NCBI GenBank assembly: GCA_023381515.1
Contig: JAMCQI010000018.1
Span: forward strand, 1 to 47,218
DNA length: 47,218 nucleotides
Direction of reading: 5' to 3'
Origin: Chloroflexota bacterium
GTDB lineage: Bacteria > Chloroflexota > Anaerolineae > UBA4142
Position 1 is the stretch's first letter. Each line of letters opens with the position of its first letter. This document shows positions 1 to 47,218 of the stretch, one piece after another. A program made the position numbers and the translations under genes. The notes beneath the pieces were generated by a model. The model was not told where the DNA came from. It did no database searches and saw nothing but the letters and a program-made list of their open reading frames with translations.

Positions 1-2
1 GG

Positions 3-2369
3 ATGCGAAGTGATTCGGAGCGCATTGAGGAGTCCGACAAGCGGTGCCAGTTCACTGGCTTTTGGGAGGATTACAAGTACGGCTTGAATCCCCCGTGGCC
101 CTCGGAGCGGTGGAGCATGGGCCACGCGAAGCGCACCGGCTCGAACGACGCGAACGATGTCCGGAGCGTGACGATCAAGTACTCGGCCACGGAGCAGCAC
201 GACCTGTACCTCGGCACGTTCCTGTACACGGACTGCGGCAAGATCAGCGTCGAGGTGGATGGCGCGGCGACCGCCGAATCGCCGGTCGATCTCTACCTCA
301 ACGAGTACGGCGGGACGACGGCCAACATCAAGATCGCCTCGGCGATTGCGGCCGGAAACCACACCGTCGTCATCACCGCGCTGTTCGACAAGAACGCTGG
401 CAGCAGCGGGTACTACTTTTACTTCGATTACCTGTGGCCGTTGGTGCCGCAGGACGTTCTGGACCCGCAGGAGGAGTATGTGGACGTGTCGCTGGCGATG
501 GACTTCGACACGGACCACGGCTACAAGAAGCCCCCGGCCTGGCACCTCTGGCATCTCCAGAAGTGTGGATTCAAGGGCCACGCCGACGTGTACATGGGCG
601 TCTTCTGGAACAACAAGCGGCGGCGGGTCGGCGCGAGCTACCCGTACGCCACCATCGAGTACACGCTGGCTCCGGGCTTCTCCGCGCCGAAGGCCGGAGA
701 CGTAGTGGTGATCCAGTTGTCCGGAAGCGACATGCGCCACACGGTCATCGAGGGCGAGTCGCTGGAGGACTGCATCAATTGGATGCGCGTGCTGATCAAC
801 CAGTTCTCCGGCGTGTGGGCAGACAACAACTACGGCGCGAGCACCACCCTCCGCATCCAGTCCAAGGCTCCGTCCTGGAGGTTCGATCCGATCTATGTCC
901 TCAGCGGTCTGGCGACTCTCGGCGGGTGGATGAACGAACCGTTCGCAATCGTGGCGGGCGCGAACGACGCGCTCCAGTTCACGTTCGGCGGCGAGAGCGG
1001 GCAGGTGGTGGACGTGACTCTCACGGCTGGCGCGGCCAGGACTGGCGAGCAGGTCGCCGCCGATATTCAGGCTGCGTTCACTGCCAGCAACGCTCCGGCG
1101 ACCGCGCGGGCCGTAAGCTACGGCCAGCAGTGGGTCGAGTCTCCGATGCGCGTCGAAGTGTCGGGAAGCGCGTGCGAGACGTTGGGATTGGACGGGTACG
1201 CCCTGCCGATGTCGATTCAGGCCACCGCCACAGAGGACCACCTGCACGATGCGGGCACGGAGGGCGATTGGGAGTTGATCGACTCCGTTTCGCCAGTCAT
1301 GACGGAGGGCGCGCGGAAGTGGATCAAGGATCTTGCCGCGGAGTTCGCGGCGGCGAGCATCCCGGCGTCGTTCGCCTTCTCGATGGAGATCTACAACCCG
1401 CCTGCGGAGATGCGCGCGAAGTATCTGCACCTCGCGGGCGGCGTCGTGGCGCCCGGAGCGGACGTGTTCCTCGACGTGCCGTCGTACCAGATGCACTTCG
1501 GCACGCGCGTCCGGACGTACCTCAAGCAGATGTACAAGGAGTGCGCCGACCAGATCGCGGCGGCGGGTCTGCCTGTTGTGCTCCAGTTTGGTGAGACGCA
1601 GTGGTGGTACTTCGACAACCGCCAGCAGGACGCCCAAGGCGGCATGCCGTTTTATGACCAGGAGACGATTGATGCGTTTGCGGCGGCGAAGGGTCACCAG
1701 ATTTGGCCGTTCATTGCCAATACGGATGATCCGGCTGGCGATCCGGCGCACCCGAAGGAGACTGCCAATTTCCTGCGGGATCGGATCTGGTCCTATTGCC
1801 AGGAGGTGATCGCGTACGTGCGCGCGTCCCATCCGGCAGCGGTGTTCGAATGCCTCTGGCCGTTGGACGCAAACCAGGGCCAGCCCTCGCCCAAGAGCAA
1901 GTACCGGCAACTGCTGATGCATGTCAACCTGCCGGAGCAGTGGAAGTCGTCGTCTTACGGCGTCAAGTACTTCCGGTGCGAAGGATTCGATTACGACGTG
2001 TGGAACAAGAACGTGCCGTTGATGCGCGCCACCATGAGTTACGGCGCTCAGGTGCTTGGACGGCCCGCATCGGAGTGCATGTACCTCGCGGGCCTGTACG
2101 GTCCCCCAGACCCGCCGATGGCGCAGGCGTACGGCCAGTGGTTGACCGCGCCCTATTACTCGATGTGCTTCTGGGCGTTCGACCAGTACTGCCTGAACAG
2201 CAGGCCGAACCCGCTGGACGTCTGGAAACAGTCGAGCGCCACGGCGAGCGTGTACCACAAGCCGCGCGTTGCTCGTGCGATGGAAGCGCAGAAGGCTGTT
2301 GTGGTGATCGCGCCCTCTGCTGGCGCGCTCAACCGTTTCAAGTTGAACGAGAGAAAGCTCAATGGCTAA
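3..2369 (+). CDS. Phage tail protein, non-contractile tail-sheath/TIM-barrel type, possibly 5'-truncated
   Basis: This 788-residue protein reads as a phage virion tail component. The N-terminal 150 residues look like a beta-rich carbohydrate-binding-like module. The middle is a repetitive beta domain. Residues from about 440 onward resemble a glycosidase-like TIM barrel, with an LQFGETQWWYF stretch near residue 525 that I associate with the non-contractile tail-sheath TIM-barrel family. No clear catalytic acid pair was assigned, so enzyme activity is not claimed. The first ATG lies 2 bases from the window edge, so the true start may be further upstream. The stop overlaps the start of the fibre gene by 8 bases, which indicates a shared operon. 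The phage-tail assignment is a family-level reading supported by the fibre gene next door. The exact tail role is inferred. Confidence 0.6.
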   Translation: MRSDSERIEESDKRCQFTGFWEDYKYGLNPPWPSERWSMGHAKRTGSNDANDVRSVTIKYSATEQHDLYLGTFLYTDCGKISVEVDGAATAESPVDLYLNEYGGTTANIKIASAIAAGNHTVVITALFDKNAGSSGYYFYFDYLWPLVPQDVLDPQEEYVDVSLAMDFDTDHGYKKPPAWHLWHLQKCGFKGHADVYMGVFWNNKRRRVGASYPYATIEYTLAPGFSAPKAGDVVVIQLSGSDMRHTVIEGESLEDCINWMRVLINQFSGVWADNNYGASTTLRIQSKAPSWRFDPIYVLSGLATLGGWMNEPFAIVAGANDALQFTFGGESGQVVDVTLTAGAARTGEQVAADIQAAFTASNAPATARAVSYGQQWVESPMRVEVSGSACETLGLDGYALPMSIQATATEDHLHDAGTEGDWELIDSVSPVMTEGARKWIKDLAAEFAAASIPASFAFSMEIYNPPAEMRAKYLHLAGGVVAPGADVFLDVPSYQMHFGTRVRTYLKQMYKECADQIAAAGLPVVLQFGETQWWYFDNRQQDAQGGMPFYDQETIDAFAAAKGHQIWPFIANTDDPAGDPAHPKETANFLRDRIWSYCQEVIAYVRASHPAAVFECLWPLDANQGQPSPKSKYRQLLMHVNLPEQWKSSSYGVKYFRCEGFDYDVWNKNVPLMRATMSYGAQVLGRPASECMYLAGLYGPPDPPMAQAYGQWLTAPYYSMCFWAFDQYCLNSRPNPLDVWKQSSATASVYHKPRVARAMEAQKAVVVIAPSAGALNRFKLNERKLNG

Positions 2370-4500
2370 TTTCCCTGGGGCAATCGACGGCGCGGCCAGT
2401 CTGTACACGCCGGTCAACGCGTTCTCCGGTGCTCCTCTGGAAACGACGATCACGGGCGCGGTGCTGGCTGGCGACTCCACGATCAACGTGGCGTCCACGT
2501 CCGGAGGCTTTGCCGTCACGTACGGCATCCTCTCGATTGACGACGAACTGATCGTGTACTCGGGCAAGACCGCCACGTCGTTCACGGGATGCCAGCGTGG
2601 AGCCTTCGGGACCACCGCATCCGGCCACAACAACGGCGTGGCGAACATGGTCTCGGGCTTCATCACCGCTCTCCAGTCGGCGGTGCTGGCCATCGAGAAC
2701 GAGTTGGGCACCGCCGCCGCGCGCAACTATATCCGGAAGGACGGCGCGGTCACGGTCACCGGCCTCAAGACGTTCCAGGACGGCGCGGAGTTCGGCGCGG
2801 GCACCAAGTCGAGCACCGGCCTGGTGCGCCTGCCCAACAACGGTGCGGTCAAGTGGCGCAAGCAGGACAACTCCGGCGACCTCGGCATGGCGCTCGGGAC
2901 GAACAACCACGTGGCGATGGACGCCATCATCGACTTCGCTCCGGGCCAGACGTTCGGCGCGACCATGGTTCCGGACGCGTCCACGCTGGCCAAGGGCATC
3001 GTGCAGATCGATCCGGTAGGCGGGATCGCGGTCAACGCAGGCGTGATCTCGCTCTCCGCATCCGGCGTCGGGGCTGGCACCTATACCAAGGTGACCGTGG
3101 ACTCCTGGGGCCGCGCCACGGCTGGCGCGCAACTCGCGGCGGGCGACTTGCCTGCGCACACCCACGTGGCTGCGGATATCGTCTCCGGCGCGCTCCCGTT
3201 CACCATCCAGAACAACGGCGCGGCGGTGGGGACGCGCCGCGCGTTGAACCTGATCCAGGGAGCCAACATCGGCCTCACCTTCCTGGACGTGCCCGCCAGC
3301 GACCGCGTGAACGTGACCATCGCTCTCACGTCGGTTCCGGTCCACACCCATGCGGAGGCCGACGTGACGAACCTCGCCACCGACCTCGCGGGCAAAGCAC
3401 CGCTCACCCACACGCACGCGCAGGCCGATGTGACCGGCCTTGTCGCCGCGCTCGCGGGCAAGGCCCCGACCAGCCACACGCACGCCGAATCGGATATCAC
3501 CGGCCTGATTGCGGACCTCGCGGGCAAGGCCGCATCCGTCCACACCCACACGTCCTCGCAGATCAGCGATGCCACCGCGAACGCGACCGCGGGCACGGCA
3601 GTCCTCCGCGATGGATCGGCCGGCGCGTCGTTTGCTTACCTCGCCGCCAACAACCTGTGGGCGTACCTCGACTCGCACCTCAACTCCATCGAGTGCGGGC
3701 CTTTCCAGTCGGTCGGCGGGCCTTACGAGAACATGGCGAAGTACTCCGAGGACTTCTCCGTGAGTACGTGGGACAAGAACAGCGGGTCCTGCTCCGTGAC
3801 GACCAACCTGGTGCCCGCTCCGGACGGCAACCAGACCGGCGACATCATCACCGCGAGCACCGCCACGCCGATCATCCAGCAGAATGTGGCGGGACTCGCG
3901 GACGGCGGGACGTATACCTTCTACGTCTGGGGGCGCGTCAACACCGGCACCAAGACGGCGTCCATCGCCATCGTGAACAATGCGTACGGCGCGTACCTCG
4001 CGGGTCCCACGCAGATCACGCTCACGTCCTCCTGGCAGCGGTTCAAGATCACCGGCACGCTCGCGGCCGGCCAGACGGCGCTCTGGATCGTGGTGCGGTG
4101 CTTCGCGGGCAATGGCGACAACTGGACGTCCGGCGATATCTACCTGTGGGGCGCGTGCCTCCAGCAGGGCACCGACCCGAAGACGGCGTACGCGCGGACA
4201 TGGGCTTACCAAACCAGTCCGGTTGCGGCCGGAGTCGCGTGTGGCTCGCTCGTCATTGCCGGCAAGGACACCAGCGAGTCGCCGTTCAAGGTGCGCGGGC
4301 CTGGCTCCCCGCTCGCGGACCACACGCTGCTCGAAGTTACGGCGGGCGGCGAGTTGATCATCGCTGCGGGCACTGGTAACGGATATCGCTTCGCAGAGAT
4401 CGTAGGTGCGAGCAACCCGTCCGGGTGGTCCGGATGCCTCAAGGTGAAGAGCCCCGCAGGCGTAACCGCAGGCTACATCCTGCTCTATTCCAATCCGTAG
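2362..4500 (+). CDS. Phage tail fibre-like protein with tandem HTH repeats
   Basis: This 712-residue protein looks like a tail fibre or receptor-contacting adhesin. Residues about 20-110 resemble a fibre-attachment domain. Five HTH tripeptides follow, one near residue 265 and four spaced exactly 22 residues apart from residue 328 onward, each followed by an acidic xxDI/V motif. HxH repeats in phage fibres such as T4 gp37 bind metal along a trimeric shaft, and the same is inferred here. After the repeats comes a beta-sandwich segment (about 455-610) that resembles a carbohydrate-binding module, then a C-terminal Gly-rich tip. The ATG overlaps the preceding gene by 8 bases. A 4-kb pairing of sheath-like protein and fibre without other virion genes suggests that the window starts inside the tail end of a prophage or a tail-derived particle cluster. 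Confidence 0.7.
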   Translation: MANFPGAIDGAASLYTPVNAFSGAPLETTITGAVLAGDSTINVASTSGGFAVTYGILSIDDELIVYSGKTATSFTGCQRGAFGTTASGHNNGVANMVSGFITALQSAVLAIENELGTAAARNYIRKDGAVTVTGLKTFQDGAEFGAGTKSSTGLVRLPNNGAVKWRKQDNSGDLGMALGTNNHVAMDAIIDFAPGQTFGATMVPDASTLAKGIVQIDPVGGIAVNAGVISLSASGVGAGTYTKVTVDSWGRATAGAQLAAGDLPAHTHVAADIVSGALPFTIQNNGAAVGTRRALNLIQGANIGLTFLDVPASDRVNVTIALTSVPVHTHAEADVTNLATDLAGKAPLTHTHAQADVTGLVAALAGKAPTSHTHAESDITGLIADLAGKAASVHTHTSSQISDATANATAGTAVLRDGSAGASFAYLAANNLWAYLDSHLNSIECGPFQSVGGPYENMAKYSEDFSVSTWDKNSGSCSVTTNLVPAPDGNQTGDIITASTATPIIQQNVAGLADGGTYTFYVWGRVNTGTKTASIAIVNNAYGAYLAGPTQITLTSSWQRFKITGTLAAGQTALWIVVRCFAGNGDNWTSGDIYLWGACLQQGTDPKTAYARTWAYQTSPVAAGVACGSLVIAGKDTSESPFKVRGPGSPLADHTLLEVTAGGELIIAAGTGNGYRFAEIVGASNPSGWSGCLKVKSPAGVTAGYILLYSNP
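3343..3558 (+). repeat. In-gene tandem repeats, 66-bp period (22 residues)
   Basis: HTH codon triplets recur at 3343, 3409, 3475 and 3541, exactly 66 bases apart. The units share the core HTHAxxDxTxLxxxLAGKA. This is a coding repeat of the fibre shaft, likely expandable by slippage or recombination. Confidence 0.85.
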
Positions 4501-4516
4501 TTCGAAAGGCAAACCG

Positions 4517-4867
4517 ATGAAGTTGACGCTGGACCACACCCAGCGTCTGAACCTGCACGCCTTGTTGGGCGCGCAGCGGGCAGACGTGGGTTCTATTCGC
4601 GCGATCTGGGCAGTCCAGGATCGTATCGCGCTCGAAGCACACGAGGAGAAAGCCGTCGAGTTGAAGCGCGACATGGTGGCGGGCCAGGAGCGCGTGGTGT
4701 GGAATCCCGCGCTCTCCATCCCCGCCACGGACTTCGAGTTCAACGATCCAGAGGTCGCGCGCATCAAGGCGGCGATCCAGACGTGGGACTCGTACGGTGC
4801 CAACGCCGATCGGCATTGGCTCCAGCCGCTCATTGAGGCGCTGTTCTCGGGAGAACCGGGGCAATAG
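4517..4867 (+). CDS. Small conserved-looking protein after the tail fibre gene
   Basis: This 116-residue protein has no signal peptide or membrane segment. It is mostly helical and charged in the first 60 residues, then has a WNPALS-x-P-x-TDFEFND segment and a C-terminal WLQPLIEALF helix. It begins 16 bases after the fibre stop with an AAGGCAAACCG leader, so it is probably cotranscribed with the tail genes. Position directly after a fibre gene is typical of fibre-assembly chaperones and small tail accessory proteins, but no specific family was recognised. Function is therefore not assigned. Confidence 0.6.
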   Translation: MKLTLDHTQRLNLHALLGAQRADVGSIRAIWAVQDRIALEAHEEKAVELKRDMVAGQERVVWNPALSIPATDFEFNDPEVARIKAAIQTWDSYGANADRHWLQPLIEALFSGEPGQ

Positions 4868-4889
4868 GGCTGGATCCAACCTCTCCTGC

Positions 4890-4904
4890 GGCCTCGTTGA
4901 GGCT
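4890..4904 (+). terminator. Possible hairpin after the tail cluster
   Basis: A 6-bp stem (GGCCTC / GAGGCT, one G-T pair) with a 3-base loop lies 23 bases after the last tail gene. There is no T-tract, so it may only be a weak or Rho-assisted end. Confidence 0.25.
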
Positions 4905-5040
4905 TCCTCGTGTGTTCCGGGCCAGCGCTCAGCTCTGTGCGTCCTGATTGCGCCGTGGTACGATACCGGATCTGTGAGCGCGATGCCGTTTTCTGTGCCG
5001 TTTTAAGCAGTGGCGACCCCTGGAATCGCCGACGACCGCG

Positions 5041-5625
5041 ATGGGCCAAGTACACGTTTACAATTCGCATTTGGAGAGTTATGCCGCAGCAACCCGACTG
5101 CTTCGCGCAGTTCGGTCTGCTGGCGACTCGAGTTTCGTCTGGATAGAATCAGTCGGCAAACAAGATGATGTCCGATATCTTCATGATTCAACCGACCCAC
5201 CTGTTTCGGAGTTTCAATCGGTGTTGGCCGAGACAATTCTAGCCAATACTTGCGAAGTTCGATATTTGGTGCGTGTATCCGATACCGGCATGCTCGAAAC
5301 GGCACTCCAGCGGCATATCGTTCCGTTCGCCCAAGCGCAGCGCTATTTTGTGAAGGCCGCTGTGTTGGACCAAACACTCCATACACTGTCGCCACTGATC
5401 ATCGGTGACCGAAATACGCTTATCGGAATCGGACGGGAGGCCGCGATGACCGAGGCTTGCATTCACCTACACGATCAGGCTGCAACGAGACTGGCGATGC
5501 AATACTTCGAGATGCTGTGGAATGACAAATGCGCCGTAACGATTCGCGATGCCGATGGCGTGAACGATCGCGCGATCGACTTGCTGCGCAACGGCCTTCT
5601 TTTGAGGCAGGCGTTGGTTTCGTAA
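5041..5625 (+). CDS. Soluble member of a flanking paralogue pair, PLD-like regulator fold suspected
   Basis: This 194-residue cytosolic protein has unknown function. Three segments match the protein at 18462-19202: VHVYNSHLESYAAA with VWIES (residues 4-37), LSPLIIGDRNTLIGI (116-130), and CIHLHD followed by a helix ending in ALW/MLW and a TIRDADG strand (140-172). This order (strand, PLIIGD, charged strand, LW helix) recalls the PLD-like sensing domain found at the end of some transcription regulators. No catalytic HKD pair is present. Unlike its paralogue it lacks the two N-terminal membrane helices. No strong ribosome-binding site precedes ATG 5041, so the start is uncertain. The paralogues sit at the two ends of the tryptophan-related block, which suggests a shared role or a mobile unit. 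Confidence 0.65.
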   Translation: MGQVHVYNSHLESYAAATRLLRAVRSAGDSSFVWIESVGKQDDVRYLHDSTDPPVSEFQSVLAETILANTCEVRYLVRVSDTGMLETALQRHIVPFAQAQRYFVKAAVLDQTLHTLSPLIIGDRNTLIGIGREAAMTEACIHLHDQAATRLAMQYFEMLWNDKCAVTIRDADGVNDRAIDLLRNGLLLRQALVS

Positions 5626-5754
5626 CATTCGTATCCGGCCCAAGCTGACCGATGAACATGCGCGCGGTCTCATTTGGCCCGTCCCGTCGCGAACTCCAGA
5701 ACTTGCTTTCGCGTTTGCATCATTCCTGGGGAGAGCCATAGGCTAAAAGGACTG

Positions 5755-6498
5755 ATGTCCGTCCCAACCATCTCAGAGCGAATCTTCGAGAACTACATTG
5801 CTTCGCACGGAGTTGAATTCGAGCGCATTCCTGAGAATGGCGTGCCGAGACCGGATTACCGGGTCCGGATCAGGGCAGGGCCCCTCATCGTGGAGGTCAA
5901 GGAATTCAACAGGAGGCTAAACGAGGGTCACGAGGCTGATACCGATCCGGCTGTTCTTATTCGCGAAAAGATCAAGGGGGCTCGCAGGAAGTTTGATCTT
6001 TACCGGGATTGCGAGTGCTGTCTGGTGCTGTACAACCGTGGAAAGACGGGCTTGCTTCACCCGCAACAATTATTGCGAGCGATGTTCGGAGAACACGTTG
6101 AACCTGTTGGGATGAACGCGTATCGCTTCTCTGGCCTCGCCGAGTTGAGGCCGCATCAGAATACAAGACTGAGCGCCGTCGTCGCCTTATTGCCCGTTCC
6201 TGGGTACACTAGCATGCTCCGACACGTAGACCCTAGCATCAGCGCTCCTGGTGTTATCGCGACGCGCGAATCGATGCGGCAAGGCGGTCCCGACAGCGAC
6301 ACTGTTGTTGTCCGCGCCGCAGTTGTGGAGAATCCATTTGCGAGGCGGCCGTTGTCCCGTGAAGCATTCGATGGACCCTTCGACGAGCGATGGGCGAGGG
6401 TTGATGATGGCACTTTTCGTCTCGTGTCCTCCGGAACAAGCTTGGCAGCGATGCGGGCTGTCTTGCCTGAGCAAACACTAAAGCTGATGGGCTTCTGA
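5755..6498 (+). CDS. Hypothetical protein with PD-(D/E)xK-like nuclease motif
   Basis: This 247-residue protein has an N-terminal region with the layout of a restriction-endonuclease fold: a helix (ISERIFENYIASHG), then a PDY motif (D34), then a strand ending in VEVKEF (E47, K49). These are the expected metal-binding D and E-x-K positions. The rest, from about residue 70, contains a CCLVLYN strand consistent with the same fold. The C-terminal 120 residues are not recognised. ATG 5755 is chosen because AAAAGG ends 4 bases before it. A longer in-frame reading from 5674 lacks a good site. Without a partner methylase or a helicase next door it may be an orphan nuclease or a defence-associated protein. 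The nuclease call is inference from one motif cluster. Confidence 0.6.
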   Translation: MSVPTISERIFENYIASHGVEFERIPENGVPRPDYRVRIRAGPLIVEVKEFNRRLNEGHEADTDPAVLIREKIKGARRKFDLYRDCECCLVLYNRGKTGLLHPQQLLRAMFGEHVEPVGMNAYRFSGLAELRPHQNTRLSAVVALLPVPGYTSMLRHVDPSISAPGVIATRESMRQGGPDSDTVVVRAAVVENPFARRPLSREAFDGPFDERWARVDDGTFRLVSSGTSLAAMRAVLPEQTLKLMGF

Positions 6499-6609
6499 CG
6501 GTCTTGACGGTGCGTAAGCATTGACCTCGATCGACCGAGGCGCTCGTCTTCGAGTGGCCGTGCAGCCGTTGCTCGTCAGCGCGCACGCCGATGAAACGGA
6601 AGGTGCAAG

Positions 6610-6639
6610 TTGAAGTTCCTGCTCGCCGTTTGGTATGCT
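6610..6639 (+). promoter_or_regulatory. Candidate sigma-70-type promoter upstream of the tRNA
   Basis: TTGAAG (6610-6615) and TATGCT (6634-6639) are separated by 18 bases. Transcription would start about 110 bases before the tRNA and could continue into the synthetase operon, as no strong terminator is visible between 6836 and 6955. Confidence 0.35.
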
Positions 6640-6759
6640 CTCAGTGTGGTGGGCTCGCTCAAAGGCTGGCAGGCGAACTCGACCGTGCCTTTCGCTCCTG
6701 AGGTCAAGGAGCCGGGGATTTCGGCGGGGGCAAGTGCAGCGAAGTGGGCCAAGCGGCAT

Positions 6760-6835
6760 AGGCCAGTAGCTCAATTGGTAGAGTATCGGTCTCCAAAACC
6801 GAGGGTTGGGGGTTCGAGACCCTCCTGGCCTACCA
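6760..6835 (+). tRNA. tRNA-Trp, anticodon CCA, discriminator A73, CCA encoded
   Basis: The cloverleaf is complete. The acceptor stem AGGCCAG (6760-6766) pairs with CTGGCCT (6825-6831). The D arm is GCTC/GAGT. The anticodon stem TCGGT/ACCGA encloses CTCCAAA with anticodon CCA at 6793-6795. The T stem GGGGG/CCCTC (one G-T pair) encloses TTCGAGA. Discriminator A is at 6832 and CCA at 6833-6835. Bacterial tRNA-Trp normally carries G73, while archaeal and eukaryal tRNA-Trp carry A73. The first pair here is A1-T72, as in bacteria. The gene lies 120 bases upstream of an operon encoding an archaeal/eukaryal-type TrpRS, so a dedicated pair is likely. It looks functional, with no mispaired stem. Confidence 0.95.
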
Positions 6836-6955
6836 ACCGAACTGAAATGGGTCGGGTGATCGGAAACACCTGCGCGCCGCAGAGCGCTTGGCGACCTTCA
6901 GCTGCTCTGGTGCGGCTGGTCGTAGGCGGTAATTCGAATTGCGGTCGAGAGTCAA

Positions 6956-8008
6956 GTGAACACGAACACCGATCTTCGGAGCGTCCTCAGCGACGAGGGC
7001 CTAGTCCTCGACACGACTCCGTCTGTCCAAGGCATCGTCCAATCCGTAACCACTCGATCCGATTCGCATCATCCCGTCAAGATCATGTATGGCGAGACGT
7101 ACGATCGATTCGGCGCCACCTTTGACTCCCTAAAGTACTACTTCACAGTCGCCCTGATTGGGCGCGCTGCGGGTCCCACAGCAGTCCCATCCATCCTAAT
7201 TGCTGATATCGCGAGTTGTCGAAACGAGCCAGAAGAACGCCATGACGAGCTCATGGCAATTGGCGCGGCCAAAGTGAACTTCGTCAGGGCCGTGAGCAAC
7301 TTCTACTCCTTAGGCCTGCGGGTGGTCGCCATGAGCGAATACCTGGACACCGACGCCTTCCAGGATCGGCTACGCAGAATCCGGGCGCACGCCGCGAACG
7401 AGCAGCGGATCTTCGAATGGGTCAAGCAGACCGTGCCCGCTAGCAAAGTCGCTATCGAACAGGAAAAGGATTTCGCGTACGCATTCGAAGAAATCGCCAC
7501 CATAATCGAATACGACATCAAAGTTGGACCACCTCGGGAGCGGTTCTATGACGAGCCTGCCCGTTTGATTGCAGGCGCTATTGCGGTCCCACCTCTCTGC
7601 TCTGTGTACTTGCATCCGACCTTTCCGCTTGGCGTCGGGCCGGATCTCTTCCTCTCGAGTCCGGAAATCGAGGAGTTTGGGGTTACCGCCTACAAGGCTG
7701 GTAGCAAGGGCCTAGAGAAGAACCGGATTATCCTGGGCCAAACTTCGCAAGAAAGACTCGCGGCTCTGATTCAGCGATCGTTTGTAAGCAAGAAGCGCGA
7801 AGTACCCAACCCGGTCCTTGAGACTGCCGTGGTCGCCGAAATGGCGAGGCAGTGGATGGAGAACGACCACCGCCCCATTGAACTTCGCGCCGCGTTTTAC
7901 CGCGGCGACATTTCGCCGGCCCAACTCAAACAACTGGCTTTGCAAAGCGCTAAACGGTACGTCGTCGAACCGCTCCAAGCGATAGGACAGGCAGCCCTCC
8001 TCAGATGA
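6956..8008 (+). CDS. Degenerate class I aminoacyl-tRNA synthetase-like protein (TyrRS-like)
   Basis: This 350-residue protein resembles archaeal-type TyrRS in two regions. Residues 79-132 (ILIADIASCRN, then a helix and MSEYLDTD) align with the ILLADLHAYLN and SEF regions of archaeal TyrRS. Residues 285-346 (NPVLETAVV, then ELRAAFYRGDISPAQLK and EPLQAI) align with the TyrRS C-terminal NPxxE and HPMDLK helices. The HIGH position is replaced by an unrelated stretch (about 45-60), and no KMSKS-like motif is present near residues 250-265. Amino-acid activation is therefore unlikely. The start is GTG 6956, with GAGAG 5 bases upstream. The stop overlaps the TrpRS start by 4 bases (ATGA). TyrRS and TrpRS normally act as dimers, so I infer a non-catalytic partner of the adjacent TrpRS or a tRNA-binding scaffold. 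Confidence 0.7.
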   Translation: MNTNTDLRSVLSDEGLVLDTTPSVQGIVQSVTTRSDSHHPVKIMYGETYDRFGATFDSLKYYFTVALIGRAAGPTAVPSILIADIASCRNEPEERHDELMAIGAAKVNFVRAVSNFYSLGLRVVAMSEYLDTDAFQDRLRRIRAHAANEQRIFEWVKQTVPASKVAIEQEKDFAYAFEEIATIIEYDIKVGPPRERFYDEPARLIAGAIAVPPLCSVYLHPTFPLGVGPDLFLSSPEIEEFGVTAYKAGSKGLEKNRIILGQTSQERLAALIQRSFVSKKREVPNPVLETAVVAEMARQWMENDHRPIELRAAFYRGDISPAQLKQLALQSAKRYVVEPLQAIGQAALLR

Positions 8009-9231
8009 CCGATAAAGAAAAGAACGATAGAGCACTTGAAGTGGCGCTCGCCGACTACGAGCGAAAACTGGAGCAGAAGCGCGAGATCGAGAGCTACTAC
8101 GACAGCAAGCGTGAGGAGCTGAACCTAAAGAAGACCGACCGATTCCTGAAGTATCTTGACGATCCCGGACCATTCTTTAGTAGGGAAGTCCTTTACGCAC
8201 ACAATGATTTTGAAACCGTTTTGAAGGCTATAGCGGACGAGACCGAGTGGGCCATTGTCTCGGGCCTGAATCCTTCTGGTCCGCTGCACTTCGGTCACAA
8301 GGCGATGATGGACGTCTTGCTGTGGTTTCAGAGGACCTACCGCGCGCGCGTTTATATCCCCATCACGAACGACGAAACCTACGTCGTTGGCAAGGCCGAT
8401 AGCCTTAGGAAGTCGCGTCAAATAGCCTATGAGTTCGTTATACCGAGCATAATAGCTCTGGGCTTCGATCCGGCCCTGACCCACATTTTCGTTCACTCGG
8501 ACTATCCTTCGCTGACTAACTTAGCGATGTTTTTGGGTAAGTACACGACATACAACACCGTGAGAGGGCTGTTTGGATGGTCAGGAAGCGAGAACATCGG
8601 GACCGTTTTCTATATGGGCGCGCTCCAGATGGCGTCAATCATAATGCCGCAACTGCCGGAGTTTGGGGGCCCAAAGCCGGTCTTGGTTCCAGTGGGTATC
8701 GACCAACATCCCTATATCGCACTTTCGAGGGATGTTGCGAAGCGATTGAGGCTCATTCAGCCGTCTGAAGTCATCTGGAAGTTCCTGATGGGCCTGAAAG
8801 GGCCCGACAAGAAGATGTCGTCGTCGGTCCCCGACAGCGCCATCTGGCTGACGGACACCCCCCAGGAAGCGGCACGCAAGATCAAGAGAGCCTACACAGG
8901 CGGCAGTTCCCTAGCTAGCGTTCACCGCGAACGAGGCGGCATTCCGGAAGTGTGCTCCATTTTTTCGTTGATCGCGTTCAACTTCCTCTCTGACGACGCC
9001 TTCGACGCACTTCGAGACGACTACAGCTCCGGCCGTTTGCTGTCGGGGGATCTGAAGGCGCGCGCCATTGAATTGGTGAGCGACTTCCTCTCCGATCACC
9101 AGCGTGCACGCGAAGAAGCGAAGGGCAGGATCGAGGAGTTTCTCCTGAAGACGCCCATTCGCACACCTCTGGAAGCGGATGTAATCCCGGCTGCAGTTCT
9201 CGAAGAGGAAAGAGATGGCCACACAACGTAA
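8005..9231 (+). CDS. Archaeal/eukaryal-type tryptophanyl-tRNA synthetase paralogue
   Basis: This 408-residue cytosolic enzyme is predicted to charge tRNA-Trp with tryptophan or an analogue, using ATP. The class I signatures are intact: HFGH at 95-98 within GLNPSGPLHFGHK, and KMSSS at 270-274 followed by DSAIWLTDTPQEAARKI, a run typical of archaeal and eukaryal TrpRS. Other shared blocks are FFSREVL (57-63), TTYNTVRGLFG (181-191), VGIDQHPYIALSRDVA (230-245) and the C-terminal SSGRLLSGDLKA. The first 50 residues are a charged, probably helical extension. Bacteria normally use a shorter, divergent TrpRS, so this is probably a second, specialised copy. It overlaps its neighbours by 4 and 17 bases. 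A drug-resistant TrpRS is an alternative role. The amino-acid specificity is inferred from family resemblance only. Confidence 0.85.
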   Translation: MTDKEKNDRALEVALADYERKLEQKREIESYYDSKREELNLKKTDRFLKYLDDPGPFFSREVLYAHNDFETVLKAIADETEWAIVSGLNPSGPLHFGHKAMMDVLLWFQRTYRARVYIPITNDETYVVGKADSLRKSRQIAYEFVIPSIIALGFDPALTHIFVHSDYPSLTNLAMFLGKYTTYNTVRGLFGWSGSENIGTVFYMGALQMASIIMPQLPEFGGPKPVLVPVGIDQHPYIALSRDVAKRLRLIQPSEVIWKFLMGLKGPDKKMSSSVPDSAIWLTDTPQEAARKIKRAYTGGSSLASVHRERGGIPEVCSIFSLIAFNFLSDDAFDALRDDYSSGRLLSGDLKARAIELVSDFLSDHQRAREEAKGRIEEFLLKTPIRTPLEADVIPAAVLEEERDGHTT

Positions 9232-10369
9232 CTCCAAAGCGTATACAGCCGCCCTGGTAGGCGATGCCGATTCGAGTGGGGTCAACGCTGTGATGGGTCT
9301 CTTGGGGCGGGCCCTAGCAGCAAACGCGAGGGTGGTTTCTGGCGATTACCTCGACAGAAAGAATCTTGCTGACCGCCACACGACTTTTCACATCGGGATC
9401 TACAACAGCGACGGACTGGTAGACCTGATGAATTGCCCGGTGACTCTTCGAAATCTTAGTGCCACCTTGAACCAGGCAGATCGGCTCGTCTGGATCATTC
9501 GGCCGGACGATCTGAACGCGAGCCTTAAACGATCGATACTAGCAGCGATCCCTTTCGACATCAGGTCACATTTGGTCGTCTTTAACACGGCAGGGCTGTC
9601 TCCCGACCTGAAGGATCCGGAATTGCTTGAAGTAATGGCTGCCGAAGCACGCGATTTTTTTGAGAGTTCGCGCCTGTCGGTTGAGGCTTGGCTAACCGTC
9701 GATGCTCCTTCACCAGACCCCGCAGTTGAGTCATCCGGCGTAGATGCTCTTGCTTCATACTTGCTGACGAACTGGGTCAGGCCGCGGCACGCGCCCAGTG
9801 GCCATCCTGGGGCTGCGATTCTCTCGGTGGAACAGTCCTATAATGTGAGCGGTCATTCCGGAAAACCGACCCGCGCCGGCTACGGGCCGGTCAGAGGAGG
9901 GTCGGTGGCTGTCGGTCAGATGCTAGATCTCCTGATGGTGGGTGGCTCTACGGACCAAGTTCGAGTCGCCGAAATTCAGGAGTTCGGCCAAAGTATTGCG
10001 GAAGCCACCGTGGGGTCGAGTGCCGCAGTTCTTTTCCAAAGTGCTCCGAAGGACCGCCCGAAAGTGGGGGACGTGCTCACCGACCAACCCGCGCACTTTC
10101 AATTCGCAAGCGACTTCTCATTGGATCTATCGCTCCTTCCCGATGAGTTATTTGCCCAAGCGCTCGGTTCCTTGAACGGGCTGGATGTCTGTATTGGGAT
10201 GGCGTGCGTGAGCTGCAAGGTGCTCGCCATTCAGGCAAGTGCTCAGGACCCTACTAAGGGAACGATATCACTCCGTAGCCCTGTTTCCGTACCGTTTGTG
10301 GCCGGTCAAGCCACACTGGCTGGAAATGGAGCACAAATAATCGGATGGGGTGTAGTTGAAAGGAGTTAG
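9215..10369 (+). CDS. EF-Tu/SelB-like protein with degenerate G domain
   Basis: This 384-residue protein has the three-domain plan of translational GTPases that bind aminoacyl-tRNA. Residues 8-185 replace the G domain, but the P-loop is GDADSSGVNA (16-25) instead of GHxDHGKT, the DxPGH site reads NSDG (64-67) and the NKxD site reads NTAG (124-127), so GTP binding is unlikely. Residues 200-292 match domain II (VEQSYNVSGHSG, GGSVAVGQ, VAEIQEFGQSIAEATVGSSA, RPKVGDVLT). Residues 293-384 match domain III, ending GAQIIGWGVVE like archaeal SelB. Start ATG 9215 has GAGGAA 4 bases upstream. Located between TrpRS and a GNAT gene, it may hold Trp-tRNA for a transferase rather than for the ribosome. The family match is fairly clear. 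The role is inference. Confidence 0.75.
   Translation: MATQRNSKAYTAALVGDADSSGVNAVMGLLGRALAANARVVSGDYLDRKNLADRHTTFHIGIYNSDGLVDLMNCPVTLRNLSATLNQADRLVWIIRPDDLNASLKRSILAAIPFDIRSHLVVFNTAGLSPDLKDPELLEVMAAEARDFFESSRLSVEAWLTVDAPSPDPAVESSGVDALASYLLTNWVRPRHAPSGHPGAAILSVEQSYNVSGHSGKPTRAGYGPVRGGSVAVGQMLDLLMVGGSTDQVRVAEIQEFGQSIAEATVGSSAAVLFQSAPKDRPKVGDVLTDQPAHFQFASDFSLDLSLLPDELFAQALGSLNGLDVCIGMACVSCKVLAIQASAQDPTKGTISLRSPVSVPFVAGQATLAGNGAQIIGWGVVERS
10360..10365 (+). promoter_or_regulatory. Shine-Dalgarno deciding the GNAT start at 10374
   Basis: AAGGAG lies 8 bases before ATG 10374. An upstream in-frame TTG at 10356 would place this site inside the coding region, so 10374 is preferred. Confidence 0.75.
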
Positions 10370-10373
10370 GCAG

Positions 10374-11174
10374 ATGGCAGAGATTCCCGAAGCACGGTCG
10401 GGCCAATACCGCTTCCAAGTCGTTGATAATCCTTCGAGAACCCTCGATGAGGCGCAGAAGGCGTCGTTGATCAGTCAGTGTTGTCCGGTTGTAAGGGCGG
10501 CCTTCGGTAATCCCAAGATCACTGAAAGCGATATTGTCAAGCACGCAATCGAGGTCTCGACTGCAATCTTCGTGTGGCACCAGGACGATCGTCTTATCGG
10601 CTTCTCATCGAGTGTAGTGGATCATGCAAAAGGGCGCGATATCGTCTATCTTGAGGGCATTGTGATCGACCCGAAATTCCACGGCCTCGGGCTCTACTCA
10701 CCGCTAATATCATTGCGGATTCTGCTGGGCCTTCGGACTCTCGGAACGCATCAGGCCCTTGTTTGCACTAGAATCTCTAGCCCCAGAATCGTCAAGACGA
10801 TGATCCGGGGCTTCGGGCTATACCCCAAGCCCGGCACAGCGACGCCTGAGCATCTACGCGACGCCGCCGACGAGTTTGCCGACAAAGTGCGCCGCGATCA
10901 TAGCGATTTCCAAGGTAGTCGCTTCGACCGTGAGCACCTGGTGGTTCGTCAGGCATATGGTCCGGGATTCTGCATGTACGGGGACGATTTGCCGCGATGT
11001 GGCGACGATAAAGAGATTGACGACTTCGTGGAACAGAATCTCAACTACAAAGATGGGGACGCGTTCTTCATGATTGGCGAATGCTCACGCGACCAAGTAC
11101 TGAAGAGGCTCTTGACCTCCTGTAAGGGAGCACAATTGGACGGCGAACAGCTAGTAACCGTGTTCGGGCTGTAG
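10374..11174 (+). CDS. GNAT-fold N-acyl/aminoacyl transferase, unknown substrate
   Basis: This 266-residue protein contains a GNAT domain in residues 20-165. A WHQDDRLIGFSSS strand pair is followed by YLEGIVIDPKFHGLGLYSPL (about 98-117), which is the acyl-CoA pyrophosphate loop with an H-G-x-G core and the start of helix 3. Residues 165-266 form an extra C-terminal module, with CMYGDDLPRCGDD near the middle, that I do not recognise. The ribosome-binding site is strong. It follows the EF-like gene by 4 bases and precedes the deacylase gene by 9, so it belongs to the same operon. It may use acyl-CoA in the usual way. Because GNAT-fold enzymes also include aminoacyl-tRNA transferases (Fem and L/F-transferase families), it could instead take tryptophan from Trp-tRNA. 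The donor cannot be decided from sequence. Confidence 0.7.
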   Translation: MAEIPEARSGQYRFQVVDNPSRTLDEAQKASLISQCCPVVRAAFGNPKITESDIVKHAIEVSTAIFVWHQDDRLIGFSSSVVDHAKGRDIVYLEGIVIDPKFHGLGLYSPLISLRILLGLRTLGTHQALVCTRISSPRIVKTMIRGFGLYPKPGTATPEHLRDAADEFADKVRRDHSDFQGSRFDREHLVVRQAYGPGFCMYGDDLPRCGDDKEIDDFVEQNLNYKDGDAFFMIGECSRDQVLKRLLTSCKGAQLDGEQLVTVFGL

Positions 11175-11183
11175 CACCGAAAG

Positions 11184-12677
11184 ATGCACGCGATCCTGAT
11201 CAAAGGCGGTAATCTTCACGACGGCACTTCATTTATTGGAGTCGGCGACGTGCTTGTGGCAGACGACAGAATTGAGGCTGTCGGAACGTTGTCAGTGCCG
11301 GAGACTTTTCCCAGCGACGTAATCGATGCAACAGGGTGTGTGGTAGCGCCCGGGTTCATCGAATGCCACAACATGACGCAACAGGTCGAGAACCTCGATG
11401 GGAATGACGCGCTGAACCTGCTCGCACAAGGTGTCACAACGTGCGTGATTGGGAACTGCGGTATGGCGGGCGTGCTCGCCGCTGCGGACGGTTTTGTGCG
11501 GAAGTTCCAAATCCTTCGGGACTCTCGGCTTGGACTAAACGTAGGTAGCCTGGTGGGCCACAACACTCTCAGGCGCTATGTCGTGTCCGGTCCATCCCAG
11601 CCCTCGAGCCCCGAAGAAGTAGGCACCATGGAACGTATTCTCGAAGAGGCCCTTGATGCGGGGTATCTTGGTTTTTCGAGCGGCCTTATGTACGCGCCGG
11701 GGAGATCGGCCAGCCAAGCTGAAATGAGAGCACTGGCGACGGTCGTTGGGTGCAAGGACAAGGTCTACACATCCCACATTCGTGACGATGGAGATCATCT
11801 TCGGGCCGCGGTCGTTGAGGCATTGGACACGGCCCAGCAAGGTCAAGTGAAGCTCGTCATCTCCCACCTCAAGGCCGCTGGGAGGGCCAATTGGGGTAGC
11901 GCCATTGAGATGACGGAGGTCATCGAGGCGAGGCGCAGGGATCAAGAGGCGTACGTTTCGTTTTATCCTTACACCGCGACGTCTACAATCTTGAGGGCTG
12001 TGATACCCGAGAGCATTCTCTCATCGGTCGACGGGAACGTCGAGCGGCTGCGGTACAACGAGGATGATGCTCGAACTCTCGCTGCGGCCGGGCTGCAACG
12101 GTACGCAGACAACGGCTGGGGTGACGTAGTAGTCGTCAGTTCGAGAGTCGGGTCTTGTTTGGGCAAGTCCATCGCAGAGATTGCCGGTGATGCGCCTCCG
12201 TACGCCGCAGTTCTTGACATCCTCCAACAGGACGTGAACACCCGAGTCGTCTTCTACAATATCGCCTCGGACGCTGAACTCCAGGAAATCGCGAAGCGTC
12301 CTTGGGCGATGGTCGCGTCCGACGGATACGTCTACCCAACGGGGTGCGAAGAAGCAACACACCCTCGGAACTACGGCGCATTTGCGCGGGTCGTCAGTGA
12401 TTATGTGCGGAAACTAGGCATAATGACAATTGACGAATTCATTCGGCGCGTCACCACGTTGCCAGCAAAAGTGTTTGGAATTCAAAAACGAGGAGCGGTG
12501 AAGCCAGGGAACTTTGCCGATATCGCAGTTTTCAGACCTGACGAGATGCAGGATCTCTCCGATTATCAAACGCCGTGGAGGCCGGCGATTGGGGTGCGCT
12601 GCACAATCGTGAACGGACGGGTTGCATACAAGAACGGAAAGGCGACCTCAGCGTTTTCGGGCAGGTGCGTGTCATGA
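11184..12677 (+). CDS. D-aminoacylase-type N-acyl-amino-acid deacylase
   Basis: This 497-residue amidohydrolase-superfamily enzyme resembles N-acyl-D-amino-acid deacylases, which release D-amino acids from N-acyl forms. The visible active-site set is C92 (GNCGM), H198 (TSHIRDDGD), H228 (ISHLKAAGRANWG) and D380 (VASDGY), the cysteine, two histidines and aspartate expected for the main zinc site. The first beta-strand motif is PGFIECHNM, so H62 of the usual HxH is kept but the second histidine is replaced by methionine. In the characterised Alcaligenes enzyme this pair belongs to a weaker second metal site. A typical HPRNYGAFARVV block follows D380. It starts 9 bases after the GNAT gene and overlaps the racemase by 4 bases (ATGA). 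Together with the racemase it suggests conversion of N-acyl-L to free D-amino acids. The substrate is not visible. Confidence 0.8.
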   Translation: MHAILIKGGNLHDGTSFIGVGDVLVADDRIEAVGTLSVPETFPSDVIDATGCVVAPGFIECHNMTQQVENLDGNDALNLLAQGVTTCVIGNCGMAGVLAAADGFVRKFQILRDSRLGLNVGSLVGHNTLRRYVVSGPSQPSSPEEVGTMERILEEALDAGYLGFSSGLMYAPGRSASQAEMRALATVVGCKDKVYTSHIRDDGDHLRAAVVEALDTAQQGQVKLVISHLKAAGRANWGSAIEMTEVIEARRRDQEAYVSFYPYTATSTILRAVIPESILSSVDGNVERLRYNEDDARTLAAAGLQRYADNGWGDVVVVSSRVGSCLGKSIAEIAGDAPPYAAVLDILQQDVNTRVVFYNIASDAELQEIAKRPWAMVASDGYVYPTGCEEATHPRNYGAFARVVSDYVRKLGIMTIDEFIRRVTTLPAKVFGIQKRGAVKPGNFADIAVFRPDEMQDLSDYQTPWRPAIGVRCTIVNGRVAYKNGKATSAFSGRCVS

Positions 12678-13777
12678 GAATCCATACGATCGAACTGCGG
12701 CATATATGTTTGGAGCACGCCGAACCGTTCAAAACGAGCTTTGGGCGGTTCACTGAAAGACACTTAGTGATCCTGCAGTTGTGCACTGATATCGGCACAA
12801 CATATTGCGAGGCGCCTTCACTGATTGGCCCGTACTACACGTACGAGACAACGCAAACCACTATTCATATCGTTAGGGACTTCTTGGCCCCCGCTCTGCT
12901 GCGTCGCGAAATCAACTCGATCACCGAACTCCACGACGCGATGGCGTTCGTACGGGGCCACAACATTACCAAAAGCGCGTTTGACACCGGGTGGTATCAC
13001 CTGAGCGCAGCAAATGCTGGCCAGTCCCTTGGGCATTACCTTGGAGGCACGCGGGATCACATCGACGTCGGGATCAGTGTCGGGATTCAGCCCGATTTGG
13101 AAGCGCTGGTTCGATATGTCGATCGATCTCTGGCCGCGGGCTACTCGCGCATCAAGATCAAAATCGAGCCAGGGTGGGATGTCAAACCTGTGAGGGAGCT
13201 CCGTCGGGCCTTTGGCAACATACCCTTAATGGTTGACGCGAACTCGGCGTATCGCTTATCTGACATCGAAGTTTTCCAAGCGCTTGATCCGTTTGCCTTG
13301 CTGATGATTGAACAGCCCCTAGGCTATGACGATATCTATGAACACAGCAAACTTCAAGCGCGCATCGAGACTCCGATTTGTCTCGATGAGAGCATAAACA
13401 CCGTCGCCAACGCTCAAGAGGCGATTGCCATGAAGGCGTGCCGGGTGATCAACATCAAGTTGTCGCGAGTCGGTGGCCTGTTGCCTGCAAAGACGATCCA
13501 CGACATGTGCCGAGACGTTGGGATTCCGGTTTGGTGCGGGGGAATGTTTGAGTCCGCGATCGGCCAGTCTGACTGCATCGCTCTCGCGTCCCTGCCGAAC
13601 TTCAAGCTACCAGCTGACATCGGCCCGAGCGAGCGGTATTTCAAGAAGGACCTGATTTCGCCGTTCATCAGACTTGAGGGGGGACGAGTGAGGGTTCCGA
13701 CGGCCGCTGGCTTGGGTTTTCAGATTGACGAGGCCTTCCTTGAAGAATGCACGGTCGAGCGGTTCATTTTGGAATAG
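12674..13777 (+). CDS. N-acylamino-acid racemase / o-succinylbenzoate synthase family enzyme
   Basis: This 367-residue enolase-superfamily enzyme carries the full catalytic set in the order of the NSAR/OSBS family: K161-x-K163 (KIKIEPGWD), metal ligands D188 (VDANSAY), E213 (IEQPL) and D238 (LDES), and the opposing K262 (INIKLSRVGG). The GGMFESAIGQ and DIGPSERYF motifs are also typical of racemases acting on N-succinyl- or N-acetyl-amino acids. No other menaquinone genes are present, which favours racemase over OSBS. ATG 12674 overlaps the deacylase stop by 4 bases, and the usual N-terminus MRIHTIEL fits this choice over an upstream in-frame start. A COG3375-like GNAT gene lies 151 bases downstream, as in known NSAR operons. 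The likely role is inversion of an N-succinyl-amino acid at C-alpha. Confidence 0.88.
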   Translation: MRIHTIELRHICLEHAEPFKTSFGRFTERHLVILQLCTDIGTTYCEAPSLIGPYYTYETTQTTIHIVRDFLAPALLRREINSITELHDAMAFVRGHNITKSAFDTGWYHLSAANAGQSLGHYLGGTRDHIDVGISVGIQPDLEALVRYVDRSLAAGYSRIKIKIEPGWDVKPVRELRRAFGNIPLMVDANSAYRLSDIEVFQALDPFALLMIEQPLGYDDIYEHSKLQARIETPICLDESINTVANAQEAIAMKACRVINIKLSRVGGLLPAKTIHDMCRDVGIPVWCGGMFESAIGQSDCIALASLPNFKLPADIGPSERYFKKDLISPFIRLEGGRVRVPTAAGLGFQIDEAFLEECTVERFILE

Positions 13778-13928
13778 TCGTGTCGATGGCGTGTGCAAGC
13801 GAATCCGAAAACGCCCGGTCCAGCCTGAGCACAGCAGCGAACCGGACCTGCACAAATCGATGTAGAATGAGAATTCTGTGGTGACTCGATAGCGCTTTCG
13901 ACCGTCGCGGCGGGACGTGTGGAGTTTT

Positions 13929-14669
13929 ATGCCTGGAACCGTAGCGCCCCAAATCGTCATAAGGAACTGTACAAATCAGGCCGAGTGGTCTGAATGCGTC
14001 AAGTTGCAGGCAAGAATATGGGGGTACACGGAGGCGGACGTTCTTCCGTGGGACACCTTCAGCGTCGCGGTCGAAACCGGTGGCCAAGTAATTGGTGCCT
14101 TTCTCGGAGACGAGCTCGTTGGGTTCTCGCTCGCCTTCGTTGGCCTCCAGGGTGAGGCAGCGTACCTCCACTCAAACATGACTGCCGTTGCGCCCGAGTA
14201 TCGGAGCACGGGCATCGGGAAGATGCTGAAGTTGGCACAACGGGAGGACGGTATTGCCCGAGGGTTCGGGCACATGGAGTGGACCTTCGATCCACTTCAA
14301 ATCCGCAACGCTCACTTTAACATCGCCCGACTGGGGGCGGTGGTTCGAAAATACCTGCCAGATCTGTACGGGCCTACATCGAGTCCCCTGCATCGTGGCA
14401 TGCCGACCGACCGTCTGCTGGCCGAATGGTGGTGGAAATCCCCGCGTGTGTTGCGAATTCTCGGCGGAGAATCGCCGCTCATTTCCGGTGAAACACGAAG
14501 CGTCATCGTTCCAGCCGGCACGAAAGACCCGAGCGATCAAGGGCAGATCCGTAGCCAGTTTCAACGATATTTTTCGGAGGGCTGGGGTATACTAGGCTTC
14601 GAAAGACACGCCGACGCTGGAGCCTATATCCTCGCACCGTGGTCACAAATTGAGACCCAATTAACTTAA
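13929..14669 (+). CDS. GNAT acyltransferase, COG3375-like (amino-acid N-succinyltransferase type)
   Basis: This 246-residue GNAT protein matches the family found next to N-succinylamino-acid racemases. The marker blocks are VAPEYRSTGIGKMLKLAQR (acyl-CoA loop RSTGIG), MEWTFDPLQIRNAHFNIARLGA, and YGPTSSPLHRGMPTDRLLAEWW. In Geobacillus a protein of this kind succinylates amino acids as the first step of racemisation, and the same is inferred here. ATG 13929 has GGAG 4 bases upstream. A GTG start at 13917 is possible but has no comparable site. The 151-base gap after the racemase gene allows its own promoter, and a TAGAAT element at 13863-13868 could be its -10 box, though no good -35 is visible. 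A strong hairpin follows the stop. Confidence 0.8.
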   Translation: MPGTVAPQIVIRNCTNQAEWSECVKLQARIWGYTEADVLPWDTFSVAVETGGQVIGAFLGDELVGFSLAFVGLQGEAAYLHSNMTAVAPEYRSTGIGKMLKLAQREDGIARGFGHMEWTFDPLQIRNAHFNIARLGAVVRKYLPDLYGPTSSPLHRGMPTDRLLAEWWWKSPRVLRILGGESPLISGETRSVIVPAGTKDPSDQGQIRSQFQRYFSEGWGILGFERHADAGAYILAPWSQIETQLT

Positions 14670-14681
14670 TCACGTACTCTT

Positions 14682-14709
14682 GATCGGCGTGCACGCCTTC
14701 ACGCCGATC
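14682..14709. terminator. Bidirectional hairpin between convergent genes
   Basis: A perfect 10-bp inverted repeat (GATCGGCGTG / CACGCCGATC) with an 8-base loop sits between the stop of the GNAT gene (+) and the stop of the small minus-strand gene. There is no long T-tract, but the position fits a shared terminator. Confidence 0.55.
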
Positions 14710-15050
14710 TATCGAAAGACTGGCCCCGATCCGCGAGACGTGCGCCGCAAGTACACGTGATTCTGGTACATCTCCAGCATCTCGTCGACTACCGCGTGAA
14801 CGCCAACCAAGCGATCCCGGTAAGCCATGAGGTGCCTCGGAGCCCCGTCTGAGAGGCCCATCCCTGCTCCCTCATATACAGACGTTTCAGGCAGACCGTC
14901 GCGCATCGTAATCGATTCAGAGCAATTTGGGTCGGCCCGGCTCTTCCACGTTACCGTCACGTGCCCGCCCGTCACGCTTACTTCCAGCACGCCATCCGCG
15001 ACAGCCACCGGGCGGCCAATCGGCACTTTATCATTGTTTTCCTGCTGCAC
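14709..15050 (-). CDS. Small hypothetical protein, last gene of the TrpEG operon
   Basis: This 113-residue protein has no membrane helix or signal peptide. The first half is predicted beta-rich (VADGVLEVSVTGGHVTVTW), while the second half is helical (LVGVHAVVDEMLEMYQNHVYL) and basic at the end. The GTG start at 15050 is preferred over GTG 15071 because GGAGGT lies 6 bases before it. It lies 82 bases downstream of TrpG on the same strand. No family is recognised. Its size and position suggest an accessory or partner protein for the cluster rather than an enzyme of general tryptophan synthesis. Confidence 0.6.
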   Translation of the reverse strand: MQQENNDKVPIGRPVAVADGVLEVSVTGGHVTVTWKSRADPNCSESITMRDGLPETSVYEGAGMGLSDGAPRHLMAYRDRLVGVHAVVDEMLEMYQNHVYLRRTSRGSGPVFR

Positions 15051-15056
15051 GTTTGC

Positions 15057-15062
15057 ACCTCC
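15057..15062 (-). promoter_or_regulatory. Consensus Shine-Dalgarno for the small minus-strand gene
   Basis: GGAGGT on the minus strand, 6 bases before GTG 15050, decides the start. Confidence 0.75.
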
Positions 15063-15132
15063 AGAGTCCACGGCGACCTGATTTACTTGGCGTTCACCAG
15101 GGCCAGCAAACTCCAGTCTCCAAACAGCTCAA

Positions 15133-15711
15133 CTAACGTACATACTTCTCAATGAAGTTCAACACGATTCGCATACCGTTCTCAGTGTGAATGCTCTCTG
15201 GATGGAACTGAAGCGATTCTATCGGCAGAGTCCTGTGCCTCATTCCCATCACGTAGCCGTCGTCACAAGCCTTCGCACTCACGACGAGGGGGTGTTGAAC
15301 GCTCTCTTCGGCGACGATTAGCGAGTGGTACCTCGTCCCTGTCAACGGTTCCGGAAGTCCAGTGAAACAACCCTCCCCGTCATGGGAAATCTTACTGGTT
15401 TTACCGTGCATCAAGTGTTTGGCTTGCTCCACAACTCCACCGAAAGCAAGCCCGATCGCCTGATGTCCTAAGCAAACACCAAATATCGGAATGCCGGCGG
15501 CGGAAGCTTCCTTGATCATCGGTACGTAGCCCGCATCTGCTGGGTGACCAGGCCCAGGGCCCAAGACGATGAAATCAGGTCGCTGAGAGACTATTTCTTT
15601 CGGACTGATTTTATCATTGCGAACAACGCTCGCCTCCGCGCCGGCTACCATCAAATATTGGTAGATGATATAAACAAAACTGTCGTACGCATCAACCAGC
15701 AACGCCTTCAC
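15133..15711 (-). CDS. trpG: Anthranilate synthase glutamine amidotransferase subunit
   Basis: This 192-residue class I glutamine amidotransferase supplies ammonia to the synthase subunit encoded just upstream. The nucleophile C80 lies in GVCLGHQAIG, the oxyanion loop is GPGPGHP (51-57), and the C-terminal FHPES gives the His and Glu of the triad. YHSL is also present. The GTG start at 15711 is chosen because GAGGAG lies 7 bases before it and the protein then begins with the family-typical VKALLVDAYDSF. A longer in-frame reading would add 30 unrelated residues. The gene overlaps trpE by 20 bases, so the two are translationally coupled. PabA is the alternative name for the same fold. The partner favours TrpG. 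Confidence 0.88.
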   Translation of the reverse strand: MKALLVDAYDSFVYIIYQYLMVAGAEASVVRNDKISPKEIVSQRPDFIVLGPGPGHPADAGYVPMIKEASAAGIPIFGVCLGHQAIGLAFGGVVEQAKHLMHGKTSKISHDGEGCFTGLPEPLTGTRYHSLIVAEESVQHPLVVSAKACDDGYVMGMRHRTLPIESLQFHPESIHTENGMRIVLNFIEKYVR

Positions 15712-17212
15712 TGTCCAGCTCCTCGTCACAAATTGCCCAATACAGGGCCGCCATCTTACGCAGTGTCTCCCGCCACTCATTTTCGGGTGTTGAGTCCGCA
15801 ACGATACCAGCAGACGCTCGAACAGAATAGCGATCCCGGTGATGCATCGCCGTTCGGATACAAAGTCCCATCAAAACGGAATTGTCAAACCCTATCATGC
15901 CGACCGCGCCTGCGTATATTCCCCTCCGCGTGCTCTCTAACTCCTCTATGATCTCCATCGCGCGGATCTTGGGAGCACCGGTCATTGTCCCCGCCGGGAA
16001 TGTCGCCGCAATCACATCGTACGAGTCCTTGCCATCCGAGATTGTTCCCTTGACGTCAGATACCAAATGATGAACGTGTGAGTACGTCTCTATATGGGCG
16101 AGGTCGTCAACACACAGTGTCCCCGGTCGGCAGACGCGGCCAATGTCATTTCGGCACAGGTCAACGAGCATGACGTGCTCGGCCATTTCTTTCTCATCCC
16201 GTCTAAGCTGATCTGCCAAGTTCCGATCTTGCTCGGGATCAGCTGATCTACGTGTAGTACCCGCAATCGGACGCATGAGAATCTCTCCACCAGTTACCTC
16301 CACGAAAAGTTCCGGGCTCGCGCCAACGAGAGTTACCTCGCCAAATGGCGCGAGAAACATGTAAGGCGATGGGTTTCGAATACGGAGTCGCCTATATACA
16401 TCAAAAGGGTGAGCCGTCGTGGTGAACGATAGCTCATGACCGATCTGAACCTGGTATATGTCGCCAATACCGATATAGTGCAACGCCTTTCGGACAGCAT
16501 CACAATAAATGTCCTTCTTAGTGGAGTCCTCCTTTCGCAACGCTGCGGGAATCGGAGGCGCAGTCTTCACCTTGGCTAGGTCCCCGCGGTCGGACGACAA
16601 TGTTATGACATCCGTCAACCGTTTCACAGATTGAGTGATGGGAAAAGACTCACTGGCATGTATTACAAGAGTTGCCTTCCCCCGCATGTCTGCGCGAATC
16701 ACGCCACGGTAGATCGAGAGGTGCACATCCCAACTATCGCGATCTTCCGTGATCCGCCGAGGGAGGTCTTCGATCGCCCAAGCAGTGTCGTAGCCCAAAT
16801 ATCCGAAGAAGCCAAATGCCATTCCGCGCGACGATTGCCCCGGTTCATCGGCTATATAGAATCCACTCTGTACTGAGCGCAAGAGATTCCATAGCCCTCG
16901 CCTATTCGGCAACGAGAGGGAGTCGCTGGTTGCGATGAGCGCGCCGTCCAGTTTGGCCCTCTCAATTATGCGTGATCGGAGGACCGGCGCGCCCGTAATG
17001 TTGACGGTTCGGTCATGTACGCGCAGCGTTATAAGGGGATCAATACCGATAAACGAGGACTGCGTTTCTTGGCCAGCCAATGGTTCCAAGAGGTAGGCAT
17101 ATTCTGCCCCGTATTCAACGCGAATTGACATGAAGGCGCTGAAGGGGTCGATGTCCGACAGGGTATAGTGGGTGGTTTGAACGATCGTGTGGTAGGGGGT
17201 ATTTGAATTCAT
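15692..17212 (-). CDS. trpE: Anthranilate synthase component I with altered feedback motif
   Basis: This 506-residue chorismate-utilising enzyme is predicted to make anthranilate, the first step of tryptophan synthesis, with the adjacent TrpG. The C-terminal catalytic domain shows GDIYQVQIGHELS, LVGASPELFVEV, PIAGTTRRS (alanine in PIAGT favours TrpE over PabB, which has lysine), HVMLVDLCRNDIGRV, and AGTMTGAPK. The N-terminal regulatory domain has YLLEPL (40-45) where feedback-controlled TrpE proteins have LLES. The serine is a tryptophan-binding residue in Salmonella and E. coli, so reduced inhibition is plausible. The ATG overlaps the flavoprotein stop by 4 bases. Clustering with a TrpRS, a tRNA-Trp and modifying enzymes, without trpBACDF, suggests a pathway-specific copy boosting tryptophan supply. 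Confidence 0.87.
   Translation of the reverse strand: MNSNTPYHTIVQTTHYTLSDIDPFSAFMSIRVEYGAEYAYLLEPLAGQETQSSFIGIDPLITLRVHDRTVNITGAPVLRSRIIERAKLDGALIATSDSLSLPNRRGLWNLLRSVQSGFYIADEPGQSSRGMAFGFFGYLGYDTAWAIEDLPRRITEDRDSWDVHLSIYRGVIRADMRGKATLVIHASESFPITQSVKRLTDVITLSSDRGDLAKVKTAPPIPAALRKEDSTKKDIYCDAVRKALHYIGIGDIYQVQIGHELSFTTTAHPFDVYRRLRIRNPSPYMFLAPFGEVTLVGASPELFVEVTGGEILMRPIAGTTRRSADPEQDRNLADQLRRDEKEMAEHVMLVDLCRNDIGRVCRPGTLCVDDLAHIETYSHVHHLVSDVKGTISDGKDSYDVIAATFPAGTMTGAPKIRAMEIIEELESTRRGIYAGAVGMIGFDNSVLMGLCIRTAMHHRDRYSVRASAGIVADSTPENEWRETLRKMAALYWAICDEELDSEGVAG
15719..15724 (-). promoter_or_regulatory. Shine-Dalgarno of trpG inside the end of trpE
   Basis: GAGGAG on the minus strand, 7 bases before GTG 15711, supports the short TrpG start and translational coupling to TrpE. 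Confidence 0.75.
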
Positions 17213-17910
17213 GGTTGTTCCCGCTGGCAGGCCTCGGAAGTCGCCTCGACGTTCGCGAATGTCCGTTCGGTGCCGTCATCGACGTGAAGGAGCGCTTCAA
17301 AATGAGGTGCTACGGCGGGGGTCTTGAAGAGTTGGGCTGTCCGAACCATGCGTTCTATCAGCCGCCGAACCGAGTCGACGCCTTCAAGGTCAGTCATCAC
17401 GTCGCCAGCGCTCGTAGCATTAAGAAACGGCGGAAAACCGCTGCCGACGATGATCATCCTGTTAAGGAATAGGTTATTCAGCAACTGCGCGTAAGCCGCA
17501 TTGTGACCGTATCGGCGGCCAACAACAATGGCTCCACCAACCTTGTTTGTAAGGGGTCGCTCAAATCGCAGGTAACAGACCCCAGCGCGCTCCAAGAAGC
17601 TCTGCAGCGGGTGGGCGAGTCCGAACGCGTGGACAGGAGAAGCGTAGAGGATCGCGTCTGCCGAGCACATCAGAGCGATAATGCCACTCATGCCGTCGTC
17701 CTGATCGCATGGCGTCACGCGTGTTGTGCAATTGCGGCAGGTTCCGCATGGCACCAGACAATAATCACTCAGATGAAGGATCGTAGTGGACGCGCCGCAG
17801 GCCCGCCCCACTTCGGCAACGTACTCTAGAATTCTGGCGGTGCTCCCGGATTTTCGCGACGATCCGGAGATCGCCAACAGTTCGACCGGTAATGGCGGGA
17901 GCTGTCCCAT
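17209..17910 (-). CDS. NADPH-dependent FMN reductase / iron-sulfur flavoprotein
   Basis: This 233-residue flavodoxin-fold protein is predicted to bind FMN. GSSRKSGSTARI near the N-terminus is the phosphate-binding loop. PCGTCRNCTTRVTPC around residue 60 provides four cysteines in a C-x2-C-x2-C-x6-C arrangement like iron-sulfur flavoproteins, followed by DDGM and the YASPVHAFGLAHPLQSFLER flavin region. It would pass electrons from a reduced carrier to a partner or substrate. The ATG at 17910 gives the family length. An in-frame GTG at 18063 would add 51 residues with no domain signature, and neither start has a strong ribosome-binding site. It is the first gene of the four-gene minus-strand operon and overlaps trpE by 4 bases, so a redox step may belong to the pathway. 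Confidence 0.75.
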   Translation of the reverse strand: MGQLPPLPVELLAISGSSRKSGSTARILEYVAEVGRACGASTTILHLSDYCLVPCGTCRNCTTRVTPCDQDDGMSGIIALMCSADAILYASPVHAFGLAHPLQSFLERAGVCYLRFERPLTNKVGGAIVVGRRYGHNAAYAQLLNNLFLNRMIIVGSGFPPFLNATSAGDVMTDLEGVDSVRRLIERMVRTAQLFKTPAVAPHFEALLHVDDGTERTFANVEATSEACQREQP

Positions 17911-18461
17911 TGTGCTGTGAAGGTGGCCGGCTGCCGATACCAGCAACGCCGAAAGGACTATCGTACCATTTCGAGTACCGGCTGGAATGCTCTCTGCACA
18001 TCGGGGGCGGATGTGAACGGGACTGCCAACCCAGCCGACGGATGTCAGAACCCTGCTGTCCACGGGAGATCACCGCCGCCGGGTGGCCGCAGAATCGCGA
18101 AAGGCACAATGCCCAGCTTTGCCGTGGGTGCCATGGGCATGTCGTGCCGTCGGTCTTCCTCCCGCATAGCCGATTCTTGGTCCAACAACGGATATGCGCA
18201 GATCGCCCCCCTTTTGCCGGTAAGCACGAGGCGCTACGTGGTATGGTCCTTGAGGTCCCGACCTGGTCCGGCAGGTCGATTGAGGGGAGCCTTGGTTCCA
18301 ACGGCAGTTCTTTCGGCCGCCTTTGGATCGATTCGGTCCCAATCGGGCCCGCAAGGACGTTAGCGTCACCCAGCGGTCACGACTGTACCCGATGGGGTGG
18401 TTCAGATGGCGATGCGACAAAGGGCGAGACGTGGTGATACGATTCGACTTGGAGCAACGAC
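17911..18461. other. Divergent intergenic region, no convincing gene
   Basis: About 550 bases separate the flavoprotein gene (-) and the membrane protein gene (+). It should hold promoters for both, but no clear -35/-10 pair or operator repeat was found. Open frames here have no recognisable domain. GGAG at 18451-18454 serves the gene at 18462. Confidence 0.4.
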
Positions 18462-19202
18462 ATGCGGCGCGTTTTTCAGAACCAATGGACCGTCGGAATT
18501 GCCACGAACTTGATCGTCCTTGCCTTGACAGCGGCTGCGTCTAAGGGCTTCAGTATCGGATCGGTTCCGCTATACGTGCCGATCGCGGCCATCCTCGCCT
18601 CGCTCGGCGCGACGGCGTTGCTCCACGCCAGCCGTCGGGTCCGACTGTATTACACCAGAGAGGAAGCATATCGCGCAGCATGTGAAACCATCAAAGCCAC
18701 GCAACCCACGAAGAATGAGAACGTGATCTGGATCGAGTCGATCAACAGTACAAGCGACCGAAGAAGACGAGAAGCGAGACGGCAAGATGTTGTTATTGGC
18801 GAATACGAGGCCGCCATCATGGCTAAGATCATGTCGTCGGAGTGGCGAGTTCAGAGGCTTTTTAATATCCCTTCAACAGAAATATTGCAGTGGGTGGTAG
18901 AAACATACGTAGATCCGTTTCCTACGGCCCGTTGCTACGAGGTGCGTGCCATTATTCCAGGATCAGCGTCAGCAACACTTGGCCCTCTTATTATCGGAGA
19001 GAAGGACGTGCTCGTCTCTGTGGCACAGGACGACACGGGGGCCAAAGCGTGCATTCACATGCACGACAGAACCATCGTGAGTCTGATGAAAGATCACTAT
19101 AGGGCGCTTTGGGGCGCTGGGACGGTGGTCTTGAGGGACTCTGACGGGAAGAATGAAGCAGGTCTTGCAACGGCGCGGGATCGCCTGAATTCCACACATT
19201 GA
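18462..19202 (+). CDS. Membrane-anchored member of the flanking paralogue pair
   Basis: This 246-residue protein starts with two hydrophobic helices (about 10-28 and 33-54), which should form a membrane hairpin with the rest in the cytosol. The cytosolic part shares its layout with the protein at 5041-5625: VRLYYTREEAYRAA and VIWIES (60-93), LGPLIIGEKDVLVSV (173-187), and CIHMHD with a following helix ending ALWG and a VLRDSDG strand (197-230). A positively charged stretch (RRRREARR) lies at about 100-107. The fold may be a PLD-like sensing domain, but no catalytic HKD motif is present. ATG 18462 has GGAG 7 bases upstream. Function is unknown. Because it pairs with a soluble paralogue at the other end of the tryptophan block, the two may interact or respond to the same ligand. 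Confidence 0.65.
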   Translation: MRRVFQNQWTVGIATNLIVLALTAAASKGFSIGSVPLYVPIAAILASLGATALLHASRRVRLYYTREEAYRAACETIKATQPTKNENVIWIESINSTSDRRRREARRQDVVIGEYEAAIMAKIMSSEWRVQRLFNIPSTEILQWVVETYVDPFPTARCYEVRAIIPGSASATLGPLIIGEKDVLVSVAQDDTGAKACIHMHDRTIVSLMKDHYRALWGAGTVVLRDSDGKNEAGLATARDRLNSTH

Positions 19203-19226
19203 CTGGGGAGCCACCGTCCTGTCGTA

Positions 19227-19469
19227 TCAACTCCCGCCGCCGATTTCGTTGACCGCAGCGTCTGCCCGGGCGCGCAGTCTCCCGAACATTTCAAAGATAG
19301 TTGCCGCCGCCGACCTCTCTGGGTTTGGGCCGGGCGTCGCCGGGAGTGCGCGTTCAACCTCCAGGTTCATCCTGCGGAGGCAGAATTCTCGAATTCTCGT
19401 GCTGACTCTCGGGTTTCTCCAGTTGACAGGTTGCGTTTGTTGACGGCCCCGTCCAAAGTGGCGGTGCAT
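19227..19469 (-). CDS. Possible small protein after the last helicase gene
   Basis: An 80-residue reading on the minus strand starts 51 bases after the helicase stop. It has a basic N-terminus and a helical C-terminal half (IREFCLRRMNLEVERAL, FEMFGRLRARADAAVNEI). No family is recognised and there is no good ribosome-binding site, so it may be noise or a remnant of a longer gene. The rest of 19203-19520, between convergent genes, holds nothing else I can support. Confidence 0.3.
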   Translation of the reverse strand: MHRHFGRGRQQTQPVNWRNPRVSTRIREFCLRRMNLEVERALPATPGPNPERSAAATIFEMFGRLRARADAAVNEIGGGS

Positions 19470-19520
19470 GCCAAAACGACTCTCAAACCCTGCTTCATCG
19501 AATCGGATACCACGATCAGC

Positions 19521-22500
19521 TCAGGCGGTCGCGGGATCGGCACTTGAGCCGCTGAAATACGCCGAGAGTTCTAGCGAGGACTTGCGGATCTGTTCTCGGC
19601 TAAGGTCGCCGTTGCGCCGCAACAATTCAAGCAAGTCCTCCTGGTTCGGATGGCCGAGCGTGAGCCGATACAGGAGAACCTGTTCCTGCAGCCATTGGAA
19701 TCTGGCCTCCTGTTCACTCGTCGGCACCGTGAAAAGGATGTTTTCGGTTTTCGCGCCGGGGAGAATCCACCATGGCTTCAGGCCAGAGCGATCCGCCAAG
19801 TTCGATTCGGCGAGTCCGGCGAGATCCACCCAGGGGCTGGCATGGGGCGTGCCTCCGGCGAGCGCGGCAGCCCCCAGTTGTTGGGCGATGGCGGTCCGGA
19901 TTGCCAACCCTGCGTATCGCTGGATGCGCCCCTGCCTCTGCTCATGGGAGACAGGATCGGATGCCAAGTCCCAGTGGACCAGCGTCTTGCACCAGCAATG
20001 AAAGTCCAGGCCCTCCTGGCCGATGGACGTTGTAGCGAGGACATGCGGCCAGAATGGTGAGTTGAACGCCTTTCTCAATTCGTCCGGCCGCAGCGGTTTT
20101 TCCTCAGCCTCTCCCGGTCTCTGCGACGAGACTCTGGCTTCAGTAAACGGCAAGGCGGCGTGACAGCGAATCGTGAACCGCTTGTCCGCTGAGTTGAGCG
20201 AGTGCACGTAGAACACGCTGCTGCGCAGCCGTAACACATCCCTCAACTCCTCCGCGAGCTGGGATCCTTCCAGACCGTTTAGCGTCGAATTCAGCCATAG
20301 CTGTTCGTCGAGTACAGATTCGAGATTGCCCTCAACAATCGCCTTTTGGATGCTCTCTGGAAAGTGCCGCTCACCGCCCCCGAGGGATTTAACAAACCAC
20401 GGCTGATCGAAATAACTTCGCAATCCTAGCCAGGAAGCCTCGAGCGTGTCCTTGAAACCGGTCTCAGATACCGCCTCTGGCCAATGGCGCCGCAACGCAC
20501 GGCCCAAGACAACCCCAGGAGCGGACAAGGCATGGTGGGCGAGCCTATCGAGTTCAACCGGGCTGATCTCCGCAATCGGGTCTGCGCCGGCCTCTTCGTT
20601 CCACTTCTCGATGAGCGCTGATAACGCGGCTTCAGTGTCGTCGGATTTCGCTTGGCGGTACCCAAGATCTCGCCAGGACCGAAACACGAACCGCCGCCAG
20701 TAGCCCAAGCGCGATTCTATCCTGGCAATCAGCCGCCAAATGGGCCGCCTCGTCTCACCCCCGATTCGGATGCCACCGACAACGAGAGATGCCCGGATTT
20801 GCCGGGTCAGTTCCTTGCGGATGATGCCTTCGGTGTGGCCCTTTTGCCTGGCCGAAAGCGGTTCGGTAATCTCAGCGAGCCAGGGGGATGGGTGGAAGAG
20901 CGCAACCAATGCTTCGCGTTTCGGCCGCGCCTGCAACACACTCCTTTTGGTCGCTGCCTCATAATCCCCCTTGGATTGCCGCATAAAGTGGCACTCAAGA
21001 CTGTAGCTTAGAAAAGCCGCGATCGCCTGGGGAACTGCACGGAAGTGGCTGAAGACCAACACCTTGCCGTCTGCATCAAGGTCTCCGGCCTGGCCCTTCC
21101 AATGTCCCCCCAACGGCCACCACGGCAACGACGGTGCAATCCAAGGCAACACGAGCTTCTCTGCCGGAGCCAAGCTCTCGATCGCTCGTAAGCGCGGGTG
21201 GGGCCATTCCGGCGGACGATGAAATGAGTTCCGCTGCTCCTCGGTGATCTCAGGCGCATCGGCCTTCGGTACGGGCAGTCGGCGTTTCCACGCCAAATAC
21301 CCTGGTCCCATGGTCTGCGCCGGCAACGGCACGGAACTCCAAAACGGCACAGCCCAAGACCTGTCTTCCTCCCGGAAAGTCGAAGCGAGGTGCTTGTAAA
21401 CCCGGACGTCCTTCGCGTGTAGGTCGCCCGTTTTCGTTTTCACAGTGGTGCCGTCTTCGCCGTCGGGATGCGCCAGGCGCTCGGTCCGAGCCATCACGGG
21501 ACGAAGGAGCTTTTCGATTTGAGACTTCGCGCCTAGGAATTCCGCGGAATCCAAACGCCCGAGCCGCAGCTCGTTTTCCATCGTCTCAAATGCTTTCTCG
21601 ATGTCCCGCCGTTTCGTGCTGGCTTTTACACGACCCCCGTAAAGAAACTGGATGAGGTCTAGGAGCTCCTGCCGGTGCGTGCTACCATCGGCCTCCTCCC
21701 ACCGCCTGACGTACGGCTTATACGGGGTCGCCGACAGAAGAAGCAGTCCTGGTGCATCCTCCATCTCCTCGCCCCGGAGCAGTCGTAGGACCCTCGAAGG
21801 CGGCAAGTCGTCGTACTCCTGAATGAGATCGCGAAACCTCTGGAACTCATCAAAGATCACGAGATCCGGACTGATTCTATTCAGGTTCGCCGCGGCGAGC
21901 GCGCTCCGCAGTCTTCCGATGAGTTCCAGACGGGAATCCCTAGCCTGGGCGAGAGCGGGCAAGATCCACTGCCCGTCTTTCAGGCCGAACTCCTCCCGCA
22001 GTGATCCATAAAACTCCCGCCGCAACGCTGCATTGCTTCGGACCACACGCTTGTAGAACCGAACGTAGTAAGTCCAGACCGGATCCGGCCAGGGTATCCA
22101 TTCCTTTTGCCGGAAGTCCTCCTGCCGAAACGTTCTCAGAAGCTTCGGAAATCGGTATTTCAGTAAGGCAAATATGAGCGCGCGTTCCGTCTGCTGCCCG
22201 CGCCGGCTGCGGCCCTCGCGTACCGGAATGGAGGTGTCGGGTGTGAGTGTGTACAAGTGCAGGCGGGGGTGGGACGGCGGCTCTTTCGTGCTGACGAGAG
22301 TCAATCTGTCAACGGGGCACAGTGCCGATTGCCTTTCCGCGGGTGGGAGGCTTTCGAGCAGCTTGCGCCGATTCTGAGCCGCGATTGCCAGGCTGCTGCA
22401 GACGTAAAAGACGATCAACGGGCCACCTGAGCCGCGCTGTTTCTCCTTTATCATCTCGTCGATGATGCGTTGGGCGACAACTGTCTTCCCAAGCCCGACT

Positions 22501-22598
22501 TCGTCCGCAACGAGAAACCTACACGTGCCGTTCCGCGACTGAAGTGCCTTGAGGGCGCTATTAGCCGTCGCTATCTGAAATTGCTTCGCCTGCGTCAT
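19521..22598 (-). CDS. SNF2-type superfamily 2 helicase/translocase of the defence operon (distal)
   Basis: This 1025-residue ATP-driven DNA or RNA translocase has ADEVGLGKT (Walker A, 31-39), a motif II written VIFDEFQRF (about 246) instead of DExH, LLLSATPYKP (motif III, about 286), and motifs V-VI in TTSIGQEGLDF and HEQRQGRIQRY (about 853-893). Between the two RecA lobes lies an insert of several hundred residues rich in Arg and Trp, much larger than in usual SNF2 proteins. The ATG overlaps the PLD gene by 4 bases, so helicase and PLD protein are probably made together and work as a nuclease-translocase pair. It is the last clear gene of the operon. DrmD-like and other defence helicases share this motif set. 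The exact family is uncertain. Confidence 0.78.
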   Translation of the reverse strand: MTQAKQFQIATANSALKALQSRNGTCRFLVADEVGLGKTVVAQRIIDEMIKEKQRGSGGPLIVFYVCSSLAIAAQNRRKLLESLPPAERQSALCPVDRLTLVSTKEPPSHPRLHLYTLTPDTSIPVREGRSRRGQQTERALIFALLKYRFPKLLRTFRQEDFRQKEWIPWPDPVWTYYVRFYKRVVRSNAALRREFYGSLREEFGLKDGQWILPALAQARDSRLELIGRLRSALAAANLNRISPDLVIFDEFQRFRDLIQEYDDLPPSRVLRLLRGEEMEDAPGLLLLSATPYKPYVRRWEEADGSTHRQELLDLIQFLYGGRVKASTKRRDIEKAFETMENELRLGRLDSAEFLGAKSQIEKLLRPVMARTERLAHPDGEDGTTVKTKTGDLHAKDVRVYKHLASTFREEDRSWAVPFWSSVPLPAQTMGPGYLAWKRRLPVPKADAPEITEEQRNSFHRPPEWPHPRLRAIESLAPAEKLVLPWIAPSLPWWPLGGHWKGQAGDLDADGKVLVFSHFRAVPQAIAAFLSYSLECHFMRQSKGDYEAATKRSVLQARPKREALVALFHPSPWLAEITEPLSARQKGHTEGIIRKELTRQIRASLVVGGIRIGGETRRPIWRLIARIESRLGYWRRFVFRSWRDLGYRQAKSDDTEAALSALIEKWNEEAGADPIAEISPVELDRLAHHALSAPGVVLGRALRRHWPEAVSETGFKDTLEASWLGLRSYFDQPWFVKSLGGGERHFPESIQKAIVEGNLESVLDEQLWLNSTLNGLEGSQLAEELRDVLRLRSSVFYVHSLNSADKRFTIRCHAALPFTEARVSSQRPGEAEEKPLRPDELRKAFNSPFWPHVLATTSIGQEGLDFHCWCKTLVHWDLASDPVSHEQRQGRIQRYAGLAIRTAIAQQLGAAALAGGTPHASPWVDLAGLAESNLADRSGLKPWWILPGAKTENILFTVPTSEQEARFQWLQEQVLLYRLTLGHPNQEDLLELLRRNGDLSREQIRKSSLELSAYFSGSSADPATA

Positions 22599-24421
22599 CC
22601 TTGTTCGTCACCGTTCGAGCGCCGGGCACCCAAAAGCTCCCGCCTGATTATCGGCCACACCTTGCTGATCGCATCCAGAGCTTGCTTCTCTTCATCCGAG
22701 CGGGGTTCGTCCTCCGGCTTCTTCATCGTCCCCAGGTAGCGTGTGAGAATGACGTCTACCCGCTTAAGCTGTTCGGGGTCTCGCAGCCAGGCTTTGAGCG
22801 CCTGCTCCAACGACGGCGCCCAGAGCTCCAGATCTCCGTTCTTCGCCGGAGGCTTTTTGGGGCCAGGCGGGCTATCCCAGTCTCCGCCGCCATCGCCCCC
22901 TGTCGAATCATCGAGCATGCTACGAATCCAAGACAGGAAGGTGCGTACATCGAGGAACCTGGCCATTACTGCGCGGTCCCGATCATTTGCCTGAAATCCG
23001 CTGATCGAAGCCACCTGCACCCAGCGACAATCCTTTTCGCCCAGGCGCAACGATATGATCACGAGCTCGGTCGCGTTTCCGGCAGCGGGAGACATCCGCA
23101 CGCGGGTGACACCGTGGGGCCAGTCGTGCAGTTCCTCATTCAGGCGGCCGACTCTCACGTCGAGCGCCGGATCGAGGTCGTGAGGATCAAAGTCGCCGGA
23201 CAGCCAGTCCTCGCCACTATCCCGCTCTTGCCGGAGATTCCAGGAAGCCGTCAGGGCCGTCCGAATCTCGTCCAGGCGCTTCTGCTCCGGATCATCAAAT
23301 TCAAGGGACTCCAATTGGCCCTGGTAAACTTCGCAAGTCTGCCCGGCCAAGAAGCTTTCGATCCCCGCGCAATATTCGGGGTCGGTGGCAACGGACAGGA
23401 TTATTTCGGCATTTGGCCCCAGCCAGCCCCGTTGAGTGAGATTGGCGCTGCCCAGCCAGAGAGCTCTGCCTCGACTGTGCTCGGCATAGATCAGCTTCGC
23501 GTGGATGCCGCGCGCCTCAGGTTCCTCATCCGAAACGCCGGGAGCATCAGCGTCGGCCTCTGCTTCTTCCTCATCGGGAACATTCAGGTACCGTAAGCCG
23601 TTCGAAAAACCGGCCAGAGGTCGATGGGCCTTCATGGAGAGCTTCTTCAATTCCGGCAGCGTAGAGACGAGGATCCTCTCCGTGCCGTCTTTCCCCCACG
23701 CACCCAATTTCGCGACGACTGAGCCATCAAGATAGGGCGCCATCACGATCAACTTCTTGATCCCCGTCGGCGCAGCCGGGAACTCACGCCGTTCACCCGT
23801 ATCCCACAGTCGGAAGTCATCTATCCGCATACCGCGGGGGAACCGCCATTGAAGGCCCTCAAGTTCGCGTCGTACACGTTGCGCGTCCAACAACTCCAAA
23901 CCGGCCCGGGCGGCCAGCAGTTCACCCATTTTTCCTATGCCTGGTACCGTCTGCCCGCCGGATTCAGTGCTGACGGCAACAACCCCAAGCTCCCAGGCCA
24001 TCGATTTGGTCAGATTACGGCTCCCGGCCCAGATGCGCCATGTAATCGCTCCCTCTTCGGCGCGATATCGAACGAGCGCGATCTTCGGGTGCCAAGCCAT
24101 TTCGCGTTCGTCTGCGGGGACCTCGCGGACGAAGCGGTCCATCAGGTTAAGAACCAAAGTGCTCCGTGGAGGCGCTAATAATCGCCCCCGCTGGCAGAGC
24201 ACTCTGAATTTCCCCTTGAGCCGCTCAAATGCGTTCGCGAAATCGACTTTGCTACCGCTACCCCGGTCGTCATCCAGTCCGGCGAGCGAGAGTAGCATGG
24301 CGGCCACGACGACGAGATCGGCTGAGTACGTCGCGAGGACCGCGCCTTCGACGGACTCTCCCGGCTCAGGACGGAGCACTCGCAAAAACGGGACTGTTCC
24401 CCAGTTCTTATCCTCGCCCAT
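22595..24421 (-). CDS. Phospholipase D-like nuclease with two HKD motifs
   Basis: This 608-residue protein contains two HKD-type half-sites. The first is HPKIAL followed by AGSRNLT (about 107-140) and the second HAKLIY followed by GSANLTQRG (about 305-330). Two such sites form one active centre in PLD-superfamily nucleases. The aspartates of the classic motif are not visible, but the H-x-K and GSxN elements are. The C-terminal 250 residues are charged and include an Asp/Gly-rich linker (DDSTGGDGGGDWD). It overlaps the DUF6361 gene by 14 bases and the helicase gene by 4. In DISARM a shorter PLD protein, DrmC, accompanies helicases, and this could be a distant counterpart. The nuclease role is inferred from the motif pair. 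Confidence 0.78.
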   Translation of the reverse strand: MGEDKNWGTVPFLRVLRPEPGESVEGAVLATYSADLVVVAAMLLSLAGLDDDRGSGSKVDFANAFERLKGKFRVLCQRGRLLAPPRSTLVLNLMDRFVREVPADEREMAWHPKIALVRYRAEEGAITWRIWAGSRNLTKSMAWELGVVAVSTESGGQTVPGIGKMGELLAARAGLELLDAQRVRRELEGLQWRFPRGMRIDDFRLWDTGERREFPAAPTGIKKLIVMAPYLDGSVVAKLGAWGKDGTERILVSTLPELKKLSMKAHRPLAGFSNGLRYLNVPDEEEAEADADAPGVSDEEPEARGIHAKLIYAEHSRGRALWLGSANLTQRGWLGPNAEIILSVATDPEYCAGIESFLAGQTCEVYQGQLESLEFDDPEQKRLDEIRTALTASWNLRQERDSGEDWLSGDFDPHDLDPALDVRVGRLNEELHDWPHGVTRVRMSPAAGNATELVIISLRLGEKDCRWVQVASISGFQANDRDRAVMARFLDVRTFLSWIRSMLDDSTGGDGGGDWDSPPGPKKPPAKNGDLELWAPSLEQALKAWLRDPEQLKRVDVILTRYLGTMKKPEDEPRSDEEKQALDAISKVWPIIRRELLGARRSNGDEQG

Positions 24422-25640
24422 TGCTATCCAGATCCGTCAGCATCCGCTTGACGATGCCCCATCGATAGTGGAGCGGTTGCGCCAGGGGATGACCTTCGTT
24501 TTCCCATTCTGCCCGCCGTTGCCTCCCGATGGGGGTAGGCGCCAGACGCGCACGATTGCCCTTTCGCTTCCTTTCGGCAGCCGAATAGAAGGGCAGAAGA
24601 ACCATCGGATCGCGTGCATCTTCCAACCAGCGCTGAGTCTCTTTTAGGACTGCGGTGAAAAAACCCGGCAATCCCGGGGCGTCCTTACCGAGGCAAGACA
24701 TGTCCAATTCGAGGGCTCTTTGTCGATGCTCATCGATCACGGACTGCAAATTGTTGCGATGGCAAGAAGACGTGTTCAGGCCGTCGCGGCGATCGCGCAT
24801 TTCCTCTACCAGATATGCGTAGACGCCGCGGCCCACCGCAGCCAGCGACGCGGTGCGACGCGCACGCTCAAGGGCGACGCGGTCTTGCTGATCGGCGACG
24901 GCCAAGACTTGTTTATTCCACGGGAACGTGGCCGAAACTTTCTCCGGATCCGTAGCCAGGCGAGCCAGTAGAGATGGTTCGCCATCTGCTCTCCGGGTAG
25001 TCAGTAATTGCCGTCGAAGAAAGGCCTTTTCACACTCACGCAACTGAAACGTAATTGGGTCCGAGGGAGTACTCCAAGCCTCCGGGGGCGTCGGCAAGTT
25101 GGCGAATACAATGTGGGCCTCATCGAAAGGTACACCGTCATCGTCGCGAAGGCGCGGCCCGTGCGTCTCCGTCGCCAGGATACGATGCGCGGCACTGCGC
25201 GAAGGCAAGCTGCCATCGTGAAGCGGCCGAAGGAGTCCCCATGCCGCGAGAGCCGACCAGTAAACTAGGGTCGCCGGCTGAGAACTCGGCCGCCTCTGGC
25301 CGTACACCCTCTTGCCAATGACCCCGTCCGTCTCTTTGGAGTTGAGTAGGCGGCCAGTCAGCCGGACCTCCTCGTCGAGGATCAGCTTCTCTATGGAATT
25401 GCGATTCCGCTTTTGCCGATCAAAGCCGGCAACTCGCAAGTAAATCCACGGAACGAACAGCGCGTATCGAAGACGAGTCTGTTGCACCGAGGTGCCGGGG
25501 AAGAAACGATCCGCATAGGCTTGATGTAGGTATAGAAATCCGATCTCGTCTCGAACACCCTGAATCTCCTCTCGTAAGCGAGCCTCCGCGCGTCGAATCG
25601 CCTCGGGCGAAAGCAGCGTCCATCCAAATGCCGGTTCCAT
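24408..25640 (-). CDS. DUF6361-like protein
   Basis: This 410-residue protein matches my recollection of DUF6361. It starts with FGWTLLSPEAIRRAEARL, then DEIGFLYLHQAYADRFFPGTSVQQTRLRYALFVPWIYLR, an EVRLTGRLLNSKETDGVIGKRV segment, and VYWSALAAWGLL. The function of the family is not established. It is cytosolic, mostly helical, and has no recognised catalytic motif. It begins 26 bases after the degenerate PLD-like gene and overlaps the PLD nuclease gene by 14 bases. The repeated neighbourhood DUF6361, PLD nuclease and helicase suggests one functional module, with DUF6361 as a possible target-recognition or regulatory subunit. That role is inference. Confidence 0.68.
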   Translation of the reverse strand: MEPAFGWTLLSPEAIRRAEARLREEIQGVRDEIGFLYLHQAYADRFFPGTSVQQTRLRYALFVPWIYLRVAGFDRQKRNRNSIEKLILDEEVRLTGRLLNSKETDGVIGKRVYGQRRPSSQPATLVYWSALAAWGLLRPLHDGSLPSRSAAHRILATETHGPRLRDDDGVPFDEAHIVFANLPTPPEAWSTPSDPITFQLRECEKAFLRRQLLTTRRADGEPSLLARLATDPEKVSATFPWNKQVLAVADQQDRVALERARRTASLAAVGRGVYAYLVEEMRDRRDGLNTSSCHRNNLQSVIDEHRQRALELDMSCLGKDAPGLPGFFTAVLKETQRWLEDARDPMVLLPFYSAAERKRKGNRARLAPTPIGRQRRAEWENEGHPLAQPLHYRWGIVKRMLTDLDSNGRG

Positions 25641-25666
25641 GCGCCTTTCGAAAGTCCTTGGCTAAA

Positions 25667-26884
25667 CTAAACCCGCGCTCGGGCTGCCTGGTACTCCTCG
25701 TACATCTCGGCAAGGAAGAGGTTGGCCTTCTCGGCCGCCTTCGCGAAGTCAGGGTCGCGCAGCATCTCGACCGTGATGTCCTTGTAGATCAGGCGGATCT
25801 CGATCTTGCCGAGGTAGGAGTCGGCGTTGCGGTACGCCGCTTTCAGCTCCTGCTCCAGCCGACGCCGGATCAGGTCCTCGGAAGGGTTGTTGCCGAGCGT
25901 CGCCCTCCAGCGCGGCGGCTGCTTGAGCTTGACGGCCGGCAGCAGTCTTGCGATCACCTCAGCGCAGTTCCTGTTGATCGCCGCATTCAGCTTCTCTTTG
26001 GCGGCCTCCTGGAATTTCTTCACTTCCTCCCGCAATTCATCAACAGCCTTGTCGAAGTCCGTACGATTGCTCTGCTGGATGATCTTGCCGTAGTTGGCGA
26101 TCGGCACCAGGAAATCTTTGTCTATCTTGTCCCGCCGCGCGAGTAGCGCCTCACCGGAGATCTCGTCGCCTTTCGCAACCAACTGGAAACTGGCACGCAG
26201 CAACTCCTCGGCGCCGGCGTCAGATGCTAGTCCCAGTAGGTCCGGCGGCACCGGGACGCGCTTTCGGGACAGCGCCGCCTGCTGCAAGCTGAATTCGGCA
26301 AACTGAAACTTCGTGGAAAGGACCCGGACCTGCCGTGCCAGGTCGAACGGCTGGGCGGGACTCTTCTTCAAGTCCGCCGTTACGTTCTGCACCACCGTCT
26401 CCGTTAGTGGCCGCGGAGCCAACCCCTTAGGAGCCAGGATCTGCTCGTGGAGGCGCTCGCCCTGGCTAGGCGAGAGCACGATCTCGGCGACGGCTGGCTT
26501 CGATTCCTCTACTAACCGAGGCGTCGGCGCGAAGATGATCCGTTCCCCGTCGATCTCCAGTACGCAGAGCCGCACGCCGGTTTGACGGTGGATCTGGACG
26601 TTCATGCGCGATGCTGCATCCGTCAGCAATCTGAGCGACTCACCGTCACAGAATCCGAGGCGGCACAGGTCCGCATCAGCGTCCAGCACAACCTCAACAG
26701 CGGAGAGGCCTAGCGCGGACCAGCGTTCCGCAAGAACCTTGGCGGCCGCAACTGTCAATCCGGGCCCGACAAACCGGATGCACTCTTGGGCTCGCCGGAG
26801 CAAGTCGACGACGTGTTCGTCGGGGAGATAGCCGAGGTGGATCGTCGGCGGAAGTAAAGCGTTGTCGCTGTTCATAGTCGTCAC
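25667..26884 (-). CDS. Protein with degenerate PLD-like N-domain and helical C-domain
   Basis: This 405-residue protein starts with a domain that has the strand-helix order of PLD-like proteins (IHLGYLPDEHVVDLLRRAQECIRFVGPGL, then a VRLCVLEIDGERIIFAP strand pair). At the expected H-x-K-x4-D position the sequence reads VLEIDGE, so the catalytic residues are missing. The second half (about 190-405) is long charged helices, with KAVDELREEVKKFQEAAKEKL suggesting a coiled coil, and ends with EIRLIYKDITVEMLRDP. GTG 26884 overlaps the upstream stop by 4 bases, and an ATG 9 bases further in is an alternative start. It may be a non-catalytic recognition subunit for the module. Family not firmly identified. 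Confidence 0.6.
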   Translation of the reverse strand: MTTMNSDNALLPPTIHLGYLPDEHVVDLLRRAQECIRFVGPGLTVAAAKVLAERWSALGLSAVEVVLDADADLCRLGFCDGESLRLLTDAASRMNVQIHRQTGVRLCVLEIDGERIIFAPTPRLVEESKPAVAEIVLSPSQGERLHEQILAPKGLAPRPLTETVVQNVTADLKKSPAQPFDLARQVRVLSTKFQFAEFSLQQAALSRKRVPVPPDLLGLASDAGAEELLRASFQLVAKGDEISGEALLARRDKIDKDFLVPIANYGKIIQQSNRTDFDKAVDELREEVKKFQEAAKEKLNAAINRNCAEVIARLLPAVKLKQPPRWRATLGNNPSEDLIRRRLEQELKAAYRNADSYLGKIEIRLIYKDITVEMLRDPDFAKAAEKANLFLAEMYEEYQAARARV

Positions 26885-29742
26885 GCTAATATGGCCCGGA
26901 ATCCAAAGTGCCCGCGTGCAATGAGTTCCTCCGCCAACCGCCGCGCACTGAGGGCCGCGTCCGGATTATTGCTTCTTAGGGCCGTGCGCAACAGCTCCAT
27001 GGCGTCGTTTTCGACTCCCAACAGTAGCCAGCGCTCGCGGTCTCCCTCGATCATGAGCCGCAGACAGTTGACACTCTCGACGGGATACTGGGCACACCTG
27101 GCGGCGAGCAACTTGACGATGTCCATCTCGCCCTCAGCCTTGCGCGTGAGCCGGAGGACGGCGAGAAGCGTTTCAAGTGACCATCGTTCGTCGAACTTCT
27201 CGGAGACTAACCACCACCCGAAGTTGGCCAACTCGCTCACAAAATTCGCGGCACTCGCAGCCTGTCGGGCCACCGCAAGCCGCCTTTCGATCAATTTCTT
27301 CAGTCGTTCATAGACTTGCGGCGGTGCGGCTTCCTCCCAGTGGGACACGCTTGTGCCGATAAACCACATGGCATGCCCGCGCAACTTGTCCGGAGCGGTC
27401 GCATAGAACGCGTCAAGCAGGCCATCAGCAGATCCGAACTCCAAGGTCCCCAGCCAGTAGTAGACAATCAGGTGCTCCGCCAAACGATCCTCAGGCGTCG
27501 CTGGGTGTCGCATCATCGCGCCAGGCTGCCCGATCTGAGCGACTGCACGCCGGTAGGCCGGAACCAACTCCGGCAGAAGAGTAGGGTGGGGCCGATTGAA
27601 GCTGATGAAGCTCTCCCATGCAGCCGTGAACCGAGCGCGATCCTCAGTCCCCTCCGGCAGAATTCGCCTGATGCTGCTGCGGAACCATTCCCAATCCAGA
27701 CCAGCCAGTGATGTCAGGTTGCGCCCGTACACCGAGCGAAGTGTAAGGGTCGGCTCCCGGTCAACGTCTAGATGTGCGTTGAGTACCTCCCGCACCTCGG
27801 GCATCGACTCGAACGTCATCGGCGACTGCCCCTCAGCCTTGCGTGGTGCGTCAGTGTGGCGGCGCAGCCACCAGGCGTACTCGACGACGGCGTCTAGCGC
27901 CCGCCCTCTTGTGGAATTGATAGAAAGGAACGAAGGGTCGAACTTATCGGCCCCTTCATCTTCCAGACCGGGATTGGGATCCTCCGTCAGCAGCTGGAGA
28001 ACCAGCCAAACCAGAGCTCGATGCAGCAAGGGAAGCCGTTCAGAAGTCTCCGTTTCGGAATCAGATTTTTCAAACCCTGCGGAGAGAAGGTCGACGATCG
28101 CAGTTCGAGTCCAGCCCCAATCAGGATCGGCGTCCATGAGGCCACCTTTACGGCCTGGCATCTCGCGTCCCTGATCGACAACCCATTTTGACAATTTCAG
28201 AACCGGTTCCCAGTCCCATGCCTCGCCGCGTTTGAGTGCTGCCGTGAGACCCGCAAGCAGACACCGAATATAGGTAGGATCCAGTCCCTGCATCTGTTCA
28301 GCTGCGGCCGCGAACTCGGCAGGCCGCTGCGAAACAGCACCAGTCAGCGCACCTCCTAATCCCTCCGCCGTAGGCCCGAAGATGTCGTGCCCGGGTTCCC
28401 AGGTTCTAAGGAAGTCGAAGACCTCCTCGACCGACATCACTGTCAAGTCTTCCGCAGAACGCGGGGATTGAGCGCTGATCGCCCCGAACTTTGGGTAGGA
28501 CACGCGCTCAGGAGGATTCGGGGCTCCAAGCCGCGTCTTGAGGTCTTCGTAGGTGCGCTCGTACGGTTCCGGAAGCTGGCCCTCAAGGATGGAAAACTGG
28601 TCGAGACGCGTCCGATCGATGAAGTCGCGGACCCTCTCATCCGTGGCCGCGTCACCCAGCCACGCTCGCACCGATTCTTTGGACGGCCCGACCTCAATCC
28701 AAGACAGGACCCGTTGTTGCGTGTCCGTGGTTAGCCGCGAGAACGACGCCTTTAGGAGTAAAACTGCTTCATGGCGGCGGCTTCCGCGGATTACTCCCGG
28801 ATCCTGGAAGATTTGCTCCGCGACTGCGTACCCTTCGTCCGGGAAAACGCGAGAGAGGTGCATCGCCAGCCACCGGAACGTAACCCACCTGTGCTCCTCG
28901 AAGATTGCAATTACGGAACCGAACTGTGCCGGCTCGGCGTTGACCAGTTGCTCGGCAGCGTCTCGTGCGGCGCACAGCAGCAAACTCGGAATGTCGTCGT
29001 GGTCCTTTCCATGCTCGATGGCCGGATGCCTGATATAAAGGTAGTCTTCATCTCCTTCCCGCTCTCGCTTCTGAGAAAACTGAATTGCCTGATCCAGAAG
29101 GGCACAAACCAGCCGGACCGCCTCGATACCAGAGCACTTCACAAGCTCAGGGGCGGCTTTGTCGACGATGCGGTTGTAATACCAGTTGCGGAAGTGAGCC
29201 CGTGGTTCCGGCGATAATAGCGACTCTTCACCGGCAGCTTCCGTGAAACGCGGATCGGGCGCGAGTGCAAGTGCCGCAGCGGCCAGTTGAAGCGCGGCCT
29301 GTCCCTCGTTACCTCTCGCGAGGTGAACGATCAGGTCTCCGACTTTCTCCGCCAGGAGGAGCATCACCGAATTGGGAATCGCGGCGCATATCTGGGGGAC
29401 CAGTTTGGCGGACTGATGCGGTGGCACCGCGAGGGCAACGTCCGCGAGGTCGTCGTGGACTCGGCTGTTATCTGTGACGGGGATTGCCAATGCAATCCGA
29501 ACGACTGTCTCCTGCGCTTCGGGGATACGGGCCATCCGGACAAGGTACCGGGATTCGGGCCAAATAGAAAAGCTGATGTACTGGCCATCCCGGACCGGTG
29601 CCGGCGGGTTCTTAAAGAAGCCCCTCTCGGTTAGAGGCTCGAGCCAGGCCGGCGAGTTTAAACTCTCAAAGAAGTACTGATACTGGGCGTACCCCTTCTC
29701 GATCTCAATCAGCGCCTTAGCGACGGTCTCGGGTCTAAGCAT
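26881..29742 (-). CDS. Large alpha-helical repeat protein, unknown function
   Basis: This 953-residue protein is rich in helices and tryptophan and has no membrane segment. It has no Walker A, nuclease or protease motif that I can see. The later part (for example GLDWEWFRSSIRRILPEG, LIVYYWLGTLEFG, RGHAMWFIGTS, LANFGWWLVSEKF) resembles the helical sensor region that follows the NTPase in large STAND-type defence proteins, but the NTPase part is absent here. ATG 29742 is preferred because GGAGGAG lies about 8 bases upstream, and it overlaps the preceding stop by 8 bases. Standing alone it could be a scaffold or sensor subunit, working with the protein encoded just upstream. The STAND-like comparison is a visual impression only. 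Confidence 0.6.
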   Translation of the reverse strand: MLRPETVAKALIEIEKGYAQYQYFFESLNSPAWLEPLTERGFFKNPPAPVRDGQYISFSIWPESRYLVRMARIPEAQETVVRIALAIPVTDNSRVHDDLADVALAVPPHQSAKLVPQICAAIPNSVMLLLAEKVGDLIVHLARGNEGQAALQLAAAALALAPDPRFTEAAGEESLLSPEPRAHFRNWYYNRIVDKAAPELVKCSGIEAVRLVCALLDQAIQFSQKREREGDEDYLYIRHPAIEHGKDHDDIPSLLLCAARDAAEQLVNAEPAQFGSVIAIFEEHRWVTFRWLAMHLSRVFPDEGYAVAEQIFQDPGVIRGSRRHEAVLLLKASFSRLTTDTQQRVLSWIEVGPSKESVRAWLGDAATDERVRDFIDRTRLDQFSILEGQLPEPYERTYEDLKTRLGAPNPPERVSYPKFGAISAQSPRSAEDLTVMSVEEVFDFLRTWEPGHDIFGPTAEGLGGALTGAVSQRPAEFAAAAEQMQGLDPTYIRCLLAGLTAALKRGEAWDWEPVLKLSKWVVDQGREMPGRKGGLMDADPDWGWTRTAIVDLLSAGFEKSDSETETSERLPLLHRALVWLVLQLLTEDPNPGLEDEGADKFDPSFLSINSTRGRALDAVVEYAWWLRRHTDAPRKAEGQSPMTFESMPEVREVLNAHLDVDREPTLTLRSVYGRNLTSLAGLDWEWFRSSIRRILPEGTEDRARFTAAWESFISFNRPHPTLLPELVPAYRRAVAQIGQPGAMMRHPATPEDRLAEHLIVYYWLGTLEFGSADGLLDAFYATAPDKLRGHAMWFIGTSVSHWEEAAPPQVYERLKKLIERRLAVARQAASAANFVSELANFGWWLVSEKFDERWSLETLLAVLRLTRKAEGEMDIVKLLAARCAQYPVESVNCLRLMIEGDRERWLLLGVENDAMELLRTALRSNNPDAALSARRLAEELIARGHFGFRAILA

Positions 29743-30697
29743 TTCCGTTCTCCTCCGCCAACAGCGCATCAATAGCAGAAAAATCCTCTGAAGGCCGGCG
29801 ATATAGGCTGCCTAACAGGACTTCCTCCAGATCGTATACAGCGAGCGTGAATTCCCGGCCGTCCACGCCACCTCCGTGCGCGATGGCCACGAAATAGTCG
29901 TTTAGCTGCAGCCATCGATCTGCGCGTCTTTTCTGTAAAGTTGGTGGCAGGCTTGCGCCATACGGATCGGTGCTCCGAAAGAGCTCTCCCGCCACTTCCC
30001 GCCGCTTTGGCCGGCTCTCAGCCCACCACTTGAAGAACGTTTCCAACGCCACCAAGAGCTTCTGGATGGGGCCGTCGATCTCGCCGCCCCATGAGTTGCC
30101 TTGTCGGCAGTTGCTCTGCTCCGTTGCGCTCCAGAGTGGCTCAAGGGCGTTGACGCGGTCACCCAGCCTACCGGCGGCGGCAAGGATAGGTAAATCCAGG
30201 AATTTCGGTAACCGGCCCATCATCTCTCTCAGAGAATGAGCACCGAGCGCGTGATGCTGCGGGTTGGATTCGTCACCGAGGATCCGGAGGGCTCCCTCGT
30301 ACAGATCGCTTAACTCGGTACTCACCGTTTTTAGTGACCGATGAACGAGCAATTGCCGGTCTGTCAATCGAAAGGCTCGCGCGTCTGCGAGGTGCCCGAG
30401 TATTTGATCGAGTTTGGAGTCGCTCTCATCCAGCTTGTGGTCCACGGAAGCCAGTCGAGCACCGACGACGCCAAGACCGTCCGGACTTTTGCAGAGCTCG
30501 ACGTAGACTTCACTATAGAAATGCGATAGCAGTTCTCGGGCCGCATACGTCGTTCCGGCACCTAGCCCGAACCCGCTCTGACGAATGAACTGTTCGACGT
30601 GTTCGTCTTCAGATCGGGGGCTTCCCCCCGCCTTTATCTCATTCAACTGGCCTGAAAACTCGTCACTGCTGACCCACTGCTCCAAAGTCTCCCTCAA
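29735..30697 (-). CDS. Hypothetical protein, main part of a probably frameshifted gene
   Basis: This 320-residue reading has no known domain. It contains coiled-coil-like stretches (GARLASVDHKLDESDSKL, LHRSLKTVS) and a LYEGALRILGDESNPQHHALGAHSLREMMGRLP segment of the type seen near nucleases and STAND proteins in defence islands. Its first codon at 30697 is a TTG in the middle of good coding sequence. The same frame stays open upstream to 30766 and reads KKAIDSICDRFDSRFGRL, which continues naturally from the short ORF at 30663-30857 in another frame. A single-base frameshift between about 30766 and 30666 would join them into one protein of about 370 residues. The listed start is therefore probably not the real one. 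The stop overlaps the next gene by 8 bases. Confidence 0.5.
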   Translation of the reverse strand: MRETLEQWVSSDEFSGQLNEIKAGGSPRSEDEHVEQFIRQSGFGLGAGTTYAARELLSHFYSEVYVELCKSPDGLGVVGARLASVDHKLDESDSKLDQILGHLADARAFRLTDRQLLVHRSLKTVSTELSDLYEGALRILGDESNPQHHALGAHSLREMMGRLPKFLDLPILAAAGRLGDRVNALEPLWSATEQSNCRQGNSWGGEIDGPIQKLLVALETFFKWWAESRPKRREVAGELFRSTDPYGASLPPTLQKRRADRWLQLNDYFVAIAHGGGVDGREFTLAVYDLEEVLLGSLYRRPSEDFSAIDALLAEENGNA

Positions 30698-30857
30698 CCG
30701 GCCAAACCTCGAATCGAAGCGGTCGCAGATAGAATCGATAGCCTTCTTGGATTGGCCCCTTCGAAATCAAGTCCTGGACCTTCGCCTTCGCTTTCTCCTT
30801 CAGAAAGTCGGTGGCGATCGAGCCGAGCCCGCCGAGAATGGTGAGGGGCTCTGGCAT
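30663..30857 (-). pseudogene. N-terminal fragment of the frameshifted gene
   Basis: ATG 30857 opens a 64-residue reading that starts MPEPLTILGGLGSIATDFLK and continues as a charged helix (EKAKAKVQDLISKG). The reading ends in a stop at 30663. After about residue 37 the neighbouring frame looks like better coding sequence and leads into the 320-residue protein. I read this as the true N-terminus, separated by a +1 shift. A sequencing error, a real mutation or a programmed frameshift cannot be told apart. It lies 86 bases after the Rad50-like ATPase gene. Confidence 0.45.
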
Positions 30858-30943
30858 TAACGGACCTCGCTTTGACAGGCGTGGGCAAGGCGCGGGTCGG
30901 CAGGCGGCGGGTTGAGGCGGGTCCTATTCAGCTGATTGCGCAT

Positions 30944-32932
30944 TCATTGCCCCAAGTCACAGCGAAGTAGGCGGTCGTTGAGCGAAGACCCCGAAAGCTT
31001 CTGGACGAGACAATCGGAAGTCCGAATTTCCGGAGGCGGATCTGAAGTCGTCGTAACAATGTATTGAAATGGCGGCTTCGCAGAGAGGAATTCAAGGGAG
31101 GCGGCGAACCTAAAGAGGCGGTGATAAATTGACTCGCCGAGGTCCGCCTCCCTGGGACTATCGTGAACAAGAAATGCCGGAACTCCGGCCCGCCCCTCGA
31201 CGCTCATGAGCATCGCGGAGATGTCGAAAACGAGCGTCTTCAGCGACTCCATGGCTTGGCCGCCAACCTGGACTCGTGCCTGCAATCCCTGGCCGGTGAG
31301 ATCAATCGACGACTCTACATCGCTGCCGAGGAGGGCGCGGCTGACGAAGACGTACAGATCGTTGAACCTGCGCATAACGTCGGCATGCCGGTCGCGAAGA
31401 GTGGACTGCTGATCCCGAAGTTCCTTTTCGCGATCATCTAGGGCGAGGATGGCCCCTTCGGCCTTCGACAACTTGTCTTGAAGGTCGGCGAATTCGCCTA
31501 CATCATCCTGGAACCTCCGCGCGTCGGATGATTGGCGCCGACAGGCATCGCGGTGTTGCTCTGCCAGGTTCTCCAGATCTGCGACCTGCGCGTCGAGCAC
31601 TTCTTTCCTCGCGCGAAGCGTGGAAAGACGGACCCTCGCGTTTTTCGCCTCGGTCGAGTAGTGATCGAGGGCGGTCTTGCAACCGTCGATGCGGGATGCG
31701 AGCTCCGCCTTTTCATCGGCCACGCTTTGGGAATCGCGCCGTTTTGTTGACAGTGCGCATCCCTCAGCAAGGGCCAAATCGATCGGCACGAAGCAGACTG
31801 GGCAGATGTCGCCATGCGTTTCTCGGAGCTCCTTCACCTTCAAATCCGTCCGCTCGCCTTGCAGACCTTGCATCTGCTGCTTAGTGAGTTCCACCTTTGC
31901 GTCCAATTTCTTAGCCTGCTCGTCGAGAACGGCGCTTTCCTGAAGCACCCTATCCCGCTCGGTCCGGACTTCGCGGATTTTCGCGGCAAACGGCCGGGAC
32001 GACTCCTTCTCCAGGCACTCCCGGAACTGCGCCTCGGCAAGCGACTGAAGGGCGGCCAAGTCGAGCGGTCCACCGACCGCGCCATCCTGAGCCATCTGGA
32101 CGCGACGCAGCAACTCGGCACGCAGTTCCTCGATCCGCCGCCGTAAGTAGGCGAGATCACGGTCTGCGTTCTGCCGCTTTGACGGAATGCGCTGGCGGTC
32201 GTTCTTTATGCGAATCTCGTCGTCGTCCAAGATGCCCAATAAGGCACGTACGCCAGCCAGGAGTTGATCCTTGGAGAGAGACGAAACCGGCGATCCGGAC
32301 TCCGATCTCGTATGCCGCCAATCGAGGATGTGGTCAAAGCGATTCTCCTGGTCCCTCGCCAGCCACGCGAGAGCGAAGAGCCACGCGGAGTCTTCGCGAA
32401 GTTCCGGAACAATGCCGTCCAGTGTGGGCGGGCAAACCACGCTGCTGAGGGCCTCGAGTAAAGGCCCGATCCCCGTCGCAGCTTCCTTTGATTCCGCCAA
32501 ATCTTCCAGGCGGCCCTCTCGCCGGACAATGTGACGGCGCGTCTGCCCGATGGGGCGGACCACTGCCCAGGCTGTTCCGCCGATAAGGATCTCCGCACCG
32601 ACTAACCCGTTTGGAAACTTCGCGGCGATCGTCCTTCGCTGGTCCTCGCTCGCAAACGTGGCTTCTCCCAGGCAGTATCGCAACAGGCGGCAAAAAAGCG
32701 TCTTGCCGGCGCCATGGCCGCTGTCGGCATTCTGTCCGACGTTGGCGGCGCCAGATCCAGGGTCGGGTGACCAGATCACATTCAGTCCCCGCCGAAAGGA
32801 AATATCTCGGATCGGTTCACCTGGCTGAGCCCACAGCACAACTCGTCGAACCCATAGACGGGGTTCGTGTCGAGAGTCATGAACTGAGATCGTCAGTTCG
32901 GGCTTAAGAAACAGCTCTTCTTGCCGTGCCAT
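30944..32932 (-). CDS. Rad50/SMC-like ATPase with CxxC hook
   Basis: This 662-residue ABC-type ATPase shows a head-coil-hook-coil-head plan. Walker A is GHGAGKTLFCRLL (from residue 72). Two long charged coiled-coil arms flank a CPVC motif at about 377-380 with further cysteine at the C-terminal side of the turn (AEGC), like a zinc hook or turn. Near the C-terminus, GVPAFLVHDSPREADLGES (about 582-600) fits the Walker B region. Such proteins bind or compact DNA or sense DNA ends and often drive a nuclease. The ATG at 32932 overlaps the methylase gene end by 29 bases and is preferred over a longer in-frame reading. In this operon it may be the DNA-scanning motor of the methylase-helicase half. 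Confidence 0.75.
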   Translation of the reverse strand: MARQEELFLKPELTISVHDSRHEPRLWVRRVVLWAQPGEPIRDISFRRGLNVIWSPDPGSGAANVGQNADSGHGAGKTLFCRLLRYCLGEATFASEDQRRTIAAKFPNGLVGAEILIGGTAWAVVRPIGQTRRHIVRREGRLEDLAESKEAATGIGPLLEALSSVVCPPTLDGIVPELREDSAWLFALAWLARDQENRFDHILDWRHTRSESGSPVSSLSKDQLLAGVRALLGILDDDEIRIKNDRQRIPSKRQNADRDLAYLRRRIEELRAELLRRVQMAQDGAVGGPLDLAALQSLAEAQFRECLEKESSRPFAAKIREVRTERDRVLQESAVLDEQAKKLDAKVELTKQQMQGLQGERTDLKVKELRETHGDICPVCFVPIDLALAEGCALSTKRRDSQSVADEKAELASRIDGCKTALDHYSTEAKNARVRLSTLRARKEVLDAQVADLENLAEQHRDACRRQSSDARRFQDDVGEFADLQDKLSKAEGAILALDDREKELRDQQSTLRDRHADVMRRFNDLYVFVSRALLGSDVESSIDLTGQGLQARVQVGGQAMESLKTLVFDISAMLMSVEGRAGVPAFLVHDSPREADLGESIYHRLFRFAASLEFLSAKPPFQYIVTTTSDPPPEIRTSDCLVQKLSGSSLNDRLLRCDLGQ

Positions 32933-35900
32933 CTTCGACGCTCCGCAGGAACTCGGCGAGCCGAAGTTCCGTCTCTTGTTCATCGGCGAGCTGCAAGGCC
33001 ACCTGAACGGCCATGTCTGCCCTTCCGGCAAGCCATTCCTCGTCCGCGGGCGCAGGCGCTTTGGACGTCACCGACCACAGGCCCGAGGATTCCACCAGTG
33101 CTCCTATGGACTTGAGGTAGATAATCGCATCGCCCCAGAGTTGATCCGTAGCGCCTCGCCTGAACCGCGAGATATCAATGACGTTCTTCTGGATAGGCTG
33201 TGCTCCGGGGCCGATGACGCGAACCCAGTCCCTCAATCGGGCCTTATCGAGAAACGCCAATGCCATGGCCGGATTACGCATGAAGTGGACCGCCATCCAG
33301 ACGCGGTGGGGATCGATGGGTCCGCCGAAACGATGGAGAACTTCGGCTATAGCAAGCAGGACGAAGTTGCTGGGTTGAATTCCCGGCGGGGTGGCCCAGG
33401 CACCGCTCGCCACGAGATCCAAACTCGGCACCCCGATCGGTTCTGCGACAGGCGCGGGCACACCACTGGTTTTCACGGCTGCTCCAGTCGGCAGCAATGC
33501 AATCGGGTCGCGCGGCGGCAGAGAGCGCTCCAGAACGTCGACCTCTTCGGGCGTGAGATTGAACGCCTGCTGGACCAATGAATTTAGGCGTAACTCGATC
33601 TCGGATTCCTCGGCAACACTTGTCACCGAGGATTGCGACAGATCGAGCAAGCGCTTGGTGAGGGACTCAATCTCGGCGCGAAGTGACACCTTTGCGTCGG
33701 GTATCGGCAGCGCCAAGAGGAATTGGACATCGACGCTAACCCCATCGTCCTTCATGTGCTGGAAGGTCCGGTTGATGACCCACCAGGCCACTCGCGAGTT
33801 TAGAATCGCAAGCAAATACAAGTCTTCAGATGGGACGAACAGAACCTTGTTGTTTACGTAGTGGCCTTCCCTGTCGAGAGCGAACTGAGAAAAGTATGCG
33901 ATGCACTGAACAACGATCTTCGGACCGTCAAAGGCCTCGTAGTAATCACACTGCCGGAGCTCCCACCAGAACCTGCCTTTGTCGGCTCGCTTGCGAAGCG
34001 GTTCCTCAAAGGCTTTCAGATGCCGGTGGACCGACGGATAACACGTAGCAAACGTCTCCTCGCCTGCCGACTCATTCGCTGAATCTGACCAAGGCCAAAC
34101 ACGGTTCTGGCTGGATGGGATCACGATGTGCCACTGGTCACCCCATTCGCTGGTCCAGCGCTTGATATCCCGTCCCCGTAAGAACTTCTTCAGCAGAGGC
34201 GTGCAATTGGGATCTTCTTCAACCAACCGATCTCTGGCCGCAGTGTCAAGGTAGAACGCTGTATTCAGCCCGGTCAACAGCCCGCGGATCGGCCGGCGGC
34301 CTGCGTACTCGACAAGGGGCCGTCCGGTAGCCATCAACCGATCCAGCAGGCGGCTTATTGCCGTGCCTTCGAGTTGCCATCGGTCGCTTCGCAAATCCCT
34401 GTGGTAGACCAGGATGGATTTGGTCCGAATCAGTTCCGGCAAGCCAACTTTCTCACGCTCCGAATCATGAGCTTCAACGAAACTAAGAGTCGTGTCGTCG
34501 GGTACGCGCGTTGGCACAGGCTCAAACACAACTGCCGCTGGGAAAGTATCCGCGGCCGGGAACAAGTTTCTGGAGTGCCCAAAATCCACGAGCAGAAAAA
34601 GCCGAGAGCGGTCTCGAAGTAATTCCCGCAGCCCTTCAGCGTAGGTCGCGCGGAACCATTTATTCGGCGTCAGCATTCCCACCCGACCTCGTGCGGCTGC
34701 CACTGTCAATGAGCGCTCCAGGAATAGAACGGAGGAATCCGCGGTGCTCCGGAAAGACTCGAAGGTAGCAAAGAACTTCTTGTCGGCCTTGAGCGTCTCT
34801 TGCCGCACCCAAGGCGGGTTACCCAGGACTACGGTGAAACCGCCATTCCACCCAGTCGCGGTATTCAAAGCTGCTTCACCGGGCCGGGGCAACGAGAATA
34901 CGTCTGGAAACGCCAGATGCCAGTGGAAGAAGCGGTATGCGCTGGCCAGTCGCTCCACCTCCGTCTGCAGCCATGGATCGACTGCATGCGGGTTCCGCTC
35001 GATGCGGCGGAACACTTCTTCCGTGATGGCGTACGTAGTGTTGCCACTCTTCCGCCAGGCAAAGGCCGCGCACCAAGTATCAGCCCAGAATTTCCCGAAC
35101 AGATACCCGCTTGACCGGACTGCTTCCTCGTAAATCCTCTCCTTCTGGCGCACGCCTTCGATGGTGTCGTCAGACAGGTTGTCCAAACTGAGAAGGCCGG
35201 CTGCGAAGTTGCCCAACTGGTCCCACGGCTGAAGATTCTCGTCGAACAAACTCTGGCGCCCAAACCGCTCCTGTTGGTTGAGTTTCTTGTACCGCTGGCA
35301 GACCTTCTTGTCGTCGCCTTCAGCCGGGTCGAAAGCCTCGTCGGGGATACCAGCGCTCAGGAGTGCCGGCGTCGCGCCGATGAGGCTGTTGCCACATTGG
35401 ATTCGGTGATCCAGGAACGAAAGCGGCTTGCCGGGATCGAGAGCCTCCAGCCACAGATTGACCTTGCACAGTTCGACCGCCATCGGGTTCACATCAACCC
35501 CATAGATGCAGTGCCCGATCACGTCCCGGAGCGCCTTGCGTAACGCGTCCGGGGAGGGTTCCTCGTCACCGGTCCTGGCGGTGGCCAAACGTTTCGCAAT
35601 GCGATGAGCGGCGGCGATCAGGAAATGGCCGCTACCGCAGGCTGGGTCCACGACCTTCAGCTTCAAAATCGCGGCTTCGGAATCCGGTGCTTTCCACACT
35701 TCGTCAAGGATGGATTCCAGTGCGGCATCGAGCAAGCAATCGATCAGACTAGTGGGCGTGTAGTAGCTACCGGATGTCTTCCGCTCATGGCCGCTGGCAG
35801 TGGTCAGACGGAACAATGGCGCGTCCACGTTCAATTCGGGTCGCAGTTCCAATAGAGACTCGTAGACGCTCCCAAGTTCCTCGGCCCCCAAATTCTTGTA

Positions 35901-37139
35901 ATCAACGCTCCTCAGGGCGCCGTCGGCTACGGTTACAGCCAGGGCGCGTACGGCATCGAGCAGGTCGTGATTGGCAATATCGCAGCGCTCAATATCGGGC
36001 ATGGCCGTTGGCGAAAACAGGAAACTGCCGAGCGCGGGTAATGCCAAGCCCGGGCAGCCCGCGTCGGAACCCAACTTCTGCATCACGAGCCGCAGGGTGA
36101 CGTACAGATCTCCGTGCCGCGTTCCACTCCGGCGCTCAGCCAGACGTCGTAGCCTGGCGGTGGAATAGTGACGGAGATAGCGCAGACGCGCGGCTTCCCT
36201 TTCCTCTCCCGGAAGAAGCAGCAGGGCCCGTTCCTCGGCGACGAACAGGAACAGCAGGCGGTAGACCAGCCGGAGGACCTGCCGGTAATAATCCTGTGCG
36301 TCGAGATCACCTGAGCGTAGCCTCGCCCGAAGCGCACCATTTGCCGGATACGCCAGAAATCCCCGGCCAAGGCAGGTGATCGCCTCTTCGACGCCCGTTC
36401 GAAGTTGCTCGAGCGCCCGAACCCCTCGCTCACGGGAAGACTGCGACCATTTCTCCAACCAGCAATCGGAAGCTAATTCCGCCTCGACCCGCGACTGGTG
36501 ACACAACAACCATAGGAGGACGAAGTCGGAATAGCACTCACCTAGCATCATCGCTTCCAGGTCGAATTCAACGTAACTCTGACGCGTGAGGCTGACGTTA
36601 TCGCGAAGGATCCGGAGCTTCAGCCCGTTTGAGACGATGCCCCAAAGATGATCCTTCGATCGGTTCAGGAATTCCTGCAACAGGCTGTGCGGACTGCTGC
36701 GGGAGGCGCCGGCGACGCGTTGTGACGGTCTGTCGAGGTCAACCCGCAAGCCCAACAAGTGAATGGGAGTATGGTGCCAGCCGTGAGAGATGGCATAGGA
36801 TTTGCCGTCGATTTCGGCGGCCTTGACCGTGAGCAGCCGGCCATAACCCAACTCTTGGAAAACCGGCAACAGCCATTTCTCGCGCGTAAGCGTGGTGCCG
36901 GCGTCATTGGATGGCAGTCTCTCACTGGCAGTGCGAAAACCGGACCATGCTGCGAGTAGACGGTTCCATGCGCGGTTGGTGGTCTCGGTAATCTTCTCAC
37001 CGGCCGGCAAATGATATGCCTCCGGCGTAAGACCACCAAGATCCGGATCGCCAGCGGCGATTCGTTCCAGAAGGTCCGATGGCAGTATGGCGCCTTCCGT
37101 GCGAACGGTGAGGAAGAGGTCTCGCGAGCGGGTCTGCAT
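32904..37139 (-). CDS. Eco57I-type N6-adenine DNA methyltransferase (PglX/DrmMI-like)
   Basis: This 1411-residue protein carries an S-adenosylmethionine-dependent adenine methylase core: motif I VVDPACGSGHFLIAA (about 495-510), the DVNPMAVELCKVNLWLE segment, and motif IV GNPPW (about 770-775) followed by VRQETLKADKKFF. The N-terminal 450 residues and the C-terminal 400 residues, with KKFLRGRDIKRW in the recognition part, are the long flanks seen in PglX and DrmMI proteins of phage-defence systems. It probably marks host DNA at a specific sequence. ATG 37139 has AAGGAAG 8 bases upstream and lies 4 bases after the helicase stop. An in-frame start at 37283 would lie inside the helicase gene. No separate endonuclease domain was seen within it. 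Confidence 0.85.
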   Translation of the reverse strand: MQTRSRDLFLTVRTEGAILPSDLLERIAAGDPDLGGLTPEAYHLPAGEKITETTNRAWNRLLAAWSGFRTASERLPSNDAGTTLTREKWLLPVFQELGYGRLLTVKAAEIDGKSYAISHGWHHTPIHLLGLRVDLDRPSQRVAGASRSSPHSLLQEFLNRSKDHLWGIVSNGLKLRILRDNVSLTRQSYVEFDLEAMMLGECYSDFVLLWLLCHQSRVEAELASDCWLEKWSQSSRERGVRALEQLRTGVEEAITCLGRGFLAYPANGALRARLRSGDLDAQDYYRQVLRLVYRLLFLFVAEERALLLLPGEEREAARLRYLRHYSTARLRRLAERRSGTRHGDLYVTLRLVMQKLGSDAGCPGLALPALGSFLFSPTAMPDIERCDIANHDLLDAVRALAVTVADGALRSVDYKNLGAEELGSVYESLLELRPELNVDAPLFRLTTASGHERKTSGSYYTPTSLIDCLLDAALESILDEVWKAPDSEAAILKLKVVDPACGSGHFLIAAAHRIAKRLATARTGDEEPSPDALRKALRDVIGHCIYGVDVNPMAVELCKVNLWLEALDPGKPLSFLDHRIQCGNSLIGATPALLSAGIPDEAFDPAEGDDKKVCQRYKKLNQQERFGRQSLFDENLQPWDQLGNFAAGLLSLDNLSDDTIEGVRQKERIYEEAVRSSGYLFGKFWADTWCAAFAWRKSGNTTYAITEEVFRRIERNPHAVDPWLQTEVERLASAYRFFHWHLAFPDVFSLPRPGEAALNTATGWNGGFTVVLGNPPWVRQETLKADKKFFATFESFRSTADSSVLFLERSLTVAAARGRVGMLTPNKWFRATYAEGLRELLRDRSRLFLLVDFGHSRNLFPAADTFPAAVVFEPVPTRVPDDTTLSFVEAHDSEREKVGLPELIRTKSILVYHRDLRSDRWQLEGTAISRLLDRLMATGRPLVEYAGRRPIRGLLTGLNTAFYLDTAARDRLVEEDPNCTPLLKKFLRGRDIKRWTSEWGDQWHIVIPSSQNRVWPWSDSANESAGEETFATCYPSVHRHLKAFEEPLRKRADKGRFWWELRQCDYYEAFDGPKIVVQCIAYFSQFALDREGHYVNNKVLFVPSEDLYLLAILNSRVAWWVINRTFQHMKDDGVSVDVQFLLALPIPDAKVSLRAEIESLTKRLLDLSQSSVTSVAEESEIELRLNSLVQQAFNLTPEEVDVLERSLPPRDPIALLPTGAAVKTSGVPAPVAEPIGVPSLDLVASGAWATPPGIQPSNFVLLAIAEVLHRFGGPIDPHRVWMAVHFMRNPAMALAFLDKARLRDWVRVIGPGAQPIQKNVIDISRFRRGATDQLWGDAIIYLKSIGALVESSGLWSVTSKAPAPADEEWLAGRADMAVQVALQLADEQETELRLAEFLRSVEDGTARRAVS

Positions 37140-37143
37140 CGGA

Positions 37144-39996
37144 TCAGCTTCCTTGAACGGCGGGCAGGAAGACATAGACGCCGAGCACGTCCGGTGGAAG
37201 CTGCGGTTCCACCCGATACCGGACGCCCTGCAATCGCGCCGCGATTCGGACACGCGAATGTGCTGCCAGGAGTTCCTCGCCACGCTCGACGGCGAATCGG
37301 TTAAGATGAGGTTCGATGGCCGGGAAATCCTGAATTACCCTGGCAACGAAGGCCGCTGCCTGGTCCGGGTTGATGTTTGCTCCGGGCTCGGCAGTCATCA
37401 GGGAATCCGCCGAACTGCCTGGAAGCCACTCGGCATTGGCTGGCGATCCGGCAAACGCGACCAACTGGCTGTCCTCCGCCAGCATCGGGATCTCTTCGGC
37501 GCCCCTGCGGGTGATAATGTGATACCGCAACCGGAGCAGCAAGACCGTTGTGCGACGCGAGACCGCGCTGGTTCGAATGGCGCCGCAGCGCCGGGCGATA
37601 CCATCCAGCTTTGAATCGAGGGCGGTATCCATCAGGTACGCCGCGAGTCCTTCCACAATCGGATGCGTGCGGGTAAGGCAGATTTCTCCCGCCCGCACTG
37701 GCGGCGAGAAACGGACTGAAAACATGCCATGCTTGGCATCGCCGTTCCGCAAACGCAGCGCCTCACGCAACGCGCGTGGGCACTCGGCCACATCCAGCTT
37801 CACAACGCCGTTCTCACTGATCACCGCCCGGTGCGCAAGTAACGCGTCCTTCGTGAATCGGGCGACGTCCAACGCAGATCCTATGGCCGACCGCACCGCC
37901 GCGAGTTCCCGCTCAACTTCCTCCACATTGGCGCTTAGCGTTTCCTGGGCGAACATGGTACGCGAACGTTTTTCACGTTCGGCACTGGCCTCCCATTTCT
38001 CGAAGAGTGCCTCCTTTTGAGGCTGAAAGTACTCCTCGAAACCGAGCAACAACTGGTCCTGAATTCGCGGTTTTTGACGAAGCAGCAGTCCTTCGAAGAC
38101 GGCCTCGATGACCTGCTCGGTATCCACCGGCACGGGCACAGAGATGCCAAGCGAGCTGCGGATCTTCTTGTGCTTGCGAATAAGAACCTCGAGCACGATC
38201 CCGTCAATCTGGTTGTCGGTGCCATAGTAGGTCACCGCCCGTACCTTGGGGCTGGGCTGTCCGTAGCGGTCTACGCGTCCTTCTCTTTGCTCGTGTCGCG
38301 TTGGATTCCACGAGAGGTCGTAGTGGAGTACGGCGTCGAAGTCGCCTTGCAGGTTGATCCCTTCACTAAGGCAATCCGTGGCCACAAGGACGTGCTTCGA
38401 CGATTTTGCCAGAGCGGCGATCCGTAACTCGCGCTCGGCAGGAGCCACCTCCCCAGTCACCGAGGCGACGTCGACATCCTGCTTGAGTTTCGTCCGGAGG
38501 GCAGCGGCTACGTATTCCGCTGTGGCGATGAAGCGGCAGAACACGATTGGGCGAAAGCCATCGCGCAGCAGGAGTTCTACCATCCGAATGGCTTTCTGGA
38601 GTTTGGCGTCTTTGTCGCCCTGGAGGGCTTCGGCTTCACGGGCCATCTCCAGCAGGCGGCGACGGTTCCTGACGTCCTCACCTGCTTCAGAAACCGTATC
38701 GCTCCCCGGAACGACGTCCATCGCCTCAGCAGCGTTATCATCCAGCAGGTCAAGGACAGTGCGGCGGCCCAGTTCATCGGCCTCTTCGGCAGTTTCCGTA
38801 TCCAGCGTCGCCGCGCGAGTTCGTAACGTCGCTGCGGCCGCTACGGGGCTGGATGCCAACGCGCGTAGCATGGCAAGGACCGACCACCACTGGACCCGCT
38901 GGTGGTGTGTGGCGCCACCGGTGGCCGCCACGGTCTCGCGCGCATATTCCAGCACTTTGGCGAAGAGCCGCCGGTATTCGTCGGTCAGTTTGTAGGTTTC
39001 TTCCGTGTCTTCGCGCTCCGGAAAGGGAGTCTCGGATTTTAGGAAGTGGCGGATGTCTCCCCGCCGGCGCTGCACAAGGTGCGCGGCAAGGCGGCGGCGG
39101 TGTTGCTCATTCCCCTTGCCGGTGAGATCTTCCGGGAGGTTCGCGAAATCGGGATGCAGTAGTTTGAGCAACGACCGGAATGCCAGCTCGTTGCCGCTGT
39201 GAGGAGTCGCTGTGACCAGTATCAGGTGGCGTCCTTTTACGGGATCGGCCAGACCGGAGATGAGTTGGTGGCGCTGATGACGACCGCCCCGGCCTTCGCC
39301 GCCGTATGCACAGGTGTGGGCTTCGTCGACGATTACCAGTTCGGGACACGTGCGCAGAAACTCGTCGCGCCGCCGCTCGCTCTTGATGAAATCCAGCGAC
39401 ACGACTACGAAGTTGTGAATGTCGAAGAGGGACTCCCCTACCCGGCAATTACGTTCCAGGCGGCCCGCAGTGCCTGGGAGGACGAGTTCTGCCTGGATCT
39501 GGAATTTCTCACGGAGTTCGGCCTGCCACTGCTCGGCAAGTTGGGGCGGACAGAGAACCGCGAGGCGTTTGACTTCGCCGCGGTCGAGTAACTCACGGGC
39601 GATCAGGCAGGCTTCCACGGTCTTTCCGATGCCCACATCGTCGGCAATCAACAGGCGCACCGGATCGAGTTTGAGCGCCATCAGCAGAGGCACAAGCTGA
39701 TACGGCCGCGGGTCGATTCCAAGGCGTGCGAACGAGCGGAACGGGCCCGCGCTCGAGCGAAAGCCCAGGCGAACCGCGTCGCGCAACAGTCGGCATGATC
39801 GATGGTCGCCGACCTGCGACGGATCGGGGAGGTCGAATCGCGCGGGTTCGACTGCTTCGAGGGGAAGGTAGACGCCAGCGATCTCCTCGTCCGTGCCGCC
39901 CAAGGGCCGGAGGATAAGCATGTCTTCTGCGGATTCGGGGAGTACGACCCACTCCCGGCCCCTGGCCTTCACCAGCGATCCGACTGCAAAGCTCAC
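37144..39996 (-). CDS. SNF2-family helicase, DrmD-like
   Basis: This 950-residue superfamily 2 translocase has PYQLVPLLMAL (Q-like region, 98-108), ADDVGIGKT (Walker A, 118-126), VIVDEAHTCA (DEAH box, 222-231), LVTATPHSGNE (motif III), and the second lobe motifs ATDCLSEGINLQGDFDAVLHY and RHEQREGRVDRYGQ (about 535-580). A 100-residue N-terminal module precedes the first lobe. Length and order agree with DrmD of class 1 DISARM, which also sits beside an adenine methylase. The GTG start at 39996 overlaps the upstream stop by 4 bases and the gene ends 4 bases before the methylase ATG. It likely moves along DNA to find or block unmodified phage DNA. Assignment to DrmD rather than a general SNF2 helicase is moderately secure. 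Confidence 0.82.
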   Translation of the reverse strand: MSFAVGSLVKARGREWVVLPESAEDMLILRPLGGTDEEIAGVYLPLEAVEPARFDLPDPSQVGDHRSCRLLRDAVRLGFRSSAGPFRSFARLGIDPRPYQLVPLLMALKLDPVRLLIADDVGIGKTVEACLIARELLDRGEVKRLAVLCPPQLAEQWQAELREKFQIQAELVLPGTAGRLERNCRVGESLFDIHNFVVVSLDFIKSERRRDEFLRTCPELVIVDEAHTCAYGGEGRGGRHQRHQLISGLADPVKGRHLILVTATPHSGNELAFRSLLKLLHPDFANLPEDLTGKGNEQHRRRLAAHLVQRRRGDIRHFLKSETPFPEREDTEETYKLTDEYRRLFAKVLEYARETVAATGGATHHQRVQWWSVLAMLRALASSPVAAAATLRTRAATLDTETAEEADELGRRTVLDLLDDNAAEAMDVVPGSDTVSEAGEDVRNRRRLLEMAREAEALQGDKDAKLQKAIRMVELLLRDGFRPIVFCRFIATAEYVAAALRTKLKQDVDVASVTGEVAPAERELRIAALAKSSKHVLVATDCLSEGINLQGDFDAVLHYDLSWNPTRHEQREGRVDRYGQPSPKVRAVTYYGTDNQIDGIVLEVLIRKHKKIRSSLGISVPVPVDTEQVIEAVFEGLLLRQKPRIQDQLLLGFEEYFQPQKEALFEKWEASAEREKRSRTMFAQETLSANVEEVERELAAVRSAIGSALDVARFTKDALLAHRAVISENGVVKLDVAECPRALREALRLRNGDAKHGMFSVRFSPPVRAGEICLTRTHPIVEGLAAYLMDTALDSKLDGIARRCGAIRTSAVSRRTTVLLLRLRYHIITRRGAEEIPMLAEDSQLVAFAGSPANAEWLPGSSADSLMTAEPGANINPDQAAAFVARVIQDFPAIEPHLNRFAVERGEELLAAHSRVRIAARLQGVRYRVEPQLPPDVLGVYVFLPAVQGS

Positions 39997-42900
39997 GGGT
40001 GTCTCCCGAACACCTGAGGATAGAGTGCGACTCGCGCTTCCCAGTCTTCTTCATGACCGAAGCGAATGACAGTGTAGCCGAGATCCTCCATGGAGTCAGT
40101 CTGGGCGCGGTCGCGCGCTTGTCTTTCCGGAAAATCATGCGGAGGCCCATCGATGTAAATGGCCGCCAGGCAGTCTTCGTAGAGAAAATCGGGCCTGGCG
40201 TGGCATGCGTCGATGCGCGGCTGGGCTTTTGATGGCAACTTCAGACTTGCGGCTTCCAGGTAGTGCAACCAGCGTCGTTCGAGGCCGCTTTCGCAGAGAC
40301 GTTCCAGCCCCGCTAGATGCTCATGGAGTGGTTGGTGAACGGGAGACGCGATCACGCGAGCACCGGACATCTGAATGAGCAGTTCCAGAATCGCTTTGCG
40401 GTCCAGCAACTTGTGGTCGCGCTGATTGCCGTAGTTCATGAGGCAGTCGTAGCAGGCCGCCTCACAATCTTCCCGCGCTCTGGGTGCTCGCTTTCGGTCC
40501 TCAAACGTCACCGGGTCGAAATGGCAGATCTCCAGTGCCCTGCGCGCGACGTCCTGGAGTACCTCAGGGTCATCCAAGAGGGTGCGCAACACACCCGCTC
40601 CGCCCTCTGCTGCTTCGTAGAAAAGAATGAGTCGGCGTTCGTCCTCGTTCGGCAACGCTTCCACTGCCAATTCGCTGTCTTCGAGTTGGAATCGTACCTG
40701 CAAGGCAGCTTTCATCGCAGCGGCAAGAGACGCCATCATTGCCGGCGGGAGTTTCCCCGCGGGTTCCAGCAACAGGCAGTTTCGGCGATCTTCGACGTAC
40801 GGCACCACTCGCATGGTTCGCGCCGAAAGTGGATCGGGATCGTCATCATCCGAGGCAATCTCGTTCGTGGCCCAGTAGCCGCGTTCGGTATCGAGCAGAA
40901 ATCCGTGCTGCTCCTTGTTCTTTCGCCGACGCCAGCCGAGATTGATGCGCCAGATCGTGGCTGCCGAACCCAAATCCAACCGGGCCAGTATCGCGCCGTC
41001 CCGCTCAACCGTGGCAACCCGATGAGTGGGCCGCCCGGCGCTCTCCGTGAATCGAACGCCTGTCTTGAGTTCGAAGCCAAGCCGGAGCCGCTCTTCTTCG
41101 TCGGAATTGATGCGGTCGGTGCGTTTCGTGGTGACGTTCTGAAGACGGAACAGCGAATGGAGAGGCGTTCCAAGCGGACTCTTGCATCGTTCGCAAAGAT
41201 CAACTCCGTCGCCGGACGCGATGGGATGGAGATACCCGCAGGCCTCACATTGCTTGGCACGGCGCGTAGCGATCTCCTGATTCTCGCCGACGGGCAGGAT
41301 GACCCGATTGATGCGGTAGCGCGACCCCTCATGGTAGACGACTGCTCGCGGGCCGAACTCGGATATTGCCAGGAATCGAGGTCGCGAGAGATACTCCTCG
41401 CGATTTTTCGTCTGACGGCGGCCCGGAATGAACGCTGAGAGCGGGAGGCGAGGAAAGCTATAACCGGGCAGAAACCCTTCACTGGCAAAATAGCGATAAC
41501 TGTAGAAATCAGACTGAACGACATTTTCCGCTTCCGTGAGGAGACGGACTTGTTCTTCAGCCTCTCGCCGGAGCCGTTCCGCCTGTTTCTTTTCCTCCGG
41601 ACTGCGGGTTGCGTCCAAGATGATCTTGCCCTGGAGCCGGGCTTGGGCATGAGCAGCGCGATAGAGGTCGCGCCAGCGCTCGCAGGCCTGCTCAAAGTTC
41701 AGGCGAACCTGGGCAAGGATCTTGTCGAGCCATCGGCCCGGATCGCCGTCAGTGAACGGAAGCGCCTCGCCTATGCATGACAAGACCCGCTCGGATCGAG
41801 CCTTGGCTTTGGCCTTCGCGTGCGCCGAGTCCAAATCGTTTATTACTCCTGGGAGAAGCTCCAGAGTGGGCTCGTCTCCAGACAGGTCGAGAATGTCTTT
41901 GAGCGTTCGACCCAGACCGAGACCTGTTTCGGCAAGCCAGATCGAGTGGACATGAGCGCGCAGGAGATCCTCGTTCACCAGGTCGAGCCGAGGCGGCGTG
42001 ACGGCGCCCGCCACCATGGATTCAGGCCGCTTGAAGAAGTACTGATCGTGCGGGCTCCCAGTAGAGCAATACGAGAAGACCAACGCAGGTTGCCCGCTGC
42101 GGCCCGCACGCCCGCTTCGCTGCGCATAATTCGCCGGAGTCGGAGGGACGTTGCGCAGGTTAACTGCATTCAGTTCTCGGATATCGACGCCCAGTTCCAT
42201 CGTGGGAGAGCAGTACAGAACGGGAAGTTTCGCTTCAGCGAAACGCTGTTCCCGGTCAATCCGCAATTCGGCGGGAACCTGGGCGGTGTGCTCACGTGCC
42301 TCCAGACCCTGAGCCGTTTGTGCTACCCGCTTGTAGAAATCAACAAAGAACGGGTTCGTGCGACCGCCGGTCGCAGGAGCGTTTGGTACCCGGATGGGAT
42401 CGTGAAATGATCGTGTGCCATCGCCGGCCAACCACAACAATGACGAAGCCGCGAGTTGGTAGCCCGCCACATCGTCGGCGTTACGCGGTTCGACCACCTC
42501 CTTAACGATTCCGGCCAGGCGCAAGAGCCCCAGCAGTTGCCGGATAATCGGCTCAGTTTCATTCAGCGGGATTCGTTGGTGAAACTCCGGGAACGTTGAC
42601 GAACGGCGCAAGTACTGGCCGAATCCGCCGCGCGCTGATACATAAAGGTAGCCGCCGTAGTCGTCGTGCTCCAGGATCTGGCGTGGGAAGAGAATGGCCG
42701 CATGTTCAAGTTGCTCACTCTCGTCGATGGCCCATGGCTCGCGGAGATGTTGGCTGCTCTGCTGCCGGATTCGTTCCTGGTAGGCAGAATCAAGATAGTC
42801 GACCTGAATGGCGAGCTCGCGGCGCATGTAGTCGAGCAGGACCTTCGCCACTTTCAATCTTGTTGCGGGCACAGCACCGGCCAGCGCCGGATGGCAGGCG

Positions 42901-45179
42901 CTCCATTCTTCTTCTGCTTCCGACAGTTCATCCAGCGATTGGTAGCGGATCGCCAGCAATCCACACTGTTCGAGGTTCGGTAGCGTGATGCGCCAGCCCC
43001 TCTTCAAATCCCGGTATAGCCTGTAGCCGAGGACGACACGGAAAGCGGCCTGCGTGTCTTTCAGCGCCTGAAAACGCACCTGGGGATCGCGGGCATACAG
43101 ATCGAGAGGCAGTTTCAGCGCCTGGAACACCTTCTCTGGCAGCGCGTCATGGGGAACGCCCTGAGCGCCGGCTTCGAACACAGCCTTGTACAAAGCCGAG
43201 CGCAGCAGTCCAATTTCGATGAAGTCGTTGAAGTGACCCGCCTGGAGAGAGGCATCCTGACGGTTATCCGTGAAGCTGAGAAGCTTCCGGGCACGGTCGT
43301 TGAGGGTGGGCTCATTTTTCAGACTGCGGATTGACGACAGGCTCAAAATCGTCGTTGCGGTGCTCCTGCCTTCTGAACTCAGAGACGACAGCTTGGCGAA
43401 ATCCGATCTCTGGCGCGCACCGTAGGAAACCTCGCAACTCAGACAGAAACGGAAGGGTGCAGGAATGAAGCTCGCCTCCAGCCCGTTCTCGTCCTCCGTC
43501 CCATCCGGGGCGATGCGAACGATGGCGGGCACGTCGGATCTCCGGCTCCTTTTGATCCGTCGGTCGTCACGATGTTCCTCGAGCCAGTCTTCAGGCAAAC
43601 GATCCATGATTTCAGCAAGACCGGTTGGCCACGGACTTTCCGAGCTCAGGTACAGGAATCCAGGGACGGAGTCGCCATCGTTTTCCGTGTCGGACAGTTC
43701 ACGAGGTTCAAATATCCGCGAGCCAGGCGCTCCTGCGTTCGTTGCACGGACGCAGTAGTATTCCTGCCCGCATTCTCGGCAGAAGACCAGCGGCAGCAGA
43801 ACCCGTTTCCGATCGCCGGGCACGAATTGCTGCCCGTGGACAGTAATGAATCTCGCCTGTTCCGGCTCCAGCGACCCATACACGGTATCGCCTCGGCTGA
43901 TGAACTGATGCAGCCGAAACGCGAAAGGCGGGAATCCCGTGTCGGGGTTCTTCGAGCAACGATAAGAGGCGAGAAGCATCTCCTGCAGCACCTTGTCACA
44001 CTGGTCCCGCGTAAGCGAGGTGGCCCCCGCCAATTGGACGGCCGCTCCGTCAGTTCCTGAAATACTCCTTGGAGTGGCCCGGATCAGCCTCTGAGTACTA
44101 TCCTCGTGCCGCAATCCGATGTTGGCCTCAATCCAGACCGCGAGTGGATCGGAAACAAAAGATTCGTAATCGCTAGGCGGTGGGGTGCCGGCGATAATGC
44201 GCTGCCGCAGTTTCTGAATGAAGGAATCCCCGTGAAGCGGGCCGAAGTCCGTAGCAGGCCGCAGCGTCTCGCCGATTACGTTTTCCGGTCGCACCTCGGC
44301 ACCGAAGAACTTGGACGCAATCCGGGCCACCTCCACTCGCTGTTCATCGTGCGTGCCGGCGCCGGCTAGGGTCGCGGAGGTTCCAACGTACTGCAGACTA
44401 TCGTCGCCAATCCGATCACGAACCCGTCGGATCAGCATTGCCACGTCCGCACCCTGCCTGCCGCGGTAGGTGTGCAACTCATCCATGACGAGGAACTTCA
44501 GACCCCGAGCCGACTCCACTAACCGTTTTTCGGCGGGCCGGGTGAGGATGAGCTCAAGCATCACATAGTTAGTAATAAGGATGTCCGGCGGATCGGCAAG
44601 GATGGCATCCCGCTGCGCGTCCTTCTCCTGTCCGGTATACTGGGCGAACCGCACGGGCGGCTTGTCATCGGGGTAACCGTAGTAGAGAAACTTCTTCAGC
44701 TCTCCGTACTGGCTGTTCGCGAGGGCATTCATCGGGTACACGATGATGGCCTGGATACCGCGACGGCTCCCGCGGCGGAGGATGTGGTTAACGATTGGAA
44801 CGATGTACGCGAGGCTCTTGCCCGAGGCGGTTCCGGTGGTCAGGATATAGTTCTGCCCGCGAACGGCAACGCGAATCGCATCCGACTGATGCTTGTAGAG
44901 CCGTAACGCCTTTCCGGCGTTATTGGGCCCCGGCTGCTTATCCTTTTGGAATACGTTGGCGCACTCGTCGTGCAGAATCCGGGCCTCGACCAGCTCGTCG
45001 ATCGAATCACCAGGTTCGAACGCCGGGTTAAGCTGGATCAGCGGGTCCGGCCAGAGCAAGCCGGACGCCAGACCGCTCTCCACATGAGCGCGGATCTTCT
45101 GGTCGCGGATATGAATAAACCCGCGGATGTATTCCGCGTAGTCGGCCACCAACTGCCTGCGAACTTCGAAAGCGTCCAT
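39993..45179 (-). CDS. DUF1998 DEAD/DEAH helicase with zinc ribbon and C-terminal nuclease-like domain (DruE/DrmA/MrfA-like)
   Basis: This 1728-residue helicase shows YKHQSDAI (95-102), TTGTASGKS (Walker A, 114-122), VMDELHTYRGRQGAD (DExH-type, 231-245), GTSATLA (266-272) and motifs V-VI in CSPTMELGVDI and YAQRSGRAGRSG (about 985-1025). A four-cysteine ribbon (CEACG, CERC) lies near 1310-1335. The DUF1998 block with CEAACYDCLMNYGNQ is at about 1565-1580. The last 80 residues read ARPDFLYEDCLAAIYIDGPPHD then GYTVIRFG, the layout of a Vsr/DUF559-like nuclease fold with PD and a D-x-P-x-H variant. DruE of Druantia and DrmA of DISARM share the helicase-DUF1998 arrangement. The ATG is 1728 codons from its stop, with no overlap upstream. 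The gene probably encodes the main effector helicase. Confidence 0.82.
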   Translation of the reverse strand: MDAFEVRRQLVADYAEYIRGFIHIRDQKIRAHVESGLASGLLWPDPLIQLNPAFEPGDSIDELVEARILHDECANVFQKDKQPGPNNAGKALRLYKHQSDAIRVAVRGQNYILTTGTASGKSLAYIVPIVNHILRRGSRRGIQAIIVYPMNALANSQYGELKKFLYYGYPDDKPPVRFAQYTGQEKDAQRDAILADPPDILITNYVMLELILTRPAEKRLVESARGLKFLVMDELHTYRGRQGADVAMLIRRVRDRIGDDSLQYVGTSATLAGAGTHDEQRVEVARIASKFFGAEVRPENVIGETLRPATDFGPLHGDSFIQKLRQRIIAGTPPPSDYESFVSDPLAVWIEANIGLRHEDSTQRLIRATPRSISGTDGAAVQLAGATSLTRDQCDKVLQEMLLASYRCSKNPDTGFPPFAFRLHQFISRGDTVYGSLEPEQARFITVHGQQFVPGDRKRVLLPLVFCRECGQEYYCVRATNAGAPGSRIFEPRELSDTENDGDSVPGFLYLSSESPWPTGLAEIMDRLPEDWLEEHRDDRRIKRSRRSDVPAIVRIAPDGTEDENGLEASFIPAPFRFCLSCEVSYGARQRSDFAKLSSLSSEGRSTATTILSLSSIRSLKNEPTLNDRARKLLSFTDNRQDASLQAGHFNDFIEIGLLRSALYKAVFEAGAQGVPHDALPEKVFQALKLPLDLYARDPQVRFQALKDTQAAFRVVLGYRLYRDLKRGWRITLPNLEQCGLLAIRYQSLDELSEAEEEWSACHPALAGAVPATRLKVAKVLLDYMRRELAIQVDYLDSAYQERIRQQSSQHLREPWAIDESEQLEHAAILFPRQILEHDDYGGYLYVSARGGFGQYLRRSSTFPEFHQRIPLNETEPIIRQLLGLLRLAGIVKEVVEPRNADDVAGYQLAASSLLWLAGDGTRSFHDPIRVPNAPATGGRTNPFFVDFYKRVAQTAQGLEAREHTAQVPAELRIDREQRFAEAKLPVLYCSPTMELGVDIRELNAVNLRNVPPTPANYAQRSGRAGRSGQPALVFSYCSTGSPHDQYFFKRPESMVAGAVTPPRLDLVNEDLLRAHVHSIWLAETGLGLGRTLKDILDLSGDEPTLELLPGVINDLDSAHAKAKAKARSERVLSCIGEALPFTDGDPGRWLDKILAQVRLNFEQACERWRDLYRAAHAQARLQGKIILDATRSPEEKKQAERLRREAEEQVRLLTEAENVVQSDFYSYRYFASEGFLPGYSFPRLPLSAFIPGRRQTKNREEYLSRPRFLAISEFGPRAVVYHEGSRYRINRVILPVGENQEIATRRAKQCEACGYLHPIASGDGVDLCERCKSPLGTPLHSLFRLQNVTTKRTDRINSDEEERLRLGFELKTGVRFTESAGRPTHRVATVERDGAILARLDLGSAATIWRINLGWRRRKNKEQHGFLLDTERGYWATNEIASDDDDPDPLSARTMRVVPYVEDRRNCLLLEPAGKLPPAMMASLAAAMKAALQVRFQLEDSELAVEALPNEDERRLILFYEAAEGGAGVLRTLLDDPEVLQDVARRALEICHFDPVTFEDRKRAPRAREDCEAACYDCLMNYGNQRDHKLLDRKAILELLIQMSGARVIASPVHQPLHEHLAGLERLCESGLERRWLHYLEAASLKLPSKAQPRIDACHARPDFLYEDCLAAIYIDGPPHDFPERQARDRAQTDSMEDLGYTVIRFGHEEDWEARVALYPQVFGRHP

Positions 45180-45328
45180 GGTAGTTTTTCTGCTGCGCCA
45201 TGTCGTTCAAAACGCTCCAGGGCGTCCCAGGCTTCAAAGCACAAGAAGACCAGAGACTCATAATCTACCACCATGAGCGCAGATAGGCCCGGGCTCCTGA
45301 CTGCCAACTCAATCATCATCAAACTTGT

Positions 45329-46849
45329 CTAGTGGACCGGCCTCACCGTTGGCACTATCGGATGTTCCTCGTCCACATTGACCGGGGTTGGAGGAAGCCA
45401 CCTTGCCACGAGCATACGAAGTCCGCCGGATTTTGGCCCCTTCCAAAAATGGTGCCAGTGCGCCGTGCGAATGTGAGGCCGCGGGGATGCGTGCGTGCCT
45501 CCCCTGGGCTCAGGGGCTTCCTGACGCCCGCGCCGGAGCGCAGCACCGAGACGGAACGCGACTTCCCATTGTGTTACGCGGTCCGTGGGAAACTGTCGCG
45601 TCCCACCTTTCACTTTGGTTGGCGGCGGGTTGCCTGGCTGCTTTCGCTTGCCAGTGGGATCGATGATCTCTGCGTTTTCAGTGCACAGATAAAGAACGCG
45701 CGCTATTAGCGGCCGCAGGAGTTCGGACTCGGAATTCGCCTCTGTATCGGTATGCATCCGGACTATGTCCTCGGCAACGTCCTGTAAATCGGCTGTTCCC
45801 GCGGCTTCGGCGATATATCCGCTGAGCAACTTCACTGATCGCTCCCTGACCACCCCCATGGCGGCCTGGAGGGAACCAGCACCCAGCGGCAATGGGGCAT
45901 GCTCATGCAGCCGCATGGTTTCCGGTTTGTCGGGATCGCCAACCTCGGAAAGGAAGACCAGATCGCGGTAGGCCGCCTCGCCACGTTCGCTCATCTCATC
46001 CAGGAAGCAGAAGAAGCCGGGGGCCGGAGTCCCTTCGATCCGCCTGTCGGGAGTCTCGATGTAGACGCACCACTCGGGCACCTGGCAGAGAATTTCAGCC
46101 GGCAGATCGCGGTCGAGCGGAGTCCGTTCCAGTGCCTCCGCGACCTCATGGTCGAATCGGTAGATGCCCTGCGTCATGCGCCAGGCCGAAAGGGAGGAGA
46201 TCCAATACGATGCGCGATGGTCGAAATGGTTCGGTGTCGTGCGTCGCGCCGCACCCATGGCGATTCCCGCCGACAATGGCCGCGGAAGAAAACAGTACCC
46301 CGGCCAGTGATGGATACTGCCCCGCATGGAGCGAACCTGCTCACAGGACTTCCACAGTCCCGGAAACCTGGAGGCCAGAGCGGATGCGTACTTAATCGGC
46401 CGCGGAGCCGGTCCGGAACTGATCTTCAAATCACCCTCGTCCGGCCCGGTCCCAAGTACCTGCGCGTGTGCTTCCTTGAGGTCGGCCATGATCTCAAGAG
46501 GCGTCGGATCTGGGTGGAAGTCCGCTGGTATCGGCACTGCTTCCCCGAGTCTGTGCCTGAAGAACCGGTCGTGGACATCGCGCAAACGCACCTCGAGCGC
46601 GTTTCGAGTTTTCAGGTTTTTCTCGGTGCTGCATTGCAGGGCGAGAGCCCTCTGCGCAAGACCCTCCCGGTCTTCTGTTTCAATCATGGTCCGGCACTCT
46701 TCACAAGCCGCCCAACTGCCTTCGCTAAATCCCACGGGCAGCTTGAAACGTGAAGCAGGAAATTCCCATTTCGGTCCTGGGGATCCACAGAAATCGCAGA
46801 TTGGGTTCAGCGTCTCGCGTGTCTTCGACACCACTCCATTTAAACTCAT
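45329..46849 (-). CDS. AcrVA2-like protein with N-terminal CxxC zinc motifs, first gene of the defence operon
   Basis: This 506-residue protein begins with CDFCGSPGPKWEFPASRF and SWAACEECRTMI, two CxxC pairs (C18/C21, C49/C52) that likely bind zinc. The middle (GIYRFDHEVAEALERTPLDRDLPAEILCQVPEWCVYIE, about 230-268) and the end (PHIRTAHWHHFWKGPKSGGL, then LVARWLPPTPVNVD) resemble the AcrVA2 anti-CRISPR family as I remember it. AcrVA2 blocks Cas12a production through its mRNA, but many chromosomal relatives are not known to act on CRISPR. ATG 46849 is chosen so that the zinc motif is near the start. No strong ribosome-binding site is visible. It is separated from the helicase gene by 149 bases. 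A regulatory role is possible. The family call is tentative. Confidence 0.6.
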   Translation of the reverse strand: MSLNGVVSKTRETLNPICDFCGSPGPKWEFPASRFKLPVGFSEGSWAACEECRTMIETEDREGLAQRALALQCSTEKNLKTRNALEVRLRDVHDRFFRHRLGEAVPIPADFHPDPTPLEIMADLKEAHAQVLGTGPDEGDLKISSGPAPRPIKYASALASRFPGLWKSCEQVRSMRGSIHHWPGYCFLPRPLSAGIAMGAARRTTPNHFDHRASYWISSLSAWRMTQGIYRFDHEVAEALERTPLDRDLPAEILCQVPEWCVYIETPDRRIEGTPAPGFFCFLDEMSERGEAAYRDLVFLSEVGDPDKPETMRLHEHAPLPLGAGSLQAAMGVVRERSVKLLSGYIAEAAGTADLQDVAEDIVRMHTDTEANSESELLRPLIARVLYLCTENAEIIDPTGKRKQPGNPPPTKVKGGTRQFPTDRVTQWEVAFRLGAALRRGRQEAPEPRGGTHASPRPHIRTAHWHHFWKGPKSGGLRMLVARWLPPTPVNVDEEHPIVPTVRPVH

Positions 46850-47218
46850 TGGCAGGGTAGTACCGGTTTGCCAAGACCGTCTGCGTCGTCGGGTAGGACG
46901 ACCTGGCGAAGGATACACAGCCGTCTAGGCTAGGCTAGGCGGCAGAGCGCTACGGGCACGTTCTGGTATATGCTTGATGCTGCTGTCTCTGATCATTGAC
47001 AACTGAACCACAGCGAGATTCCGTCTTCACGATCAAAGAATTTAGATTCAAGCGGTTGGCGGGGGAGAATCCGTTCGAAAGCCGACGTCTTGGGGAGCCA
47101 ATTCCATTCCCTGCAATGTTTTCCACGCAGTTGTTGACGCCTTCCTTCAGTCTGCAAGTCCCATATTGGCCGTGGTTTCGCGCGTTCTCCGTCTCTCCGT
47201 TTGTCTCCGCGTTCGCCA
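46850..47218. other. Upstream region of the defence operon, no gene seen
   Basis: These 369 bases hold no supported coding region. They should contain the promoter for the minus-strand operon. Three copies of CTAGG in tandem at 46925-46939 were noted without a role. No clear operator or origin was recognised. Confidence 0.35.

Follow-up and report, generated by a model that had tools for sequence, protein, structure and literature searches.

A tRNA-Trp, a TyrRS-fold protein and an archaeal-type TrpRS in one operon as a candidate off-ribosome tryptophan line

The window (the whole 47,218-nucleotide stretch of DNA analysed) carries on its forward strand a tRNA-Trp with the discriminator A73 (6760..6835), a TyrRS-fold protein, ORF1 (6956..8008), an archaeal-type TrpRS, TrpRS-A (8005..9231), and an EF-Tu-derived protein (9215..10369), for which we see an even chance that they form a private line which, away from the ribosome, would hand tRNA-bound Trp to a small acceptor, most likely a D-amino acid. 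Underlying this proposal are the genes together with the way they are ordered and overlap, A73, the predicted fold and the conservation of ORF1, a recurrent ORF1-TrpRS-tRNA core and, in some loci, racemase genes. Along the proposed line, TrpRS-A would charge the A73 tRNA alone, the EF-Tu-derived protein would bind the Trp-tRNA and keep EF-Tu away, and ORF1 would take Trp off the Trp-tRNA and join it to an amine, perhaps via Thr48, which by our TyrRS alignment would fall at the position of the catalytic Ser of cyclodipeptide synthases (CDPSs). The D-amino acid may be produced by an N-acyl route through a GNAT protein, an N-acyl(succinyl)amino-acid racemase (NSAR) and a D-aminoacylase, with an Asp/Glu racemase instead in other loci.

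Every gene listed by the initial annotation is present in the window; its remark that it recognised no described system with this set does not hold for the core, since a tRNATrp(A73)/ORF1/TrpRS-A module with the same components in the same order was described by Mukai, Reynolds, Crnkovic and Soll in 2017 (PMC5370408). In that paper, the module is additional to a canonical TrpRS and adjoined by a trp repressor or bacteria-type TrpRS gene, while TrpRS-A-like genes and further ORF1 copies occur in archaea. By comparison, the tRNA of the window has A1-U72, the window adds the EF-Tu-derived protein and D-amino-acid enzymes, and it probably comes from a host outside both CPR and DPANN. The two ORF1s are equated by position (between tRNA and TrpRS-A), partners and host groups of the relatives, not by accession; that paper reports motifs resembling HIGH and the absence of a Rossmann domain, whereas ORF1 is here predicted to have a full TyrRS fold without HIGH.

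ORF1 has no match in Pfam, NCBIfam, PADLOC or PHROG. In its predicted structure, residues 2-345 of 350 align to the whole of TyrRS, and the claim of kinship rests on this fold, since profile comparison relates the close family to TyrRS weakly by sequence (1.7% for the close family, 96% after adding paralogues). The HIGH motif is absent, as none of 121 aligned rows fits [HT]-hydrophobic-G-[HN], and, of 34 positions inspected in the remodelled active site, 26 carry the same residue in all 121 rows, T48 and E179 being invariant in this close family. These counts cover the best 120 of 317 matches, with the window's own protein present twice (P0005), and thus leave out more divergent ORF1s, including the four (L010, L012, L013, L016), among 18, in which E179 is replaced by Ala; in distant relatives the position of Thr48 holds Gly or Glu where aligned. 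By the TyrRS alignment, T48 and E179 may correspond to the catalytic Ser and Glu of CDPSs. That ORF1 is itself a CDPS was rejected, as neither ORF1 (to E 0.1) nor seven relatives (to E 1) match PF16715. Profile comparison with CDPSs gives less than 7%, a blunt measure given that TyrRS against CDPS also yields just 1%, and the absence of a CDPS chain among the 50 structure-neighbour rows listed for the ORF1 model proves nothing. ORF1 also retains the anticodon-domain region, which is missing in CDPSs.

According to the initial annotation, the pathway idea would fail if homologues of the EF-like and TyrRS-like genes usually lay apart from TrpRS and tRNA-Trp. For the TyrRS-like gene the outcome is the opposite and beyond chance: in 16 of 17 loci, each fetched independently, ORF1 is followed by an archaeal-type TrpRS, either directly or with a single small peptidase gene in between, the contig of the 17th stopping inside ORF1. 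In the window the two genes overlap by 4 bases, and in L014 they are a single fused ORF. The window TrpRS matches PF00579 and NCBIfam PRK12285 (311 bits, under the cut-off of 478) and keeps HIGH (as LHFGH) and KMSKS (as KMSSS) intact. In a tree of module and housekeeping TrpRSs, built without the published TrpRS-A sequences themselves, it groups with 14 other module TrpRSs (support 100/98), separate from the housekeeping enzymes; three module TrpRSs (L011, L014, L015) lie outside this TrpRS-A group. A second TrpRS is present in the genomes of 15 of 17 relatives. One genome, G003, may be a mixed bin, with two TyrRS and three TrpRS.

ORF1 was found in one of 379 genomes from the G012 phylum (G012 itself) and in ten of 371 from that of G006, five of them distant, or 15 with the distant profile. 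A mobile distribution was rejected, with no ORF1 in IMG/VR viral contigs, PLSDB plasmids or INPHARED phages. Among ten distant ORF1-like loci, eight lack a TrpRS in the 5-16 kb fetched for each, and some are operons with tRNA-Trp and a racemase but without TrpRS; most of their proteins, at 221-334 aa, are probably too short for the anticodon part. The L118 match, weak at 25 bits and with pocket residues mostly unaligned, is still included in the 6/10 count. These loci bear on the idea, among those of Mukai et al., that ORF1 assists TrpRS-A without being a catalyst itself, either as a heterodimer subunit or as an anticodon-recognition arm. Class Ic synthetases do dimerise (PMC5370408), and the adjacency, the L014 fusion, parallel evolution and the kept anticodon-domain region would all agree with it; however, an active-site set so uniformly conserved would be unexpected for a scaffold, the short relatives mostly lacking a TrpRS also speak against it, and we consider this role improbable.

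In tRNA-Trp, A73 is the archaeal/eukaryal identity base and G73 the bacterial one (PMC9976931). The window tRNA, inside the operon and called by ARAGORN and Rfam (67.8 bits), carries A73, U33, anticodon CCA and an encoded CCA, with A1-U72 and without the archaeal G1-C72 pair; the module tRNA of the archaeal L001 has G73 rather than A73. Three module tRNAs show C33, as does one tRNA-Arg (L014). As to whether tRNA-Trp is always adjacent, a point raised in the initial annotation, it adjoins the module in eight of 17 loci, plus G541, and was not found beside nine. These are ARAGORN calls, with the module tRNAs of L001, L005, L010-L013, L016, L076, L080 and L114 also called by Rfam; that of L009, called by neither, is counted after being read by eye in a partly masked stretch. 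Intron-bearing or masked tRNAs may escape this count, and pattern scans for tRNA-Trp also match other tRNAs and non-tRNA sequence. Phage attachment at the tRNA was rejected: with up to three mismatches allowed, the window contains a single copy of the 26 bases at the tRNA's 3' end, so no att repeat lies within it, one outside being possible.

The EF-Tu-derived protein, predicted to be a private Trp-tRNA carrier, matches NCBIfam EF-Tu at E 3e-4 and, by profile-profile comparison, EF-Tu at 88% over 301 columns to the C-terminus, consistent with homology across all three domains (four unrelated controls below 1%); a direct PDB search gives E 0.012 and the structure model is poor (pLDDT 44). The G motifs are lost in all four sequences, DCPGH becoming NCPxT and NKxD becoming NTxG, with no GHVDHGKT. 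These four, one being the window's own, were obtained with the full-length protein, for which 7998 candidates out of 5.8 billion proteins were scored; residues 1-200 returned the query alone, so that both searches are insensitive. One of the four, P0004, has the same source and the same length of longest contig (11,350) as the ORF1 protein P0008, presumably on one contig; the gene is found in none of the 17 module loci. A factor of this kind, together with a private tRNA of normal CCA anticodon and U33, could also suggest that Trp is changed on the tRNA before translation and an unusual residue inserted at UGG, by analogy with SelB, the EF-Tu-like factor serving selenocysteine. UGG would then be ambiguous with respect to the housekeeping tRNA-Trp, the GTP motifs are lost and C33 occurs in three loci, which makes this reading very improbable.

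Downstream on the forward strand lie GNAT 1 (10356..11174, start perhaps ATG at 10374; slightly under the Pfam cut-off), a D-aminoacylase-type amidohydrolase (11184..12677), whose nearest solved chain is an N-acyl-D-glutamate deacylase, and an NSAR (~12674..13777, start inferred from the 1sja alignment), with 30%, 34% and 52%, respectively, to counterparts beside the L006 module; GNAT 2 (13917..14669), in the same run, was not found in the other loci. The racemase scores 309 bits against 1sja and retains KIKIE and NIKL, presumably the two catalytic Lys; by sequence it is an NSAR/OSBS homologue, the choice of activity lying beyond such data. A D-type hydrolase would release a D-amino acid, and the pair points to one being made or handled. 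Racemase-type genes also lie near four of the 17 modules (L003, L006, L008, L014), those of L003 and L008 being enolase-superfamily members 29% like NSAR. Neither GNAT matches the FemAB family, a Pfam scan to E 0.1 giving acetyltransferase models only. ORF1 is a likelier transferase than the GNAT to which this step was earlier ascribed, as ORF1 is the conserved partner while homologues of GNAT 1 were found in one of 17 loci and of GNAT 2 in none. On the reverse strand, with uncertain module membership, are TrpG/PabA-like (~15133..15711, start inferred), TrpE/PabB-like (15692..17212) and FMN_red (NADPH-dependent FMN reductase/iron-sulfur-flavoprotein-like, 17209..~17910) genes, the last in an ORF extending to 18063, with an inferred start and a visible cysteine motif. 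The second scores 405 of 517.7 bits with TrpE and 342 of 408.6 with PabB-clade2, both sub-cut-off and TrpE higher, so its assignment stays ambiguous; it has LLEP in place of the Trp-feedback motif LLES. For the suggestion that TrpEG raises Trp supply, both genes are ambiguous, and neither was found with other modules (17 loci). A promoter/terminator scan gave no clear excess over shuffles (3 vs 4.9; 13 vs 10.6).

Trp economy offers a different reading, akin to suggestions by Mukai et al. (2017), in which TrpRS-A and its tRNA are an auxiliary charging pair for translation at low Trp, neighbouring genes help to obtain it (racemase/deacylase salvage, aminotransferase, tryptophanase, TrpEG, peptidases) and ORF1 stabilises or regulates. 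Across 18 ORF1 sequences, Trp makes up 10 of 6109 residues (0.16%), compared with a background of 0.79%, and ORF1 and TrpRS have no Trp at all in five of eight bacterial loci (L009, L010, L012, L013, L016), a feature that PMC5370408 points out as well. L013 starts with a TrpR-related gene, L006 has a tryptophanase-family gene and L002, L004 and L006 have aminotransferases; the Trp-poor ORF1 and the TrpR-related gene fit Trp shortage better than Trp consumption. On the other hand, the TrpRS-A set (0.44% Trp) is no poorer than six housekeeping archaeal-type TrpRSs (0.50%), the window's ORF1 (0.57%) and TrpRS (1.23%) are not strikingly Trp-poor, the window hydrolase is D-type, and neither C33 nor the TrpRS-free racemase operons would be expected, so we regard this back-up as unlikely. 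The same pair might instead sustain translation while a TrpRS inhibitor, cluster-made or external, blocks the bacterial TrpRS, as with the second, insensitive TrpRS of indolmycin producers (PMC9437257, whose passages on such TrpRSs mention no own tRNA). The orthogonal identity base, Trp-free proteins makeable under such a block and EamA transporters nearby would fit, but ORF1 and its TrpRS-free relatives, as well as the C33 tRNAs, are left unexplained, and we give such protection a small probability.

To our knowledge, known tRNA-dependent natural-product enzymes take charged tRNA from translation. CDPSs (AlbC family) resemble ORF1 in a TyrRS/TrpRS-type Rossmann catalytic domain and in off-ribosome aa-tRNA use (PMC12945691); ORF1 differs in having no PF16715 match or detected profile kinship, 350 aa with the anticodon-domain region, Thr instead of Ser, and its own TrpRS and tRNA. 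SbzA (IleRS-like) and AcmF (AlaRS-like) likewise spend aa-tRNA on a small molecule but come from other synthetase lineages, with no dedicated tRNA mentioned in the available portions (PMC12945691; SbzA also PMC9437257). Two mutually orthogonal PylRS/tRNAPyl pairs share one amino acid and are separated by a G73/A73 discriminator, but serve translation, with no ORF1 or EF-like partner mentioned in the available text (PMC9976931); TrpRS II, the nitric-oxide-synthase partner, and the indolmycin-resistant TrpRS1 are also auxiliary TrpRSs, without mention of a private tRNA or ORF1 in the portion available (PMC9437257).

Here the synthetase and the tRNA come with a candidate transferase and, in the window, even with an elongation-factor relative. 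Against the proposed off-ribosome line count ORF1's missing PF16715 match and CDPS profile kinship, its anticodon-domain region, the variation at Thr48 and E179, the low Trp content and the TrpR-related gene, as do the small number of modules with a racemase-type gene or an adjacent tRNA-Trp, G73 in L001, the three TrpRSs outside the TrpRS-A group, the lack of the EF-like gene in the 17 loci, C33 in a tRNA-Arg, and A1-U72 and U33 in the window's tRNA. A bolder version, which we advance tentatively and think doubtful, is a complete parallel translation-like line with its own tRNA, synthetase, GTP-free elongation factor and, in ORF1, a TyrRS-derived peptide-bond former without detectable CDPS sequence kinship that would join tRNA-borne Trp to a D-amino acid supplied by a racemase; in DPANN archaea this enzyme family would recur in tRNA-Trp/ORF1-like/Asp-Glu-racemase operons. 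If the off-ribosome line is right, it would be a natural orthogonal TrpRS/tRNA pair serving a purpose outside translation and, for uncultured bacteria and DPANN archaea, a new way of making small molecules that contain D-amino acids; it would also settle the question, raised in 2017, of what the TrpRS-A/ORF1 module is for, and yield orthogonal Trp pairs that could be used directly in code expansion.

In the window, a plus-strand run of genes opens with a tRNA-Trp (6760-6835), followed by ORF1 (6956-8008), which encodes a TyrRS-fold protein without a HIGH motif that is predicted to be a Trp-tRNA-dependent transferase, and by a TrpRS (8005-9231), an EF-Tu-derived (EF-like) protein (9215-10369), a first GNAT (10356-11174), a D-aminoacylase-type hydrolase (11184-12677), an N-acylamino-acid racemase (NSAR, ~12674-13777) and a second GNAT (13917-14669). 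An FMN_red protein, a TrpE/PabB-like gene (15692-17212) and a TrpG-like gene lie on the minus strand. The set listed by the initial annotation (tRNA-Trp, TrpRS, EF-like protein, GNATs, hydrolase, racemase, TrpE/PabB-like and TrpG-like genes) is present as reported. ORF1 and TrpRS overlap by 4 bases, and TrpRS and the EF-like gene by 17, whereby the three genes are tied together; the G+C content of the cluster is ~0.56 vs 0.66 to its left in the window. LLES is a motif of feedback-inhibited TrpEs, and the window TrpE/PabB-like protein carries LLEP at this position, hinting at a candidate deregulated enzyme.

The genes at 5041-5625 and 18462-19202 are homologous to each other (28% identity, E 2e-29) and of unknown family; they are placed on the same strand, one on each side of the cluster, as if they marked the ends of an inserted block; neither had a PHROG or PADLOC match, nor anything over the Pfam cut-off. 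Phage tail genes (tail-sheath TIM barrel, phage tail repeat) at 3-4500 stop directly left of the block, a stretch that is read as a prophage border or tail-like element. The ORF at 5674-6498 has, by eye, the look of a PD-(D/E)XK-type nuclease, with no match in family searches. To the right, the minus strand of 19521-46918 carries defence-type genes: ZacB/ZacC-like, DUF6361, weak Dsr1-like and LmuB-like, DrmMI/type IIG methylase-like, and DpdE-like and DruE-like helicases.

The initial annotation recognised no described system with this set, a view that does not hold for the core, which had already been described. The accessible text of Mukai et al. 2017 (PMC5370408) presents operons of the form tRNATrp(A73)-ORF1-TrpRS-A, where TrpRS-A is an archaeal-type TrpRS, in a handful of Microgenomates bacteria and DPANN archaea, counts 12 TrpRS-A in total, mentions TrpRS-A-like genes in archaea and leaves the function of the module open. 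Among open-licence full texts, TrpRS-A and ORF1 occurred together in PMC5370408 alone, and no functional follow-up was found in passages of PMC9437257, PMC11610984 and PMC5424206. The module core is known but unexplained, and the window is a new variant of it, probably outside the host groups known for the module.

One scan of GTDB genomes yielded 17 module loci (L numbers; genomes carry G numbers). An archaeal-type TrpRS lies downstream of ORF1 in 16 of them, the contig of L017 stopping within ORF1; an M28 peptidase gene intervenes in L004 and L008 and in one L005 copy out of two; in L014 ORF1 and TrpRS are joined in a single 698-aa ORF. A second ORF1 type with a further TrpRS-like gene is found upstream in L002, L004, L005, L007, L017 and G541. 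Pairwise distances of ORF1 and TrpRS are correlated (r 0.82, 0/10,000 permutations, 16 pairs). In the TrpRS tree, 15 module TrpRSs, including that of the window, form one group (support 100/98), in which the window copy is basal in a sub-group (96/80) that mixes archaeal and bacterial members; the TrpRSs of L011, L014 and L015 fall outside the group. At least two TrpRSs exceed the TIGR00233 cut-off in 15/17 carrier genomes, and the module TrpRS is therefore normally an extra copy. That it forms with its tRNA a pair conferring immunity to a TrpRS inhibitor appears improbable. EamA transporters are encoded near L003, L010, L012 and L076. YbaK-type editing domains (PF04073), free and TrpRS-fused, also occur near the module (L008 14424-14912; L010 7492-8946), where they possibly act against mischarging.

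Whether tRNA-Trp is always adjacent was also raised by the initial annotation. It adjoins the module in eight loci (L001, L005, L009, L010, L011, L012, L013, L016) and in G541, with introns in L005 and L011, and was not detected beside the other nine, two of these loci (L004 and L017) being truncated. For the discriminator base, PMC9976931 gives G73 as the identity determinant in bacteria and A73 as that in archaea and eukaryotes. All five bacterial module tRNA-Trps have A73, likewise archaeal L005, L011 and G541, and the window tRNA-Trp places A73 on a bacterial body (A1-U72). Five tRNA-Trps located elsewhere in bacterial carriers have G73, both types being present in G012 and G013. The archaeal module tRNA-Trp of L001 has G73, as does a tRNA-Trp of archaeal L019 (G002), against the archaeal A73 rule; tRNA-Trp identity may itself vary within DPANN. 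U33, which is important for decoding, is replaced by C33 in the tRNA-Trps of L009, L010 and L012, all Shapirobacteria, which therefore look ill suited to the ribosome. U33 is kept in the window and in 40 of 44 ARAGORN-called tRNAs of the fetched loci (some genes counted twice, L009 not called), C33 being that of L010, L012 (twice) and one L014 tRNA-Arg.

D-amino-acid genes lie near some of the full modules. The module neighbours in the window, GNAT, D-aminoacylase and NSAR, have homologues in L006 (30%, 34% and 52%; the GNAT homologue has no Pfam match of its own), where a tryptophanase-family gene is also present; enolase-superfamily genes (29% to NSAR) occur in L003 and L008, and Asp/Glu racemases in L003 and L014. 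D-type deacylases with NSAR are used to turn N-acyl-L- into D-amino acids, and the window pair would perform this conversion. By eye, the window hydrolase keeps a Cys, two His and an Asp, presumably in their catalytic roles, while the second His of HxH is not kept.

Profile searches detected other ORF1-like proteins (221-334 aa) in ten genomes. In six (G475, G548, G626, G681, G432, G682), an Asp/Glu-racemase gene, recognised by PF01177 or NCBIfam racemase models, directly follows or overlaps the ORF1-like gene; G675 and G433 carry a TrpRS gene at this place, and neither gene is present in G595 and G628. All eight racemases examined (the six above, L003 and L014) have the first Cys motif (CNT), and seven have the second (CTE), which L014 lacks. 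A same-strand tRNA-Trp lies upstream by ~126 bases in G475 and ~100 bases in G681, giving the order tRNA-Trp, ORF1-like, racemase, and TrpRS is absent from the 16 and 13 kb fetched. These operons indicate that ORF1-type proteins are not mere TrpRS subunits and tie them to tRNA-Trp and amino-acid racemisation. AsnA (Asp-ammonia ligase) and AsnC/Lrp-type regulator genes lie near such an operon in L076 (2075-4655).

The EF-like family comprised four proteins in the protein search, the window's own included; one, P0003 (61-62%), is labelled Acidobacteriota. This label, the bacterial body of the window tRNA and the bacterial defence genes on the right hint, at most, at a host resembling Acidobacteriota. 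The profile of the family matched EF-Tu at 88% over 301 columns, reaching domain 3, vs under 1% in each of four unrelated control alignments, and all four sequences have lost the GTP motifs. The protein would act as carrier of a private Trp-tRNA. As a whole, the mechanism in which tryptophan is moved off the ribosome from this tRNA to a small acceptor, probably a D-amino acid, stands at an even balance in our judgement.

Trp content speaks against this mechanism and for a back-up for tryptophan scarcity, which we consider less likely. ORF1 avoids Trp (0.16%, 10/6109 residues in 18 sequences, vs a background of 0.79%), in 5/8 bacterial loci neither ORF1 nor TrpRS contains Trp, and a gene related to TrpR opens L013 (65.3 bits with the TrpR model, cut-off 67.25; 42.6 with the YerC/YecD TrpR-related model, cut-off 42.2). 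Since Trp-poor enzymes are expected where they are needed at Trp shortage, this explanation keeps an appreciable share of belief; however, the TrpRS-A set (0.44%) resembles archaeal-type housekeeping TrpRSs (0.50%). GNAT 2, with 10 Trp among its 250 residues (4%), shows the reverse of the Trp-poor ORF1. Two additions of the window to the known core, the EF-like protein and the D-amino-acid enzymes, sharpen the predicted function of the module.
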